Source: Mariniphaga sediminis (GTDB lineage: Bacteria; Bacteroidota; Bacteroidia; Bacteroidales; Prolixibacteraceae). Taken from it: DNA of 64,000 bases. Made by a program: the position numbers and the translations under genes. Under the pieces are notes generated by a model. The model was given only the letters and a program-made list of their open reading frames with translations. It was not told the origin of the DNA and made no database searches. Positions 1 to 64,000 of this stretch are shown here, piece by piece (within the stretch, counting starts at the first letter, position 1; the number at the start of each line of letters is the position of its first letter). Location: positions 62,001 through 126,000 of the forward strand of contig NZ_QWET01000008.1 of the NCBI RefSeq assembly GCF_003573545.1. The letters are read 5' to 3'.

Positions 1-1
1 G

Positions 2-73
2 ACAGCAGGCTATTTTGAGAAGTACCAGTTCTTAGACATTGACAATGCTCTCAACAAGCGGAGTACAACCTGA
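2..73 (+). CDS. C-terminal end of an unidentified upstream gene (partial)
   Basis: An open frame enters from the window edge and codes for 23 residues before a TGA at 71-73. The visible tail ends in LNKRSTT and is too short to assign to a family. It lies 76 bases upstream of the plug-domain gene on the same strand, so the two could share a transcript. Codon use looks ordinary for this genome, but a chance frame this short cannot be excluded. Confidence 0.4.
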   Translation, partial: TAGYFEKYQFLDIDNALNKRSTT

Positions 74-149
74 GAGTCACTATTTTATAAGTTTATTCTG
101 CCCATGTGATTATTTGAATTAAATTTGTAAAACCAATAATGCATAAGTC

Positions 150-830
150 ATGACAAAAAAAATTCTAACACCTTTATTTCTTCTTGCCGCTGTTTATTTT
201 GCCCTCTCTGCCGATGCACAAGACAAAATCATTCACGGTATGGTTACTACCTTCGACAGCATTCCCTTATCAGGGGCTGAAGTGCGTGTTAAAAGCACAA
301 AACAAACTATACTGACAGACTCACTGGGAAGGTTTTCGGTGACCGTCAATCCCGGCGACAAGCTAAAAGTAAGTGCTTACGGATTCTACAACCAGAAAGT
401 TAAACTGGAAGAAAAAATAAAATTTGCAGCCATAAACCTGAAGCTGAAACCCGGCGAAAAAAACCGGGAATATGCCATTGGCTATGGCCACGTCACTGAC
501 CGAGACAAGCTGTCTGCCCTTGCCAACCTCAACAGCAACGACATGGATTTCTCACAGTATAGTACCATTCAAGAACTCATTCAGGGGCGCTTTGCGGGGG
601 TGCAGATAGTCAATGGAGAGGTTATTATACGAGGGATTAATTCCATCAATAGTAGCAATGCGGCACTGGTTGTCGTGGATGGTGTCCAGGTTGATGGCAG
701 TGTGCTCAATTCTATTCCCCCTACGCAGGTAAGCAGCATCAATGTGATTAAAGACGGAAGTGCGGCTATATATGGCTCCAGGGGTGCCAACGGAGTTTTA
801 ATCATTGAAACCAAACGCGGAGATAATTAA
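150..830 (+). CDS. TonB-receptor plug-only protein with carboxypeptidase-like domain
   Basis: A 226-residue exported protein. Residues 1-23 form a signal peptide ending in SADA. Residues about 26-95 are a carboxypeptidase-regulatory-like beta sandwich, of the kind found at the start of SusC proteins. Residues about 115-222 are a TonB-dependent receptor plug, with the typical VVVDG segment and the motif IYGSRGANGVLII. The protein stops just after the plug, where a SusC protein would continue into a beta barrel of 700 or more residues. No barrel coding follows in any frame; the next gene is a glycosidase. Short plug proteins of this kind occur elsewhere in Bacteroidota and their role is unclear. 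It could be a relic of a SusC gene or a real periplasmic partner. The 27-base gap suggests co-transcription with the GH95 gene. Confidence 0.8.
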   Translation: MTKKILTPLFLLAAVYFALSADAQDKIIHGMVTTFDSIPLSGAEVRVKSTKQTILTDSLGRFSVTVNPGDKLKVSAYGFYNQKVKLEEKIKFAAINLKLKPGEKNREYAIGYGHVTDRDKLSALANLNSNDMDFSQYSTIQELIQGRFAGVQIVNGEVIIRGINSINSSNAALVVVDGVQVDGSVLNSIPPTQVSSINVIKDGSAAIYGSRGANGVLIIETKRGDN

Positions 831-857
831 ATACAGTATTCAAAAAAATTATTCTAA

Positions 858-3182
858 ATGATGTATCGGATTCTATTCCTTTCTGTTCTTTCTCTTACTC
901 TTTCTTTTACAAGCTGTAAAATTCAAATTCCTGAGCCGGAGCGGCAGTTGACTCTGTGGTATGAAGAACCGGCAAACGTGTGGACTGAAGCGCTCCCATT
1001 GGGAAATGGCCGGTTTGGTGCTATGGTATTTGGTGGCCCCGAAACCGAACGTATCCAACTTAATGAGGAGTCACTGTGGACCGGCGGCCCCATTGAACGT
1101 ATGAACCCCGAAGCCCTCGAAAACCTCGAAGAAGTGCGCCAACTTCTGTTTGAAGGGAAATATGTAGAAGGCGAACGGCTGGCACAGGAAAAAATTATGG
1201 GCAAACGCATTGACATGGGAAAGCACACTTACCAAACAATGGGCGATTTGTTCATTCAGTTTGAAGGGCTGAAGGAAATCCGTGACTACAAGCGGGAACT
1301 CGATTTACGATCAGCCGTTGCCAAAACCTCTTTTGAATCGGATGGAATCCGGTATTCGCGTGAAATACTTGCTTCGGCGCCTGGTGAAGTAATTGCCTTA
1401 AAACTTGCGGCTTCGGAGAAAGGAAAGCTCAGCTTTTCTGCCCGGCTTGAACGTCCCGGTGAAGCAGAAACCGTTTCTGTCGGAGACAAACAATTACTGA
1501 TGACCGGCTTTGCCGAACACGAAAGCCGTGGAACCCGGTTTGCCTCTTTAGTCCGGGTGAATAACAAAGGTGGAGAAGTGGCAACATCTGACAATAAATT
1601 ATTGGTAAAAAATGCCGACGAAGTCATTGTACTTATTTCAGGAAGGACTGACTATTGGGGAGAAAACGAAGTAGAAAAGGCTTCGCAGGATATTCAGAAA
1701 GTCCTTGAAACTGATTTTAACAAGCTGAGAGAGGAGCATATCTCTGATTACAGAAGCATGTTCGACCGTGTGGATTTTGTACTGAATACTCCCGACACGC
1801 TCAATCTGCCCACCGACCAAAGACTGGAAGGTGTAAAAAAAGGTGCGGAGGATCACCACCTCACGGAATTATATTTTCAGTATGGGCGCTATTTGCTCAT
1901 CAGTTCCTCCCGTCCTGGCGGATTGCCGGCCAACCTGCAGGGCATCTGGGAAGGAGGGCTTACGCCTCCCTGGAATGCCGATTACCACATTAACATAAAC
2001 TTACAGATGAACTACTGGCCTGCGCTTGTCACCAACCTTGCCGAATGCCAGGAGCCGTTCTTTGAATTTGTGGATGGTCTGCGCGAAAGAGGGACAATTA
2101 CTGCCCGTGAAATGTACGGTGCAAGAGGGTTTGTAGCCCACCACACTACCGACATATGGAAATTTACCGATCCCATTGGCCTGACCCGTTACGGAATGTG
2201 GCCCATGGGAGCCGCCTGGTGTTCCGATCATTTGTGGGAGCATTACGACTACACAGGTGACCGGCAATTCCTGCAGGACAAAGCCTATCCCGTGCTGAAA
2301 GATGCCGCCTTGTTTTTTGTTGACTTTTTGGTGGAAAACCCAAAAACCGGATTGCTGGTTTCAGGCCCCGGCATGTCGCCTGAAAATACATTCATTGCTC
2401 CCAACGGAGAAAAAGCTTCTGTTTGCATGGGGCCGGCGATGGATCACCAAATCATTCGCGAGCTTTTTAACAATTGCATCAAAGCCTCTGAAATACTGGA
2501 TATAGATCCTGCATTTGCTGACACGCTGCGAACGATGCTGTCTCAGCTTACTCCCTCACAGATCGGTTCCGACGGCCGTATTCTGGAATGGTCAGAAGAA
2601 CTGCCCGAAGCAGAACCAGGACACCGGCACATGTCGCATCTCTACGCTTTGTATCCGGGAGAAGAGTTTACCGACCCGACCGAGCCCAAATGGATGGAAG
2701 CTTCCCGCAAATCCATCGAAGGGAGGTTGGCACATGGCGGCGGGCACACTGGTTGGAGCCGTGCCTGGATCATCAACTTTTTTGCCCGGCTGAAAGACGG
2801 ACAAAAAGCAAACGAAAATATACAGGCGCTGTTTGTCAAATCGACTCACCCAAACCTGTTCGACAACCATCCGCCATTCCAGATCGACGGCAACTTCGGC
2901 GCTACTGCCGGTATGGCTGAAATGCTGTTGCAAAGCCACAACGGAGTGTTGCAACTTCTGCCTGCCCTCCCCCCTTCCTGGGAAAACGGCCATATTAAAG
3001 GATTGCGCGCCCGCGGAGGTTTTGAAGTTGATTTGGCTTGGAAAAAAGGGCAGTTAACTGAAACCACCATCCGTTCGTTACTTGGTAACGAATGCAATGT
3101 AATGTATGGTGACCAAACCATACAACTGGAAACAACAGCCGGAGAGGTCATTCAATTAAACGCTGCGCTTAAGCCGGAATAA
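858..3182 (+). CDS. Glycoside hydrolase family 95 lipoprotein (alpha-L-fucosidase type)
   Basis: A 774-residue enzyme expected to remove alpha-1,2-linked L-fucose, or in some members L-galactose, by an inverting mechanism. The N-terminus is a lipoprotein signal with its cysteine at residue 20, so the protein is likely membrane anchored. The family's opening motif is present ([10 protein letters not shown], then [14 protein letters not shown] and ESLWTGGP). The catalytic half carries N379 and N381 in [11 protein letters not shown], matching the paired asparagines that help the base in the family. It also has E509 in SPEN as the candidate acid and D677 in QIDGNFG as the candidate base. Length is normal for GH95. 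It follows the plug-domain gene closely and is not in the sulfatase/SusCD operon 13 kb away, although the substrates could overlap. The exact linkage specificity cannot be read from sequence. Confidence 0.93.
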
Positions 3183-3199
3183 TCCAAATCGGAGTGACA

Positions 3200-3239
3200 A
3201 TAAAATGCAGTCTTTGTTACAACACAGGCTGCATTTTAT
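3200..3239. terminator. Hairpin terminator between convergent GH95 and marR genes
   Basis: A perfect 11-bp inverted repeat, ATAAAATGCAG at 3200-3210 and CTGCATTTTAT at 3229-3239, separated by 18 bases. It sits 17 bases after the GH95 stop and just after the marR stop at 3247 on the other strand. The A/T-rich outer part of the stem lets it serve both directions. Confidence 0.7.
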
Positions 3240-3246
3240 AAAGCTT

Positions 3247-3861
3247 CTAGTGACTCATCTCATGCTCGGGACAATCTATGCGCAGTTCATTTTCAGCAAG
3301 CTTACTCTGAAGCAATTTACAATAGTGCGAACCACTTTCAACCTGATAATAGGAACATGTAAAACACATTCGCTGGATGGTGATTATTCCTGATTTATTC
3401 AAATCAAAAATCAATTTCAATAAACCACTCAACATAACTTCCTTTTGTTTTGTCGTAAATTTTTCAATCGGGCTTTCCATGGATAATGAAAAAAACGCTG
3501 CTTTCTCCGCTATTTCTTTTCCTTCAGTAGTAAGCGATATATTGAAACTCCTTGTATCTGCTACATCTTCTTCCTTCTCCAGAAGTTTTTTTGTCAGTAA
3601 AACCCTGACGCTGTCGCTAATCGTGGCTTTTGTCACATTAAATTCGCGGGCCAAATAACTCACCTTACATTTCTCCCGGGAGTGAAAAAGAAGGAAGATT
3701 AATATTTGAATCTGAATGGGACTAAGGGAATTTTCTTTACTTTCATTCCAAAGCAATACCCGGAAAGCTTCCGAAATTCGCTCCAAAGCAACAACAATTT
3801 TGCTTTCTATTTTTTGGTTTTGCTTCTGTAAATCAAATGATGAACTTTTCATGCCTTCCAT
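3247..3861 (-). CDS. MarR-family regulator with C-terminal four-cysteine motif
   Basis: A 204-residue cytoplasmic repressor-type protein. Residues about 45-110 form the winged helix, with a recognition helix around FNVTKATISDSV and a wing ending in DTRSFNISLT. After a dimerisation helix there is an added C-terminal segment with cysteines spaced CX2C-X11-C-X15-C and ending in CPEHE. This is typical of a bound metal or a redox switch. The gene is monocistronic and is followed on the same strand by a thioredoxin-like gene transcribed from its own promoter about 170 bases before marR. Both promoters carry the same AGGANTCCT palindrome between the -33 and -7 elements, which suggests autoregulation and control of the thioredoxin-like gene. 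The family is clear; the signal is inferred. Confidence 0.88.
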   Translation of the reverse strand: MEGMKSSSFDLQKQNQKIESKIVVALERISEAFRVLLWNESKENSLSPIQIQILIFLLFHSREKCKVSYLAREFNVTKATISDSVRVLLTKKLLEKEEDVADTRSFNISLTTEGKEIAEKAAFFSLSMESPIEKFTTKQKEVMLSGLLKLIFDLNKSGIITIQRMCFTCSYYQVESGSHYCKLLQSKLAENELRIDCPEHEMSH

Positions 3862-3875
3862 AAATAAATATCTTA

Positions 3876-3892
3876 CAAAGTTAGGAATCCTT
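3876..3892 (-). promoter_or_regulatory. marR promoter -7 box with overlapping operator palindrome
   Basis: Read leftwards, TAACTTTG (3876-3883) matches the Bacteroidota TAnnTTTG -7 box exactly, with a TTG element 20 bases upstream. The palindrome TTAGGAATCCTT (3881-3892) overlaps the upstream side of the box. The same core occurs in the thioredoxin-like gene promoter. Binding there would block RNA polymerase. Confidence 0.6.
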
Positions 3893-3978
3893 CATTTGCA
3901 AGACAATTAAACGATCAACTTAAAGGGCAGAAAATACCACTTGCGACAAAACAAATACTTCCATACCCGAAAACGAAA

Positions 3979-4010
3979 TCAGGACTTCTTCTTTTAAGAA
4001 GAAATCCTGA
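3979..4010 (-). terminator. Terminator after the thioredoxin-like gene
   Basis: TCAGGA and TCCTGA flank a second pairing of CTTCTT with AAGAAG, giving a stem of about 13 bp with small mismatches. On the minus strand the stem is followed by a T-rich stretch. It begins 23 bases after the gene's stop codon. Confidence 0.6.
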
Positions 4011-4032
4011 CAACTGAAACCACATAATATCC

Positions 4033-4266
4033 TTACCCTTTTACATCTGCCATTGATGCACCATAGTTGATGTGAAGCACATTACCATTTGGAGTAAGCA
4101 AAGCAGGAACAGATTTTACACCTGCCTTTTCTGCCTCTGCAATGCGATTACGCTTCTCTCCAATGTGAACGATTTCAACACTTTCTACACCAATGAGATT
4201 TACAATGTCATGCTCTGCGCTCAGACACACAGGGCAACCTGCGTGATAAAAAATTGACTTTTCCAT
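4033..4266 (-). CDS. Small thioredoxin/glutaredoxin-like protein, CPVC active site
   Basis: A 77-residue cytoplasmic protein. The redox motif CPVC is at residues 11-14, directly after the first beta strand (SIFYHAG). The cis-proline loop is VKSVPALL near residues 51-58. It is about the length of a minimal glutaredoxin fold and shorter than thioredoxin. It has its own promoter with the MarR palindrome, so it is probably the main target of the neighbouring MarR protein, perhaps in thiol or oxidant stress. The natural partner and reductant are unknown. The start is the ATG at 4266, with no alternative nearby. Confidence 0.8.
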   Translation of the reverse strand: MEKSIFYHAGCPVCLSAEHDIVNLIGVESVEIVHIGEKRNRIAEAEKAGVKSVPALLTPNGNVLHINYGASMADVKG

Positions 4267-4308
4267 TTGTTTACTTTTAATGTGTTTTTGTACATTTTAT
4301 TATCACAG

Positions 4309-4331
4309 CAAAGATAGTAAGGAATCCTAAC
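4309..4331 (-). promoter_or_regulatory. Promoter and operator of the thioredoxin-like gene
   Basis: Read leftwards, TATCTTTG (4309-4316) is a perfect -7 box. TTTG lies upstream, leaving exactly 20 bases between TTG and the box. The spacer contains GTTAGGATTCCTTAC (4317-4331), matching the sequence at the marR promoter. Position and sequence fit a repressor site. Confidence 0.65.
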
Positions 4332-4596
4332 GAAAACAAATAAATAATGAATAATATTTTCCCAACAGAGATAAATTCTGCTGACAAACAATTTCTCAAA
4401 CAAGAATCACGGATGTCTAAAAGGATGTAAAACGCTCTACGACAATTAATATAAAATACCCAGCAGGCATTTAACTGCGCAAAGATTTTATGAGTACCAA
4501 TAATACATTTGTAATGCAGGAAGGACTATTTATTTGAATATGCATGTTCAGCCATGCCCACCAAAAAAGTAGGCATTGAACTCCCTGCCACGGGAA

Positions 4597-5340
4597 CTAA
4601 AACTCATCCGGATATTCCACTTCCGCAAGAAAAAGTCCGTGGGCAGGAGCTGATGCCCCCGCAGCACCCCGGTCTTTCACTTCAATAATTTCTCGGAAAT
4701 TTTCCAGGGAAAGTTTCCCTTTCCCAACTTCCAGCAGGGTTCCCACAACGGCGCGTACCATATTTCGCAAAAAACGGTTGGCCCGGATAGTAAAAACCAG
4801 CCTATTCTTTTCCTGTTGCCATTCGGCCCTGTAAATTTTACAGAGATTGGTTTTAACATCAGTATGCAACCGGCTGAAGCTGGTAAAATCATCGTATTCC
4901 AAAAGAATACGCGCAGCCTCGTTCATTTTAGCCACATCCAGATTACCCCGATAATAAAATGCAGTTTCCGACTGAAATGGATTTTTTTGGGTGGTAATAT
5001 AATAATGGTACGTACGCGAAAGGGCACCAAAACGTGCATGCGCTTCCGTTGTTACCTGCCAGATTTTTTGAATGGCAATATCGAACGGCAAAAAGCTGTT
5101 CAGCCGAAATACCAGTTTGGTGGTGTCTAAAATCTCATTTTCCGTATCGAAATGAAGCACAAAAAATGAAGCATGAACTCCCGTGTCGGTACGGCCGGCG
5201 CCCACCACCGAAATTTCTTCCCGCAAAATGGTGGAAAAGGCTTTTTCCAAAACCTCCTGTACAGAAATAGCATTGGGCTGCACCTGCCAACCGTGATAGC
5301 GGGTTCCTTTAAAGCTGAGTTGAACAAAGTAGCGATACAC
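4597..5340 (-). CDS. truA: tRNA pseudouridine(38-40) synthase TruA
   Basis: A 247-residue enzyme that makes pseudouridine at positions 38-40 of the tRNA anticodon arm. The catalytic aspartate is in the family signature GRTDTGVHA near residue 53. The N-terminal YFVQLSFKGTRYHGWQ segment and the RFLRNMVRAVVG segment near the C-terminus are also typical. Length is normal. The start is a GTG; no ATG fits the conserved N-terminus. The gene stands alone, downstream of nothing on its strand within 100 bases. Confidence 0.96.
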   Translation of the reverse strand: MYRYFVQLSFKGTRYHGWQVQPNAISVQEVLEKAFSTILREEISVVGAGRTDTGVHASFFVLHFDTENEILDTTKLVFRLNSFLPFDIAIQKIWQVTTEAHARFGALSRTYHYYITTQKNPFQSETAFYYRGNLDVAKMNEAARILLEYDDFTSFSRLHTDVKTNLCKIYRAEWQQEKNRLVFTIRANRFLRNMVRAVVGTLLEVGKGKLSLENFREIIEVKDRGAAGASAPAHGLFLAEVEYPDEF

Positions 5341-5444
5341 TGTTTAAAATAATTTTACCGGTTCCGACAATTTTAATGTGCAATTAAATACAAAACTTTC
5401 GAATGATACTATTCTTCTCTGTTTCCTTCCATCAAGATAAATAT

Positions 5445-5736
5445 TTAGCCTTCAAAAGGGTTATTTTCAAATTTTGTAAAACCAAATATTTCAATAGTAT
5501 TTTCACTGTAATTAATTTTGTATACGATTATATATCCCTTAAATATCAGATCACGAATATCGTCTCATTCAAAAAAAATGGAATTTCTGTTTTTTTAATG
5601 GCATTTGAGGTATTTGACTTATCCGCTTCAGCAAATCAGATTTAAATTTGCGGGCAGTACCCTGCTTATCCCGGGCAATGTATTCAACCTGTCTATCCAA
5701 TTTATCCCGAAAGGATTTTAAAATCCTAATCTTCAT
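5445..5736 (-). pseudogene. Broken ParE/RelE-family toxin gene
   Basis: Translation from the ATG at 5736 gives a ParE-like start (MKIRILKSF, then DRQVEYIARDK) but stops at 5569 after 55 residues, next to a run of eight T bases on the coding strand. The missing C-terminal half is intact in another frame: RDLIFKGYIIVY, then ENTIEIFGFTKF, ending at the TAA at 5445-5447. The total span is 292 bases, one more than 97 codons, which is the usual length of the family. A further in-frame TGA lies just after the frame change, so at least two lesions are needed. The toxin is therefore inactive. It overlaps the antitoxin gene by 11 bases, as in intact toxin-antitoxin operons. Confidence 0.8.
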
Positions 5737-5959
5737 ATTTCCTGATGGTCGTTTCAAGCTTTTCGTCAAGTTGTTCCAGGTTTATAAATTCTGCTGTACC
5801 ATTTTCAATTGTTTCAAGTTCATTTTCAAGGTACTCCTGCACAGAAATAAACTCATCGTTTTCCCTGATAATCTCGACTTCACTTCTGCTGAACCGCTTC
5901 AAAAACCACATCAAATGACTGTAAACACTTTCACTTATTCTAAGCCGTATTGTTTGCAT
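5726..5959 (-). CDS. Antitoxin of the ParDE/RelBE type
   Basis: A 77-residue acidic protein, likely the DNA-binding antitoxin for the ParE-type toxin that follows. The N-terminus MQTIRLRISESVY has a beta-strand pattern that resembles ribbon-helix-helix antitoxins. The C-terminal half is rich in glutamate and would wrap the toxin. The gene is intact with its own ATG, and its stop overlaps the toxin start by 11 bases. Since the toxin is broken, the antitoxin may now act only as a repressor or serve against related toxins elsewhere. The family is assigned mainly by position and shape, as the sequence alone is weak. Confidence 0.6.
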   Translation of the reverse strand: MQTIRLRISESVYSHLMWFLKRFSRSEVEIIRENDEFISVQEYLENELETIENGTAEFINLEQLDEKLETTIRKYED

Positions 5960-6121
5960 TGTCTCTATTTTACTTCAAACTTACAAAATATTCTATTCCG
6001 AAATATTCTCTGGGATTTAACTTATCCGAAATTTTGACAGCTTTTTATTTTTCTGACTACCAAATATTTTCAAAAAGACAATCACCAAAAGCTGACATCC
6101 AGTCATTTAAACACAAAAAAA

Positions 6122-6212
6122 TTGACACATTTTCACCTCTGGTATCTTGTTTGATTGTACTCAGATTGTAATGAAAACAATGTTGAACTAAAAAGTAAAG
6201 GAGGATTTAGCC
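6122..6212 (+). promoter_or_regulatory. hsp20 upstream region with strong ribosome binding site
   Basis: AAAGGAGG at 6197-6204 lies 8 bases before the hsp20 ATG and is a full Shine-Dalgarno sequence, unlike the other genes here. Further up, TTGACA at 6122-6127 and TATCTT at 6143-6148 resemble the -35 and -10 of a classical sigma-70 promoter, with a 15-base spacer. The promoter part is weak; the ribosome site is clear. Confidence 0.5.
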
Positions 6213-6653
6213 ATGACACTTGCAAAAAGATCAGAAAACTTTTTACCGTCGTTTTTCGACAGGTTTTTTAACAGCGACTTAATGGACTGGAACCTCACCA
6301 ATTTTTCCGGTCCAAACAATACGTTACCTGCTGTTAATGTGAAGGAAACCGATGACGAGTACATTCTGGAAGTTGCTGCTCCGGGGATGAGCAAAAAAGA
6401 CTTCAAAATCAATTTCCAAAACAATGTACTGACCATTTCTTCTGAAAAAAAGGAAGAAAAAAGAGAAGCAGAAGACAATTACACCCGGAGAGAATTCAGC
6501 TATCACTCGTTCCAGCGTTCATTTACTGTTCCGCATAACGATGTAGACAGTGACAAAATCAGCGCAGGCTATGCGGATGGTATTCTGAGCGTGAAACTTC
6601 CTAAGCGAGAAGAAGTAAAGCCGAAGCCGGCAAGGGAAATTAAAATTTCTTAA
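6213..6653 (+). CDS. Small heat shock protein, Hsp20/alpha-crystallin family
   Basis: A 146-residue ATP-independent chaperone that binds unfolding proteins in the cytoplasm as large oligomers. Residues about 42-146 are the alpha-crystallin domain, starting at PAVNVKETDDEYILEVAAPG and containing the GILSVKLPK signature near the end. The N-terminus has the usual FFDRFF-type aromatic segment. The tail has KISN-like ends rather than a clear IXI motif. The gene is monocistronic, with its own terminator. The start is fixed by a strong Shine-Dalgarno sequence 8 bases upstream. Confidence 0.95.
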   Translation: MTLAKRSENFLPSFFDRFFNSDLMDWNLTNFSGPNNTLPAVNVKETDDEYILEVAAPGMSKKDFKINFQNNVLTISSEKKEEKREAEDNYTRREFSYHSFQRSFTVPHNDVDSDKISAGYADGILSVKLPKREEVKPKPAREIKIS

Positions 6654-6660
6654 ATGAAAA

Positions 6661-6695
6661 AACAGGCAGGAAAACACTCCTGCCTGTTCTATTTT
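6661..6695 (+). terminator. Terminator after hsp20
   Basis: Arms AACAGGCAGG (6661-6670) and CCTGCCTGTT (6679-6688) pair over 10 bp with an 8-base loop, followed by CTATTTTAT. It lies 8 bases after the hsp20 stop. Confidence 0.8.
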
Positions 6696-6757
6696 ATCGT
6701 ATTTATTCACTTCCCAACCATTACGCTTAAAATATTTTAACAAAATATAAAGGTTTT

Positions 6758-6765
6758 TATCTTTG
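6758..6765 (+). promoter_or_regulatory. Candidate -7 box of the moxR/bat operon
   Basis: TATCTTTG matches TAnnTTTG exactly and lies 59 bases before the moxR ATG, after the hsp20 terminator. No good -33 TTG is seen at the expected distance, so the call rests on the -7 box and position. Confidence 0.45.
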
Positions 6766-6823
6766 CAATCGTTTAAATTCGTGGACTCTAAAAAAGGTAT
6801 TAAAATCAGAGCATTTAATCGAT

Positions 6824-7819
6824 ATGAATCAAACAGTAGATATTAAAGAACTGAACGAACGCATTCAAAAAGAAAGTTCGTTTGTGGAGATGGTAACTCT
6901 CGAAATGAACAAAGTAATTGTGGGGCAAAAACATCTGGTGGAAAGCCTGCTAATCGGACTTTTATCCAACGGGCACATTCTGCTGGAAGGGGTTCCGGGC
7001 CTTGCGAAAACACTCGCTATCAAATCACTGGCCCAAACAATCAGCGCCAAATTTGCGCGCATCCAGTTTACCCCCGACCTGCTCCCTGCCGATCTTTTGG
7101 GAACAATGATTTACAGCCAGAAGAAAGAGGAATTTACCATAAAAAAAGGACCTATTTTCGCTAACTTCATCCTGGCTGACGAGATTAACCGCGCACCGGC
7201 TAAAGTGCAGTCGGCATTGCTGGAAGCCATGCAGGAACGCCAGATTACCATTGGCGACACTACGCACAAACTGGAAGAACCTTTTTTGGTGATGGCCACT
7301 CAAAACCCCATTGAACAAGAAGGCACCTACCCGCTTCCCGAAGCGCAGGTCGATCGTTTTATGCTGAAGGTAGTTATTAATTACCCGAACAAAGAAGAAG
7401 AAAGACAAATCATCAACCAGAATCTGCTAAGGCAATTCCCGGAAACTTCAACCATTTTAAAGCCGGAAGATATTGTGGCAGCGCGTGAAGTGGTAAAAGA
7501 TGTATATATGGATGAAAAAATCCAGAAATACATTGTTGATATTGTGTTTGCCACCCGCGAACCAAAAGAATACGAACTGGCCAAATACCAGGATATGATT
7601 TCGTACGGAGCTTCACCAAGAGCGGGAATCAGTCTTGCCCAGGCGGCAAAAGCTTTCGCATTTATAAAACGCAGGGGCTACGTGATACCGGAAGATGTAC
7701 GTGCTGTTTGCTCTGATGTGCTCCGCCACCGAATCGGGCTCAGTTACGAAGCAGAAGCGAACAACATCACTTCAGAAGAAATCATTACTGATATTTTGAA
7801 TACGGTGGAAGTGCCGTAA
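6824..7819 (+). CDS. moxR: MoxR-family AAA+ ATPase, first gene of the Bat operon
   Basis: A 331-residue AAA+ ATPase, thought to act as a chaperone that loads metals or remodels the von Willebrand A (VWA) proteins encoded beside it. The Walker A motif GVPGLAKT is near residues 57-64. Walker B is DEINRAP near residue 125. The sensor segment ATQNPIEQEGTYPLPEAQVDRF is typical of MoxR. Length is normal. It leads a run of eight genes to 15306 on one strand, the order known as the Bat (Bacteroides aerotolerance) operon. A 131-base gap separates it from DUF58. A -7 box lies upstream. Confidence 0.93.
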   Translation: MNQTVDIKELNERIQKESSFVEMVTLEMNKVIVGQKHLVESLLIGLLSNGHILLEGVPGLAKTLAIKSLAQTISAKFARIQFTPDLLPADLLGTMIYSQKKEEFTIKKGPIFANFILADEINRAPAKVQSALLEAMQERQITIGDTTHKLEEPFLVMATQNPIEQEGTYPLPEAQVDRFMLKVVINYPNKEEERQIINQNLLRQFPETSTILKPEDIVAAREVVKDVYMDEKIQKYIVDIVFATREPKEYELAKYQDMISYGASPRAGISLAQAAKAFAFIKRRGYVIPEDVRAVCSDVLRHRIGLSYEAEANNITSEEIITDILNTVEVP

Positions 7820-7950
7820 GGATTGATAAAGATTGACCGACTTGTTGTAAATACAGATAAATTGAAAAGTTAAAAGCGGGGGGCTTGCACGTAAGGAAGG
7901 AAGCATGTCATTCCAACATTAAACTTTCAACATAAATTTTAAACTCTTCC

Positions 7951-8832
7951 ATGGAGACGAGTGAATTATTAAAAAAGGTACGGAAAATAGAAATCAAAAC
8001 GCGGGGATTGTCGCGGAATATTTTTGCGGGCGAATACCACAGTGCTTTCAAGGGACGCGGAATGGCGTTCTCTGAAGTGCGGGAGTACCAGTTCGGCGAC
8101 GATATCCGTAACATTGACTGGAACGTAACTGCCCGTTACAACCACCCCTACGTAAAGATTTTTGAGGAAGAAAGGGAACTGACCGTCATGCTGCTTATTG
8201 ATGTGAGCGGATCGCGCGAGTTTGGGACCTTTGAGAAAATGAAAAAAAATGTCATCACCGAAATCTCAGCCATCCTGTCGTTCTCTGCCATTCAAAACAA
8301 CGACAAAATCGGGGTACTTTTCTTTTCCGACACCATTGAGAAATTTATTCCCCCGAAAAAAGGGAAAAGCCATATCCTTCGGATTATCCGCGAGCTGATT
8401 GACTTTCAGCCCAAAAATACGGGAACGGACATTACGGGAGCGGTACGCTACCTCACCAATGCCATCAAAAAACGAAGTACTGCTTTTATTATTTCTGACT
8501 TTATGGATGAAAATCCGGACCTTGAAATGGCCCTTTCCATTGCCAACAATAAACACGATGTGGTTGCACTTAAAGTCTACGATGAGCGGGAAAAAGAACT
8601 CCCCCCCATTGGGATGGTAAAATTGAAGGATGCTGAAACAGGGAAGTACATCTGGGTTGACAGCAGTTCACGCAAAATACGAAAAATATATTCCGATTTC
8701 TGGAATAAGCATATTTCGAGACTTGATACGATGTTTAAAAAATGTGGCGTGGACTACGTCTCCATCGACACCAAAGAAGACTATGTAAAATCCTTAATGA
8801 CCCTGTTTAAAAAAAGGGCTGTTAAACAGTGA
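7951..8832 (+). CDS. DUF58 family protein of the Bat operon
   Basis: A 293-residue cytoplasmic protein of the DUF58 family, distantly related to the von Willebrand A fold. The family signature is present (GEYHSAFKGRGMAFSEVREY, then DDIRNIDWNVTAR). D84 begins DVSGS, the metal-site motif of VWA domains. These proteins nearly always follow MoxR and are presumed to be its client or adaptor. The stop codon overlaps the ATG of the next gene by one base, which points to translational coupling. Confidence 0.93.
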   Translation: METSELLKKVRKIEIKTRGLSRNIFAGEYHSAFKGRGMAFSEVREYQFGDDIRNIDWNVTARYNHPYVKIFEEERELTVMLLIDVSGSREFGTFEKMKKNVITEISAILSFSAIQNNDKIGVLFFSDTIEKFIPPKKGKSHILRIIRELIDFQPKNTGTDITGAVRYLTNAIKKRSTAFIISDFMDENPDLEMALSIANNKHDVVALKVYDEREKELPPIGMVKLKDAETGKYIWVDSSSRKIRKIYSDFWNKHISRLDTMFKKCGVDYVSIDTKEDYVKSLMTLFKKRAVKQ

Positions 8833-9833
8833 TGCGAATGAAAATTAAACGAAAAATATTCTTGTTTTTTCTACTGTTCCTGGTTTCGTCGGCAGTTATT
8901 GCCCAGCGTATTAAAGCGGCAGCAAGCCTCGACTCTGCCAACATTCTGCTGGGCGATCAGGTAAAGCTCTTCCTGGAAATCAACCACCCCAAAAAAGTGG
9001 ATATTACTTTTCCTCAGGTACCCGACACAATACGGGGAAACATTGAAGTGCTTCAACAGTCTGAAATCGACACATTTGAAATGGATGACGAAACATTTCA
9101 GAAGCAGATACAATCGTACCTTATTACCTGTTTCGACAGTGGTTCTCACCGCATTCCGCCCTTTTGGTTTAAAATAAACATGGACGGGAGAATTGATTCG
9201 ATTCCCAGCAATGGGGTTACGCTGAATGTCCACACCATTCCCATCGATACCACCCGGGGGCCAACTGACATTAAAATGCCGTACGATGCTCCGGTAACCC
9301 TAAAGGAAGTTATTCCCTATATTTTGGGAATCATTCTTATCGGTGCCATCCTGTTTTTTATTCTTTATTCCATAAAAAGGAAAAAGCAGAACAAGCCTAT
9401 TTTTACACTTCCCAAAAAACCGAAAGAACCGGCACATGTTATTGCTTTGCGGGAACTGGACCGAATAAAAGATGAAAAACTGTGGCAGCAGGGTAAAATA
9501 AAACCGTTTTACAGCGACGTTACCGAAACGCTCCGGACATATATTGAAGACCGTTATGATATTCCGGCCATGGAAAAAACCTCTGATGAGACCCTGGATA
9601 GTTTCAGGTTCAGGCGTGATTTACTGAAAGAAAAAACGTTTGAAAACCTCAGCCGGATATTGAAACTGGCCGACCTGGTAAAATTTGCCAAATACACTCC
9701 CCTGCCCGATGACAACAATATGACACTGGTGGACGCCTACTTTTTTATTAACGATACAAAAGAGGAGGTAAAAGAGGCCAAGCCCCCGGAAGCGGTAAAA
9801 GATGATGAAGGAGAAGATGTGGAAATTAAATAA
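8832..9833 (+). CDS. Membrane protein of the Bat operon, BatD-like
   Basis: A 333-residue protein with a signal peptide (ending near VIAQ). It has a periplasmic domain of about 130 residues, one transmembrane helix near residues 153-175 (IPYILGIILIGAILFFILYS), and a cytoplasmic helical domain rich in charged residues. The layout resembles a short BatD: an exported beta domain followed by a helix and a C-terminal four-helix part. It sits between DUF58 and batA, the usual place for this gene in Bacteroidota. Its biochemical role is unknown. ATG 8832 is preferred over the GTG at 8829 because it couples to the DUF58 stop. Confidence 0.8.
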   Translation: MRMKIKRKIFLFFLLFLVSSAVIAQRIKAAASLDSANILLGDQVKLFLEINHPKKVDITFPQVPDTIRGNIEVLQQSEIDTFEMDDETFQKQIQSYLITCFDSGSHRIPPFWFKINMDGRIDSIPSNGVTLNVHTIPIDTTRGPTDIKMPYDAPVTLKEVIPYILGIILIGAILFFILYSIKRKKQNKPIFTLPKKPKEPAHVIALRELDRIKDEKLWQQGKIKPFYSDVTETLRTYIEDRYDIPAMEKTSDETLDSFRFRRDLLKEKTFENLSRILKLADLVKFAKYTPLPDDNNMTLVDAYFFINDTKEEVKEAKPPEAVKDDEGEDVEIK

Positions 9834-9839
9834 AAAAGG

Positions 9840-10835
9840 ATGTTTGAAGGACTGACATTTAAAAACCCGGAATTTTTTTATCTGCTGTTGGTGGTTGTGC
9901 CAATGACGGTTTGGTACGTTTTCAGGCAAAAAAGAAATACGGCAAGCATCCGGATCTCTTCTACGGCTCCGGTTTTTAAAGCGCCAAGAACTATCAGGCA
10001 CTACCTGCGGCACCTCGTATTTTTATTGCAGGTGCTGGCACTTGCGGCCTTTACCATAGTGCTGGCCCGCCCGCAATCCTCCAGCGATTTTGAAAATGTT
10101 ACAACCGAAGGAATAGACATTGTCATTTCGTTGGACATTTCAACCAGTATGCTGGCGCGGGATTTCTCTCCCGACCGGCTGGAAGCAGCAAAAAACGTAG
10201 CCATGGAATTTATTTCAGGGCGGCAATACGACCGCATCGGACTGGTAGTATTTGCCGGCGAAGCTTTTACGCAGTGCCCGCTAACCACCGACAGGGCTGT
10301 TTTGCTGAACCTTTTCAAAGACATTAAAACCGGAATGATTCAAGACGGTACTGCCATTGGGAACGGACTGGCAACGTCAGTGGCCCGCATGAAAGACAGC
10401 GACGCCATCAGCCGGGTGGTTATCCTGCTCACCGACGGGGAAAACAACTCCGGGGAAATCGCCCCGCTCACGGCAGCCGAAATTGCCCGTACTTTCGGAA
10501 TCCGTGTTTATACCATTGGCGTGGGAACGGTGGGGACAGCCCCCTACCCTGTTCAAACACCTTATGGAACACAATTGCGGGATATTGAAGTAAAAATTGA
10601 CGAAGAGATGCTGCAGCAAATTTCATCCATTACCGACGGAAAGTATTTCAGGGCTACCAGCAATACCAAGCTGCAGGAGATATACGATGAAATAGACCAG
10701 TTGGAAAAATCGAAAATTGAAGTACGTGAGTTCAGTCGCCAGTCGGAAGAATTTTTGCCCTTTGCACTGGCAGGAATTTTGTTATTGGTTACGAGCCTTT
10801 TGCTGCGGACAACTGTATTCAGAAGCATCCCTTAA
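9840..10835 (+). CDS. batA: BatA, membrane-anchored VWA-domain protein
   Basis: A 331-residue protein. Two transmembrane segments precede the VWA domain (about residues 13-30 and 58-78). A third lies at the end (LPFALAGILLLVTSLLL). The VWA domain holds the metal-ion-dependent adhesion site DISTS at residues 99-103, a threonine loop, and TDGENNSG. In Bacteroides the Bat proteins are linked to oxygen tolerance; the mechanism is not settled. The start ATG at 9840 follows an AAAAGG stretch. The gene lies 6 bases after the preceding one and 12 before batB. Confidence 0.94.
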   Translation: MFEGLTFKNPEFFYLLLVVVPMTVWYVFRQKRNTASIRISSTAPVFKAPRTIRHYLRHLVFLLQVLALAAFTIVLARPQSSSDFENVTTEGIDIVISLDISTSMLARDFSPDRLEAAKNVAMEFISGRQYDRIGLVVFAGEAFTQCPLTTDRAVLLNLFKDIKTGMIQDGTAIGNGLATSVARMKDSDAISRVVILLTDGENNSGEIAPLTAAEIARTFGIRVYTIGVGTVGTAPYPVQTPYGTQLRDIEVKIDEEMLQQISSITDGKYFRATSNTKLQEIYDEIDQLEKSKIEVREFSRQSEEFLPFALAGILLLVTSLLLRTTVFRSIP

Positions 10836-10847
10836 AAGTTGGAAAAA

Positions 10848-11885
10848 ATGGAAATGTTCAGGTTTGCACATATCGAATATTTATGGGGGCTGTTAATTAT
10901 CCCGCTGCTGGCCCTGTTTTTTATTTTATCGCGGGTTGCCAGAAAGCGGGCGCTCAGGCGTTTTGGCAACCACGAAACCATTAAAGAGTTAATGCCTTTT
11001 GCTTCCAAAAGCAGGCCGGCATTCAAATTTATAGTGGTTATGCTGGCGCTGGCATTTTTTATTGTGGGTGCTGCCCGGCCGCAGTTCGGTTCAAAGCTTA
11101 AAAAGATGAAACGCGAAGGAATTGAGTTGATCATTGCCCTCGACGTTTCCAACAGTATGATGGCTGAAGATATTCAGCCCAACCGGCTGGAACGGTCCAA
11201 ACGGGCCATATCCAGACTGGTAGATCGATTAAAGGATGATAAAATAGGGCTGATTGTTTTTGCCGGGGAGGCCTACACCCAACTCCCCATTACCAGCGAT
11301 TACAATTCGGCCAAACTCTTTCTGGAAGCTGTAAATACCCAAATGGTGCCCCGGCAGGGAACCGCCATCGGAGCGGCCATTAACCTGGCCATGCGTTCAT
11401 TCACGCCCGAAGGAGAGGCCAACAAAGCCATTGTTATCATTACGGATGGAGAGAACCATGAAGACGATCCGCTCGCTGCAGCAGAAGAGGCAATAAATAA
11501 TGGAATCGTTGTGCATACCATTGGGATGGGATTACCGCAGGGAGCACCTATTCCGTTTTCCAGCAACGGACAAAAAGATTACATGCGCGACAACGACGGA
11601 AACGTGGTGGTTACCAAACTGGATGAACCGATGCTGGAAAAAATTGCCGCGGCCGGAAATGGAATCTATGTGCGGGCCAACAATGCCCAGGTAGGGCTGA
11701 ACGCCCTTTTCGACGAGATCAATAAAATGGAAACAGAAGAAATGGAGGCCCTGGTTTACTCAGAATACGACGACCAGTTTCAATACTTTTTTGCCATCGG
11801 AATATTTTTATTGTTGCTCGAATTTATTATCCTTGAAAGGAAAAACAGGTATTTGATGAAGGTAAAATTATTTTCAGCAAAATAA
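10848..11885 (+). CDS. batB: BatB, membrane-anchored VWA-domain protein
   Basis: A paralogue of BatA, 345 residues from the ATG at 10848. Earlier TTG at 10839 and later ATG at 10854 are possible, but 10848 keeps the FRFAHIEYLW start of the family. It has two N-terminal transmembrane helices, a VWA domain with the metal site DVSNS at about residue 99 and TDGENHEDD, and a C-terminal helix followed by ERKNRY. BatA and BatB probably pair in the membrane. The next gene, batC, starts 7 bases after the stop. Confidence 0.94.
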   Translation: MEMFRFAHIEYLWGLLIIPLLALFFILSRVARKRALRRFGNHETIKELMPFASKSRPAFKFIVVMLALAFFIVGAARPQFGSKLKKMKREGIELIIALDVSNSMMAEDIQPNRLERSKRAISRLVDRLKDDKIGLIVFAGEAYTQLPITSDYNSAKLFLEAVNTQMVPRQGTAIGAAINLAMRSFTPEGEANKAIVIITDGENHEDDPLAAAEEAINNGIVVHTIGMGLPQGAPIPFSSNGQKDYMRDNDGNVVVTKLDEPMLEKIAAAGNGIYVRANNAQVGLNALFDEINKMETEEMEALVYSEYDDQFQYFFAIGIFLLLLEFIILERKNRYLMKVKLFSAK

Positions 11886-11892
11886 TTGGATT

Positions 11893-12675
11893 ATGAAACG
11901 GTATATTTTATTGATCTTAATAACAGGAATTTCGGTAATCGTTTACGGACAGAATGAACGCAAGTTTGTCCGCGATGGGAATAAGCTGTTTATGGAAGCA
12001 GTGAAAGATACAACACGGTTAGATACCCTCAAATTCAGCCAGGCCGAAGAAGAATACCGCAAAGCGCTCAATAAAAGGCCAGGGCACGAAAAATGGGATT
12101 TTAACCTTGCCGACGCCCTTTACAAGCAAATGCGCTTTGAAGAAGCAGAGCAAAAGTTCAACGAGTTGGAAGAAAAACTTGAAACACCGCAAGAAAAAGC
12201 CCGGGCTCTGCATAACATGGGGAACAGCCAGCTAATGCAGCAAAAAATTGACGAAAGCATTGAATCCTACAAAGAGGCGCTACGTAAGAATCCCAATGAT
12301 TTGGATACCAAATACAACCTTGCTTATGCCCAAATGCTGAAAAATCAGCAGCAACAGCAACAACAACAGCAGAATAAGGATCAAGACAAAAATCAGGATC
12401 AACAGAATCAGGATCAGCAAAACAATCAAGACCAACAGAACCAGGACAAACAGGACAATCAAGACCAACAAAATAAACAGGACCAGCAGAACCAACAGAA
12501 TAAGCAGGACCAGCAAAATCAACAACAGCAACAGCAGCCTCAGCCAAAAATATCAAAACAGGATGCCGAGCAGCTTTTGCAGGCCTTGCAAAATGATGAG
12601 CGAGACATTCAGGAAAAAGTAAAAAAGGAAAAAGCGGCCAGAGCAAAAAGAATAAAAACAGAAAAAGAATGGTAA
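11893..12675 (+). CDS. batC: BatC, TPR protein with glutamine/asparagine-rich tail
   Basis: A 260-residue exported protein. The signal peptide ends at VYGQ near residue 19. Residues about 20-150 form three tetratricopeptide-type repeats, which would bind the other Bat proteins in the periplasm. Residues about 153-219 are almost only Q, N, D and K (runs of nine Q, and repeats of DQQNQ), then a basic helix. The low-complexity tract is coded by CAA/CAG/AAT/AAC codons in imperfect 9- and 12-base repeats (about 12345-12545), so its length may vary between strains. Related BatC proteins have similar Q-rich tails. Confidence 0.9.
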   Translation: MKRYILLILITGISVIVYGQNERKFVRDGNKLFMEAVKDTTRLDTLKFSQAEEEYRKALNKRPGHEKWDFNLADALYKQMRFEEAEQKFNELEEKLETPQEKARALHNMGNSQLMQQKIDESIESYKEALRKNPNDLDTKYNLAYAQMLKNQQQQQQQQQNKDQDKNQDQQNQDQQNNQDQQNQDKQDNQDQQNKQDQQNQQNKQDQQNQQQQQQPQPKISKQDAEQLLQALQNDERDIQEKVKKEKAARAKRIKTEKEW

Positions 12676-12682
12676 TCAAAAA

Positions 12683-14521
12683 ATGATAAAAAAACTGAAA
12701 ATATATCTGATACTTGTACTTGCCTTTGTAACGCTGGCAGCACAGGCAGAACAAACACGGTTCGAGATGTCAGCCCCCAATGCGGTAGAAATGGGGCAGC
12801 AATTCCGGCTTACCTTTACGCTGAACGACCGGGGGAGTAATTTGCAGTTGCCACCCAACCTTAACAGCAACTTTGACATACTGATGGGACCCAGCACCGG
12901 ACAATCTACCAGCATTCGTACTATCAACGGGCGAACCACTACCGAAGTTACCTACTCCTATACCTACATTTTGAGGTCGAAAAGCGAAGGGACTTTTGAA
13001 ATCAGGCCGGCATCTATCGAAATAGATGGGAAAGTGATGGAGTCCAATTCATTAAAAATACAAGTTGTAAAGGCCCAGTCACAACCGCAGCAGCAACGGC
13101 AACCACAGTCCGGAGGCAGTAGCAGCAACCAGGGATCACAGTCGGTCGACCTTGGTGGCGACAATCTTTTTCTCCGAATGGAAATGAGCAAACAAAATGT
13201 TTTCAGGGGAGAACAAATTATTGCCACCGTAAAATTATATGCCGATCCCAACATCCCCATATCAGGGTTTGAGGAAGTGAACCTGCCTACTTATGAAGGT
13301 TTTTTTACGCAAGACATTGAAATTCCCAAACAAATAAATTTCACACGTGAGGTTTATGATAACCGGATTTACCAGGTGGGCATTCTAAAAAAAACAGTGT
13401 TGTTTCCACAACAAAACGGGACCCTTACTGTCGATCCGTTCAGCATGACCCTCCTTGTACAGCAAAGGGTAAGACCGAGAAGCTTCTTTGATGATTTTTT
13501 CAGCGGCATCCAGACTGTGCGAACCACCATTACAAGTAAACAGGCCAGGGTGAATGTGAAAGACCTTCCACCTTCGCCGGCTAACTTTTACGGAGGAGTG
13601 GGTAATTTCTCAGTATCTTCTGAAATGAGTTCCGAAGATGTTACAACCAACGACGCCGTAACATTAAAAGTAACCATTAACGGAACGGGAAACCTCCGGC
13701 TGATACGAAATCCGGAGTTACAGTTACCCACCGATTTTGAAGTATACGACCCGCGTGCCACCGACAATGTGCGCGCCACCGACAACGGTGTTACCGGCAC
13801 CAAAACAATCGAATACCTCTTCCAGCCCCGGTTCGAAGGGGATTATACGGTTCCTTCCATTCCGTTCGTGTTTTTCAATCCATCTACCGGTTCGTACGTT
13901 ACTCGTTCCACACAGGAATACACCCTGCACGTTGAGAAAGGAACAGGCGCGGAATCTACAACCGTGCTGAGCTCACGTCAGCGGGAAGACCTGCAACTGA
14001 TTGGGCAGGATATCCGGTACATAAAACAGGGAAACCCCATGCTTCGCAGCCGGGGAGCCACTTTTTACGGAACGCCTGTTTTTTATTCCATCTACGGGGG
14101 AAGTACCTTGCTGTTTCTGTTCCTGATTTTTATTTACCGGAAAAAAGCGCGCGAAAACGCCAACGCCGCACTGATGCGTAACAAAAAGGCCAACCGTGTG
14201 GCTACCAAAAGGCTTAAGGCTGCATCCGGGTTTATGAAAAAGAACCAGGACGAAGCATTCCATGAGGCCATTTTGAAAGCATTCTGGGGATACCTGAGCG
14301 ACAAGCTGGGAATTCCGGTAGCTAACCTTAACCGGGAAAGCGCGGTGGACAAACTGAATGAAAAAAATGCAGAACAAAACCTCATCGACGATTTTGTAGA
14401 AATTATCGAACAATGTGAGTTTGCACGCTACGCGCCATCAGGAGGCTCAGAGGCCCGAAGCGAACTGTATAAAAAAGCCGTTTCCACGATGAGCAGATTA
14501 GAGAAACAGATAAAGAGATAA
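12683..14521 (+). CDS. batD: BatD, aerotolerance protein
   Basis: A 612-residue protein of the BatD (oxygen tolerance) family. It has a signal peptide ending at AAQA, then repeated immunoglobulin-like beta domains (about residues 24-440) with a Q/S-rich linker near residues 134-155. One transmembrane helix follows (about 474-490, GGSTLLFLFLIFIYRKK) and then a cytoplasmic helical domain. The RRSFFDDFF-like segment (RPRSFFDDFFSG) near residue 273 is typical of the family. It is expected to complex with BatA and BatB. Confidence 0.94.
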   Translation: MIKKLKIYLILVLAFVTLAAQAEQTRFEMSAPNAVEMGQQFRLTFTLNDRGSNLQLPPNLNSNFDILMGPSTGQSTSIRTINGRTTTEVTYSYTYILRSKSEGTFEIRPASIEIDGKVMESNSLKIQVVKAQSQPQQQRQPQSGGSSSNQGSQSVDLGGDNLFLRMEMSKQNVFRGEQIIATVKLYADPNIPISGFEEVNLPTYEGFFTQDIEIPKQINFTREVYDNRIYQVGILKKTVLFPQQNGTLTVDPFSMTLLVQQRVRPRSFFDDFFSGIQTVRTTITSKQARVNVKDLPPSPANFYGGVGNFSVSSEMSSEDVTTNDAVTLKVTINGTGNLRLIRNPELQLPTDFEVYDPRATDNVRATDNGVTGTKTIEYLFQPRFEGDYTVPSIPFVFFNPSTGSYVTRSTQEYTLHVEKGTGAESTTVLSSRQREDLQLIGQDIRYIKQGNPMLRSRGATFYGTPVFYSIYGGSTLLFLFLIFIYRKKARENANAALMRNKKANRVATKRLKAASGFMKKNQDEAFHEAILKAFWGYLSDKLGIPVANLNRESAVDKLNEKNAEQNLIDDFVEIIEQCEFARYAPSGGSEARSELYKKAVSTMSRLEKQIKR

Positions 14522-14532
14522 ATCCAAATAAC

Positions 14533-15306
14533 ATGACAATAAAAGATATAAAACGATACATCTTACTCCTGCCTGTGCTGGTTGTATTTCTTCAGGTTTC
14601 CGCCCAGGATTCCACCCAGGTACTTTGGGAAAAAGCCAATGCCTTTTACACAACCGAAGATTACCAACAGGCTGTTTCAATATATGAACAGATTTTAAAT
14701 TCAGGACAGGAGTCGGCCAAACTTTACTTCAACCTGGGAAACGCTTATTACAAATCCGGAGACATCAACCAGGCCATTTTGAATTTTGAACGTGCCAGGT
14801 TGCTGGCCCCGCAGGATCAGGATATTGCGTTCAATCTGGAACTGGCTAATCAATTTGTGGTGACTGAAATTGAAGCGCTGCCCCAGCCCTTTTTTAAGCG
14901 CTGGCGAAGCAGGGTCATTAACCTTTACCCGGCTGATTCGTGGGCAGCCATCAGTATAGGGGCGTTTGTTTTTTTCCTTGGCCTGCTGGGGTTGTTTATT
15001 TTTGGCCGCAGCACTTTTGTCAAAAAATTTTCATTCTGGGTTGGTATCCTGGCAGTCGTTATCTCCGGATTCACCTTTTCATTCGCTGCCAGGCAAAAAG
15101 AGAAAATAAACCAACGAAAACATGCCATTGTTTTTTGTCCTCGTGTAACTGTTAAAAGCGCCCCGACAGAAAACAGCACCGACCTGTTTTTGCTTTACGA
15201 AGGGGTAAAAGTGGAAATTTCCGACAGTTTAAGCACCTGGAGAGAAATAAGGCTCTCAGACGGGAACGTGGGCTGGCTGCCCGATTCATGTATTGTCAGG
15301 ATTTAA
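14533..15306 (+). CDS. batE: BatE, TPR and SH3-domain membrane protein
   Basis: A 257-residue protein. The signal peptide ends at VSAQ. Residues about 25-110 are tetratricopeptide repeats (FYTTEDYQQAVSIYEQIL, then LYFNLGNAYYKSGD). Two transmembrane helices lie near 137-158 and 168-185. Residues about 200-257 are a bacterial SH3 domain (TVKSAPTENS … WREIRLSDGNVGWLP). It closes the Bat operon. An NYN-domain gene follows 10 bases later and is probably on the same transcript. Confidence 0.93.
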   Translation: MTIKDIKRYILLLPVLVVFLQVSAQDSTQVLWEKANAFYTTEDYQQAVSIYEQILNSGQESAKLYFNLGNAYYKSGDINQAILNFERARLLAPQDQDIAFNLELANQFVVTEIEALPQPFFKRWRSRVINLYPADSWAAISIGAFVFFLGLLGLFIFGRSTFVKKFSFWVGILAVVISGFTFSFAARQKEKINQRKHAIVFCPRVTVKSAPTENSTDLFLLYEGVKVEISDSLSTWREIRLSDGNVGWLPDSCIVRI

Positions 15307-15316
15307 AAATAATAAT

Positions 15317-16063
15317 ATGGAAAGCGAATCCAGGCTTGCGGTACTCATAGACGGCGACAACATACCCTCCGCTTACGTGAAGGAAATGATGGAAGAAATT
15401 GCCAAGTACGGTAACCCTACCATTAAACGCATTTACGGCGACTGGACCAAACCGTTCCTCTCCAAATGGAAAAACCTGTTGCTCGAAAATGCCATCACAC
15501 CTATCCAACAGTATGGCTACACTTCAGGAAAAAATTCCACCGACTCAGCCATGATCATCGATGCGATGGACATTCTTTACAGCGGGAAAGTGGACGGCTT
15601 TTGCCTGGTTTCAAGCGACAGCGACTTTACCCGGCTGGCCACCCGCCTGAGGGAAGCAGGAATGAAAGTTTACGGAATCGGCGAGAAAAAAACACCCGAG
15701 CCGTTTATCGTCGCGTGCGACAAATTTATATACATCGAAATCCTGGCAAACCGGGCAAAAGAAAGCGAAAGCAGCACTACTCCCGACAAGCCGGCAAAAA
15801 AGCCACCGGTGGACAAAATTACCCCGAAAGTGATTCGGCTGATTGCTTCTACCATTTCCGATCTGGCCGATGACGACGGCTGGGCCTTTCTCGGCGATGT
15901 GGGCAGCTTGCTGCAAAAAAAGCAACCCAATTTCGACTCCCGGAACTACGGTTTTGAAAAACTCACTCCGCTCATAGATTCCATCGGGAAATTTGAAATT
16001 GACTTGCGGGACAGCAAACAGGGAAAATTCAAACTGATTTACGTGCGAAATAAAAAAAGGTAA
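15317..16063 (+). CDS. NYN-domain RNase-like protein with C-terminal LOTUS domain
   Basis: A 248-residue cytoplasmic protein. Residues about 5-140 are an NYN (PIN-like, DUF88/LabA) nuclease domain, with the acidic residues of the fold visible in LIDGDNI, in TDSAMIIDAMD and in SSDSDFTRLA. Residues about 168-248 match an OST-HTH/LOTUS RNA-binding domain (KVIRLIASTISDL, then WAFLGDVGSLLQKK). The pairing is known in bacterial relatives of Limkain-b1/MARF1 and suggests RNA cleavage or binding; the substrate is unknown. ATG 15317 is preferred over the frame-open codon at 15293, which lies inside batE. It may be read through from the Bat operon and ends before tandem hairpins. Confidence 0.85.
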   Translation: MESESRLAVLIDGDNIPSAYVKEMMEEIAKYGNPTIKRIYGDWTKPFLSKWKNLLLENAITPIQQYGYTSGKNSTDSAMIIDAMDILYSGKVDGFCLVSSDSDFTRLATRLREAGMKVYGIGEKKTPEPFIVACDKFIYIEILANRAKESESSTTPDKPAKKPPVDKITPKVIRLIASTISDLADDDGWAFLGDVGSLLQKKQPNFDSRNYGFEKLTPLIDSIGKFEIDLRDSKQGKFKLIYVRNKKR

Positions 16064-16161
16064 AATTTTCCTTATCCCTCGCATTCCAATATCCGGTTCA
16101 GATTAAAAGCCTAAAACCATATATTCAGAAAAGATAAGGCGTAATAACGGACTAATACCGT

Positions 16162-16218
16162 ATGCCTGCGGCATTTTTGGGCGTCCTGCGAGCATGCGGG
16201 GCCGCCCTGCATGTTTTT
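16162..16218 (+). terminator. Tandem hairpin terminators after the Bat/NYN operon
   Basis: Two hairpins in a row. The first, ATGCC-TGC-GGCAT (16162-16174), is followed by five T. The second is CATGCGGGG and GCCCTGCATG-type arms (16193-16201 and 16205-16213), giving a 9-bp stem with one G-T pair, a 3-base loop and five T (16214-16218). The second is a canonical Rho-independent terminator. Confidence 0.75.
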
Positions 16219-16264
16219 ACCCCTCCCTGTATCAATTTTGTGCTTCCCTGCGCTACAGAAACTC

Positions 16265-16408
16265 AAAAAAACAAAGCAGGACGACAAAAAACACCGCAGA
16301 AATGACTAAAAACGCTGCAGGGACACAAAAAACACTGCAGAAACCGGAAAAATCGCAACAGGAAGTCAAAAAAGCTTACAGGAGAACAAAAAAACGCTGC
16401 AGGGCTCG
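16265..16408. repeat. Seven degenerate 20-21-base repeats with phased A-tracts
   Basis: Seven copies of an A5-7 tract followed by a GCAGG-like core start at 16265, 16286, 16308, 16327, 16348, 16368 and 16388. The mean period is 20.5 bases, about two helix turns. The period is not a multiple of three across the array, so the open frame through it (16194-16430) is not a coding repeat. The following TTTTCAATTGAAAA (from 16409) is a perfect palindrome. Phased A-tracts bend DNA; a protein-binding or structural role is possible. The rest of the 16064-16615 gap holds the terminators upstream and a weak AGCAA/TTGCT hairpin near 16465. Confidence 0.6.
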
Positions 16409-16615
16409 TTTTCAATTGAAAAAAAATTGACAGTAAATGTTAGCTTTTGTCCTTTCCTAAGGTAGCAACTGTTGCTTTTTGCCAGGTTGAATTATGGCAG
16501 GGACCACCTGCATTCCTTTCATAATGTCAGGGCACGCCCCCCTTTAAGATAGTTACCTTAAAAGGATGGGCCGATCTCTTTTCATCCCCTTCACCACGAA
16601 TGGTATTAATCTGCT

Positions 16616-18046
16616 TTAATAACTTCGCCCGAGATCATTTGTCCTGACTTCTTCCAGCTTTGATTTCAGTTGTTTCCGGAATTGCTCAACAATACTATCG
16701 TAATCCGGATTTAACGCAAGATTTGTAAATTGTTGGGCATCATTCTCCATGTCATACAATTCTATTCCCGAACCCGCATCTTCATCGTATTGTATATAAG
16801 CCCACTTTTTAGTCCTGAGCAAGAATGATTTTCCACCCTGTGTTACCGTGAATGCCATGTCACGGAGTGAAATATCAGGGTTGTCAAAAACCGGGGCAAA
16901 ACTTTTCCCCTGGATATATTCGGGATATTTTAAACCGGCTAATTCAGCAACGGTAGGATATATATCGATCATTTCAAAAAATGAATCGTATACAGCCGGT
17001 TTTTTCCCCGGAACCTTAATAATCATTGGAACACGCACCGATTCTTCGTGCAGGCTTACTTTCATCCAGAAGTTGTGTTCACATAAATGAAAGCCATGGT
17101 CAGAGGTTAAAACGACAATCGTATTATCGTCCAACCCTTCTTCTTTTAATGTATGCAATACTTTGCCCACTTGTTTATCCATGTATGAAACGGAAGCATA
17201 ATAGGCTGCCACGGCCTTTTTCTCCTGGGTCTGGTTCATTTTAGCATTTACACTTGTCACATAATTTATTCCCCGCTCAGGGATATCATCCCAGTCTCCA
17301 TCTATTTTTTCCGGAAGCGTAATATTTTCGAAAGGATAGGGGGCAAAATATTCCCGGGGCGCAACAAAAGGCACATGTGGGCGCACAAAACCGACGGCAA
17401 GAAAGAATGGTTCATTCTTGTGGAGGCGAATTAATTCGCATGCTTTCTGTGCCGTTTTTCCGTCAGAATGCACCAGGTCATCTCCATCAGCTTTTACGAT
17501 GGTCATCACATTGCCTCCTTTAATTGGCAAAGAACCGTCAGGATTCCCCTGTACCAGCTCTCCGTCGCCCGGAGCTTTCCATTCGGGTCCTTTGCTATTG
17601 AATTTTTCGGTCCATGAAGCCGGGTCATCGGTTCCATCCGATCCTAATTCAATATCAATCGGAACTCCCATATGGAATATTTTACTTACACGTGCCGTAT
17701 AATATCCGTTTTCCCGAAAAAGCTGAGGCCAGGTTTTCCGCTCAGGACCAATATTTTCCCGACCGCTCACATATCCGTAAGTTTCTGTTGCATTTGGGTA
17801 ATACCCGGATAAAAAGGAAGCCCGCGAGGGACCGCAAACAGGATATTGACAATAAGCTCTTGTGAAAAGTACTCCTCCTGAAGCCAGCTTGTCAATATTG
17901 GGTGTCTGGCAGGTTTTATTTTCGTAAGCTGAAACAGCGGTTGCAGTCAAGTCATCAGATATTATAAAAAGCACATTGGGCTTCTTAACATCTTGAGTAA
18001 ATCCACTGACCAGCAACGGAATAAACAAAAACAATAATTTATACAT
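16616..18046 (-). CDS. Secreted sulfatase, iduronate-2-sulfatase-like (family S1)
   Basis: A 476-residue exported sulfatase. The signal peptide ends near SGFTQ. The metal-binding start is PNVLFIISDD. C71 in CGPSR is the residue turned into formylglycine, so an anaerobic-type maturase (anSME) elsewhere is needed. Further motifs are the HSDGK segment, GFVRPHVPF and TSDHGFHLCEHNFWMK, all typical of the iduronate-2-sulfatase-like branch. It is the last gene of the fecR-susC-susD operon, 107 bases after susD, which suggests a sulfated glycan as substrate. ATG 18046 (MYKLL) fits the signal peptide better than 18055. The exact sulfate position cannot be told. Confidence 0.93.
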   Translation of the reverse strand: MYKLLFLFIPLLVSGFTQDVKKPNVLFIISDDLTATAVSAYENKTCQTPNIDKLASGGVLFTRAYCQYPVCGPSRASFLSGYYPNATETYGYVSGRENIGPERKTWPQLFRENGYYTARVSKIFHMGVPIDIELGSDGTDDPASWTEKFNSKGPEWKAPGDGELVQGNPDGSLPIKGGNVMTIVKADGDDLVHSDGKTAQKACELIRLHKNEPFFLAVGFVRPHVPFVAPREYFAPYPFENITLPEKIDGDWDDIPERGINYVTSVNAKMNQTQEKKAVAAYYASVSYMDKQVGKVLHTLKEEGLDDNTIVVLTSDHGFHLCEHNFWMKVSLHEESVRVPMIIKVPGKKPAVYDSFFEMIDIYPTVAELAGLKYPEYIQGKSFAPVFDNPDISLRDMAFTVTQGGKSFLLRTKKWAYIQYDEDAGSGIELYDMENDAQQFTNLALNPDYDSIVEQFRKQLKSKLEEVRTNDLGRSY

Positions 18047-18152
18047 GGCTTCCATTTAATATGTATCAAAGAAACTGTTACGACTGTATAAAAAGACAAT
18101 CGTAACAGTTTAAAACATCTAATAGAAATTTTTGCAATAAGCGAGAATATTC

Positions 18153-19733
18153 TTACCAATTTGGATTCTGCACAAGATTAGGACTCAGTTCCCGCTCTTT
18201 CTGTGGTATTGGCCATAAATAATCCCTGTTCTCGTTAAACACTCTGTTATAACCCGTAATCTCCAAAGTTACAAGTGTTCCGTTGTCATCATAAGTCATA
18301 CCGTAAACATCCTCCGGCATCACTATGTGGGCTATCCTCCAACGCCTGAGGTCGAAAAGGCGTGTTCCCTCAAATGCCAGTTCAATGGTCCTTTCTTTCC
18401 GTACCAATTGCCTTAACTGCTCCTGAGTGAAGTTTTGTCCGATAGGAGGCATCTCCACACTTACCCTGGTGCGGACTTCATTAATAGCATCATACACCGA
18501 ATTATCTATTTCATTTAATTCAATTTTTGCTTCGGCATAGGTTAGAAGCACTTCGGCATAGCGCAATAAAATCAGGTTAATCCCTGAATTTCCAGGCGTA
18601 GTCATGTCATCGTCAGAGATGTATTTTTTTACGTTCCAACCGGTAGTGGTAGTATAAAGCGTCCCTCCCACCGGGTCTGTCGCATCCGGGTCACCCGGAA
18701 TTGAATTATATATTAATCCGTTGGGCAATACCATTCCTGTAACAAAGATGGATTGTTTCAACCTGGGATCCCTGTTTTCGTAAGGATTGTAAGGGTCAAA
18801 TCCACTTTCCGGATCGGTAATGGGCAACCCGTTGGTCATGTCGTACATGTCGACCAACTTTTTCGTAGGGACATAAACACTTCCAACACTCCCGGGCACT
18901 AAGCTCCAGGGACCTAGAGTATTGTAATAGTTATTTGAATAAACATCTTTGGCATACTGATGATCCAGGATTACTTCACTACAGTTTTCACCTGCGTACT
19001 GAAAAAGGTCTTCATACGAATTGTGCAAACTGTACACCCCAAGGTCCATCACTTGTTTGGCAGCAGCAGCTGATTCTGAATACCGCCCTGCATAGAGCAT
19101 TGCCCGGGCTTTTAATCCCAGGGCCGCACCTTTTATTACACGACCGGTATTATTGCCGGTTTGTGTTGTCGGCAATTCTCCGGCAGCGGTGGTTAATTCC
19201 TGCGAAACAAAGTCCCAGATAGTTGAGACCGGATCCCGGGTAATTGTTTTCCCTTCTTCAGCACTTATATTTGTAGTAACTAAAGGTACATCTCCGTAAA
19301 GCATTACAAGTTTCATATAATGAAATGCACGGATGGTGCGCACTTCTCCTTTTAGCTGACTAATTAGCTGGGCATTGTCAGTTTCCACGCCATCGATGTT
19401 TTCAAAAAAGTAATTTGCACGCTGGATTGCCGTATAGGCATCGTCCCATTCATCAAGGTAGCGTGAAAAAGTGGCATCCGAATTTCCAGCTTCAATAATT
19501 GAATTATTTTCAAAAAGCCGGTTGGTATGGAACACGTCGGTTATGCCATCGTAAGCAAAAAGTTTGTTTCCGTCTAAGGTTGGATAAAGTGCATTTGCCC
19601 CCGTTATGGCATCATCCTCCGTGTGCCAGTATATTTCTGTTGATATCCTGTCATCAGGAATAGTTTCCAGTAAATTTTCCTGACAAGAAACCAGAAAGGC
19701 AGCTATTATTATCGATAAAATAATCTTTTTCAT
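18153..19733 (-). CDS. SusD/RagB-family glycan-binding lipoprotein
   Basis: A 526-residue surface lipoprotein; the lipobox is LVSC with cysteine near residue 17. The N-terminal SusD-like domain starts with the family pattern LLETIPDDRISTEIYW. The fold is built on TPR-like helices (for example AIQRANYFFENID and EVRTIRAFHYMKLVMLYGDVPL). The C-terminal RagB signature is RKERTIELAFEGTRLFDLRRW near 455, and the protein ends with ELSPNLVQNPNW. It caps the SusC barrel encoded 12 bases upstream and delivers glycan to it. Ligand specificity cannot be read from sequence. Confidence 0.96.
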   Translation of the reverse strand: MKKIILSIIIAAFLVSCQENLLETIPDDRISTEIYWHTEDDAITGANALYPTLDGNKLFAYDGITDVFHTNRLFENNSIIEAGNSDATFSRYLDEWDDAYTAIQRANYFFENIDGVETDNAQLISQLKGEVRTIRAFHYMKLVMLYGDVPLVTTNISAEEGKTITRDPVSTIWDFVSQELTTAAGELPTTQTGNNTGRVIKGAALGLKARAMLYAGRYSESAAAAKQVMDLGVYSLHNSYEDLFQYAGENCSEVILDHQYAKDVYSNNYYNTLGPWSLVPGSVGSVYVPTKKLVDMYDMTNGLPITDPESGFDPYNPYENRDPRLKQSIFVTGMVLPNGLIYNSIPGDPDATDPVGGTLYTTTTGWNVKKYISDDDMTTPGNSGINLILLRYAEVLLTYAEAKIELNEIDNSVYDAINEVRTRVSVEMPPIGQNFTQEQLRQLVRKERTIELAFEGTRLFDLRRWRIAHIVMPEDVYGMTYDDNGTLVTLEITGYNRVFNENRDYLWPIPQKERELSPNLVQNPNW

Positions 19734-19745
19734 TTCGTGTAAGTT

Positions 19746-22700
19746 TTAAAAATTCAACTTTAAACCAACAGTGTATATTCCGACCTGCGGATAATAATTT
19801 GCCCTTCCCGGTGGCATTTCAGGATCTAAATTCCATTCATTCAGTTTCGAAAGCGTAATCAGGTCAGTTGCATTTATATAGACCTGTGCTCTGCTGATTG
19901 GCAGTTTATTCAGCAAACTTGCCGGTACATTGTAAGAAATCATGGTATTTTTTAACCGGATATAATCGGCATCTATTGTCAGTAAATCAGACGCCTGCAA
20001 ATTACGCAGATTCGATTTGATGGGCCTTGGCCATCGGGCATCGCGGTTGTTTTCGGTCCAGTAATCGGCATATACTTTATGGGTAAAAGCCTCGTATGTT
20101 GCCTGGTGTCCCAATCCTCCAGCTACCTGTGTGGTGTGCCCGCTGGCTCCCTGCCACTGCATGTATAACTCAAAGTTTTTATAGCTGAAATTCATGGTTG
20201 AACCATACGTATATATCGGAAAACTATAACCCAGGAATGCGCGGTCGTCCGGGGTAATTTTATCATCATCATTTAAATTCAGGTATTTCACATCACCCGG
20301 TTTGGTATTTGCCTGATAAGTCGGGTAGTTTGCAATCTCCTCTTCAGTTTGGAAAAATCCGTCGGTAAGGTATCCCCACAAACTGTTCATCGCCATCCCT
20401 TCCTTTATGATAAAGGTCTGGTTTGCTCCACCACCTTCAATATACGGACCTGTTCCAAGCAGGTCTTCCACAACGTTTTTATTCCTGCTGATATTTAATC
20501 CCAGATTGTATTTAAATACATTTCCACCGCGGAAATCTAAAGATGCTTCCCATCCTTTATTCCTGACAGTCCCGGCATTTTGGAAAGATGCGTCTAAACC
20601 TACCGTAGCCGGGATAGGTAATTCCAGAAGGATATCTTTGGTAAGTTTATTATAGTAATCAAACGAGAAATTCATTCGGTTACTTAATAATCCCAAATCA
20701 ATACCAATATCTAATTGTTCCGTTTTTTCCCAGGTAAGGTTTTCATTGACAATCCGGGTAGGAGCATAGCCCACAGCCGGGTTTTCAAAGAAGGCATAAT
20801 CGATGTTCGTAAGTGCCGGGTAAAACTCGTAAAGGTCGATTGCCTGGTTCCCGGTAATCCCCCAGGAGGCACGTAATTTAAATTCATTGATTGTTTCAGA
20901 AAGGCTGCCCCAGAAATTTTCCTGGGAAATCCTCCATGCGCCGGAGAACGATGGGAAAAAGGCATATCGTTTTGCTGAACTAAACCTGGAAGAACCATCG
21001 TATCTGCCATTTATCTCAATAAAATATTTTTTCGCATAATTATAATTCAGTCGTCCAAAATAAGACCTTAACCCGTATCCCCTGTTATAACCTTCATTAT
21101 CTTTATTGTCGTTCGAGCCTGAATCCAAAGACTGAATATCGTTGTTGTAAAAATCCTGCCGGAAACCTTCCAGGTATTTTTGTTTATTATCAATAGTGGA
21201 ATACCCTAGAAGCAGATTCACATTGTTATTCCCCAAAGATTTATGATAATTGAGCAAATGATTAAGGGTATATTCCCTGAAACTTGTGCGGTTTTCCTCA
21301 AGAGAATTGATGGGGACCTGGCGTACGCGGCCTGTAACTGGGTCTTCATTCCTGTATTTGTTTTTATAGGCAGAAACCTCAGTCAGGGAATTTCTTGCCC
21401 CATATTCCAGGGTGTATTTCAGGTCGCTGAAAATTTGATAATCCGCTTTTATTTTCCCAATAAGATAATCGTTCTTTCTTTTCCTTAATCCTGATAATTC
21501 AGCAAAAATCAGCGGGTTATTATTTTGCGGACCAAGTCCATATTCTCCGGTTTTATACTGAGGATAAGAAAATTTTGTGGCATGGAGCATATAGTTAAAT
21601 ACATTAAAAACTCCATCGTAGGGCTGCCTGTCTTCCGAAGACCTGAAGTTAATATCAAAAGAAACTTTCAGCTTTTCAGATACATTAAAATCGGTATTGA
21701 TCCTGACTTCATTTGTTTTATCTGAAAAATTACTTACAATACCTTCAATATCCTGGTACCTCAAGCTGGCCCTGGCCTGCATAAAGTCGGTACCACCACT
21801 GAACGAAAGGGTATGGTTTTGCTGGGGTGCATCTTTTAACATCACTCCTTTATCGAACCAAGGAAATGGAAGCGGGTATTTTTCGCGATCGGTAGCATTA
21901 ACATATTCATTGATAAATTCTTCAGAATATGTTGGTGAAGAACCAGCATTAATCCGGGCAACATTTTCCAATTCGAAATAACTCCTCAGGTCAAGGTGCT
22001 CGGGTCGGTTCAATGCCCGCTGGAAACCATAATACCCGTGGTAGGAAACATTTACGTCTCCTTTCTCTCCTCTTCGGGTGGTTATCAGTATAACCCCGTT
22101 GGCAGCACGGGATCCGTATATGGCTGTTGACGAAGCATCTTTAAGTACAGAAATGCTTGCAATGTCATCAGGGTTTATGTCGCTCATACGTTGTTCAATG
22201 CCGTCAACAATAATCAACGGGTCCCTTTTTGTCTCATCGTCTCCTAACGTTGTAAGCCCCCTGATACGGATATTGATTTCTGAGTCACCAGGTCTCCCTC
22301 CATTATCTATGACAACAACCCCGGGAGCCATCCCCTGCAATGACTGACCGATGTGCGATACCGGCTTTTTCACGATTTCGTCTCCATCTATCTGGGCTAC
22401 AGAGTTTGTTAAACTTATTCTCTCCTGAACGGCGTACCCCACAGCAATAACTTCTTCCAGGCCAATGGTTTCTTCTTCCATGCTCACATTAATTGTCAGC
22501 TGATCGCCTACAACCACTTCCTGTTTCTTCATCCCAACAAATGAAAATACCAATGTGGCGTCCTCTGGAATATTGGTAAGGGTATATTCGCCTTCAGCAT
22601 TTGTTACCGTTCCCCTTGAGGTACCCTTTATTACCACAGCGACTCCAGGCAAAGGCTGGCTTCGGGTATCTTCTACTTTACCCGAAACGGTTCGTTGGGC

Positions 22701-23114
22701 CTGTTGCCCGCGAGTGTAACTATCTGCATTTCCGGGCCGGTAATTTTCTCCGGGAAAAAGGATGATGTGTTTGTCTATAATCCGGTAATCTGTTTCATTT
22801 CCGAAAAGCTGGTTAAGTACCGTTTCAATGGTTTCGTCTTTAACAATGATATTTACCTTTCGGTCAGCATCAATCTTGTTATTGTCATACATAAACGAGA
22901 ACTCCGAGTTATACTCGATATGCTGCAATACATTCTTAATACTTACATCTCTCAAGGCAAAGGTCATCCTGGCACTTTGTGCATAACTTTTTTCCGCTAT
23001 ACTGTTCAGGAGACCAAAACCACAGATAAGTACTAAAATTAGTTTCATCGTTAGTAACATTTTTAAAGCGGGGGAGAAAACATCAATCCCCCGGGTTCTT
23101 TTACAATTTTTCAT
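19746..23114 (-). CDS. SusC/RagA TonB-dependent transporter with STN signalling domain
   Basis: A 1122-residue outer-membrane importer. Domains in order: an extended signal peptide (1-45), an STN/secretin-type domain (about 50-110) that talks to an anti-sigma factor, a carboxypeptidase-like domain (about 143-222, VSGKVEDTRSQPLPGV), a plug (about 232-345, with IYGSRAANGVILITTRRGE), and the barrel, ending in VGLKLNF. The STN domain and the fecR gene upstream mark a transporter that senses its own substrate. ATG 23114 gives the RTRG-type extended leader common to STN-SusC proteins. A -7 box on the opposite strand overlaps this start codon. Confidence 0.96.
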   Translation of the reverse strand: MKNCKRTRGIDVFSPALKMLLTMKLILVLICGFGLLNSIAEKSYAQSARMTFALRDVSIKNVLQHIEYNSEFSFMYDNNKIDADRKVNIIVKDETIETVLNQLFGNETDYRIIDKHIILFPGENYRPGNADSYTRGQQAQRTVSGKVEDTRSQPLPGVAVVIKGTSRGTVTNAEGEYTLTNIPEDATLVFSFVGMKKQEVVVGDQLTINVSMEEETIGLEEVIAVGYAVQERISLTNSVAQIDGDEIVKKPVSHIGQSLQGMAPGVVVIDNGGRPGDSEINIRIRGLTTLGDDETKRDPLIIVDGIEQRMSDINPDDIASISVLKDASSTAIYGSRAANGVILITTRRGEKGDVNVSYHGYYGFQRALNRPEHLDLRSYFELENVARINAGSSPTYSEEFINEYVNATDREKYPLPFPWFDKGVMLKDAPQQNHTLSFSGGTDFMQARASLRYQDIEGIVSNFSDKTNEVRINTDFNVSEKLKVSFDINFRSSEDRQPYDGVFNVFNYMLHATKFSYPQYKTGEYGLGPQNNNPLIFAELSGLRKRKNDYLIGKIKADYQIFSDLKYTLEYGARNSLTEVSAYKNKYRNEDPVTGRVRQVPINSLEENRTSFREYTLNHLLNYHKSLGNNNVNLLLGYSTIDNKQKYLEGFRQDFYNNDIQSLDSGSNDNKDNEGYNRGYGLRSYFGRLNYNYAKKYFIEINGRYDGSSRFSSAKRYAFFPSFSGAWRISQENFWGSLSETINEFKLRASWGITGNQAIDLYEFYPALTNIDYAFFENPAVGYAPTRIVNENLTWEKTEQLDIGIDLGLLSNRMNFSFDYYNKLTKDILLELPIPATVGLDASFQNAGTVRNKGWEASLDFRGGNVFKYNLGLNISRNKNVVEDLLGTGPYIEGGGANQTFIIKEGMAMNSLWGYLTDGFFQTEEEIANYPTYQANTKPGDVKYLNLNDDDKITPDDRAFLGYSFPIYTYGSTMNFSYKNFELYMQWQGASGHTTQVAGGLGHQATYEAFTHKVYADYWTENNRDARWPRPIKSNLRNLQASDLLTIDADYIRLKNTMISYNVPASLLNKLPISRAQVYINATDLITLSKLNEWNLDPEMPPGRANYYPQVGIYTVGLKLNF

Positions 23115-23240
23115 ATCTTTGTTTTGGTTTTTGCAGTTCCCAGATAAAACACAATCGGCAAATTTGTTCCTTCCGGGATGCTGCGATTAAACAATTAATT
23201 TTATAGGACAGGCTTGCCCGTCCGGCAAGTCTGTTTTTTT
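23114..23240 (+). ncRNA. Candidate antisense sRNA opposite the susC 5' leader
   Basis: On the plus strand, against the operon, a perfect -7 box TATCTTTG (23114-23121) is followed about 115 bases later by a canonical Rho-independent terminator. No open frame of note lies between. A transcript starting near 23128 would cover the whole leader of susC and end between susC and fecR. Antisense sRNAs in this position are known for polysaccharide loci of Bacteroides (DonS in B. fragilis is the named case). No convincing -33 TTG is visible, so the promoter is only half supported. Expression is not shown by sequence. Confidence 0.5.
23208..23240 (+). terminator. Rho-independent terminator on the plus strand between susC and fecR
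   Basis: Arms ACAGGCTTGCC (23208-23218) and GGCAAGTCTGT (23224-23234) form 11 pairs including one G-T, with a 5-base loop, then seven T (23234-23240). On the minus strand, along which fecR and susC are read, it has no T tail, so it does not serve the operon. Confidence 0.8.
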
Positions 23241-23280
23241 AATAATTAGTCAGTTAGTTCTCCCTCATAGGCATTTTGTT

Positions 23281-24267
23281 TTAATTCGAATATTTTATTT
23301 TTACATCTTTCCCGCGAATCTCATAAATGATCGGGGTCATTACTTTCAGCATCTCAAGCATTTCGCGGAATGATTCGGTCTTGACCCTGAAAGTATAACT
23401 ATGCTTTCCCTTCATCTCACTATCTAAGGCAATATCAACTCCATACCACCGCTCAAGATATTTTACAACTTCCTCCAGCGGGGTATTATCAAAAATCAAT
23501 TCGTTATTCTTCCATGCACTCACCAAGTCAGGATTATTTTCGGTATAGGTAATCCTATTTGTCTCTTTATTCAGCGAAGCTTGTTCCCCCCGCGTGAGCC
23601 GGCGGAGTTCTTTCGACTTGTCAGACACGCCTACGATTCCTTCCATCACAGTTATTTCCTCAACACGATCATCCTCATAATTTTTTATATTGAATGAAGT
23701 TCCGTAAACTTTCACATCAAGAATTCCGGTTTTCACCCTGAAAAATTTTGAGCTGTCTTCTTTTACCTCAAAAAATGCTTCCCCCTTCAATATTACTTCT
23801 CTTTCTTTCACATTAAAATCTCCCTTGTATTTCAGAGAGGAACCGGAATTCAGCCAAACGTATGAACTATCGGGTAATATGACCATCGACTTTTGTCCCA
23901 TCGGAGTCACTATTTCGGTATATTGCTGCAAATTAGTTCTATTCCCGGCATTAAAAAGCCAAACAACAGATAGCCCCACCAATAAAATAATGACAGCTGC
24001 TGCAACATATTTGAATTTCTCAAACAACTTTTTCACAGGAGTACCAGAGGTGATTCGTTGTTCAATTTTCCTCCATGCTATTTCTTTATTGGGTTCCAGA
24101 GCTTGGGGAACTGAGGAAGTTACCGTGTAAACATTTTGGATTTCAGTAAGTACATTTTGATTTGTCTCATCTTTTTCCAGCCAATTGTTGAGTTCGGCCA
24201 ATTCTTCCGGGCTGGTCTCTTTCCGGAGATATTTAGTGATAATATGCCACGGTATACTTTTTTCCAT
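23281..24267 (-). CDS. FecR-family anti-sigma factor
   Basis: A 328-residue inner-membrane regulator from ATG 24267. Residues about 1-75 are the cytoplasmic sigma-binding part (YLRKETSPEELAELNNWLEKD). One transmembrane helix lies near residues 84-105 (YVAAAVIILLVGLSVVWLF). The periplasmic FecR domain follows (about 120-220, with FEVKEDSSKFFRVKTGILDVKVYGTSFNI). The C-terminal part (DUF4974-like, about 250-328) contains YLERWYGVDIAL and ends with KDVKIKYSN. It would pass the signal from the STN domain of SusC to an ECF sigma factor. No sigma gene lies beside it; the upstream neighbour is divergent tsaC. The partner must be encoded elsewhere. Confidence 0.93.
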   Translation of the reverse strand: MEKSIPWHIITKYLRKETSPEELAELNNWLEKDETNQNVLTEIQNVYTVTSSVPQALEPNKEIAWRKIEQRITSGTPVKKLFEKFKYVAAAVIILLVGLSVVWLFNAGNRTNLQQYTEIVTPMGQKSMVILPDSSYVWLNSGSSLKYKGDFNVKEREVILKGEAFFEVKEDSSKFFRVKTGILDVKVYGTSFNIKNYEDDRVEEITVMEGIVGVSDKSKELRRLTRGEQASLNKETNRITYTENNPDLVSAWKNNELIFDNTPLEEVVKYLERWYGVDIALDSEMKGKHSYTFRVKTESFREMLEMLKVMTPIIYEIRGKDVKIKYSN

Positions 24268-24476
24268 TCTTTTTCCCTTATAATTATAAGGCACCTAACT
24301 TTCAAAATACCCCTATCCAACAATTCTTTTTTTTCAATCCTTCATCTTCAGGCTATTTCTCAAGTACCACCATAAAAAATGGTGAGACTTTTGTTCAAAA
24401 GAATATGCCAAAGCACCATGAGAAATACGGGAAAATTCAATGAAAGTTATAATTTTACCTCCTCAAACTTTAATTT

Positions 24477-25091
24477 ATGTTATTACGGCTCTACAATGAG
24501 AACCCCAATCCCCGGGATATTCGCAAAGTGGTTGATGTGCTTCGGGAAGGAGGAATCATTATCTACCCTACCGATACGGTTTATGGTTTGGGATGCGATA
24601 TTACCAACCCCAAAGCGGTGGATAAGGTAGCCCGGTTCAAAGGGATTAAAATTGAAAAAGCCAATTTTTCCTTTATTTGCAGTGACCTGAGCCACCTGTC
24701 TGACTACACCAAGCCTATCTCAAATACTGTGTTTAAACTGATGAGAAAAAACCTGCCCGGCCCGTTTACTTTTATTCTTGAGGCCAATAACAATGTACCC
24801 AGATACTTCAAAGGCAAGAAAAAAACTGTGGGTATCCGTGTTCCTGACAACAACATTATTCGCGATATTATTTACGAACTGGGAAATCCCATTCTTTCCA
24901 CTTCCATTCGTGACGAGGATGAAATCCTGGAATACACCACCGATCCGGAACTGATTTATGAAAAATACCAGGACATTGCCGATTTAGTTATTGACGGGGG
25001 ACATGGAGAACTGGTTCCGTCTACCGTAATTGACTGTACAAACGATGAAATTACCATTGTAAGGGAAGGAAAGGGGATTCTGGAATATTAG
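24477..25091 (+). CDS. tsaC: L-threonylcarbamoyladenylate synthase (TsaC/YciO/YrdC family)
   Basis: A 204-residue enzyme that makes threonylcarbamoyl-AMP from threonine, bicarbonate and ATP for the t6A37 modification of tRNA. The N-terminal motif GGIIIYPTDTVYGLGCDI and the following FKGIKIEKANFSFIC match the family, as does LPGPFTFIL. Length is that of the single-domain YrdC/TsaC type without the Sua5 extension, close to the YciO branch. The exact branch (TsaC or YciO) is uncertain. It is divergent from fecR and convergent with trkH. Confidence 0.88.
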   Translation: MLLRLYNENPNPRDIRKVVDVLREGGIIIYPTDTVYGLGCDITNPKAVDKVARFKGIKIEKANFSFICSDLSHLSDYTKPISNTVFKLMRKNLPGPFTFILEANNNVPRYFKGKKKTVGIRVPDNNIIRDIIYELGNPILSTSIRDEDEILEYTTDPELIYEKYQDIADLVIDGGHGELVPSTVIDCTNDEITIVREGKGILEY

Positions 25092-25220
25092 ATTGTGCCC
25101 TCTGTCTGATCTGCCTATTCCTCGTGCCTCCTTCAGTTCCGGAAATAAAACGACACATAGATTTCCCTGTCGAAGCTAAGGGTATAAAAAAACAGACCCA
25201 TTTAAAATATTTTCATGACA

Positions 25221-26666
25221 TTACTCTCTCCAGAATGAAGGAGAAAAGATAACCAACACGGTGAAAAGTTCCAGTCGCCCCAGCAACATTAGAAACGATA
25301 AGAACCATTTTCCGGCAGGGCTGATATGAAGAAAGTTTTCGGCAGGGCCGACATTGCCCAAACCGGGACCGATATTACCCAGACTTGTTGCTACCGCTCC
25401 CATGGCCGATTCCATATCAGGTTCAATAAATGAAAAAACAATAGTACTTGCACCAAAAATCACAAAATAAAACATAAAAAACGCCAGCACATTGTTAATG
25501 ATTTTTGCATCGACCGACTGCCTGTTAAATTTTACAGGGATAACTGCATGTGGATGGATTATTCTGCGCAGTTCATAGTAGCTGTTTTTCAAAAGTAAAA
25601 CGATACGCATAATTTTAATGCTTCCACCCGTAGATCCTGCTGATCCACCAAAGAAAAACAGTCCAAAAAGCAGAATGGTCAGAACAGGAGCCCAGGTTAA
25701 ATAATCCACCGTAGCAAAGCCGGTGGTAGTCATTATAGAGACCACCTGAAAAAGAGCATCCCTGAAAGCATTCTCCACACCCAACTGGGTAGTAATCAGC
25801 AACCCCGCGCTTATTACAAGGGTGAATCCAAGCACAAACAACCCGTAATATTTAAACTCTTCGTCATGCAATACTCTTTTAAAGTTGCCGCGTAAGGCCA
25901 TGTAGGAAAGCGTAAAATTAGTGCCCGCCAAAAACATAAAAAGAATGATAACATACTGAATAAAGGGCGACGACCAATAAGCAATGCTTGCCTGTTTTGT
26001 CGAGAAGCCTCCGGTGGCCATGGTTGTAAATGAATGGCAAACAGCATCAAAAAGGGTCATTCCCCCAATCCACAACAAAAGCGTTTCTGCCACCGTAAAC
26101 CCCAGGTAGATCACCCACAGCGTTTTGGCCGTTTGCCTGATTCTCGGGCTAATACGATCGGGTGTGGGCCCCGGAACTTCGGCTATAAACAACTGCATAC
26201 CCCCAATACCAAAAACAGGCAAAATAGCCAGCGACAAAACAATAATTCCCATTCCACCCAGCCATTGGGTAATACTTCTCCAAAACAGGATACCGTGAGG
26301 AAGTGATTCGATATCTGCCAAAATAGAAGAGCCTGTGGTAGTAAATCCTGATATCGTTTCAAAAAAGGCATTGGTAAAGTCAGGGATTGCCCCGCTAATA
26401 ACATACGGAAGGCTTCCGAAAAAAGAAAAAACGAGCCACACCAGCGAAACAATTATGTACCCCTCGCGCCGCCCGATGTCTCGCCGGGCATTCCGTGTTA
26501 AATAAACGATGGTTCCCCCTAACAGAATGTTAATACCTGAAGAAATAAGGAAAGCCGATTGATCGTATTCATTATACAAAAGGGCAATACCAAATGCCAG
26601 TAACATGGCAACACCTTCCACAAAAAGCAAAAATCCCAAAACTCTTAAGACAATCTTGACATTCAT
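25221..26666 (-). CDS. trkH: Potassium uptake protein TrkH
   Basis: A 481-residue inner-membrane potassium transporter. About ten membrane helices are seen, with pore-loop repeats such as TTTGSSILADIE, TTMATGGFSTK, TTTGFATVDYLTW and SLGNIGPGLGNVGP. The glycines in these loops form the selectivity filter. Length is normal. It lies 27 bases after trkA on the same strand, forming the two-gene Trk system. Confidence 0.95.
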   Translation of the reverse strand: MNVKIVLRVLGFLLFVEGVAMLLAFGIALLYNEYDQSAFLISSGINILLGGTIVYLTRNARRDIGRREGYIIVSLVWLVFSFFGSLPYVISGAIPDFTNAFFETISGFTTTGSSILADIESLPHGILFWRSITQWLGGMGIIVLSLAILPVFGIGGMQLFIAEVPGPTPDRISPRIRQTAKTLWVIYLGFTVAETLLLWIGGMTLFDAVCHSFTTMATGGFSTKQASIAYWSSPFIQYVIILFMFLAGTNFTLSYMALRGNFKRVLHDEEFKYYGLFVLGFTLVISAGLLITTQLGVENAFRDALFQVVSIMTTTGFATVDYLTWAPVLTILLFGLFFFGGSAGSTGGSIKIMRIVLLLKNSYYELRRIIHPHAVIPVKFNRQSVDAKIINNVLAFFMFYFVIFGASTIVFSFIEPDMESAMGAVATSLGNIGPGLGNVGPAENFLHISPAGKWFLSFLMLLGRLELFTVLVIFSPSFWRE

Positions 26667-26693
26667 AGCGATTCGCCCAAACTACAGGCGCAA

Positions 26694-28028
26694 TTATTTA
26701 AAGAATTTTTCCAATTTTTTAATTCCCGATGGTAAGGTAAATACCACCACTTTATCCCCCTCCTGAATTTGAGTATCCCCATTGGCCACATAACCATTTT
26801 CGCCCCGGATAATTCCCCCGATTTTAGCCTCGTCGGGAAATCCCAGATCCCGGATGGGCTTTTGCGTAATTTTGGCATCGGCCTTGGCAATAAATTCAAA
26901 CACCTCGGCATCAGAGGCTGTGAGGCATTTTACCTTCGAAATAGCCGCATTAAGGGTAAACCGGTATATATAACTTGCAGCAATCAATTTCTTATTTACG
27001 ATACTCCCGATATTCATGCTTTCTGACAGCCCCATAAATGCAAGGTTTTCCACTTCTGCAACGGTTCTCCTCACACCCATTGTTTTTGCCAGATGGCATC
27101 CCAGAATATTTGTTTCTGAATTTCCGGTAGTTGCTACCACTGCATCCATTTTTTCCAGGCCTTCGTCTTTCAGCAATTTCAGGTTCCGGCAATCACCATT
27201 TATTACCAGTGCATTGGCATACCTTTCGGCAACCTGTTCGCATTTTTCAATATTTTCCTCAATGACTTTTATACGATACTGGTCGCCCAATTTTTCGATA
27301 GATTTTTGCGCAATCCGGCTCCCCCCCAAAAACATGATATTTTTTACTTCGAAGGTCTTTTTTGCCGTGAGTTCAAAAACCCGCTGCTGCTCCATTCGGG
27401 TGGTAATAAAAAACACAATATCCCCATTCATTATAAAGTCGGAACCTTTGGGAATAATGGTTTTACTTTCGCGGTTAATGGCTACCACCAGAATATGTTC
27501 GTTCTCCCGGGCCAGTTCCTCAAATGTTTTGTTGAGAATGGGAGCATCCTCCCGCACTTTAATTCCCAGCAGCAACAGTTTCCCGTGCGAAAATTCAATC
27601 AACTGACGGGTACCGGTTTGTTTCACCGAAGCCACAATCTCTTTGGCAGCCAGGCTTTCAGGATAGATCAGTTCATGAATGCCAAGGTTATTCAACTTGG
27701 CCCGGTACTGCGGCATCAGGTACTCCGAGTTATTAATCCGGGCAATCGTACGCCCCACTCCCAGGTACGAAGCCATGGAACAAGCCAACACATTTCGCTC
27801 TTCAAACGGTGTAACAGCAATAAATAAGTCGGCTTTACTCAAACCCGTTTGTTTTAAATCCTGAAAAGAATGAGCCGAGCCGGGTACTGTTAATAAATCA
27901 ACTTCTTCGCTTATTTTAGAGAGTTTCTCCGGAGAATCATCCATTAAAACAATGTCATGATCTTCATTGCTCAGCATCCGTGCCAAATGGGTTCCAACTT
28001 CTCCCGCTCCTGCAATTACAACTTTCAT
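26694..28028 (-). CDS. trkA: Trk potassium system regulatory subunit TrkA
   Basis: A 444-residue cytoplasmic gating subunit with two halves. Each half has a nucleotide-binding RCK-N domain (MKVVIAGAGEVGTHLARML at the N-terminus and IMFLGGSRIAQKSIEKL near residue 230) and a RCK-C domain. The second Rossmann motif is GGSRIA rather than GxGxxG, which is usual for the second half. It binds NAD(H) or ATP/ADP and opens TrkH, encoded next. Confidence 0.95.
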   Translation of the reverse strand: MKVVIAGAGEVGTHLARMLSNEDHDIVLMDDSPEKLSKISEEVDLLTVPGSAHSFQDLKQTGLSKADLFIAVTPFEERNVLACSMASYLGVGRTIARINNSEYLMPQYRAKLNNLGIHELIYPESLAAKEIVASVKQTGTRQLIEFSHGKLLLLGIKVREDAPILNKTFEELARENEHILVVAINRESKTIIPKGSDFIMNGDIVFFITTRMEQQRVFELTAKKTFEVKNIMFLGGSRIAQKSIEKLGDQYRIKVIEENIEKCEQVAERYANALVINGDCRNLKLLKDEGLEKMDAVVATTGNSETNILGCHLAKTMGVRRTVAEVENLAFMGLSESMNIGSIVNKKLIAASYIYRFTLNAAISKVKCLTASDAEVFEFIAKADAKITQKPIRDLGFPDEAKIGGIIRGENGYVANGDTQIQEGDKVVVFTLPSGIKKLEKFFK

Positions 28029-28136
28029 CTCTAATCAACCTTAAATAAAATACGCTGCAAAATAAACCATTAACAATCAATTTACCAGCATTCCAGTCTA
28101 AAATAGAATGTTTTTAAAATTGGTGATCGATTAAAG

Positions 28137-30164
28137 TTACCATTTTTCTCGGAATGCACCCTTCTTACACAGGTAAAAAATATCATGCTTCTCAGGCGTT
28201 TCATTCTCCCAAAACTTTCGCGTAGAAACAATAGTATTTCCCTGAGAATGAATCCATTTCACATCATTTCCGGTATAAGGCCCTATGATAATATCAGCCA
28301 GTATTCGTTGATCCGGAACCCACCTCTTTTCTCCGGAAAGCCAGATAACGCGATTGTTAAATAAAAGCAAATCATTTTTTAAATAAATGGTAGAATCACT
28401 GTACGTTTGACCAGAAAGCAGATAAACCGGTGGGTCCAATCTTAATTTCCGGACAGTATTCTTGACCAGGTTTGCGGCAATTCCCCTTTCCGGAATTATT
28501 TCTTCGGAAACAATGTAGTTTCTTTTTCCCGAAACAAGATGCACAACCGTTTGCTCGGGATAATTATATACAATGAGTTCTTTTCTGAAAAGACCGGTTG
28601 TTTTAAAAATGAGCGAAACAGTAACAAAAAGAAAAAAGCAAATCAATGCTCCCTTAAAATACCGCTTACTTCGGGTTTCCATAAAAAGGAAAATTGAGAT
28701 GAATATCCCGAAAACAAAAGCCAATTCCCACCCCGAAAATGACAACTCAATAACCGAAAGAGGCATGTTTTCTATCATTTCAAGAAAATGAATAACAAAC
28801 CATAATACAAAATCAATAATACACACAATTACAACAGGAAAAAACGGAACCCAACTAAAAACAAGCAATGCCATTCCGAGGGGAATAAGCAAAAAAGCCG
28901 CAGGAATGACTAACAAGTTTGAAATCCAGAAATAACTGGGGAACTGGCCAAAATAAAAAACAGAGAAAGGGAATGTGGCAATTTGTGCTGCCACCGAAAC
29001 AGTAAGAAGACTCCAAAACCAGCGAATTATTTTACTTTCAAATCGAATTATTTTTTCAAACCGGGGTTGTAAAAAAATAATGCCATACACAGCAGCGTAT
29101 GAAAGCTGAAAACCGGCTTCGAACAAATTGTTGGGATTCACAAGCAACAGGAAAAAGGCCGAGGCAGCCAATGTATTGTATATATTATATTGCCTTTTCA
29201 GGTTTTGCCCGACTACCACGAAGGTAAACATGGTGGCTGCCCGCTTTACAGAAGGGGAAAGCCCGGTAATAAAGGCAAATCCCCAAAGCGCCATCACCAC
29301 GAGTAATACAAAAATGAACCGGCCCGTTTTTTGCTTTTTCAAAATTCCAAACACAAAAGAAAGCACCAGAAAAACAATACCTACATGAAGCCCGGAAACG
29401 GCTAACACGTGCATAGCACCTGCCGACGCAAAAATCCTTTTTGTCTCCGGATCGAGGCCCCGCTTGTAGCCGAGTGTGAGAGCCGAAAGAACCTCCAACT
29501 CTTTTTCTCCCAGGTTCTGCTGCCGGTAGATTCCAAGCAGGTACATCCTTATCTTCTCGGCTACAATGGAGAATGAAAAAGTGGGTTGTAATTCTGTTTT
29601 TATCCAGCTATCTGCAGGAAGGTAAACCTGCCGGTATATTTTTTTCCTTTCCAGATAAGTTTTATAGTCGAATTCGTAGGGATTGTTGAGGTTTTTTACC
29701 CACTGCGGAGACTCACTGAAAAGAATGGTTTCGCCCGGTTCCAAATTTTTGGCTTTGTCTGTTTTAGCAAACCACACCATTATTTTTTCATGGACAGGCA
29801 AGACAGAATCGTTCCGAAAAAAAGCATTCAACTTCAATACTGAACCATAAGAATTGGGTTTCTCCTGCACAATTTCCAGAACGGTGGCAGAAAACTTTCC
29901 ATCATTCTGAAAAACGGGTTCCCGGTTATACATACCATAAACCAACATTCCAATCACCACAAAAACCACATGTACACCTGCGCCAAAAGAAATAGCTAAC
30001 TGAAAACGGTATCGGTAATTTATCCAGGAAAGAATTCCCAGAGCCAGGACAATTACTCCCAACAAAAGAATAGAATCAAAATGAAATACTGATCCCAAAA
30101 GAATCCCGGCAATCAAGGCAGCCGAGATGCGTAAAAAAGGTATTTTCTGAACCGTTTTATCCAA
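28137..30164 (-). CDS. ComEC/Rec2-family DNA uptake membrane protein
   Basis: A 675-residue polytopic membrane protein of the ComEC/Rec2 family, which carries single-stranded DNA across the inner membrane during transformation. The N-terminal DUF4131 region includes LNAFFRNDSVLPVHEKIMVWF. The central Competence domain carries the signature AGAMHVLAVSGLHVGIV and GLSPSVKRAATMF. The C-terminal part is short and lacks the HxHxDH metallo-beta-lactamase motif of long ComEC proteins. This short form is common in Bacteroidota. No other competence genes are in the window. Confidence 0.92.
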   Translation of the reverse strand: MDKTVQKIPFLRISAALIAGILLGSVFHFDSILLLGVIVLALGILSWINYRYRFQLAISFGAGVHVVFVVIGMLVYGMYNREPVFQNDGKFSATVLEIVQEKPNSYGSVLKLNAFFRNDSVLPVHEKIMVWFAKTDKAKNLEPGETILFSESPQWVKNLNNPYEFDYKTYLERKKIYRQVYLPADSWIKTELQPTFSFSIVAEKIRMYLLGIYRQQNLGEKELEVLSALTLGYKRGLDPETKRIFASAGAMHVLAVSGLHVGIVFLVLSFVFGILKKQKTGRFIFVLLVVMALWGFAFITGLSPSVKRAATMFTFVVVGQNLKRQYNIYNTLAASAFFLLLVNPNNLFEAGFQLSYAAVYGIIFLQPRFEKIIRFESKIIRWFWSLLTVSVAAQIATFPFSVFYFGQFPSYFWISNLLVIPAAFLLIPLGMALLVFSWVPFFPVVIVCIIDFVLWFVIHFLEMIENMPLSVIELSFSGWELAFVFGIFISIFLFMETRSKRYFKGALICFFLFVTVSLIFKTTGLFRKELIVYNYPEQTVVHLVSGKRNYIVSEEIIPERGIAANLVKNTVRKLRLDPPVYLLSGQTYSDSTIYLKNDLLLFNNRVIWLSGEKRWVPDQRILADIIIGPYTGNDVKWIHSQGNTIVSTRKFWENETPEKHDIFYLCKKGAFREKW

Positions 30165-30243
30165 TATCTTCCCGCGATTTGGGAGTGTACATATTATCCC
30201 CCATTATAAAATACACTCTGAAACGGGAAAGTAATCGAAAAGG

Positions 30244-30807
30244 TTACATTGACTTCACGGGAGTTTTAATACGATAGTGAGGTTGTACTTTCCCTGTCGC
30301 AATATTGCGGAGTTTACCTTTCAGTAACCTTTTTTTCAATGGCGAAAGGTAGTCGATAAAAAGGATACCATCGAGGTGATCGTATTCATGCTGGAAAATA
30401 CGACCTGCATATCCTTTCAAAACTTCCTCATGCAACGTAAAATTTTCGTCGAAATATTTCACCCTGACGATGTCGGGTCGTTTTACATCCTCCCTTATTT
30501 CCGGCAGACTCAGGCAACCTTCATTCATCACCCACTCCTCTCCCGATTTTTCAATAATTTCAGGATTGATAAAAACTTTTTTGAAATCTTTAAGTTCCGG
30601 TTCCTCGTCTGCACCAGACGTGGCATCCACCACAAATATCCTTATCGACATTCCTACCTGTGGGGCGGCAAGACCCACTCCATCTGAATGATACATGGTT
30701 TCCCACATATTTTCAATAATCTCTTCCAACCCATCGTGATCTTTTTCTATTGGTTTGGCTTTCTTCCTCAGCAACGGGTCGCCATAAACTGTAACCGGAT
30801 ATTTCAT
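30244..30807 (-). CDS. def: Peptide deformylase
   Basis: A 187-residue metalloenzyme that removes the formyl group from new proteins. All three motifs are present: GVGLAAPQVG (motif I), EGCLSLP with the metal-binding cysteine (motif II), and HEYDHLDG with the HExxH-type site (motif III, HEYDH). Length is normal. Its ATG overlaps the ruvX stop (ATGA), so the two are translationally coupled. Confidence 0.97.
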   Translation of the reverse strand: MKYPVTVYGDPLLRKKAKPIEKDHDGLEEIIENMWETMYHSDGVGLAAPQVGMSIRIFVVDATSGADEEPELKDFKKVFINPEIIEKSGEEWVMNEGCLSLPEIREDVKRPDIVRVKYFDENFTLHEEVLKGYAGRIFQHEYDHLDGILFIDYLSPLKKRLLKGKLRNIATGKVQPHYRIKTPVKSM

Positions 30808-31229
30808 TTATTCTTATTTCGTTTTTGTTCCATATACCCCTGTAAAATGATGGTGGCGCTAATGGCATCAACCATAGCTTTGTCCCGCCTTGCCATTTTT
30901 TTCAATCCTCCGTCAATCATTGTCTGGAAAGCCATCTTCGATGTAAATCTTTCATCCGCAATTTCAAGATGCATATCAGGATACTGTATCCTAAATTTCT
31001 TTATAAAAGGATTAATGTAAGCAACAGCTTCCGAAGCCTGGTTGTTCATTTGCAAAGGATATCCTACCACCACTTCATCAACCTGTTCGTTCTGAAAAAA
31101 GGTTTGAAGAAAATCCCAGATGGTGTGTGTTGCTACTGTTGCCAATTTGTTCGCAATTATCTTATAAGGGTCGGAAACGGCCAGGCCAACCCGCTTTTTC
31201 CCATAATCTATCGCTAAAATTCTACCCAT
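30804..31229 (-). CDS. ruvX: Holliday junction resolvase-like protein RuvX (YqgF)
   Basis: A 141-residue RNase H-fold protein. YqgF is needed for processing of pre-16S rRNA ends in several bacteria and has been proposed as a resolvase. The first catalytic aspartate is in LAIDYGKKRVGLAVSD, the glutamate region is VVGYPLQMNN, and IADERFTSKMA and KAMVDAISATIIL follow. The ATG at 31229 gives the typical MGRILAIDYG start; a longer frame upstream has no family similarity. Confidence 0.94.
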   Translation of the reverse strand: MGRILAIDYGKKRVGLAVSDPYKIIANKLATVATHTIWDFLQTFFQNEQVDEVVVGYPLQMNNQASEAVAYINPFIKKFRIQYPDMHLEIADERFTSKMAFQTMIDGGLKKMARRDKAMVDAISATIILQGYMEQKRNKNK

Positions 31230-31341
31230 TCTTCTCCTATTTCTGGGAGGCAAAATTAGGGAGAATTCCTGAAAAAATAAAAAATAGAACACATTGACTA
31301 TCAATTCATTTTTAAAAGCACTTTTTACGTTTAATTACGTT

Positions 31342-31357
31342 TGGCACACGCTTTGCA
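31342..31357 (+). promoter_or_regulatory. Sigma-54 (RpoN) promoter
   Basis: TGGCACACGCTTTGCA has the -24 TGGCAC and -12 TTGCA elements with the exact 4-base gap after position 7 of the consensus TGGCACGnnnnTTGCA; the only mismatch is A for G at position 7. It lies 79 bases before the ATG of the secreted basic protein, giving a start near 31369. Nothing else in this gap competes as a promoter. Confidence 0.7.
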
Positions 31358-31435
31358 TTTTCAGGGGTAATATACCGGTATTAACAAGGCGACAGAAGCA
31401 AAGTATTTTAATTGTTGAATTTAAAATTGAAAGCC

Positions 31436-32641
31436 ATGAAAACGATAAATACAAAACTGATAGCAGCCCTGCTTGCAGTGGCAACAATTACAGCAACAGC
31501 AGTTCCTGCCCTTGCCCAGCGCCGGTCGAGCAACAGTAAAAATACTGAAGTCCGGGTTGAAAGGGATGAACAAAATAGAAAAAGCTCTGCCCGTACCAAA
31601 AGCGCAGTGAAGGATAACAGAAACAGCCAAAGAAGTTCAAATAATTCGGCTTCACGCGTCAGGAAAGAAACAAGGCCTTCTGGCTCAGCAACATTAAAAA
31701 AAGGAAGTACAAATAGCCCGTCAAGAACAAGATCAACTGTTACGCACCGAAACAACTCATCTCCTTCAGAAAGAACTGTACGGAGTACTGAAACAAGAAG
31801 AAATACAGAGCATAGAAATGCGCGGGTAAATGAAAGTAAAAGAGCTGTAAGACAAGCGCCAGCCCGGCCTTCAAACTCCGAGAGAAGGGTTGGTACCGAC
31901 AACCGGACATCTGTAAGAAAACAGGCTCCATCAAGGGTAAATCAGGGAAACGACAGTTACCGCAGACCCGATCGGAGAAGTTCGGTAACAAGCAATACAT
32001 CGGCAAATACGCGTTCGCGTGCAGAACACAAACGTACTATATACAGAGTAGACAGAGATGACAGACGATACGCTCCTTCCAGGAGCTATAGGGGAAGTAA
32101 TAAATACTGGTCGGGAAAAAATATCAGAGACTATACTCCATATCATACCCGGGACAGAAATTACTACAAACATTACAACTATAGCAAACACAATCATTGG
32201 AATCATCAGTGGGAGAACTACCAGTGGAATGTAAACAGTTGGAGGGATTACTATAGTTGTTACCATCCGCATTCTTACCAATTCCACAAACATTACTACC
32301 ATCACCGCACATATGGCCATGTCATCCGCAGGTTTCACCACCGTCCGGATTATTTCATTCACAACCATATCAGGTACTATTCATATAACGGACACTTTTT
32401 CAGGCATTTCAGGGGAATCGGTTACGTACTGGTCGACATGCCTTACGGAATTGTTTTCCAGCAACTACCTATAGGGTATGAAAGGGTCCACATAAATGGT
32501 TACCTCTATTTCAGAATCGGCAACCTGTTTTTTGAAATGGCGCAGCATGGCTTTACATTAGTACATTATCCGGAAAGATATTTTGCACTGGAAACAGATT
32601 TTTACAACGATGGATATTACTATCAGGATGACTACTATTAA
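31436..32641 (+). CDS. Secreted Arg/Ser-rich and His/Tyr-rich protein, function unknown
   Basis: A 401-residue exported protein, with signal peptide MKTINTKLIAALLAVATIT to PALAQ. The mature N-terminal half (to about residue 205) is mostly R, S, N, T and K with no predicted fold. Residues about 210-300 are packed with H, Y, R and W (for example HYYHHRTYGHVIRRFHHR). The C-terminal 90 residues look folded, with YVLVDMPYGIVFQQLPIGYERV resembling the DUF6515-type repeats of small surface proteins. The composition suggests metal or polyanion binding, but no function is known. ATG 31436 is chosen over the TTG at 31412 for the signal peptide. A sigma-54 promoter lies upstream and a terminator downstream. 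Confidence 0.7.
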   Translation: MKTINTKLIAALLAVATITATAVPALAQRRSSNSKNTEVRVERDEQNRKSSARTKSAVKDNRNSQRSSNNSASRVRKETRPSGSATLKKGSTNSPSRTRSTVTHRNNSSPSERTVRSTETRRNTEHRNARVNESKRAVRQAPARPSNSERRVGTDNRTSVRKQAPSRVNQGNDSYRRPDRRSSVTSNTSANTRSRAEHKRTIYRVDRDDRRYAPSRSYRGSNKYWSGKNIRDYTPYHTRDRNYYKHYNYSKHNHWNHQWENYQWNVNSWRDYYSCYHPHSYQFHKHYYHHRTYGHVIRRFHHRPDYFIHNHIRYYSYNGHFFRHFRGIGYVLVDMPYGIVFQQLPIGYERVHINGYLYFRIGNLFFEMAQHGFTLVHYPERYFALETDFYNDGYYYQDDYY

Positions 32642-32669
32642 TCAACACTGAGAAACAAGAACAAGCGGG

Positions 32670-32697
32670 AACTGCCTTAAGGGGCAGTTTTCTTTTA
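32670..32697 (+). terminator. Terminator after the His/Tyr-rich secreted protein gene
   Basis: AACTGCC (32670-32676) pairs with GGCAGTT (32683-32689), followed by TTTCTTTT. It lies 28 bases after the stop. Confidence 0.75.
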
Positions 32698-32789
32698 TAA
32701 GAAAACCATCCGGAAAAATAATATCTCACAAAAAAGCATCATAACACAATTTTGCTTACTTTTATTGATCCAAAATACATAATTAAAAA

Positions 32790-33449
32790 ATGAACATGAA
32801 TTTAAAACGTGATCAGATACCCCCGGAACAAGCTGAGAATTGGGTTTTAAATATCGAAGAAGAAGAAAAACTGACATTTAACCTGCTTACGCCGCCTATT
32901 GTACTTCAAAAAGAAACCTATAAAATACTTACGGGAGAAAATGAAAACAGAGTAAGAATTTACCTGGGACTTGAACCCGAAACAAAAGGTGGGCGATTTA
33001 TTTTATGTGCTTATGCCGTCTCTACTTTTTTACTGGGAAGTGGAGAAGTTTTCAGGGATTACGAGAATCCGGTATTCAAACTCGAAAGAGAAAACCAAAA
33101 CTATTCTTCCAAAACTGAAGAAGTGCTGAAAAACATCCAACGCTACCGTGAATGGCGTTCGGGCAAACTAGACCCAAACAATGAATGGGCCCGCTTCCGG
33201 AAGTTTATTTATCCGAATGCTTTCCTCCTGAGCAAATATGAGCTACACGAAATCTTTGATATGCAAAACAAAAAGGAGGCACAAATTTCATTCGGCATTT
33301 CAAAAACCATGAATGCGATGGTTTATGCAGATGTTCAGGAAAAAAGATCATCGAAAGACCAAATGATGGTATTTGATTTCAGTGGACCATGCCCCCCAAA
33401 TTGCGACGAATCGAGCATTTATAACTCGGAAAAAGATGCTACTAAATAG
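32790..33449 (+). CDS. Conserved-looking hypothetical protein
   Basis: A 219-residue soluble protein without signal peptide or membrane helix. I do not recognise the family. It is acidic and charged, with an ordered-looking core (YLGLEPETKGGRFILCAYAVSTFLLGSG) and a tail containing CPPNCDESS. The next gene, for a seven-helix membrane protein, starts inside its last codons (14-base overlap), so the two are coupled and may act together. Confidence 0.7.
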   Translation: MNMNLKRDQIPPEQAENWVLNIEEEEKLTFNLLTPPIVLQKETYKILTGENENRVRIYLGLEPETKGGRFILCAYAVSTFLLGSGEVFRDYENPVFKLERENQNYSSKTEEVLKNIQRYREWRSGKLDPNNEWARFRKFIYPNAFLLSKYELHEIFDMQNKKEAQISFGISKTMNAMVYADVQEKRSSKDQMMVFDFSGPCPPNCDESSIYNSEKDATK

Positions 33450-34098
33450 ATATGAGTGGCTGGTTACTTTCATTCCGCTAATCGTTGGGGCCATTTACTT
33501 TAAAAAATTTGACCGGGGACTGATCTTTTTTTATCTGTTCGTGGTGTTGGCTGTACTTACCGAACTGACAACAAAAATTGGCATCCACATTATTGGAATT
33601 AAAAACACCATGCCGATTGGCCATATCTATATCGCAGGGGCTTGCCTGCTTACCGGGTTATTCTTTTCGGTTCAACTCAAAGGCTTTGTTAAAAAAAAGA
33701 TAATCGTTGGAATCATAATTTTTTTCGAGGCTTTTGCGGTTTTTAATATGTTCTTCATTCAAAACCTGTATGAGTTTCCCAGTATATCTGGTGCTACAGG
33801 AGCTATTATGCTTGTTACCTTCTCCATATTATTATTTACCAAAATAATGATTGAAGGGAAAATTAAAAACCTGGTGGCCGAACCGGTTATTTGGCTCAAC
33901 TCGGCCGTTTTAGTTTACTATTCCAGCAATTTCTTTTTTTACATTCTTTACAATATCATTTTGGGGTTCTCCCGTGAATTCTCTCTCCGGACCATCAGTA
34001 TTTTTAATCTTATCAATGCTATTTTTTATGTGTTGATAACCATTAGTTTTCTGAAGGCCGGAAAGAAGCAGTCGGATAAGATTAGCAACCTTGGCTAA
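33436..34098 (+). CDS. Seven-helix membrane protein, function unknown
   Basis: A 220-residue inner-membrane protein with seven predicted hydrophobic helices, for example WLVTFIPLIVGAIYF, LIFFYLFVVLAVLTEL, IYIAGACLLTGLFFSV and IIVGIIIFFEAFAVFNMFFI. In many Bacteroidota, proteins like this are encoded before a histidine kinase, but none follows here. ATG 33436 is preferred because it gives the first helix cleanly; the upstream frame from 33373 lies inside the previous gene. It probably forms a pair with the preceding soluble protein. Confidence 0.7.
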   Translation: MLLNRYEWLVTFIPLIVGAIYFKKFDRGLIFFYLFVVLAVLTELTTKIGIHIIGIKNTMPIGHIYIAGACLLTGLFFSVQLKGFVKKKIIVGIIIFFEAFAVFNMFFIQNLYEFPSISGATGAIMLVTFSILLFTKIMIEGKIKNLVAEPVIWLNSAVLVYYSSNFFFYILYNIILGFSREFSLRTISIFNLINAIFYVLITISFLKAGKKQSDKISNLG

Positions 34099-34189
34099 CA
34101 AAGACTCAGACACAAAAGAACCAACCGAGAATAGGATCTTAGGACAAATTTCCAATGCTCAGCAAAGGAACTCATTGCATATTTGGAAC

Positions 34190-34425
34190 TGGTCCACATA
34201 CGAACATTTATGGTTAAAATATAAAACACATCGCAGCGATGGCCTCGGTCGGTGAGCCGGAAAACAAGTGAGGACGGCGTTAAAAAATTACTGTTGTTTG
34301 AGGAGGTACGACGAGTTTCAGTAATTTTAGCCGGCAACACGTAGTTTTTCCGAGTGAAGCGAACGCAGCCTTGGGTTTTCTGTTTACCTCTTTGGGCTAG
34401 GCCAAAGAGTAAAATCCGCATGATA
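34190..34425. other. Structured intergenic element, possibly a dispersed repeat
   Basis: The 464-base gap between the seven-helix gene and rng holds no convincing gene. It contains an inverted repeat AAAATTACTG (34284-34293) with CAGTAATTTT (34319-34328), extended outward by CGGC/GCCG with small bulges. A second perfect 8-bp hairpin CTCTTTGG/CCAAAGAG is at 34388-34409. The minus-strand frame through it (34095-34421) resembles spurious ORFs I recall from other Bacteroidota genomes, which would fit a repeat family. Only one copy is in this window, so this is not proven. Confidence 0.4.
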
Positions 34426-34528
34426 AGGCCTAAAAATATTGATGAAAAATGTATCTAAAAACTGACTAATTCACCAGATTTCCCAAGTGAGCCGAGAGAA
34501 ACCCGGATACCCTCCCGGAAAAATTCAA

Positions 34529-34561
34529 AAAAAGCCGGCTGCTTTTTACAACCGGCTTTTT
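34529..34561 (-). terminator. Terminator after rng
   Basis: AAAAAGCCGG (34529-34538) pairs with CCGGCTTTTT (34552-34561), with a 13-base loop. It begins 2 bases after the rng stop on the minus strand and ends in seven T on that strand. It could work in both directions. Confidence 0.85.
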
Positions 34562-34562
34562 C

Positions 34563-36113
34563 TTACAAAATAATTTCCTCCATGTTTTCGTCGAAAAAAT
34601 GATATTCGAGGAAGGAAAGAGAATTGTTGGGTTCTATTCTTACCCATTTAAAAAACTGAAAAAACCAACGGTTCCGGTAACTTTTAAATCCTTTATTCAG
34701 GTAGGCGGCAATATATGGATGAACTGTCACCAATAGTTTTTTCTTGTTTAAATCTTTTAAAATGTATTTTACTTTACCATCCAAATCGTCTACAAACAGG
34801 ACGGTAGGCATTATTTTCCCACTTCCGTTACAGGTAGGGCATTTTTCAGCCGTTTCAATAATTTCCTCGGGGCGCACTCGCTGCCGTGTAATTTGCATTA
34901 GGCAGAACTTGCTTAAGGGAAGTATATTATGCTTGGTACGATCGTTTGACATGATCTCTTTCATGTGCTCGTACACTTTTTGCCGGTGGGCCTGAACGTG
35001 CATATCAATAAAATCGATAACAATGATACCCCCCATGTCCCTCAACCTTAACTGCCGGGCGATTTCGTCGCATGCAGCAAGGTTTACTTCCAAAGCATTG
35101 GATTCCTGATCACCTGAGGTTTTAGCCCTATTTCCGCTATTGACATCAATTACATGAAAAGCCTCGGTATGCTCTACAATTAAATAAGCACCGTTTTTGA
35201 ACGACACGGTTTTTCCGAATGAAGCCTTAATTTGTTTTTCAATACCGTAATGCTCCAGAATAGGACGCCGCCCTTTATACAGCTTAACTATATTCTTTTT
35301 GTTGGGCTGAATGTTACCTATATATTCGGTAATTTCGTTACAAACCGACTGATCGTTCACAATAATACTGTTGAAATTCGGGGTATAAATATCGCGCAAT
35401 AATGCAGTCGCACGGTCTATTTCGCCAATGATGAGAGAAGGAGCCTGTGCACGCCTCAATTTATGAAAGGTCGTTTCCCATTTATCCACTAAAATACGCA
35501 GTTCCTGATCGAGGTCGGCGACTTTTTTCCCTTCGGCTGCCGTTCGCACAATAACTCCGTATTTCCGTGGTTTGATACTCTGTATCAACTTTTTAAGGCG
35601 ACTCTTCTCCTCGTTTGATTTGATTTTCTGCGAAACCGAGACCTTGTCGCTAAAAGGCATTAAAACCATGTACCTGCCTGCTATGGAAATCTCGGAAGTC
35701 AAACGAGGCCCTTTCGTCGAAATAGGCTCTTTAGCTACCTGTACCAAAATTTTTTGCCCTACCTTCAAAATTTCAGTAATCCGTCCCTCTTTATTAATAT
35801 CAGGCTCTGATTGAATCTTTGAAATGGAGGTAACCTTGTTCTTCCGTGAAGAAACAATACGCAAAAACTTATTCAATGTGGCAAACTGAGGCCCCATATC
35901 AAGGTAATGCAAAAAAGCATCTTTTTCGTAACCTACATCAATGAACGCTGCATTCAGACTGGGCATTATCTTCTTTACCTTCCCAAGGTAAATATCGCCA
36001 ACAGCGAATTTTGCACCGCTTTTTTCCCGGGTGAATTCAACAAGTTTTTTGTTTTCCTGTAATGCTATAACAATTTCGGAAGGAGTGACATCAATAATTA
36101 AATCACTACTCAC
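34563..36113 (-). CDS. rng: Ribonuclease E/G family protein
   Basis: A 516-residue endoribonuclease that cuts single-stranded AU-rich RNA and matures rRNA. An S1 RNA-binding domain covers about residues 38-125 (VGDIYLGKVKKIMPSLNAAFIDVG). The catalytic domain has HVIDVNSGNRAK and IIVIDFIDM, which supply the magnesium-binding aspartates. The Zn-link CPTC lies at about residues 425-428. It lacks the long C-terminal degradosome scaffold of E. coli RNase E, as is usual for RNase G forms. The start is a GTG. It stands next to the HU gene as in many Bacteroidota. Confidence 0.94.
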   Translation of the reverse strand: MSSDLIIDVTPSEIVIALQENKKLVEFTREKSGAKFAVGDIYLGKVKKIMPSLNAAFIDVGYEKDAFLHYLDMGPQFATLNKFLRIVSSRKNKVTSISKIQSEPDINKEGRITEILKVGQKILVQVAKEPISTKGPRLTSEISIAGRYMVLMPFSDKVSVSQKIKSNEEKSRLKKLIQSIKPRKYGVIVRTAAEGKKVADLDQELRILVDKWETTFHKLRRAQAPSLIIGEIDRATALLRDIYTPNFNSIIVNDQSVCNEITEYIGNIQPNKKNIVKLYKGRRPILEHYGIEKQIKASFGKTVSFKNGAYLIVEHTEAFHVIDVNSGNRAKTSGDQESNALEVNLAACDEIARQLRLRDMGGIIVIDFIDMHVQAHRQKVYEHMKEIMSNDRTKHNILPLSKFCLMQITRQRVRPEEIIETAEKCPTCNGSGKIMPTVLFVDDLDGKVKYILKDLNKKKLLVTVHPYIAAYLNKGFKSYRNRWFFQFFKWVRIEPNNSLSFLEYHFFDENMEEIIL

Positions 36114-36226
36114 AACCTAAATTTTAATACTGTTAAATAAATAATACGTATTTATATAACAGATTAAACCTAAGGCTATGTACCTTAGGTTTAATCTATT
36201 AATTTCCTAATAAACCTGCAAAAAAC

Positions 36227-36319
36227 CTATTTTCTCTTTTTGTGCCGGTTTTTACGCAATCTCTTTTTGCGCTTATGCGTGGCCATCTTATGTCTTTTTC
36301 TTTTCTTTCCGCTTGGCAT
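36227..36319 (-). CDS. 30-residue basic ribosomal-type protein (AURKAIP1/COX24-like)
   Basis: A very short gene coding for 30 residues, starting MPSGKKRKRHKMATHKRKKR and ending in RHKKRK. More than half of the residues are K, R or H. It matches the AURKAIP1/COX24 domain proteins of Bacteroidota, related to mitochondrial ribosomal protein mS38. It is too short for usual gene-length cut-offs. It starts 8 bases after the HU gene on the same strand, and both are probably one transcript. Confidence 0.85.
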   Translation of the reverse strand: MPSGKKRKRHKMATHKRKKRLRKNRHKKRK

Positions 36320-36326
36320 ACTCTGT

Positions 36327-36611
36327 TTACTTTACATTGTTTTTAACTTTCGACACAAATGTTTTAGCCGGTTTGAACGATGGAATGTTATGTGCCGGAA
36401 TTATAATTGTGGTGTTTTTAGAAATATTCCTTGCAGTCTTCTCTGCCCTTTTCTTAACCACAAAACTACCAAATCCTCTGAGATAGACATTCTTTCCGTC
36501 TTCCAAAGAATCTTTCACTGTTTCCATAAAGGCTTCCACCGTTTTTTGAACAGTTACCTTTTCAATACCTGTGTTTTTTGAGATTTCATTTACAATATCT
36601 GCCTTTGTCAT
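36327..36611 (-). CDS. HU/IHF-family DNA-binding protein
   Basis: A 94-residue nucleoid protein that bends DNA as a dimer. It starts MTKADIVNEISKNTGIEK, has the YLRGFGSFVVKKRAEKTARN segment that is the HU/IHF signature and beta arm, and ends PSFKPAKTFVSKVKN. Length is that of the family. A good promoter lies upstream, and a 30-residue ribosomal-type gene follows. Confidence 0.95.
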   Translation of the reverse strand: MTKADIVNEISKNTGIEKVTVQKTVEAFMETVKDSLEDGKNVYLRGFGSFVVKKRAEKTARNISKNTTIIIPAHNIPSFKPAKTFVSKVKNNVK

Positions 36612-36660
36612 GTCTTAAAATATTTAAATATCAACAAATTAATCGGAATAATATGGTGTG

Positions 36661-36668
36661 CAAAAATA
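36661..36668 (-). promoter_or_regulatory. Promoter -7 box of the HU gene
   Basis: On the minus strand, TATTTTTG matches TAnnTTTG exactly, with TTG 17 bases upstream. It is 50 bases before the HU ATG. Confidence 0.55.
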
Positions 36669-36705
36669 TAAATAATTTGATAACCCAAAAGCTTTTCAAA
36701 TAAAT

Positions 36706-36713
36706 TATTTTTG
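36706..36713 (+). promoter_or_regulatory. Candidate -7 box of mutY
   Basis: TATTTTTG, a perfect -7 match, lies 35 bases before the mutY ATG. The nearest TTG (36677-36679) is 26 bases away, slightly too far, so the -33 element is unclear. Confidence 0.4.
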
Positions 36714-36747
36714 TTTTTCGTAAAGATTTAAAAGGAATTAGAAAAAA

Positions 36748-37797
36748 ATGACTGATTTTTTGCAAGCAATACATAAATGGTATAACCAAAACCTCCGCGA
36801 TTTGCCCTGGCGTGAAACCTCAGATCCCTACAAAATATGGATATCAGAAATCATTTTACAACAAACGCGCGTAGCTCAGGGAATTTCATATTATCACCGC
36901 TTTATTGAAAGGTTTCCCACAGTAACAGATTTGGCAGAAGCAGAAGAAGACGAAGTATTGAAGTTGTGGCAAGGGCTTGGTTATTATTCCCGCGCCCGGA
37001 ACCTGCATGCCGCAGCTCAAACAATTTCAGGCAAGTATGGCGGAGAATTCCCGAAAAGTTATAGTGAAATACGGGAATTAAAAGGCATTGGCCCCTATAC
37101 GGCAGCCGCCATAGCCTCTATAGCTTTCGGGCTTCCCTACCCTGCCCTCGACGGAAATGTTTACCGGGTGCTGGCACGATATTTTGGAATTTTCGCTCCA
37201 CCCAATAGCGGAGAGGGAAAAAAGAAATTTCTAAAAATAGCAGAAGAAATAATACCCGCAGAAAATCCTGGATTCCACAACCAGGCAATGATGGAATTTG
37301 GAGCGTTGCAATGTATTCCACTTTCTCCGGACTGCCCAAACTGTCCACTCATCGCTTCCTGTTACGCTGCCGGCCATCAAAAAGTGACACAGCTTCCGGT
37401 TAAAACCCCAAAAACCAGTCAGCGTAATCGGTATTTTTATTACTATTATATAGAAACCGGAAAAGACACGTGGTTGGAAAAACGAACCGGCAAGGATATA
37501 TGGGAAAACCTTTACCAGTTTCCACTGGCAGAAACAAAACAAGAACTTTCCGATGAAGAAATTGCCGGACTTCAACCTTCCTTCATGAAAAACGATACTA
37601 TAAATATAAAAGCTGTTTCAGCACAAAAAAAACATATACTCAGTCATCAAATCATTTTTGCCCGTCTCATTCACCTAGAAACCGATGGTAATTTCAAACT
37701 AAACAATCATTTTATAAAGGTTCCCCAAAAAGATATTCATACCTTTGCCGTACCGCGGTTGGTGGAAAAATTGATGGAAGAAACCGGAATTTTCTAA
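36748..37797 (+). CDS. mutY: A/G-specific adenine glycosylase MutY
   Basis: A 349-residue repair enzyme that removes adenine mispaired with 8-oxoguanine. The N-terminal part has the glycosylase start WRETSDPYKIWISEIILQQT with the catalytic glutamate in SEIILQQTRV. The helix-hairpin-helix is LKGIGPYTAAAI, followed by a catalytic aspartate in YPALDGNVYRV. The iron-sulfur cluster cysteines are C189, C196, C199 and C205. A C-terminal NUDIX-like domain covers about residues 230-345. Gene order HU-mutY-ssb-gldD is conserved in Bacteroidota. Confidence 0.96.
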   Translation: MTDFLQAIHKWYNQNLRDLPWRETSDPYKIWISEIILQQTRVAQGISYYHRFIERFPTVTDLAEAEEDEVLKLWQGLGYYSRARNLHAAAQTISGKYGGEFPKSYSEIRELKGIGPYTAAAIASIAFGLPYPALDGNVYRVLARYFGIFAPPNSGEGKKKFLKIAEEIIPAENPGFHNQAMMEFGALQCIPLSPDCPNCPLIASCYAAGHQKVTQLPVKTPKTSQRNRYFYYYYIETGKDTWLEKRTGKDIWENLYQFPLAETKQELSDEEIAGLQPSFMKNDTINIKAVSAQKKHILSHQIIFARLIHLETDGNFKLNNHFIKVPQKDIHTFAVPRLVEKLMEETGIF

Positions 37798-37875
37798 AAT
37801 AAAAACATATTAATTCATCCGTAATTTAAATTCAGATTTGTACTTTTAATCCGTTAACCTAAAAAATTAAGAAAT

Positions 37876-38334
37876 ATGTCAGTGAACAAAGTTATTTTAG
37901 TAGGAAATGTAGGCAAAGATCCTGAAGTGAGACATCTTGATTCGGGTGTTGCTGTTGCAAATTTCCCGTTGGCAACCTCCGAAACATACACCGCAAAAAA
38001 TGGCGACAAGGTAACCACCACCGAGTGGCACAATATTGTATTGTGGCGCGGTTTGGCAGAAGTAGCAGAAAAATATGTAACAAAGGGCAGGCAGTTGTAC
38101 ATTGAAGGACGTATTCGCACCCGCTCGTACGACGATAAAGACGGCAACAAACGTTATATTACAGAAATTTACGGAGATACCATGCAAATGCTGGGATCCC
38201 GAACCGATAACCAGCAAGGGGATAATCAAAATTCACAGTACAATAACAACAACCAATCGGAATCCTCCGGATTCCAAAGCGCCGGCGAACCGGAAACCGA
38301 TGACCAGGGCGGAGAAGACGATCTGCCATTCTAA
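37876..38334 (+). CDS. ssb: Single-stranded DNA-binding protein
   Basis: A 152-residue protein with an OB fold (about residues 3-110) starting [19 protein letters not shown], then a Q/N/S-rich linker, and the acidic tip EDDLPF that recruits repair and replication partners. Length is normal for bacterial SSB. It follows mutY by 78 bases. Confidence 0.97.
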
Positions 38335-38384
38335 CGATCTTTAAAACTCCACCCGTGTTTGCCGGAGAAGTATAAACTTTTTTA

Positions 38385-38423
38385 TTTATCCCTGACAGGA
38401 CATTAAGCCTTGTCAGGGATAAA
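38385..38423. other. Hairpin in the ssb-gldD gap
   Basis: TTTATCCCTGACA (38385-38397) pairs with TGTCAGGGATAAA (38411-38423), 13 bp, with a few further pairs and one bulge inside. Neither side has a T tail, so it is a poor terminator by the usual rule, though its place 50 bases after ssb suits one. The rest of the gap (38335-38589) holds no clear gene; a minus-strand frame ending at 38433 is discussed in the findings. Confidence 0.5.
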
Positions 38424-38573
38424 TTCAGATATTTAACGTTGCATAAAGGCTGCATCCTGAACCTTTGGGTTGTTTGCATTCATTGAAACAGGGAATACAT
38501 TCAAAGGGGTTCCCCGGGAAAACAGGCAGTATGTTTTATTGCCTTCATTGCTGTACAAATTGAATAAAGCCCT

Positions 38574-38581
38574 TATTTTTG
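38574..38581 (+). promoter_or_regulatory. Promoter -7 box of gldD
   Basis: TATTTTTG, a perfect match, with TTG at 38548-38550 and a 23-base spacer. The predicted start near 38588 favours translation from ATG 38605. Confidence 0.5.
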
Positions 38582-38604
38582 CATTGTAAATGGCAACGAC
38601 TATT

Positions 38605-39192
38605 ATGAATTTTAAACTTCTTGTTTTAGCTGTAATACTTCTTCCTTTAAGCTGTACGGAGAAATATACACCGAAACCCCGTGGCTTTTTCCGTATCAGT
38701 TTCCCGGAAAAAATATACCATCCCCTCGACAACCGTTTCCCGTACCAGTTCGAGATTCCGCAGTATTCACAAGTAACATCCGACACCCAAAATCCGGATC
38801 AGCCCTGGTGGATAAACATTGAAGTTCCCGGGAACAAAGCCGAAGTGCACATTTCATATTATAACCTCAATAAACAAAAGAAAGCCGCGCGTGAACTGCT
38901 GGCTGCATTCATGGAAGAAAGCCGCGATTTGGCCTACAAACATTCCATAAAAGCAAACGCGATTGAAGAACAAATTTTTGTGAATCCAGGCCAGGAAGTT
39001 TTCGGTACGGTGTACCGCATTGAAGGAAATGCTGCTTCGCCCGTACAATTCTTTCTCACCGACAGCACCCACCATTTTTTGCGTGGTGCACTTTACATCA
39101 GGGCAACGCCCGACATCGATTCGCTGAAACCGGTCATCGACTTTTTGGAGCGTGATGTCATCCGGCTCATAGAAACTACAAAATGGGAATAA
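38605..39192 (+). CDS. gldD: Gliding motility lipoprotein GldD
   Basis: A 195-residue lipoprotein of the GldD family, needed for gliding in Flavobacterium and linked to type IX secretion. The signal MNFKLLVLAVILLPLSC has the lipid cysteine at residue 17. The family pattern PKPRGFFRISFPEK follows, with a later RGALYIRATP segment. An ATG at 38590 is also open, but would leave almost no leader after the -7 box. The usual neighbour gldE is missing between ssb and gldD. The gene overlaps the next by 10 bases. Confidence 0.93.
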   Translation: MNFKLLVLAVILLPLSCTEKYTPKPRGFFRISFPEKIYHPLDNRFPYQFEIPQYSQVTSDTQNPDQPWWINIEVPGNKAEVHISYYNLNKQKKAARELLAAFMEESRDLAYKHSIKANAIEEQIFVNPGQEVFGTVYRIEGNAASPVQFFLTDSTHHFLRGALYIRATPDIDSLKPVIDFLERDVIRLIETTKWE

Positions 39193-39833
39193 TGGCGTTT
39201 ATGAAGCTCATTGATACCGCAGCCGGGAAACTGGGAATATGGGAACTAACGGATTCCAGTGAGAAGCTGGCCGAAAATTTCTCCTTTTCTGAAACCGAAA
39301 AAAAAGAGTTCGGCCAGCTAAAAAACGAAAAACGCAAAAAAGAGTATCTCGCCGTGCGGTTGCTCCTTGAAAATATGATGCACACCAAAGCTGAAATTGA
39401 ATACGACCGCAACGGGAAACCACACATAAAAGGGAGTTCATTACACATCAGCATTTCACATTCACCCGAACTGGCAGTCATTTTATTATCAGAAAAGAAA
39501 GCCGGAGTTGATGCGGAAAACATTTACCGGAACACCGAAAGCATTGCTACCCGTTTTCTTTCCGGAAAAGAGATTGAAAATACACAGAATACCTCCAATC
39601 CGGCGCTGTCCCGCATTATGTACTGGAGTGCAAAAGAAGCAGCCATCAAATACAGCGGCATGGCAGAGATTGAACTGAAATCGGACCTGTTTGTTTATTT
39701 TTTTCATCCGGAACCTGAGGGAGGAAAATTCAGCGGTGGAATTTGTAAGGACGGGCCGGTTACCAATTTAACTTTTCACTATTTTTTCTATGAAAAGAAT
39801 GTGATTGTTACCTGTATTGAAGATAAAAAATAG
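39183..39833 (+). CDS. 4'-phosphopantetheinyl transferase (Sfp-like)
   Basis: A 216-residue enzyme that moves phosphopantetheine from coenzyme A to carrier proteins. The two motifs of the family are present: GVDAE near residue 106 (metal binding) and [12 protein letters not shown] near residue 145. Its start lies inside the end of gldD and the next gene, zwf, starts 7 bases after its stop, so all are one transcript. The ATG at 39192 is an alternative. Its carrier protein is not in the window. Confidence 0.9.
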
Positions 39834-39840
39834 TAAAGAA

Positions 39841-41337
39841 ATGAAGAAACCGGAAAACCATATACTCGTCATTTTTGGCGCGTCGGGCGATTTAACAAAA
39901 CGAAAATTGATTCCTGCCCTTTTTTGCTTATACAAACAAAACCTGTTACCCGAAAAGTTCGCCGTATTGGGCGCCTCCCGCACCCCGCTCTCTGATGAAG
40001 ATTTCAGGGCAAAAACAGACGAATTTTTACCGAATGAAGGAACTGAGGAGTTTAAAAAAATGCTCTTCTACGAACCCGTTTCCCCCACCGAACCAGATGA
40101 CTTCGGCAAGTTAAAGTCGCGCCTGGAAATATTGGGAAGTGAACGGAACATGGATCCCAACTATATTTTTTACCTTTCTACTCCCCCTTCGGTTTATGAG
40201 ATTATTGCGAAAAATCTGGCAGATCAAAGATTAAGCAAATCGGAGGAGTATTTCAGAAGGCTCATTATTGAAAAGCCATTTGGCACCGACCTGGGATCAG
40301 CCCGGAAATTAAACCGGGATTTACTGCATTATTTCGAAGAAAACCAGGTTTACCGTATCGACCACTACCTGGGAAAAGAAAGTGTGCAAAATATGTTGGT
40401 TACCCGGTTTGCCAATGGCATCTTTGAACCATTGTGGAATCGTAATTTTGTAGAACGGGTGGAAGTGACTTCAGCCGAAAGTTTAGGAGTGGAAGAACGT
40501 GGCGGGTACTACGAACACTCCGGCGCTTTGCGCGATATGCTGCAAAACCACCTGCTTCAGCTTGTAGGGTTTGTGGCAATGGAACCGCCGGTGGTGATTG
40601 AAGCCGACGCCATCCGAAACGAAATTGTAAAAGTATTTCAGTCGTTGCGCCCCATTTCCGAGGAAGAAGTTGAAAAGTTCGTTATCAGGGGACAATATAT
40701 TGCCTCTACCATTAAAGGAGAAAAAGTAAAAGGTTACCGTGAGGAACCGGGCGTTGATCCCCATTCGCGTACCGAGACTTTCGTAGCCATGAAATTTTAT
40801 ATAGACAACTGGCGTTGGGGAGGGGTGCCGTTTTACATCCGGACAGGCAAAAAACTTCCTGCCAGGGTTACCGAAATTGTCATTCACTTCAAACAGGTAC
40901 CACACCACTTATTTAACCATGCCGGAATGCCGGGGCCTGTGGACAACCAACTGGTTATCCGCATTCAACCTGACGAGGGAATATTACTGAAATTCAGGAT
41001 GAAAACACCTGGCGCAGGGTTCCAGGCGCAAACCGTAAATATGGATTTCCATTATTCTGATCTGGCAGATATTCGGCTACCTTCAGCTTACGAGCGGCTT
41101 CTCCTCGACAGCATGCAGGGAGATGCAACACTTTATTCGCGTGGCGATGCAGTAGAAGAAGCATGGAGATTTGTACAGCCCATTCTGAGTGCATGGGAAA
41201 ACAATCCACATATTCCGGTTTACGGATATCCTGCCGGCACATGGGGACCAGAAGGCTCGGATAAACTCATTGAAGACGGCCAGTGGCGCTATCCCTGCAA
41301 AAATCTTTCGGACGACGGTACCTATTGCGAACTGTAA
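39841..41337 (+). CDS. zwf: Glucose-6-phosphate 1-dehydrogenase
   Basis: A 498-residue enzyme oxidising glucose-6-phosphate to 6-phosphogluconolactone with NADP or NAD in the oxidative pentose phosphate path. The nucleotide site is [12 protein letters not shown] near residue 13. The substrate signature RIDHYLGKE is at residues 172-180. Length is normal. ATG 39841 is chosen over the upstream codon at 39805, which lies inside the previous gene. The next gene, pgl, catalyses the following step. Confidence 0.97.
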
Positions 41338-41376
41338 AAATTTTATTTCATATATTTACCTTTAAATGCTTAAACT

Positions 41377-42108
41377 ATGGCGACGACTACAGAGGTTAAA
41401 ATATTTCCTACACCCAAAAAAGTTTGCAAAGCGGTAGCCCATGAGATTCAAAAACTGACACATGGCTCTTCGCAATCACGATTTGACATAGCACTTTCTG
41501 GAGGAAAAACCCCAAAAAAGCTGTTCGAAACATTGATAAAAAAATATAAAGATTCCATTCCCTGGGAGCGCATTCATTTCTGGTGGGGTGACGAACGCTG
41601 TGTATCGCCCAACAGCGACGAAAGCAATTTTAAAATGGCAAGCGATATCCTGTTTCAGTACGTAGGCATTCCTTCTAAAAATATTCACCGGATAAAAGGG
41701 GAAAATCCTCCGGAAGAAGAAGCAACACGCTATGCTGCTGAAATAGATAAAAACCTGAATCATCGTGGAGAAATTCCTGTATTCGATTTAATTCTGCTGG
41801 GTTTGGGAGATGATGGCCACACCGCATCCATTTTCCCTGACCAGTTAGAAATTTTTGAAGAGAGCCGGAATTGTGTGGCAACCCGCCATCCGCTTTCAGG
41901 GCAAAACAGGATAACCCTAACCGGTAAAGTTCTGAATAATGCCAACCGTGTCTATTTTTTGGTAACAGGAGAAAGTAAATCCATGCGGGTTTCTGAAATT
42001 ATGAACAACGATGAAGCAGCCAAATTGCTTCCTGCTTATTACATCGTACCTCAAAACGGCTTGCTTATTTGGTTTATTGATGAACCGGCGGCCTCAAAAA
42101 TCTCCTGA
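41377..42108 (+). CDS. pgl: 6-phosphogluconolactonase
   Basis: A 243-residue enzyme of the glucosamine-6-phosphate isomerase-like (DevB) fold. It hydrolyses 6-phosphogluconolactone, the product of Zwf encoded 39 bases upstream. The signatures are ALSGGKTPKKLFE, WWGDERCV and LGLGDDGHTASIFP. Together the two genes form the start of the oxidative pentose phosphate path; 6-phosphogluconate dehydrogenase is not in the window. Confidence 0.96.
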   Translation: MATTTEVKIFPTPKKVCKAVAHEIQKLTHGSSQSRFDIALSGGKTPKKLFETLIKKYKDSIPWERIHFWWGDERCVSPNSDESNFKMASDILFQYVGIPSKNIHRIKGENPPEEEATRYAAEIDKNLNHRGEIPVFDLILLGLGDDGHTASIFPDQLEIFEESRNCVATRHPLSGQNRITLTGKVLNNANRVYFLVTGESKSMRVSEIMNNDEAAKLLPAYYIVPQNGLLIWFIDEPAASKIS

Positions 42109-42271
42109 TTTCTGAAATCAATGGGCGGTGGAATTCCTTAACTGTAAAGGCTGTGCAAGATCTGCTTTTCCATTATTCCTTAAGGGCATAAAAAGGTTTT
42201 ATCAGTTGTCTGGGGAACCGTATTAACCGCTTTTCTCTGGTCAAAACAAGTTCAAATTGTTAAGAACAAAC

Positions 42272-42472
42272 CTACTCTTCCATTTCCTTCAGGATTTGCT
42301 CCACCTGCTCATTGGTTTTCAACAATTTGTCTTTACACATTTTAAGGAGAGTGGAAACACGTTTCACTTTTTCAGCCAGTTCATCCACGTCAAGCTCTTC
42401 ATTTTCAATTTTTTCAAGAATTTCTTCAATCTCTGAAATCGCTTCGTTATAAGTCACCTTCTTTGTTGCCAT
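42272..42472 (-). CDS. xseB: Exodeoxyribonuclease VII small subunit
   Basis: A 66-residue helical protein. The pattern TYNEAISEIEEILEKIENEELDVDELAEKV is the XseB coiled-coil core. It assembles in several copies with XseA to form exonuclease VII, which degrades single-stranded DNA. The start overlaps the xseA stop region by 26 bases. Confidence 0.95.
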   Translation of the reverse strand: MATKKVTYNEAISEIEEILEKIENEELDVDELAEKVKRVSTLLKMCKDKLLKTNEQVEQILKEMEE

Positions 42473-43907
42473 GTTTTCCTTTTTTTGTGATTTTACTTTT
42501 TACAGTCCCGTCGGCAAACAGGGTTTCAATTTCGTCATTCAGTTGCAACGGCTCAGCCGATTTTACAATTTTCCCCTCTTTCAGTGTTAGGGTGTACCCA
42601 CGGTTCAGTACATTTTCAGGATTCAGCAGCCGTACTGTATTTTTATTCAGATGGAGCCGCTCCCGTTCTTTTGCAAAAAAACGGGATGAGCCATTTTTTA
42701 CCTGTTCTTTTAAATAATTCAATCCCACCTGTTCTTTCAGTATTGCTTCCCGAACAACCCGTTTTAACATCCTTTTTTGCCGGTGAAGGTTGTTTTTTGT
42801 TTCCACATTCCAAACAGAAAGGGCGGAATGAAAATCATGTTTCAGGTTGTTTAGTTCCATTTTTTTATTGAAGGAAAACCGGTGCACTTCATGTTGTAAC
42901 ATGCTCCCTGTTTTAATAAGTTGCCTGTTTTTCTCCGAAATGAAACCACTTACAAACCGCTGAAGGTTTCCTGCAACATCTTCCAACTGCTCGTGTTTTA
43001 CATCGATTGTTTCACGAACCCGCTTCACCACCTCATCTTCCATGCTTATCAAGTGTTCATAAAACCGCTCGCCTCCACTGATGAAGAATTCAGCCACAGC
43101 CGTTGGGGTTTTCATGCGCGTGTGCGCCACCATGTCAACGACCGAATCATCTTTCTCATGCCCAATTCCGGTTACCACGGGAAGAGGAAACTGGGTGACG
43201 TGGAATGCCAGTTCGTAATTGTCGAAACTGTTGAGGTCGGAAGTAGATCCTCCCCCACGAATGATTGCCACGGCATCGAAAAAATCTTCGTATTGAAAAA
43301 TACGCTCCAGCGCTCCAATAATAGAGGGAACGGCATCGGCTCCCTGCATGTACGCCTCAAACAGATGGGTGTAAAATTTAATCCCATGTGGGTTGTTTTC
43401 CAACTGATCCATAAAATCCTGGTAGCCTGCAGCCGTTTTCGATGAGATGACCGCAATTCGTTGGGGCACCAGCGGCAGGTCCAGCTCTTTGTTCATTTCG
43501 AAAACACCTTCATTTTGCAGCCGTTCGATGATTTCTTTCCGCTGCAAAGCCATATCGCCCACCGTGTAGGCAGGGTCAATGTCTTTAATATTCAGGCTCA
43601 GTCCATATGCTGCATGAAATTCAACGGAAACCTGTACCAGCACCTTTATTCCATGGCTAAAAAATTGCCCGGTTGTCGTTTCAAAATAAGGTTTCAGTAT
43701 CCTGTATGTGTACGACCAGATAGTAGCTCGTGCCCTTGCAATAATCTCATTCTCCTTTTTTTCTACCAACTCAAGGTAACAATGACCGCTACGGTTTTCT
43801 TTTAGTTCACTGATTTCAGCCACCACCCAAACCGTGCTGGGAATAGCATGGCTTAGTGTATCCTTAATCCATTGGTTCAACTCAAAAAGAGTCAGTTTTT
43901 GCTCCAT
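42447..43907 (-). CDS. xseA: Exodeoxyribonuclease VII large subunit
   Basis: A 486-residue catalytic subunit. An OB-fold domain covers about residues 10-105 (VWVVAEISELKENRSGHCYLELVEK). The catalytic region has IAVISSKTAAGYQDF, IIRGGGSTSDLNSFDNYELA and PVVTGIGHEKDDSVVDMVA, all conserved in XseA. A long coiled coil follows (about 290-430). Length is slightly above the 440-460 usual for the family. It starts 3 bases after the subtilase gene. Confidence 0.96.
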   Translation of the reverse strand: MEQKLTLFELNQWIKDTLSHAIPSTVWVVAEISELKENRSGHCYLELVEKKENEIIARARATIWSYTYRILKPYFETTTGQFFSHGIKVLVQVSVEFHAAYGLSLNIKDIDPAYTVGDMALQRKEIIERLQNEGVFEMNKELDLPLVPQRIAVISSKTAAGYQDFMDQLENNPHGIKFYTHLFEAYMQGADAVPSIIGALERIFQYEDFFDAVAIIRGGGSTSDLNSFDNYELAFHVTQFPLPVVTGIGHEKDDSVVDMVAHTRMKTPTAVAEFFISGGERFYEHLISMEDEVVKRVRETIDVKHEQLEDVAGNLQRFVSGFISEKNRQLIKTGSMLQHEVHRFSFNKKMELNNLKHDFHSALSVWNVETKNNLHRQKRMLKRVVREAILKEQVGLNYLKEQVKNGSSRFFAKERERLHLNKNTVRLLNPENVLNRGYTLTLKEGKIVKSAEPLQLNDEIETLFADGTVKSKITKKGKHGNKEGDL

Positions 43908-43910
43908 TCC

Positions 43911-45560
43911 TCAAGGACTTTTTCTGATTTTTACACTTTCTGTCACATCGTCTGAAATGATTTGCAAAAGTAATAATCCCTGTGGCAGGGCTTGTAAGTT
44001 CTGTATTATTATTTTTACTGCATCCGGCTTTTCCTCCTTACGAACCAGTTTTCCGTCAAGTGTGTAAAAAGCCAGTTGCACCTTTCCAAGGGTGGCATTG
44101 CCATTTTTTTGAAGAACAATGTAATTACTTGCCGGATTGGGATAAACCAGCCAGGTAGCATCGTCAGCCCATTGTTTTAAAATAGAGGTTTTCAATATTT
44201 TATCGGCCAGTTTTAAATCGGGAATTCCATATCCGAGCAATGAATCAGGATTGACATAAAGGTGAGCGCTTTGTTCCAGAGCTCTTTTCACCTCTGCAGC
44301 TGAAGCATGCGGATTAGCCTGCCACAAACAGGCAGCTGCCCCAGCTACTACAGGCGAAGAATAGGAAGTGCCGTTTCCGGTCCCAATTTTTCCGTTGCTT
44401 CGCTGGATAATAGTATTCCATCCCACAGCTGAAACGTTCGGTTTTACGTCGCCATCGGATGCCGGCCCGGGAGATGTGAACGGCGCCGGAACCCCATCCT
44501 TGTTCGCAGCGCCAATTGCCAACACACTGTCGCCGTCAGAAGGGGTAATGATATATTTCCACAGATTATTCTGGCGCCCTTCGTTGCCGGCGCTGGCAAA
44601 TACCAGCATTCCGCGCGATGCCGCAATATTGGCACCTTTCGAAATACGGGTTGTATGGCCATCCATATCGGAATGCGTATGATCCATCCCTGGATCATCA
44701 AAGGTACAATAGCCCAGTGAAGAGTTAATGATATCCACCCCTACACTGTCGGCAAATTCTGCGCCGACAACCCAATTGTCCTCCTCTACTAAAAATTCAG
44801 AATAAACATCTTCCGTACGAATAATCCAGTATGATGCTTTGGGAGCCGTTCCAATCAAATGACCGGGCACATTTCCCCCCATAACAGAAAGAACGCTCAT
44901 ACCGTGGTAATGGCCCTCAAAAACACCCTCTTCCTGATCCACAAAGTTTTTTGTACCCAAAATTTGTCCGCCCGCCCACAGACTGTCGAAAGCAGGATAT
45001 TGGTCAGTCCTGTAAAATCCAGCATCCAATACGGCTATATGCTTTCCTTGCCCTCTAAAGTTCTGGTTATGTAAAAACTGACCGTTGAGCTGTGCGACCT
45101 GGTAGACGGAATTGCCATAAAGGGTTGTATCAATCTCCAGGTTTTGATAGGGAGCTTCAGGTTCCGTAAATTTATTCACAGCACTTTTGGTACCTGTAGG
45201 CCTTTTGGTAAGCTGAACTTCCTTCACAAAAGGAAGCAGCAGGGTGTTGTCAACAAAATTGTCATTCGTGGTTTTTACGGTAATCCCATTCAGCCATTTT
45301 GAGGAATGCAGCAACGTAGCCCCCCTTTGAAGCACCCGGCTGATATACTTCGGGTTGACTGGCAAATCGAGTGAGTCGATAGCGATATTTTGATTTTCCC
45401 TGCGACGGATAGCACGTTCAGAAAGAAACTCTTCAGGGTTTGACAATGAATAAGACGAATTGTTTTTATCGGTAAAAGCGACCCAATAGCACGACTGACC
45501 CCATACCGGAAGTGAGCCAAACAGGGCGGCAAATACAGCCAGGATTACAATTCTTCTCAT
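43911..45560 (-). CDS. Secreted S8 (subtilisin-like) protease with T9SS type A sorting domain
   Basis: A 549-residue secreted serine protease. The signal peptide ends near PVWGQ. A propeptide region is followed by the catalytic domain: D179 (in IAVLDAG), H219 (in GHYHGMSVLSV) and S399 (in GTSYSSPVVAG). The last 80 residues are a type A sorting domain, starting VYPNPASNYIVL, which sends the protein through T9SS to the surface or medium. It sits between a MORN-type gene and xseA, all read leftwards with short gaps. No substrate can be inferred. Confidence 0.93.
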   Translation of the reverse strand: MRRIVILAVFAALFGSLPVWGQSCYWVAFTDKNNSSYSLSNPEEFLSERAIRRRENQNIAIDSLDLPVNPKYISRVLQRGATLLHSSKWLNGITVKTTNDNFVDNTLLLPFVKEVQLTKRPTGTKSAVNKFTEPEAPYQNLEIDTTLYGNSVYQVAQLNGQFLHNQNFRGQGKHIAVLDAGFYRTDQYPAFDSLWAGGQILGTKNFVDQEEGVFEGHYHGMSVLSVMGGNVPGHLIGTAPKASYWIIRTEDVYSEFLVEEDNWVVGAEFADSVGVDIINSSLGYCTFDDPGMDHTHSDMDGHTTRISKGANIAASRGMLVFASAGNEGRQNNLWKYIITPSDGDSVLAIGAANKDGVPAPFTSPGPASDGDVKPNVSAVGWNTIIQRSNGKIGTGNGTSYSSPVVAGAAACLWQANPHASAAEVKRALEQSAHLYVNPDSLLGYGIPDLKLADKILKTSILKQWADDATWLVYPNPASNYIVLQKNGNATLGKVQLAFYTLDGKLVRKEEKPDAVKIIIQNLQALPQGLLLLQIISDDVTESVKIRKSP

Positions 45561-45626
45561 GACGTTGCTGCTTTAGGATCGGTTTGCCTTTCAAAAATAC
45601 GGTACATTAAGGAATTATCCTGACTT

Positions 45627-46424
45627 TTACCTGTTTTTTTGCATTTGCATCATGTATTCTGATGGTGCCTGCATAAATTTTTCAGGGTCAGGAATGGATT
45701 GCCTGTTTTTTTCCAGTTTTTGAATTTCAATGTTATCAATACTGTCCCGTACTTCAGGATTCAAAAGGTGTCCCTTATCATACTCCAGAAAATATAGAAA
45801 TTCTCCCTTTTCATTGTAAAACTTCCACTCCCCGTGGCGTAGGTTGTCCTTATAATAGGCTTCCATTTCAATCCTCCCGTTTTGAAAATAGGACAGGCAA
45901 AGCCCATTTCGCTTGTCGTTACTGATTTTACACTGCATGTAGGGTTTACCATTTTTGAAAAATGCCCGGTAGCTTCCCTCCTGCTTCCCGTTTTTCCACT
46001 CTGACTCTTCAAATATCTCTCCTGTCGGATAAAACGTCCGGGAAAGCCCCTGCTTCTCCCCTTCTGCGTATTCTTCTTCGGAAATTTTTGTGTCAGCTGA
46101 AAAGAAAGCCCACATTCCTTCCTTTTTTTCATTCAAATAAACTCCTTCAGCCATTTTTTTGCCCTGCCGGTCGAACAGCCTGGCAAACGCCGAATCTGAA
46201 TTCTCCGCATACCGGATTTTTGCTTTTACCTGGCCTCCTTCATAATAACGAGTCCACTCACCTACAGGCCTTCCGTCTTCAAATGTCCCTTCGTACATCA
46301 GCCTTCCGTTTGGATAGCTTTTTTGCCACCTCCCTTTCCGCAGACCATTGGCGTCGGTCTGATTGACCTGAGCCAGCACTGCCAGCGGAACAGACAAAAC
46401 CAAAAGCAGCATCAAGATTCTCAT
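45627..46424 (-). CDS. Secreted MORN-like (YwqK-type) repeat protein
   Basis: A 265-residue exported protein with signal peptide MRILMLLLVLSVPLAVLAQ. The mature part has about seven copies of a 22-24-residue MORN-variant repeat, such as GRWQKSYPNGRLMYEGTFEDG and GEWTRYYEGGQVKAKIRY, followed by a charged C-terminal helix. Databases often call this fold a YwqK-type antitoxin; there is no toxin here, so that name should not be read as a function. The ATG at 46424 fits the signal peptide; the longer frame to 46508 does not. Confidence 0.85.
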   Translation of the reverse strand: MRILMLLLVLSVPLAVLAQVNQTDANGLRKGRWQKSYPNGRLMYEGTFEDGRPVGEWTRYYEGGQVKAKIRYAENSDSAFARLFDRQGKKMAEGVYLNEKKEGMWAFFSADTKISEEEYAEGEKQGLSRTFYPTGEIFEESEWKNGKQEGSYRAFFKNGKPYMQCKISNDKRNGLCLSYFQNGRIEMEAYYKDNLRHGEWKFYNEKGEFLYFLEYDKGHLLNPEVRDSIDNIEIQKLEKNRQSIPDPEKFMQAPSEYMMQMQKNR

Positions 46425-46500
46425 AAATTTTCTTTTCAACTTAAACGACAAAGAAAGGAATTTATTTCGGGTTAAATACGTCTTTCGATTTGTCCGCATA

Positions 46501-46535
46501 TGGGACAAAAATTCCTATTTGAAAACAATGTCCCA
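46501..46535. promoter_or_regulatory. Inverted repeat upstream of the surface-protein operon
   Basis: TGGGACA (46501-46507) and TGTCCCA (46529-46535) are a perfect 7-bp inverted pair spaced by 21 bases, two helix turns. It lies between the divergent MORN-type gene and the surface-protein operon, 31 bases upstream of a -7 box. It could be an operator. Confidence 0.35.
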
Positions 46536-46565
46536 TTTTGTGTTTTATATGTGATGAAAATAACA

Positions 46566-46573
46566 TAGATTTG
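46566..46573 (+). promoter_or_regulatory. Candidate -7 box of the surface-protein operon, with long leader
   Basis: TAGATTTG matches TAnnTTTG exactly. TTG at 46538-46540 is 25 bases upstream, slightly too far. A start near 46580 would give a leader of about 250 bases before ATG 46833. The leader (46574-46832) shows no ORF of note and no strong hairpin. Confidence 0.45.
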
Positions 46574-46832
46574 ACTTTTCCAAATATAAAAGGCAATAAT
46601 GCCAGCTACTTACAAAAAAGAATACACTAACAAAGGGTCATTACATCACATAGGAACAGTATAAAAAAACCTAAAAAAGGAAACCTGATAAACCGGGGGA
46701 GACTTTAGTTGAATTTTCAATTATTAGATCCCGAAGCAAAAAAATAACCAAAAACAAAAGCGAATGGCTGAATTTATACCTGCCTGTTCGACTGTGTATT
46801 ATGTCCGTTCCAAATATCTTCTGCTGAAATTA

Positions 46833-49211
46833 ATGCAGAGATGTCTTCTTTCTCTCTTCCTTCTGTTATCGACGGCATCGCAGCTATTTGCCCAAATTCA
46901 ATCTTTTACATCTGGCGATTGGAACTCAACAACAACATGGCAAGAAGGGGTTATACCAATAGCAACTGACAGCGTTATAATAAATCATAACGTGACTATC
47001 GCCTCAGGTGATACTGTTGAAGTTTACTCTCTCCATCTGGGACAGGACGGAATTTTAGATGTCGAAGGAACCCTCATTATAAATACGGATCTTACCATGG
47101 TAAATAATGAACCGGAATTAGCAGCAGGTTCCAATGCCCTAATAATTATTCGCGGTAATGCCGTCATCTCAAATAGAGTCGAAATTGATCTTTCCAGCTA
47201 TTTTATTGTCCTCGGTAACTTCACTATTGATGGAGGAGGCGCCACAGATATTGATATTGATGACGCAAGTATTTATGTATTCGGCGAATTTAACGGAGGC
47301 AGCACCAGTCTCGACACCTGCAACAGCTATGATGGTTATACGGAAGACTATGACGACATCTGCCATGCAGGAACAGAAGCCGCGTTTTACAACAACGCAG
47401 AGGATGGAATTATTCCGCCGCAGATAACCGAACTGGTCAGCGATTGTGCTCCACCTACTGTTCCTTCTCATCCATCAACTTCCAGCATATCATACTGCGG
47501 GAACGAAGTGCCGGCTGCGTTAACGGTTGTTGCCACCGGTGATGATTTATCTTATCAATGGTTCAGCAATACCATAAACTCAAATAGCGGAGGAACCGAA
47601 TTACCGGGAGAGATAAATGCAGAGTACACCCCCTCAACAGTCACTCCCGGCACCCTGCACTTTTACTGCGTCGTTTCCGGAACATGCGGAACGGCAACCA
47701 GCAATGCTTCAGGAGCGATAACAATTTACGACACAACCATTACCAGCGGTGAAGTTGGAGGCGCATCCGAACTTACCATGTGTGAAGGTGGTAATCCACC
47801 CCCGTTCAACGTAGATCTGCCATCCGGAGGAGATGGTAATTATACTTATCAATGGGAAGAGTCAGAAAATTGTACAGGAATTTGGTTAAATGCTACCGCC
47901 CAGGACGATGGAAGTACAACTTCCCTGACATTCAATCCACCGGCCCTCTACGCTACAATATGTTATCGTTTAAAAACAACTGACGGTTGCGGAAATACTG
48001 GCTATTCCACAATAAAAACCTATAATATCCTTCCCGATCCCATTTCTCAAATCATTATTCCGAATCCTGAAGAAGGCACCACAGTTTGCGTGGAAGAGAG
48101 CATCTCAGCAATTTTTACAGAAGGAGAAGGGGGCACAGGCACAGTAACTGACTTGTACGAATACAGTACTGACGGCGGTTCCGTTTGGAGTGAGTACACA
48201 CCCGGAAATGAAATTGTGGCAACTGACGGTATGATTGGAGAAGATATGATTCAAATCCGTACCAGAAGGGAAGCAACCGGTTCCGGGTGCAACAATGGAG
48301 AATGGAATATGATAGCCTGGTCGGTAGCCGGGTTACCAACCGCTCCAAACTTATCTGCCAGTAGTCCCATTTGCCCGAATTCAGAAGCTGTTTTCTCCAT
48401 TACAGGAACCCCGGGAGATATTGTTACCTGCGAAGGAGCATCATCCGAAATGGTAACCATTGGCGCCGAGGGGACTATAAATATTACAGTGCCTGATGTG
48501 ACGGCTGACATATCATTAACTCTGACACGAGTTGAGAATCCGGCAACTAACTGCTCAAGAGAGTTGGATATAACCAAAACAATTCTAGTAGAAGATATTG
48601 AAGAACCAACCTTCACTTGTCCGGATGCCGGCAGTGTATTCTTTGACTCTTTCTGTCAGGTTACAATCCCCGATTTGGTCTCAGAAATTACAATTGCTGA
48701 AGATAATTGCCGTACTCCAACAGTAACACAGTCACCTGTTGCCGGCACTGCTCTGCCATCTCATGCTGGCCTGGAGCATACCGTAACCATCACGGCTAAT
48801 GACGGAAACGGGAACACCTCCAGCTGCCATGTCATTATTACGGGAGTACCTTCCAGTCCAATCGATATCGAAGTAGTCGATCTCGGCAACTTTTGCCAAA
48901 GTGGTGAAACCGGCACCACCACAGAAATTACCTGGCAAGTTAGTTTGTTGTCCGGCACTACTGACTGGACGTTCGATTATGCCATTCATGACGGCATCAG
49001 TGATGTAGTTTTCGAAACAGGGATTGTGGCTAGCGGAAATACCATGATAACATACCATGCCACCAACGAAACCGCTGCGCACAAGACCTTCACATTAACC
49101 ATTACCAACGTAGCCGATGCCTGTGGCACAGGTGAATCAAATACAGAAAACAACAGTGATCAGGTAACCGTGTATGGGGTGCCGGACACAGGAAACATTC
49201 TAACAAATTGA
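46833..49211 (+). CDS. Large secreted Ig/PKD-type surface protein, first gene of operon
   Basis: A 792-residue exported protein from ATG 46833 (signal peptide MQRCLLSLFLLLSTASQLFAQ; the frame opens earlier but without a sensible leader). Residues about 22-180 resemble the beta-helical starts of Bacteroidota adhesins (SGDWNSTTTWQEGVIP, then SVIINHNVTI). Then follow immunoglobulin/PKD-like domains, each with paired cysteines (for example YQWFSN … FYCVVSGTCGTA), and a HYR-like domain (DNCRTPTVTQSP … HTVTITANDGNGN). The end (NNSDQVTVYGVPDTGNIL) has no T9SS sorting domain. It leads five same-strand genes that end with porP/sprF. Probable surface adhesin or structural subunit. Confidence 0.78.
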   Translation: MQRCLLSLFLLLSTASQLFAQIQSFTSGDWNSTTTWQEGVIPIATDSVIINHNVTIASGDTVEVYSLHLGQDGILDVEGTLIINTDLTMVNNEPELAAGSNALIIIRGNAVISNRVEIDLSSYFIVLGNFTIDGGGATDIDIDDASIYVFGEFNGGSTSLDTCNSYDGYTEDYDDICHAGTEAAFYNNAEDGIIPPQITELVSDCAPPTVPSHPSTSSISYCGNEVPAALTVVATGDDLSYQWFSNTINSNSGGTELPGEINAEYTPSTVTPGTLHFYCVVSGTCGTATSNASGAITIYDTTITSGEVGGASELTMCEGGNPPPFNVDLPSGGDGNYTYQWEESENCTGIWLNATAQDDGSTTSLTFNPPALYATICYRLKTTDGCGNTGYSTIKTYNILPDPISQIIIPNPEEGTTVCVEESISAIFTEGEGGTGTVTDLYEYSTDGGSVWSEYTPGNEIVATDGMIGEDMIQIRTRREATGSGCNNGEWNMIAWSVAGLPTAPNLSASSPICPNSEAVFSITGTPGDIVTCEGASSEMVTIGAEGTINITVPDVTADISLTLTRVENPATNCSRELDITKTILVEDIEEPTFTCPDAGSVFFDSFCQVTIPDLVSEITIAEDNCRTPTVTQSPVAGTALPSHAGLEHTVTITANDGNGNTSSCHVIITGVPSSPIDIEVVDLGNFCQSGETGTTTEITWQVSLLSGTTDWTFDYAIHDGISDVVFETGIVASGNTMITYHATNETAAHKTFTLTITNVADACGTGESNTENNSDQVTVYGVPDTGNILTN

Positions 49212-49263
49212 CATAAAATGAAAAAAAAACCTGTTTTATTATTAACATTTTAAAACAAACACG

Positions 49264-50199
49264 ATGAGAAAAACTGTCTTACTTTTAACCGCCGCCTTCT
49301 TAACCACAATCAGTGCAAATATTTTTGCACAGTCAGCAGGAACCGGAGTTGCCCCCGCAATGGGAGATGTACACACTTATTCCGTAACACTTAATGCAGG
49401 AAATACTTACACCTGGGATATTACCGATGACATAGCCGGCACCAACTCGGTTGCAGGCAGTATTGCCACCTTGTCTTCTTCCGGTGGGGAAGATATAAAT
49501 TCAATTGATATTACATGGGTAAACCCAACGATTGGAACAATGTACTACGTACATGTAACAGAGACCGATGGGAACGGCTGTTCCAACCGGAAAGCATTGG
49601 CTGTTTCACCTCAGAATATGTTCCAACTGGAGATTGTTAATGTTGACCTGAATAACGCAGATGATCCCAACGGGGAAGATTATGAAATTTGCCCGGCAGA
49701 TGTATTGATTACTGCCTATACCGGAGACAATGACGGGACGCTGGCAGAAGCACAGGAATTCACCTATGACTACCTGCGTGACTCTGTATTCTACAAAGTA
49801 ACTGCAACAGGAATTAACCTGACCAACACCGACTGGAGCCCGCAATTTACTATTGCACATGATGGTATTTCAGGCACAGCTGTAACTGCCGGATGGGCTA
49901 CTTCAATTGACGGCACTTATACAATGGGATTAGCCGTTGACGGAAGCACAAATGATATCGATGTTTTAACATCCCAAACTACTTCCGGCGAAATCTGGAT
50001 TAAAATAATTGTGGATAATGCTGATAATTTAACAGGAAATGAAGGATTAGCCGCTAACGATGTTACTGTTACCTTATTGGGTGGCGCCGACGAAAGCGAA
50101 GACGAAAACGGGAATGATGCAACCTCTCTAGGAAACGGTTCCAGAAACCAAATTATTAGTGCAAGACCTGCGACTACTGGAATTAGCACATCTGAATAA
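49264..50199 (+). CDS. Secreted PKD-like subunit A of the surface operon
   Basis: A 311-residue exported protein; signal peptide ends at IFAQ near residue 23. An N-terminal PKD-like domain (about 30-115) carries the pattern NTYTWDI, YYVHVTETDGNGCSNRKAL. The rest is a second beta domain with acidic loops (DDPNGEDYEICPAD) and a tail rich in D, E and N. No sorting domain is seen. The next two proteins and the CHU_C protein start with the same domain. It lies 52 bases after the first gene of the operon. I do not recognise a named family; SprC/SprD of Flavobacterium occupy a comparable place. Confidence 0.75.
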   Translation: MRKTVLLLTAAFLTTISANIFAQSAGTGVAPAMGDVHTYSVTLNAGNTYTWDITDDIAGTNSVAGSIATLSSSGGEDINSIDITWVNPTIGTMYYVHVTETDGNGCSNRKALAVSPQNMFQLEIVNVDLNNADDPNGEDYEICPADVLITAYTGDNDGTLAEAQEFTYDYLRDSVFYKVTATGINLTNTDWSPQFTIAHDGISGTAVTAGWATSIDGTYTMGLAVDGSTNDIDVLTSQTTSGEIWIKIIVDNADNLTGNEGLAANDVTVTLLGGADESEDENGNDATSLGNGSRNQIISARPATTGISTSE

Positions 50200-50208
50200 T
50201 CTGCAAAT

Positions 50209-50988
50209 ATGAAAATCAAAAAAGCCTTGTCCGGGTTGATTTTCTTTCTTGTTGCCAGCGGAATGACTGCACAGAACGGAATCAGTGTGTATGAAGGGGC
50301 GCGGTTCCGCTACCGGGTTGATTTTCATGAAGGGAACCAGTATACCTGGCAGGTATTTAACCAGCTGGGGCCTCCGGCATCAGCCAGTGCAGGGGAATTC
50401 AGTTTTACGGGAGCAGCCGGTTTGAATGAAACAGAAATTCAGTGGGATTTGGCCGGCACATACTACCTTTCCGTAACAGAAACCGACCTGCAAGGTTGTT
50501 CCAATACAAAAGCACTGACAATTCAGGTACTACCCAACCACCGCTCGATAGGGTTCGACATAACAGCAAGCAACGAATGTTTTACTCCGGCGGGTTTCGG
50601 GTTTGAACTGGCGCTCACACTTCTCGCAAACCATGGAGAGCCCTTACCCAAGAAGTACTACCCGGTGAATGTGACATTTGCGGTGAACGGAGCGACATAC
50701 GAACAGGTGATTGAACCTGACGCCACTACCCTGCAAATTACCGAAACCATGTTTGCAGCCAATCCGGCGCAGGATACGCAGGTGTTAATTGAAATTACCG
50801 GCGCCACCGACCGGCATAGCGCCGGGATTTTTCCTGACGATGAAAGCAGTACGCATACACGTACCATTTTTGCTATTCCGGAAATTGAATTTACGCAGCA
50901 AATACAACTGCTTAAACGCTTGAATGAGAAAACCACTGCTCATACTATGTTTATTCCTGTCTGCATGGAGCGGCAGGAGCCAAGATAA
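50209..50988 (+). CDS. Secreted PKD-like subunit B of the surface operon
   Basis: A 259-residue exported protein (signal peptide ends at MTAQ). It opens with the shared PKD-like domain: NQYTWQV, then YYLSVTETDLQGCSNTKAL, almost the same motif as subunit A. A second domain follows with ITASNECFTPAGFGFEL. It lies 9 bases after subunit A, and its last 65 bases overlap the start of the next gene in another frame, a large overlap that implies coupled translation. No sorting domain or anchor is visible. Confidence 0.75.
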   Translation: MKIKKALSGLIFFLVASGMTAQNGISVYEGARFRYRVDFHEGNQYTWQVFNQLGPPASASAGEFSFTGAAGLNETEIQWDLAGTYYLSVTETDLQGCSNTKALTIQVLPNHRSIGFDITASNECFTPAGFGFELALTLLANHGEPLPKKYYPVNVTFAVNGATYEQVIEPDATTLQITETMFAANPAQDTQVLIEITGATDRHSAGIFPDDESSTHTRTIFAIPEIEFTQQIQLLKRLNEKTTAHTMFIPVCMERQEPR

Positions 50989-51658
50989 GATTACGCAAGG
51001 GGCAGATAAATCACACTCTGTCAGGTTAATTACCGGCAAAGCCCAAAATGCGGTTTACTCCTGGCTTGTCAGTCCTGCAACAGGTACGTCTACAAATATG
51101 GAGCTGGTTACAGACAGTGCTACGAACATTGTATGGGACGGCCCACCGGGAATTTACACACTTACAGTAAATGTAATTGACGGGAATGGCTGTATGAGTG
51201 AACAAATAAACAAAAAGGTGGAAATTCTAACTCCGGGAGAGTTGATATTTGAGGCGGTCATGCCTTCTACAACCGTCTGCTCCGATTTGGCCGGAGGAGT
51301 GAAGGGTTCGGCTCCTCCACACTCTGAAAGCCTCTTCCGGGTAGTGTATGCCGGCGAAAAGAACCTTGTCTCGGCAACTTTTACACTCAAAAACCCTGAA
51401 GGAAAATTTGTTGGACTAAACGGTGCTGCTTTACCTGACCAGGCACATCCGGAAGTAACAGTGGAAAACAAAAATGAAGATAAATCCATTGAGATTGCTG
51501 TTTCCGATGGATGGGAAAATACCGGAGAAAGTAACGTGCAATTTACTGTAACTCTTATTTCGGCGCGAACAACTGACAACGCGGTGATTATTACAGAGCC
51601 GGGAACCGATGTAGTGCGCAATATTACTGTTTTACCCAAACCTGTTATTGAATTTTAA
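50924..51658 (+). CDS. Secreted PKD-like subunit C of the surface operon
   Basis: A 244-residue exported protein; signal peptide MRKPLLILCLFLSAWSGRSQ. The shared domain reads AVYSWLVSP, then YTLTVNVIDGNGCMSEQIN. A second domain has VCSDLAGGVKGSAPPH and ends with VLPKPVIEF. The start overlaps subunit B by 65 bases, but the signal peptide makes ATG 50924 convincing. Its stop overlaps the start of the CHU_C gene. Confidence 0.75.
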   Translation: MRKPLLILCLFLSAWSGRSQDKITQGADKSHSVRLITGKAQNAVYSWLVSPATGTSTNMELVTDSATNIVWDGPPGIYTLTVNVIDGNGCMSEQINKKVEILTPGELIFEAVMPSTTVCSDLAGGVKGSAPPHSESLFRVVYAGEKNLVSATFTLKNPEGKFVGLNGAALPDQAHPEVTVENKNEDKSIEIAVSDGWENTGESNVQFTVTLISARTTDNAVIITEPGTDVVRNITVLPKPVIEF

Positions 51659-53939
51659 ATCGCGAATATTGAAAAAGTATTTTTATATAATGTCTGGTGT
51701 AGTGTTATTCGTGGTAGTGACGCTAAAAACTTCTGCACAGGACACCATTCCTTTAAATACTTTTCACGCTTTCGACGTCTATTCCTCTTCAGGCTTTACT
51801 TATTCATGGTGGTATCAGAATAAGGAGGGTACTACAACTTATTTTTCTTCTACTGCCCATACCACTGAAGAAATCTTCTGGGAGACTGAAGGGGAATTCG
51901 AACTATTTGTTCAGGCAACCGATGCGAACGGATGTTTGTCCGAGATTATTTCAAAAACTTTTGTGGTAAAAAAATCGGAAGGATTCATTCCGGCACTGGT
52001 AGCACTACCCGACATCAATGTAACTTATAAAAATACGATGGTTTACGGCGATGTAAGTTTCAATGATTTTGATTTTTTGGATCAAAATTTCGAACCTGTT
52101 TTTTCCCTAACAGGCGCAATGTTGCCCGGACTGACATTTTACGATGACGGAACCTATGAATACACTCCCCCACTGGATTTTACAGGCACTGTGGATTTTT
52201 CATACAGTATTTGCTATGAAAATCTCCCGGACGAGTGCGCACAGGCCGATGTAACAATCCATGTTCTCCCAACAGAGACAAAAGGGAATATGGCTCCGGT
52301 TGCAGCTACCGATGCTGCACTCACTTTACCCGGACAAACCGTTTTCAGCAAATTGCTCGCAAATGATATCGATCCCGATGGGTTCGGTGCACCACTTTCA
52401 GCCTCCACATTACCAGTGACGGCTCCTTCAAATGGTACCGTTGTAATCCACGAAGATGGCAGTTTTGCCTACACACCAGCCCCTGGGTTCACCGGCATCG
52501 ACCGGTTCAGGTACCGTGTATGCGACACGGGCTCTCCGCTGATGTGTGATTCGGCCTGGGTGTATATTATTGTAAATAAATTCGGCGATACCGAAACCAA
52601 ACCAATTTCAGCTTCCGACGATGTATTTTTATATGTTACAGGAGGAGTTTATTCCCTCCGTGAAAACGACTATGGATTGTTAGGTGAAAACCTGGAGTAT
52701 AACACCACACCAGTCATCTCTCCTGCGCACGGAACCCTGGAAATGTATCCCAACGGAACATTTATTTACCTGCCAGATAACGGATATACCGGTGTTGACT
52801 GGTTTGTTTATGAGGTATGCAACACCAACGATCCACCCCTATGTCGCCAGGGGACAGGATTTATACTTGTTCCCCCAGCGAATCGGCAAGTGAAGATTGC
52901 CGGCAGGGATACAACTATCGGGACCTGCTCCCCCTACACCCTCATAGCGTTGGAGGTTGGTGAAGGATTCAACTATGCCTGGAAACCGTCTGCCCTGCTG
53001 GATAATCCCACAAGCCGCACTCCGGTATTTACTGCAGAAGAAACAACAATGTTTAAGCTAACTGTTTCAAATGAATACGGATTTAAGTTTATCGATTCGG
53101 TACAGGTTACCGTTTCAAAAGTTCGTGCCGATGCAGGCGAAGATTTATTCATAAATAACGGAACAACAGCGGTACTTGACGCCAGCAGCAGCGAAGGAAC
53201 AAGTCTTCAATACCTTTGGACAACTACAAATGGAAGCATCGACAGTGGTGAAACAAATACCTTCCCCGTGGTGAGCAACTTTGGAACCTACATTCTTCGG
53301 GTTACAGACCTGTTCGGCTGTGTTGATACCGACACGGTAAACGTCGGGTTACTAATCCATGCTCCGGTTGCCCGGGACGATTATGATACCACCGAATACC
53401 GTTCAGCAGTAAAAATTCATGTACTGAATAACGATTACGATCCTGACAACGACCTCGACTCGTTATCGCTTTCGGTAACTATCCCATCTGCTTATGGAAC
53501 CACAAGTATCGATATCAACGATTTTGCCATTCGGTATACGCCAGAAAAGGATTTTGAGGGAACCGACCATTTTGGCTACCGAATATGTGATCTGAACGAA
53601 AATTGCGATGAAGCCACAGTATTTGTGCTGGTCAACGATTTCCGCTTTTTTATTCCAGATGCCTTTTCTCCAAACAGCGATGGAATAAACGACTATTTTG
53701 AAATTTCCGGAATTGAATATTACGAAGGAAACAACATTGAAATATTCAACCGCTGGGGCAACCGGGTTTACCAGGCAAAAAATTACGGAATCAGCGCCTC
53801 TCCCAAGTTCTGGGATGGCAGGTCAAATACCGGGGTGAGACTGGGGAAAGAACTGCTTCCAACAGGAACTTACTTTTATGTACTTGATTTGGGAAATGGT
53901 GAAAAACGCATTGTCGGATCCATTTATTTAGACAGATAG
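51648..53939 (+). CDS. T9SS type B surface protein with cadherin-like domains (CHU_C end)
   Basis: A 763-residue surface protein. The start is TTG in any reading: 51648 overlaps the previous stop, TTG 51669 gives a compact signal peptide, and ATG 51690 leaves no positive residues. After the signal peptide comes the shared PKD-like domain (FTYSWWYQN, then VQATDANGCLSEI). Then come three or more cadherin-like/Big_9 domains (ANDIDPDGFG, RYRVCDTGSP, FGYRICDLNENC) and a PKD domain. The last 95 residues are the gliding-motility-associated C-terminal domain (FIPDAFSPNSDGINDYF, FNRWGNRVYQ), a type B sorting signal. It is the only member of the operon with a sorting domain, so it may anchor the others. 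Confidence 0.9.
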   Translation: MNFKSRILKKYFYIMSGVVLFVVVTLKTSAQDTIPLNTFHAFDVYSSSGFTYSWWYQNKEGTTTYFSSTAHTTEEIFWETEGEFELFVQATDANGCLSEIISKTFVVKKSEGFIPALVALPDINVTYKNTMVYGDVSFNDFDFLDQNFEPVFSLTGAMLPGLTFYDDGTYEYTPPLDFTGTVDFSYSICYENLPDECAQADVTIHVLPTETKGNMAPVAATDAALTLPGQTVFSKLLANDIDPDGFGAPLSASTLPVTAPSNGTVVIHEDGSFAYTPAPGFTGIDRFRYRVCDTGSPLMCDSAWVYIIVNKFGDTETKPISASDDVFLYVTGGVYSLRENDYGLLGENLEYNTTPVISPAHGTLEMYPNGTFIYLPDNGYTGVDWFVYEVCNTNDPPLCRQGTGFILVPPANRQVKIAGRDTTIGTCSPYTLIALEVGEGFNYAWKPSALLDNPTSRTPVFTAEETTMFKLTVSNEYGFKFIDSVQVTVSKVRADAGEDLFINNGTTAVLDASSSEGTSLQYLWTTTNGSIDSGETNTFPVVSNFGTYILRVTDLFGCVDTDTVNVGLLIHAPVARDDYDTTEYRSAVKIHVLNNDYDPDNDLDSLSLSVTIPSAYGTTSIDINDFAIRYTPEKDFEGTDHFGYRICDLNENCDEATVFVLVNDFRFFIPDAFSPNSDGINDYFEISGIEYYEGNNIEIFNRWGNRVYQAKNYGISASPKFWDGRSNTGVRLGKELLPTGTYFYVLDLGNGEKRIVGSIYLDR

Positions 53940-53941
53940 TT

Positions 53942-54856
53942 ATGATTTTGAAAAAGAATATATCCTTACATCTGACAATTCTTCTCCTGCTTCTGGGAGG
54001 CATCGCTGATATTGCTAATGCCCAGCAGGATCCTTTGTACACCCAATATATGGAGAATCTGCAAATCGTTAATCCGGGGTATGCCGGCACTAAGGAAACC
54101 GGGAATTTTATGGTGGTAGCGCGTAACCAGTGGGTTTCTTTTGAAGGGGCTCCCAGAACCCGGACTTTTTCATTCCATACCCCCCTGAAAAAACTGGATT
54201 TGGGCCTGGGCTTCTCCGTACTTTCTGATAAAATCGGGCCGCTTGCCCAAACGGGTATTTATATGGATTATGCCTACCGGGTCAAACTGAATGAAAAATT
54301 CAAGCTAAGCCTTGGGTTAAAAGGAGGTTTCACCTTTTACCGCGCTTCTCTTACTGCATTGGAAACTGTGAACCCCGACCCCATTTACGAGCGGGATATT
54401 TACAAAAACTTTATCCCGAACTTCGGCGTAGGCGGATTTCTGTTTTCTGAAGATACTTACTTTGGGATTTCAGTGCCCAAGCTGGTTGAAAACAGTATCA
54501 GCAGAGAGGAGTATTCTTCTGAATATGTAGGAAAGGAAAAAATTCATATTTACCTGGTAGGAGGTAAAAAATTTAAAGTCGGCGATAATATTCATATTAA
54601 AAGCCACTCCATGCTGAGAATTTTAAAAAATGTACCTGTATCGGTTGATGTGACCGGAATGGCCGGATTTAAAGAACGGGTCTGGTTTGGTGCCATGTAC
54701 CGTTTCAGCAACTCCTGGGGACTGCTGATGCAGGTCAATGCTATTGACAATATTCTGATTGGTTATTCCTATGATATTAACGTATCCGGGCTGGGTGCTT
54801 TTAACAGTGGAACCCATGAAATTATGATAAGTTACAACCTGAATTTATTTCGATAA
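53942..54856 (+). CDS. PorP/SprF-family outer-membrane protein
   Basis: A 304-residue outer-membrane beta-barrel protein of the PorP/SprF family. The signal peptide ends near ANAQQ, followed by the family start DPLYTQYMENLQIVNPGYAG and GAPRTRTFSFHTPL. The protein ends with an aromatic barrel end (LNLFR). SprF of Flavobacterium is specifically needed for export or attachment of its neighbouring type B adhesin SprB, so this one probably serves the CHU_C protein encoded 2 bases upstream. Confidence 0.93.
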   Translation: MILKKNISLHLTILLLLLGGIADIANAQQDPLYTQYMENLQIVNPGYAGTKETGNFMVVARNQWVSFEGAPRTRTFSFHTPLKKLDLGLGFSVLSDKIGPLAQTGIYMDYAYRVKLNEKFKLSLGLKGGFTFYRASLTALETVNPDPIYERDIYKNFIPNFGVGGFLFSEDTYFGISVPKLVENSISREEYSSEYVGKEKIHIYLVGGKKFKVGDNIHIKSHSMLRILKNVPVSVDVTGMAGFKERVWFGAMYRFSNSWGLLMQVNAIDNILIGYSYDINVSGLGAFNSGTHEIMISYNLNLFR

Positions 54857-54874
54857 TAAATAATTTACAAGTTC

Positions 54875-54907
54875 GTGATAATTCTGTGATAAACAGGAAC
54901 TACCTTT
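54875..54907 (+). promoter_or_regulatory. Direct-repeat promoter of the response regulator gene
   Basis: GTGAT at 54875-54879 and at 54886-54890 form an 11-base direct repeat, the spacing used by OmpR/PhoB-type dimers. CTTT lies exactly 18 bases after the start of the second repeat (54904-54907, within TACCTTTC). The same arrangement is found before the lipoprotein gene at 57207. Confidence 0.6.
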
Positions 54908-54932
54908 CGATTGTTTCAATAAAAAAATAATC

Positions 54933-55628
54933 ATGGAAAAAGCCTTAATAATTGAAGACGACAAGGATATATCCGAACTGATTTCGATTCATCTGGCGGA
55001 TATGGATTTGGAAGTGGACAAATCGTTTGACGGCAAAGACGGCCTGATGAAAGCACTAAACAATACCTACCGGTTTATTCTGCTGGACATCCGGTTACCT
55101 TCACTCGACGGATTTGAGGTATGCAAACGAATCCGAATGGAAAAGGTTACAACGCCCATTCTGATGCTCACATCGAAATCGGAAGAGATTGACAAGGTTC
55201 TCGGGCTGGAGATTGGCGCCGATGACTATATCTCCAAGCCATTCGGCATCCGTGAACTGCTCGCGCGAATTAAAGCGGTGTTGCGCCGCTACGATCAAAG
55301 CCTGCTTTCGAAAAGTGAAGAGGAAAAGGAAATACGATTCGACAAGCTTTACATTAATGTAGGGATGCGGATAGTAGAAGTTAACGGAAAGCGCATTGAA
55401 CTGTCACCGAAGGAGTTTGACCTGCTGGTACACCTGGCTTCCAACCCGGGAAAAACCTATTCGCGCATGAACCTGCTAAACAAAGTGTGGGGCTATGAGT
55501 TCGACGGGTTCGAACATACCGTAAACTCTCATATTAACCGGTTGCGTTCAAAAATTGAAAAGAACATGAATCAGCCGGAATATATTTTAACGACCTGGGG
55601 AGTGGGTTATAAATTCAGGGAAGTATAA
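54933..55628 (+). CDS. OmpR/PhoB-family response regulator
   Basis: A 231-residue transcription factor. The receiver domain (1-118) has the acidic pocket EDD (8-10), the phosphorylation site D52 in LLDIRLP, and the lysine in YISKPFG. The DNA-binding winged helix (about 135-230) has ELSPKEFDLLVHLASNPGKTY and HINRLRSKIE. It is 22 bases before its histidine kinase. Matching direct repeats upstream of its own gene and of the lipoprotein gene suggest autoregulation and control of that gene. Confidence 0.96.
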   Translation: MEKALIIEDDKDISELISIHLADMDLEVDKSFDGKDGLMKALNNTYRFILLDIRLPSLDGFEVCKRIRMEKVTTPILMLTSKSEEIDKVLGLEIGADDYISKPFGIRELLARIKAVLRRYDQSLLSKSEEEKEIRFDKLYINVGMRIVEVNGKRIELSPKEFDLLVHLASNPGKTYSRMNLLNKVWGYEFDGFEHTVNSHINRLRSKIEKNMNQPEYILTTWGVGYKFREV

Positions 55629-55649
55629 AAGAATTAAACGATTCAGAAA

Positions 55650-57125
55650 ATGATAAAATCAAAAATATTCAACCGGCTGTACCTTCAGGTATCGGCAATT
55701 TTTTTGCTGGTTCTTATTCTTTTCACAGCCATTACGCTTTACATTTCGGTTCAGTCGGCTACAAGATATAACATTGAGGTGAACCAGCGACTCAATCGTG
55801 AACTGGCTCCCAACATGGTAGATGTTATCCAGCCATTAATGAAAAACGGTGTCATCAGCGAAGAAGCGATAGCGGACATCATGCATTCCATGATGGTGAT
55901 TAACCCGATTGTTGAAGTCTATCTGCTCAACCCCCAGGGAAAAATTCTGAAATATGTGGCACCCGACAAAGTGGTGAAGCTTGAAGAAGTAAACCTGGCT
56001 CCCATCAAAGAATTTCTGAACGACCCGGAGCACAGCATTATTTATGGCGATGACCCGCGAAACCCGGGCGAGTTTAAAACCTTTTCGGCAGCACGGGTCA
56101 TTGAAAACGAAAAACTAACCGGATACATCTATATTGTGCTGGCCAGCCAGGAGTATGTATCGGCATCACAAGCTGTAATCAGTAGTTATATTCTCGGACT
56201 TTCCATCCGGTCCATAATTATCATTCTCATTATTTCGGCCCTGGTGGGGTTGTTGGCAATCTGGTTTATCACCAGCAGGCTAAACCCGATTATCAGAGGA
56301 ATCAACCAATTCAGAAATGGGAACCTCTCGGCACGCATACCTGTCAGAAACGAAGGTGAACTGGAGCGAATCGGGCTGGTTTTTAACCAGATGGCAGACA
56401 CCATAGAAAGCAATATTCAGGAACTGAAAGGGGTTGACAACCTTCGTCGGGAACTGATAAGCAACGTGTCGCACGATTTAAGAACCCCTGTAGCATCTAT
56501 CCAGGGATATGCTGAAACGTTGATGCTGAAAAAAGATACCGCGTCAAAAGAAGAGCAACAAAAGTATCTCGAAATTATCTGGAAAAGTTGCTCCAGGCTA
56601 AAAAAGCTGGTCGAAGAGTTGTTTGAATTATCGAAACTGGAAACCAACCAGATTAAACCCAGCCCTGAGCCGTTCTCTATTTCTGAACTGGTGCATGATA
56701 TTGCAGGCAAGTATCGCATTCTTTCACAAAAAAAGGGTGTAAGTATAAATACGGTTATCGATAAAAATGTGCCCCTCGTAGAAGCGGATATTTCACTCAT
56801 TGACAGGGTACTTCAAAACCTTATCGACAATGCACTAAAATTCTGTAAAGAAGGGGATACGGTGAATATTGAAATCGATCCTAAAAAACAGGATTGGGTG
56901 GAAGTTAAAGTAGCCGATTCAGGTCAGGGAATCAAACAGGAAGACCTGCCGAATGTGTTCCAACGGTATTACAAAGGAAGAAACGATCATGGAAGTACCG
57001 GGCTTGGCCTGGCCATCGTCCAAAAAATAATCGAATTGCATCGTTCACAAATAAAAGTATTCAGTCAGTACGGCAAAGGAACCACCTTTGTTTTCGATTT
57101 ACCCGTTGCAACAGCGGTTTCATAA
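55650..57125 (+). CDS. Sensor histidine kinase
   Basis: A 491-residue inner-membrane sensor. The two transmembrane helices are at about residues 12-34 and 180-205; the 140-residue periplasmic part between is of no recognised type. A HAMP linker follows (about 205-260), then HisKA with the phosphorylated H275 in NVSHDLRTPVASI. The ATPase domain has N-box LIDNALKFC, G1 DSGQGI, F box and G2 STGLGLAI. It pairs with the response regulator just upstream. Confidence 0.95.
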   Translation: MIKSKIFNRLYLQVSAIFLLVLILFTAITLYISVQSATRYNIEVNQRLNRELAPNMVDVIQPLMKNGVISEEAIADIMHSMMVINPIVEVYLLNPQGKILKYVAPDKVVKLEEVNLAPIKEFLNDPEHSIIYGDDPRNPGEFKTFSAARVIENEKLTGYIYIVLASQEYVSASQAVISSYILGLSIRSIIIILIISALVGLLAIWFITSRLNPIIRGINQFRNGNLSARIPVRNEGELERIGLVFNQMADTIESNIQELKGVDNLRRELISNVSHDLRTPVASIQGYAETLMLKKDTASKEEQQKYLEIIWKSCSRLKKLVEELFELSKLETNQIKPSPEPFSISELVHDIAGKYRILSQKKGVSINTVIDKNVPLVEADISLIDRVLQNLIDNALKFCKEGDTVNIEIDPKKQDWVEVKVADSGQGIKQEDLPNVFQRYYKGRNDHGSTGLGLAIVQKIIELHRSQIKVFSQYGKGTTFVFDLPVATAVS

Positions 57126-57150
57126 AATTTTACAAAAATTTGAAGGCTTT

Positions 57151-57183
57151 GTGATTTTGCCGTGATATACAATGCGGAACTTT
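57151..57183 (+). promoter_or_regulatory. Direct-repeat promoter of the duplicated lipoprotein gene
   Basis: GTGAT at 57151-57155 and 57162-57166, period 11, with CTTT exactly 18 bases after the start of the second repeat (57180-57183), then GATTGT. The layout matches that before the response regulator base for base in spacing. Confidence 0.6.
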
Positions 57184-57206
57184 GATTGTACAAACAAAAA
57201 AATTGT

Positions 57207-59024
57207 ATGAACATGAAAACAAAATTTCGCATTACATTGATTCTGCTGACGGTTCTTTTTGCTGCGTGTAAGGAAGAAGAAGATATTATACCTCCCATGG
57301 CAAAAGACCCTGATACAGCAGAGAAAGTCTCCATCGACCGGTTCAGCGCAGAGGCCGGCACACTGTTTATCAGAGATGGCTCAAACGGGCTACCCGGCGC
57401 CAACGAACCCATTAATTTTGACCAGGGGCCATTTATTACCCAGGGGTTGGGGCCAGGCGGCGAAGTGGTGAAATATTATAACTTCGACGTGCAACCACTT
57501 ACTTCGGCTCCTATTTATGCTCTGTTCAGGGAAGGAGCAAGCACACCGGTTTCCGGACAGTTAAATATTGTGGATGTAATTCCCGGAGACGATGACTACA
57601 ACGATTTCTGGCACGTACACAAAGTAACTGTTCCTTCCGATTATGTTGCCAATTCGGTTACCAGTGTACAGGAAATCATGGAAATGAGCTACCCGGTAGA
57701 AAAAACGGATATTGTGGTGAATTGTCCGGTGGTCCCGGAGGGTTCCACTGCCAGCATGCGTTTTACCTCCGGCGAACCCAAAAATCTAATCCGGGGATGG
57801 TACAATGGGAAAGTGATTTTCTATTTTACTTTTGAAGAGAAAATGCTGACTGTGACCCCTCCTGCCAGCGGGCATCCTGACGTACCCGTTTCTGACATTC
57901 TGGTGACTTTTAATATCAACCCGGGGATGGATGGTGGAGGGCCGCCATCCGGTTTTGTTACTGAAGGGGAGTCGATGCAAACGCATAATGTGGTTCAAAC
58001 CATTCCTACCGATGCCGGCTATTCGCCGCTTTGGGACGTGGATGTGTATGACAATGCAGACTTCGGTATGGTATATGACTGGACCACAGCCATGAATGCC
58101 AACCAACTGGCTTCAGGCGTGGCACTGGTTAACTGCCCGGTAGTATCGGTGGAAGAGGGAAATCTTCCTTCCGATCCGGACATGGCTGAAGAAGTTTCCG
58201 TTGACCGCTTCAGCGAAAACTTTGGGAACCTTTTTGTCCGCGACGGCTCAAATGGTTTTCCGGAAGCCAACGCTCCCATTGACTTTGATCAGGCGCCGTT
58301 TATTACAAAAGGACTGGGCCCAAACGGCGAAAAAATTCAATACTACAATTTTGATGTAATGCCATTAAAATCAGCGCCTATTTTTGTACTGTTCCGGGAA
58401 GGGGAAAACACTCCTGTGGAGGGGCAGTTGAATATTGTAAACGTAATCCCGGGCGATGAAGAGTACAGCGACTTCTGGCATGTCCACAAGGTAACGGTTC
58501 CGGCTTATTATCGTGCCAATACAGTTACCAGCTTGGCTGAATTAACTGCAATGAACTATCCGGCCGAAAGGACAAACCTAATTGTAAACTGTCCGGTGGT
58601 TCCCAAAGGTTCTACAGCATCACTCCGGTTAAATCCGGAAAACACCAACGGGTTAATCCGCGGATGGTATAAAGATAAAGTGGTGCACTACTTCGATTTT
58701 TCAGAAAAGCAACTGCTTGTTGAGCTACCGGAAGAGGGTCATCCGGATGTCCCTGTTTCCGATATTTTAGTAACATTCAATATCAATCCGGGAATGGAAG
58801 GCGGAGGACCGCCATCCGGTTTTGTTACCGAAGGGGGATCGATGCAAACGCATAATGTGGTCGAAACCATTCCTTCTGATGCCGGCTATTCGCCACTTTG
58901 GGATGTGGATGTGTATGACAATGCTGACTTCGATATGGTAAACAACTGGACCACGGCCATGAATGCCAACCTGCTGGCTTCGGGCGTCGCACTGGTAAAC
59001 TGTCCGGTGGTTTCTGTTCAGTAA
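57207..59024 (+). CDS. Lipoprotein of two tandem ~283-residue repeats, function unknown
   Basis: A 605-residue lipoprotein (LFAAC, cysteine near residue 20) from ATG 57207; the earlier TTG at 57186 is less likely. The mature protein is two copies of one domain: 57306-58155 and 58173-59021 in the DNA, about 850 bases each. Each half has RDGSNG, FREGxxTPV, DFWHVHKVTVP (an HxH motif), VNCPVVP and the long conserved block from VSDILVTFNINPGM to ALVNCPVV. Cysteines are conserved between the halves. I do not recognise the family. Its promoter matches that of the upstream response regulator, so it is a likely target of that system. Confidence 0.75.
   Translation: MNMKTKFRITLILLTVLFAACKEEEDIIPPMAKDPDTAEKVSIDRFSAEAGTLFIRDGSNGLPGANEPINFDQGPFITQGLGPGGEVVKYYNFDVQPLTSAPIYALFREGASTPVSGQLNIVDVIPGDDDYNDFWHVHKVTVPSDYVANSVTSVQEIMEMSYPVEKTDIVVNCPVVPEGSTASMRFTSGEPKNLIRGWYNGKVIFYFTFEEKMLTVTPPASGHPDVPVSDILVTFNINPGMDGGGPPSGFVTEGESMQTHNVVQTIPTDAGYSPLWDVDVYDNADFGMVYDWTTAMNANQLASGVALVNCPVVSVEEGNLPSDPDMAEEVSVDRFSENFGNLFVRDGSNGFPEANAPIDFDQAPFITKGLGPNGEKIQYYNFDVMPLKSAPIFVLFREGENTPVEGQLNIVNVIPGDEEYSDFWHVHKVTVPAYYRANTVTSLAELTAMNYPAERTNLIVNCPVVPKGSTASLRLNPENTNGLIRGWYKDKVVHYFDFSEKQLLVELPEEGHPDVPVSDILVTFNINPGMEGGGPPSGFVTEGGSMQTHNVVETIPSDAGYSPLWDVDVYDNADFDMVNNWTTAMNANLLASGVALVNCPVVSVQ
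57306..58155 (+). repeat. Tandem in-gene duplication, copy 1
   Basis: First of two in-frame copies inside the lipoprotein gene. The copies are most alike in their last third (about 57890-58150 against 58755-59010), where long runs of bases are identical. Copy 2 spans 58173-59021, separated by an 17-base linker. Confidence 0.85.
58173..59021 (+). repeat. Tandem in-gene duplication, copy 2
   Basis: Second copy, 849 bases against 850 for copy 1. The near-equal length with full frame conservation points to duplication and continued selection, with possible gene conversion in the C-terminal third. Confidence 0.85.
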
Positions 59025-59045
59025 AAATTATTTCGAAAAAGATGC

Positions 59046-59095
59046 TTTGGCGTTCTAATAAAACTTTGCTGTTATTAGAACGCCAAAACATTTTT
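59046..59095 (+). terminator. Strong terminator after the duplicated lipoprotein gene
   Basis: Left arm 59046-59061 (TTTGGCGTTCTAATAA) and right arm 59072-59087 pair perfectly over 16 bp, with a 10-base loop, then CATTTTT. The rest of the 59025-59347 gap holds no gene or clear promoter that I can see. Confidence 0.85.
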
Positions 59096-59347
59096 AAGCA
59101 AGCATCATTTATTTCCAACACATTAGCCCTCGAAAACTCCCTCATTTTTTCGCACCCCTGGAAAGCAGGAAACAATTGCCGATTAAAATCAGTTTCTTAA
59201 ACTATTACCCTCATCTTTTAATCCCTTCAGCCGGATAATTACCTGTCTTTTTTTTCTTCCCTTTTAGTTATTCAATTCAGCAGAAAACATTCAAGTGCCT
59301 CACTCTTTATCACTACTTTAGATTATTACTTGAAAAAAAATAAAAAA

Positions 59348-61795
59348 ATGAAACGGACGCTATGGGCAGGCCTGATTGTTGCCGTAACATACAGCGTTCA
59401 GGCACAAAAAATAAATATTTTAGGGGAGGCTTATTCAAAAAGTATGGTAAACATTGCGTCTGAAGAAAGCAACAAAAAATATGTAGCACCTCCTGCACAA
59501 TTTAACCGGCTAAAATCAGCCAAGTCGGGCAAATCAGAAATCAATGTAACCTATGTGGATTTCCCCGAGGAAGCAAGACAGGCTTTCGAGTATGCTGTTT
59601 CGATATGGGAAGGCCTTATTGCTTCTGCTGTTCCGGTTAAAATACTGGCAACCTGGGAAGATATAGGAGACAACATACTGGCTCTGGGCCGGCCTGCTAC
59701 ATTTTATATGAATTTCGAAAGCACTCCTTTAGCGGATGTATATTACCCAGTTGCACTTGCGGAAAAACTGGCCGGAAAGGATATCAACCCGGGACAACCA
59801 GATATTTTTTGTAATTTCAGCAATACCTATCCCTGGTATTTTGGGTTGGATGGCAATGCACCCGAAACGCGGTATGATTTTATTACCGCCGTGTTGCATG
59901 AAATTGCCCATGGGTTAGGATTCTCGGGTTTTTTTAAAGACAATGGAGAAATGGGATTTTTTGACAACGGGAATAACCTGCCCAGTGTTTATGATTATTA
60001 TATCTTCAATGAAGGAAATCAGCAGTTGGCCGATCAGTCGGTATTTTTCAGACCTTCAGTTGAGTTACATCAGCAACTTACTTCAGAGAAGCTGAAGTTT
60101 TTTCAGCCTGCCTATGCAGATGAAATGAATAATCCCATCGGTTGGGTTTATGCTCCGCCTGTCTGGAAAGACGGGGAAAGCATATATCATCTGACTACCG
60201 GAAACGGCCTGATGGGAACATTCGCCTTAAAGGGACAGGCCATTCACAGTCCGGGGAATGAAGTACTGGAAATTTTATCAGAATTGGGTTGGAGTTCTGT
60301 CTCATTTGACTTTGACGAACTGAAAGATTTTGAAGAGCCGTGTGCCGAACTGAATGTGGGGGTGGGTGTCCTTTCCAATATTCAACTTAACAACCCGGTG
60401 GTTAGCTTTGTATATTCCACCGATAATTTTCAGACATCTGATTCCATAACCCTCCAGGTTGAAAGAGGAACTAACCGCTTTTCAGGAGAAATACCACTCG
60501 ATTACTATAGCGGAGAGGTGGAGTATTACCTCAAACTGACCACCGAAAGTGGTAAAATTTTTAAACTTCCGCTTTCGGCTCCATCTAAAAAGTTTTCACT
60601 GCAAATAGGTCCGGACTACATTCCGCCTACAGTTGCCCACAATCCGGAAAAGATAGTAAACGCAAACTCTGCCGGCCTTCATTTATCGGCTGTTGCCAAA
60701 GACAATATGGGAATCAAATCAGTTAAAGTCGAATATAAACTGAATGGAACTTTTCAGGAACCCTGCGTACTCAGCCTTACAGAAGATGATATTTATGAAG
60801 GAGAAATCGGTCTTTCTTATGAAATTTTAAAAACCGGAACATTGGAATACCGGCTTGTAGCAGAAGACAAATCGAATATCGGAAATAAAAGAATTTTACC
60901 CTCTTCCGGTTTTTATCTGGTGAATATTTTTAATCCATTAACACCTGTCACGAGCTATTTTACTGATTTCGAATATGGGGCCGGAGATTTTGTGACGGCT
61001 GACTTCAGCATCTCAAGGGTTGCAGGATTTGCAGGGAACATCCTGCACACCCGGCATCCTTATCCTGTTTCAGCATTTGAAAATGAAAAATACGACCTGA
61101 TGGCTCAACTAAAATACCCGGTAATCCTTCCGGAAAACGGAGTGATGCGTTTCGACGAGGTGGTACTTGTAGAGCCGGGGGAAGAGGGCGTTTCGTATAC
61201 AGACGAACTTTTCTGGGATTTTGTTATTGTGGAAGGAAGCAGGGATAATGGATTAACCTGGCATCCGCTGACGCCCGGCTATGATTCGGGAGTCAGTAGC
61301 GATTGGGCTTACCTCTTTGAAAGCTCCACCATAAACAACAAATCGCAGGCAGTTGGGAACCAGGGAATGTTTCTGAAAAAGACCATCAAACTGACAGAAG
61401 ATACCGGCTTCTCTCCCGGAGATATAGTCATTTTCCGTTTCAGGCTGGCCTCCGACAAATCTGTTTCAGGCTGGGGATGGGCCATTGACAATCTCGAAAT
61501 TAAAAAAAGCACCACCACAAACGCTGACATCATGGTTCAAAACAAGCTGAAAGCATACCCTAATCCTTTCGATAACCAAATTTTTATTGAATATTCCGGT
61601 TTCGGTTCAATGGAAAAAATAGATATTTCAGTAACCAACCTGGCTGGCATACCCGTTTACTCGGAAGAAGCGACGGATGTTAGCGGAGAAATGAAAAAAG
61701 TATTGGAACTAAACAGTATCGATAGTGGTTTTTATCTTCTAAAAATCTCAGACGGAAGTTCGAAAGTGTTTTCAAAAAAAATAATCAAAAGGTAA
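59348..61795 (+). CDS. Secreted zinc metalloprotease-like protein with T9SS type A domain
   Basis: An 815-residue secreted protein from ATG 59348 (the TTG at 59330 is an alternative). The signal peptide ends at YSVQAQ. The zinc site is HEIAHGLGFSG at residues 184-194, a metzincin-like HExxHxxGF pattern. A following region of immunoglobulin-like domains covers about residues 335-560, then a jellyroll-like domain (about 550-720, GWGWAIDNLEI). The C-terminal 80 residues are a type A sorting domain starting AYPNPFDNQIFI and ending KIIKR. It is probably released or surface-bound by T9SS. No protease substrate can be inferred. Confidence 0.87.
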   Translation: MKRTLWAGLIVAVTYSVQAQKINILGEAYSKSMVNIASEESNKKYVAPPAQFNRLKSAKSGKSEINVTYVDFPEEARQAFEYAVSIWEGLIASAVPVKILATWEDIGDNILALGRPATFYMNFESTPLADVYYPVALAEKLAGKDINPGQPDIFCNFSNTYPWYFGLDGNAPETRYDFITAVLHEIAHGLGFSGFFKDNGEMGFFDNGNNLPSVYDYYIFNEGNQQLADQSVFFRPSVELHQQLTSEKLKFFQPAYADEMNNPIGWVYAPPVWKDGESIYHLTTGNGLMGTFALKGQAIHSPGNEVLEILSELGWSSVSFDFDELKDFEEPCAELNVGVGVLSNIQLNNPVVSFVYSTDNFQTSDSITLQVERGTNRFSGEIPLDYYSGEVEYYLKLTTESGKIFKLPLSAPSKKFSLQIGPDYIPPTVAHNPEKIVNANSAGLHLSAVAKDNMGIKSVKVEYKLNGTFQEPCVLSLTEDDIYEGEIGLSYEILKTGTLEYRLVAEDKSNIGNKRILPSSGFYLVNIFNPLTPVTSYFTDFEYGAGDFVTADFSISRVAGFAGNILHTRHPYPVSAFENEKYDLMAQLKYPVILPENGVMRFDEVVLVEPGEEGVSYTDELFWDFVIVEGSRDNGLTWHPLTPGYDSGVSSDWAYLFESSTINNKSQAVGNQGMFLKKTIKLTEDTGFSPGDIVIFRFRLASDKSVSGWGWAIDNLEIKKSTTTNADIMVQNKLKAYPNPFDNQIFIEYSGFGSMEKIDISVTNLAGIPVYSEEATDVSGEMKKVLELNSIDSGFYLLKISDGSSKVFSKKIIKR

Positions 61796-61844
61796 GCCAA
61801 TCCCTTTTCCCAAATCAGTTGTCAGATTCATGGTGAAATCGTAA

Positions 61845-61866
61845 TTTTACGTTTTTATTATTGTTA
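61845..61866 (+). terminator. Weak terminator after the metalloprotease gene
   Basis: CGTAA and TTACG with a 2-base loop, then TTTTTATTATTG. The stem is short, so the call is tentative. Confidence 0.35.
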
Positions 61867-61987
61867 ATTTGCGGCGGCAAAACACGCCTGACTTGCGCAA
61901 CCGGCGAGGAAACCGGCCATTATTGAAGTTCTGACAGATGCATCAGTTTTGCGTTTGGCCTGTTTCAGCCCGTTTAAAACAAAAAAC

Positions 61988-62030
61988 TGACAGGTGGGCG
62001 GTTTATTTTGTGTTTTGCACCCGCCTGTCA
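61988..62030 (-). other. GC-rich hairpin just upstream of the alpha/beta hydrolase gene
   Basis: TGACAGGTGGGCG (61988-62000) and CACCCGCCTGTCA (62018-62030) pair over 13 bases with one wobble and one mismatch, ending 14 bases before ATG 62045. On the minus strand it is followed by GTTTTTTGTTTT, so it is a good minus-strand terminator, but no minus-strand gene is seen. On the plus strand it may hold back translation of the hydrolase. Confidence 0.45.
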
Positions 62031-62044
62031 AAAAATATATTTTG

Positions 62045-63052
62045 ATGAAAAAACTGAAAAGATACCTGCTTATTCTCTTGGTGGTTTTAGTCGTAGCATA
62101 CCTTTTAGGCCCCAAACCTCCCCGTCCCGAACTGAATAAAAACCTCCCCTCCCTGCCGGCCAGTATTAGTAATATTGAACCTTACATAAACAAAAAAGAA
62201 GCGGAGGTAAACATCAAACCTGATAACGAAACACGGATTGCCTGGGCCAATGATTCGGTAAAAGAGCGTACAGATCACTGCCTGCTCTATCTGCATGGAT
62301 TTTCAGCTTCATGGTACGAGGGGTACCCTGCCCATGTAACGTTTGCCCGTTACTTTGGAATGAATGCCTATCTGCCCCGGCTGGCTTCTCACGGAGTTGA
62401 AACGGAAGATGCGCTAATCGATATGACACCCGACAACCTGTGGGAATCGGCCAAGGAAGCGCTGATGGTGGCACGCAGTCTGGGCAAAAAGGTCATTATT
62501 ATGAGTACCTCTACCGGCGGCACACTTGGGTTACAACTGGCTGCAGACTTTCCCGAATATGTGGACGGCCTCATTTTATTTTCACCCAACATCAGAATTA
62601 ACAATAGCGCCGCGTTCCTGCTCTCAAAACCATGGGGGCTGCAAATAGGCCGGAAGTTTAACGGAGGAAAGTACCGGATTACAAACGAAGACTTTCAGTC
62701 CAAAGACTGCCAATACTGGAATTGTAAATACCGGATGGAAGCAGTGGTCTATTTACAACAACTGGTGGATGTCACCATGAAAAAGGAAACCTTCCGCAAG
62801 GTGACGGCGCCGGTTTTCCTTGGTTATTATTTTAAAGACAAAGACAATCAGGACAAAACGGTAAAGGTGGATGCGATGCTGAAAATGTTTGATCAGCTGG
62901 GAACTTCCTCCGATCGAAAAGTAAAACTCGCTTTCCCCGATGCCGGCGAACATGTAATTGCCTGTGAGTTGACCTCCGGCGCTGTAGACAATGTCATCAG
63001 GGAAACAATTAATTTTGGAAAAGAGGTTTTGCTACTGGATCCGGCCAACTGA
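62045..63052 (+). CDS. Membrane-anchored alpha/beta hydrolase
   Basis: A 335-residue protein with an N-terminal hydrophobic anchor (about residues 5-22). The alpha/beta hydrolase fold has the oxyanion motif LHGF at residues 83-86. The nucleophile elbow is STSTG at residues 154-158, with S156 as the candidate nucleophile. The first glycine of GxSxG is replaced by serine. The candidate histidine is in AGEHVIACEL near residue 302. The substrate is unknown; a lipase or esterase is likely. ATG 62045 fits the anchor better than the GTG at 61994. Confidence 0.8.
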   Translation: MKKLKRYLLILLVVLVVAYLLGPKPPRPELNKNLPSLPASISNIEPYINKKEAEVNIKPDNETRIAWANDSVKERTDHCLLYLHGFSASWYEGYPAHVTFARYFGMNAYLPRLASHGVETEDALIDMTPDNLWESAKEALMVARSLGKKVIIMSTSTGGTLGLQLAADFPEYVDGLILFSPNIRINNSAAFLLSKPWGLQIGRKFNGGKYRITNEDFQSKDCQYWNCKYRMEAVVYLQQLVDVTMKKETFRKVTAPVFLGYYFKDKDNQDKTVKVDAMLKMFDQLGTSSDRKVKLAFPDAGEHVIACELTSGAVDNVIRETINFGKEVLLLDPAN

Positions 63053-63142
63053 ATTGGGTTCAGACATTCCAACAGGAAACACATTCTGGAAGCCAGGGCA
63101 ACAAAGTACTCCCAAGGTTTTTTATAATTTAAAAAGAAAAGT

Positions 63143-63835
63143 ATGGATTCTAAAAATATCAGGAAAGACCAATTAGCTCAAACTATAGATCATGCCGTGC
63201 TGAAACCGGAATATACAGAAGCCGATTTACACCGTCATGCGCAAATGTGCATTAAACACAATGTATTCAGTATGTGCGTGAAGCCCTGCGACATTCGGGC
63301 AGCCAAAACACTTTTGGAGGGTAGCGGCGTAAAGGTTTCCTGTACGTTAAGTTTCCCACATGGTGCCGACGCCACCGCAGTCAAAGCCTTTCAGGCAGAG
63401 CAAGCCATTAAAGACGGAGTAGACGAGATCGACATGGTCATGAACATCGGGAAGTTTTTGGGCGAAGATGATTATTACGTAATAGAAGACATAAAAGCGG
63501 TGGTGGATGTAGCGCATAAACACGGCGTTTTGGTTAAAGTTATCCAGGAAAGCGGGTACCTTACGTTAGAACAGGTTGCCAAAGCCTGTGAACTGGCCCA
63601 CGCGGCAGGTGCCGATTTTGTAAAAACGTCCACCGGTTTCGGACCGGGGAAAGCAACTCCTGAAATTGTGGAGGTGATGGTAAAAACAGTGGAAGGAAAA
63701 ATGAAAGTGAAAGCCTCCGGTGGTATCCGCACCTGGGATGAAGCTGTCACTTTTCTGGAACTTGGGGCCGATCGTCTGGGCATCGGCTCAACGGAAGCTG
63801 TCCTGAATGGCGGGAAAGCAAATGGTGGCTACTGA
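63143..63835 (+). CDS. deoC: Deoxyribose-phosphate aldolase
   Basis: A 230-residue enzyme that splits 2-deoxyribose-5-phosphate into acetaldehyde and glyceraldehyde-3-phosphate. The Schiff-base lysine is K161 in FVKTSTGFG, and the helper lysine is in MKVKASGGIRTWDEA. The N-terminal LAQTIDHAVLKPEYTEAD and MCVKPCDI segments are typical. Length is normal for the short DeoC form. It lies 90 bases after the hydrolase. Confidence 0.96.
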   Translation: MDSKNIRKDQLAQTIDHAVLKPEYTEADLHRHAQMCIKHNVFSMCVKPCDIRAAKTLLEGSGVKVSCTLSFPHGADATAVKAFQAEQAIKDGVDEIDMVMNIGKFLGEDDYYVIEDIKAVVDVAHKHGVLVKVIQESGYLTLEQVAKACELAHAAGADFVKTSTGFGPGKATPEIVEVMVKTVEGKMKVKASGGIRTWDEAVTFLELGADRLGIGSTEAVLNGGKANGGY

Positions 63836-63892
63836 TTTTATTTCTACAAAAAAATCCAACATATTTGTACCCCTTTTCAAAAAAGGAACAGT

Positions 63893-64000
63893 ATGTATTT
63901 TTTAAACGGAGACAGAATCTACATAAAACCCCAAAACAGTTGCGCCGGTTTTGACAATCAACTGCTGGATTGCTTATTTCAATTGAAAAATTTCAATGCG
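63893..64000 (+). CDS. Start of an unidentified gene (cut by window end)
   Basis: An open frame begins with ATG 63893 after AAAAAGGAAC and runs to the window edge, 36 codons without a stop (starting MYFLNGDRIYIKPQN). Too short to assign. The position after deoC on the same strand and the good start context support a real gene. Confidence 0.55.
   Translation, partial: MYFLNGDRIYIKPQNSCAGFDNQLLDCLFQLKNFNA

Follow-up and report, generated by a model that had tools for sequence, protein, structure and literature searches.

Organisation of the locus

The stretch of DNA analysed here, referred to as the window, comprises 64,000 nucleotides of the Mariniphaga sediminis genome (contig NZ_QWET01000008.1). 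Within it a glycan locus is encoded on the minus strand, where a fecR-type anti-sigma gene is followed by a susC gene, with a susD-like and a sulfatase-like gene beyond, and the gap between fecR and susC contains a series of smaller elements on both strands:

16616-18055, minus strand: sulfatase-like gene of the locus, named from its sequence by eye
18153-19733, minus strand: susD-like gene of the same locus, so named by eye on its position and sequence
19746-23114, minus strand: susC, a TonB-dependent transporter gene (TIGR04056) with an N-terminal extension
23114-23121, plus strand: candidate antisense -7 promoter box TATCTTTG, which overlaps the susC start codon at its A
23115-23280, minus strand: fecR-susC gap with the susC sense leader, the presumed antisense target
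23126-23240, plus strand: predicted antisense RNA of about 113-115 nt, with its start placed at 23126-23128 and its end at the T run
23131-23186, plus strand: 5' hairpin of the predicted antisense RNA, from folding
23205-23240, plus strand: intrinsic terminator, consisting of a hairpin (core 23208-23234) and a T run (23234-23240)
23254-23268, minus strand: start-stop mini-ORF, ATG AGG GAG AAC TAA, with the motif GCCTATG at 23266-23272
23281-24267, minus strand: fecR-type anti-sigma gene, with the FecR C-terminal domain PF16344

No sigma gene was found beside fecR in the window (24268-24476 region). An ECF sigma gene lies near fecR in M. anaerophila, at the seven other M. sediminis fecR loci that were checked and at 26 of 28 related loci. 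The best M. sediminis match to the M. anaerophila sigma factor has 63% identity, the next best having 40%, and is encoded on another contig (C1, L259:1501-2094) with no fecR within its 3.6 kb locus; on sequence similarity this sigma factor is likely to be the partner of the window FecR. Its gene adjoins chloride-channel-like and asparaginase-like genes, both named by eye. With respect to an ECF promoter for susC, a dyad was sought in 95 gaps and none was found, only the hairpin arms and A-rich words standing out.

A promoter-like box at the susC start codon

The initial annotation placed a TATCTTTG box at 23114-23121 on the plus strand, over the susC start, and the letters confirm this position, with the first T of the box lying directly opposite the A of the susC ATG. 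The primary-sigma promoter combines a -7 box, TAnnTTTG, with a -33 element, TTTG. The first of these is present at 23114-23121 and the second is unseen, there being no -33 box by eye in the window and none conserved in a profile of 99 gaps. A -33 motif is likewise not identified in Flavobacterium johnsoniae (PMC7366714). What, then, distinguishes such a box from a chance occurrence? Taken alone the 8-mer is found four times in the window against 3.0 expected by chance, and because it is no commoner than that the case for an antisense RNA rests on conservation.

Conservation was assessed in 102 fecR-susC gaps, 68 from M. sediminis and 34 from M. anaerophila, with the fecR gaps of the other two same-genus genomes left out of the gap counts. 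The M. sediminis sample is the window plus 67 gaps drawn from 80 FecR matches, a number that includes second gene pieces and duplicates on contigs C4 and C12, and the M. anaerophila sample is the window-locus ortholog plus 33 of 39 FecR matches. Gaps that were too short number three of the 102 for the terminator count (99 used) and five for the pairing, mini-ORF and register counts (97 used). On contigs C4 and C12 of the M. sediminis assembly (G000) a number of FecR and SusC matches occur twice with the same score, which may reflect assembly redundancy or true duplication.

The box in the form TAnnTTT[G/A] is fused to the susC ATG in 64 of the 68 M. sediminis gaps and 31 of the 34 from M. anaerophila, and its strict TTTG form in 48/68 and 24/34, respectively, counts that are biased somewhat towards the register since, where the first ATG was without a box, the start was re-chosen among in-frame ATGs by the presence of the box. 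With starts re-chosen in the same way, TAnnTTT[G/A] is found at the exact ATG register in 95 of the 97 gaps used from both genomes; the 172 other gap offsets yield 31 matches all together, and control ATGs have the box in register in 8 of 2943 cases. The 99-gap profile made without any re-choice has TA at 100 and 94%, TTT at 94-97%, and G at 72% or A at 24%. Within the window, susC is the only one of 48 ORFs of at least 150 codons to have the box in register. At a fixed distance 3' of the box (offset 12) a G is found in 53% of the 99 gaps, and this is read as the probable start site of the RNA, which would be 23126 in the window.

The terminator and the predicted RNA

The hairpin core reads ACAGGCTTGCC-CGTCC-GGCAAGTCTGT at 23208-23234 and runs into the T run at 23234-23240, such that the earlier description of an 11-bp hairpin with seven T holds when one G-U pair is counted. 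This G-U pair on the plus strand corresponds to C-A on the minus strand and, as had also been noted, the T tail belongs to the plus strand only, none being seen by eye on the minus strand. Sigma-70-type promoter scans are not applicable to this phylum, and the automatic terminator scan that forms part of the one used here lacks the hairpin at 23208-23234 from its list.

Because the box ends before the RNA start, the RNA would cover the leader to about 12 bases before the ATG and not the ATG itself. The predicted RNA, taken as 23128-23240, folds at -37.1 kcal/mol with a z of -4.87, a value that none of 200 shuffles equals, and the orthologous stretch of M. anaerophila has a folding z of -3.42. 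A hairpin similar to the 5' hairpin (23131-23186) is predicted in this ortholog, and the 5' hairpin is missing from the consensus structure of the 22-locus alignment described below. When window positions 15000-32000 were compared with Rfam no family reached its gathering score, the two matches up to E 1 both falling below it, and a sub-threshold match to cyano_het_sRNA (23.5 bits) overlaps the terminator.

Antisense terminators are present in 83 of 99 usable gaps and sense terminators in 14 of 99; taken over all 102 gaps, the antisense ones number 56/68 in M. sediminis and 27/34 in M. anaerophila. Box and antisense terminator are found together in 55 of 68 gaps in M. sediminis and 27 of 34 in M. 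anaerophila; across the 102 gaps, 13 have the box without a terminator by the criterion used and six have neither. A model built from the 22 rows of the alignment (R1) finds the window at 94 bits and gives at most 26 bits at 63 other M. sediminis gap loci, and as these matches are weak the other gap RNAs lie outside the R1 sequence family at that sensitivity. The recurrence of the arrangement at most such loci of the bacterium suggests a general brake or insulator. Neither the fusion of the box to the start codon at most of these loci nor the mini-ORF described below figured in the initial annotation.

Which strand is under selection?

Inverted repeats scored in a strand-neutral way are present in 86 of 97 gaps, with the same score in 74 of 291 mononucleotide-shuffled gaps, and they contain 138 G-T pairs versus 23 A-C pairs. 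Without the outer three pairs there remain 116 and 20, respectively (p 2e-13 relative to the composition-expected share). The T run is on the antisense 3' side in 68 of 86, versus an A run on the opposite side in 3 of 86. Among 19 ortholog pairs the stems contain 162 unchanged pairs, 22 broken and 18 gapped; antisense pairing is kept through 11 two-sided and 20 one-sided changes, and sense-only pairing through seven one-sided changes and one two-sided. The excess of G-T over A-C pairs in the stems means that it is the antisense strand that is selected, and the antisense RNA is most likely the molecule on which selection acts.

It could be argued that no antisense RNA matters at these loci, the inverted repeat being a DNA operator and the box a by-product of the translation-start sequence CAAAnnTATG. 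The 8-mer is indeed common by itself and in this phylum start codons commonly sit in A-rich contexts, but the register is rare at other starts and at other ATGs, G-T pairs far exceed A-C pairs in the stems, the T run is one-sided and structures slid along the alignment (see below) pair poorly. The explanation as a whole is thus highly improbable. The operator reading of the hairpin, taken by itself, is rejected by the G-T/A-C test.

Conservation among relatives

Comparison of 60 genomes found that, of three same-genus genomes, only M. anaerophila DSM 26910 (Prolixibacteraceae) matches over the region. Here the fecR-susC gap keeps both box and terminator: the ortholog box reads TACTTTTG, and the letters of the terminator stem differ yet the stem and T run still form. 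The RNA body shares identical blocks of 11 and 15 bases with that of the window, and seven of 14 compared stem pairs are broken in the alignment, though both sequences fold. From a wider family search with two FecR sequences over 140 genomes, 28 further loci were analysed; these are FecR-search matches and may include loci that are not true orthologs, and they have the box TAnnTTT[G/A] at the ATG in 24, an antisense terminator in 26 and the mini-ORF in 15. The initial annotation had named loss of the terminator in relatives that keep the locus as a finding that would count against it; the terminator is retained in M. anaerophila and at these 26 of 28 loci. In 25 of the 26 the terminator is 117-129 bases from the ATG, the start of the other being miscalled. 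In three relatives (L272-L274) the box at the susC start is altered to CATACTCTTTTA or CATACTCTTATA and the mini-ORF is retained; two of the three keep the terminator by the criterion used.

An alignment of 22 rows was made from the window, M. anaerophila and 20 of the 28 family loci, with the eight that have another type of terminator omitted. In it 97.7% of the cells of the terminator stem are paired, versus 29.5-56.3% after sliding the stem along by one to three columns. None of 500 shuffles, which ignore relatedness, attains the covariation score, and two-sided changes at five of 12 pairs are matched by 19 of 500, the weakest of five measures. These observations also bear upon the notion that the antisense promoter is inconsequential and the terminator merely shields fecR from antisense transcription. 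Many bacterial antisense RNAs may be noise (PMC7366714), but at these loci the box keeps to a single exact register in 95 of 97 gaps and the terminator shows covariation across the family. These two features imply selection on both promoter and terminator, and make transcriptional noise an improbable account.

The proposal of an antisense RNA of about 113 bases between fecR and susC, now predicted at about 113-115 nt, is strongly supported because of the one-register box, the covarying terminator, the strand-specific G-U signal and the recurrence at most gaps. Its conservation, register, structure and strand are matters of direct observation; its transcription, its start site and the use of the box as a promoter are what we infer from them. 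It is very probable that the strand opposite susC gives rise to a short RNA, starting at the susC start codon.

The breadth of the arrangement was surveyed with loci as returned by the search, a non-random sample, using TAnnTTT[G/A] as the box and no re-choice of start. Matches that were cut off or had no SusC-like neighbour were dropped (family 3/29, order 16/29, class 5/30, phylum 12/26), and the remaining gaps gave the following counts:

Family, 26 gaps: terminator 21, box 19, both 15, sense terminator 2
Order, 13 gaps: terminator 7, box 6, both 5, sense terminator 4
Four same-class genomes, 25 gaps: terminator 19, box 14, both 10, sense terminator 2
Elsewhere in the phylum, 14 gaps (one of them M. 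sediminis's own): terminator 3, box 1, both 1, sense terminator 1

A start-stop mini-ORF on the sense strand

Between fecR and the antisense terminator hairpin the sense strand contains a further element. The most over-represented sense-strand 8-mer in the gaps of the two genomes is TGCCTATG, which is found in 28 of 95 gaps versus 0.1 expected. The related motif GC[C/T]TATG occurs 40 times within the gaps, always in the sense orientation and never in the antisense one, and eight times in 219 kb of flanks (both strands). At 39 of the 40 sites the ATG is followed by an in-frame stop within five codons, the other two frames closing in 12/40 and 13/40. These strict sites have a median of one codon after the ATG. 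A looser motif gives a mini-ORF in 49 of 97 gaps, 47 of them with ATG. In the window the stop of the mini-ORF (23254-23268) precedes the hairpin, called on the sense strand, by 17 nt, and the M. anaerophila ortholog has a mini-ORF too. Stops of all three kinds occur, and even orthologous mini-ORFs mostly have different codons, with no conserved peptide among the gaps of the two genomes.

The position of the mini-ORF is related to that of the fecR stop. Of the gaps in which a terminator was called, 41 bear the motif; 35 of these have 30-84 nt between fecR stop and hairpin, and in 29 of the 41 the mini-ORF ATG precedes the hairpin by 22-33 nt. A further 38 are motif-free, and in 30 of them it is the fecR stop that precedes the hairpin closely, by 0-15 nt. 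This dichotomy is partly built in, as short gaps have no room for the motif. A freer figure comes from gaps with at least 30 nt from fecR stop to hairpin, where the motif is present in 37 and absent in six.

Beyond the two genomes the mini-ORF is found in 5/26 gaps in the family, 3/13 in the order, 4/25 in the same-class genomes and 0/13 elsewhere, and nine of these 12 outside sites close within five codons in frame, with four and two doing so in the other frames. A whole-genome count of TGCCTATGN{0,6}TRA gave no enrichment (38 versus 53 for a reversed control), and by our own reading 16 of 24 in-frame and one of 14 out-of-frame occurrences fall within fecR-susC gaps or at their edges. The outcome of the frame test argues against a mere DNA motif, although the mini-ORF may result from selection just to close a chance ORF. 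A literature search covering listings and the openings of abstracts found no earlier report of a start-stop mini-ORF of this kind, and we would call it a new part with a putative function.

Taken together, these elements could form a standard boundary cassette at ECF/FecR glycan loci, made up of a start-codon antisense promoter, an antisense terminator and a sense stop before the hairpin, the latter supplied by fecR or by a mini-ORF (GCCTATG, 0-7 codons, stop). It would be the starting and stopping of a ribosome, rather than any peptide, that sets the antisense separation of sigma-fecR from susC transcripts. We put this forward as a tentative model, to which we give slightly less than even odds.

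A brake on susC or an insulator?

Our preferred interpretation, with a probability of about 0.75, is that the window encodes a DonS-like cis-encoded antisense RNA that holds susC low and is overridden by ECF-driven sense transcription. The housekeeping sigma factor would read the -7 box overlapping the susC start codon, and the RNA would start at around 23126 on the plus strand, cross the susC leader backwards and stop at the 23240 terminator before reaching fecR. Any sense transcript entering susC would have a leader complementary to this RNA, and pairing could lower susC through blocked initiation or cleavage of the duplex, with polymerase occupying the start codon also keeping susC low. Upon release of the ECF sigma factor by the glycan, strong sense transcription would override the antisense RNA. 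Repression of susC is proposed by analogy with DonS.

Is the RNA necessarily a brake? It may instead act mainly to cut or silence read-through from sigma-fecR, leaving susC to answer to its own ECF promoter, in which case a boundary would be marked by the hairpin together with the stop codon at its base. Here the SusC genes of M. sediminis without an adjacent fecR match are informative. Eleven such controls were drawn from 56 scored of 132 candidates; nine of the 11 are without the box, and with the terminator included two have both features (L167, L171), eight lack both and the remaining one has a weak hairpin. That just two of the 11 have both features fits an insulator, as do the tendency of a stop codon to sit near the hairpin and the rarity of sense terminators between fecR and susC (14/99), which means that read-through would need another stop. 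Against it, those two SusC genes carry both features without an adjacent fecR match, and the likely sigma gene of the window locus is on another contig, such that read-through here would come from fecR alone. An insulator appears rather unlikely, and the sequence by itself cannot separate it from a brake. For the favoured model of a DonS-like brake a genetic handle is available: most bases of the box are outside the ATG, and hence the box can be changed with the ATG kept, making antisense and protein effects separable.

Comparison with known systems

In leader-peptide antisense systems of plasmids, for example CopA/tap of R1, a terminated antisense RNA covers a leader and a small ORF is close by. 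The window locus differs in that the antisense RNA lies between its mini-ORF and the start codon, and in that the mini-ORFs have a median of one codon after the ATG (strict sites) and encode no conserved peptide.

The closest likeness is to DonS. DonS has an intrinsic terminator at its 3' end, as is found at the window locus, and is encoded beside the anti-sigma gene of a sigma/anti-sigma controlled locus; in the window fecR adjoins susC and the likely cognate sigma gene is on another contig. DonS and the other PUL antisense RNAs are divergent and antisense to a susC homolog, 78-128 nt in length and located in polysaccharide loci (PMC7366714, PMC10994844). The RNA predicted here is opposite the 5' region of susC and from its inferred start would be about 113-115 nt long, and the comparison with DonS made in the initial annotation thus fits in both position and size (78-128 nt; PMC7366714). 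Such RNAs have been described at 15 loci in B. fragilis and at 10, later 32, in B. thetaiotaomicron (PMC9723704, PMC7366714, PMC10994844). They were found by transcriptomics in gut Bacteroides, some of those in B. thetaiotaomicron correlate positively with their own locus, and functional work is called for to establish what they do (PMC10994844).

FopS and GibS of B. thetaiotaomicron are also small RNAs with an effect on PULs, and the site at which FopS binds susC mRNAs is close to the start codon. Members of the FopS group have a common seed, through base pairing they repress several PULs (PMC11697453), whereas the window RNA is encoded opposite its own presumed target.

The difference from Bacteroides DonS relates to the host, which is a member of the Prolixibacteraceae, to the number of RNAs, with 55 to 64 predicted per genome versus 32 RNA-annotated in B. 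thetaiotaomicron, and possibly to the fusion of the box to the start codon, a trait observed here at most such loci of the two Mariniphaga genomes. This is a DonS-like antisense architecture in another family, known here from DNA sequence alone. PUL antisense RNAs can therefore be predicted from DNA, with at least 55 in one genome of another family, and since the prediction follows from a promoter in a fixed start-codon register the role of the class becomes testable by comparison, the same predictions also exposing a companion element in the start-stop mini-ORF.
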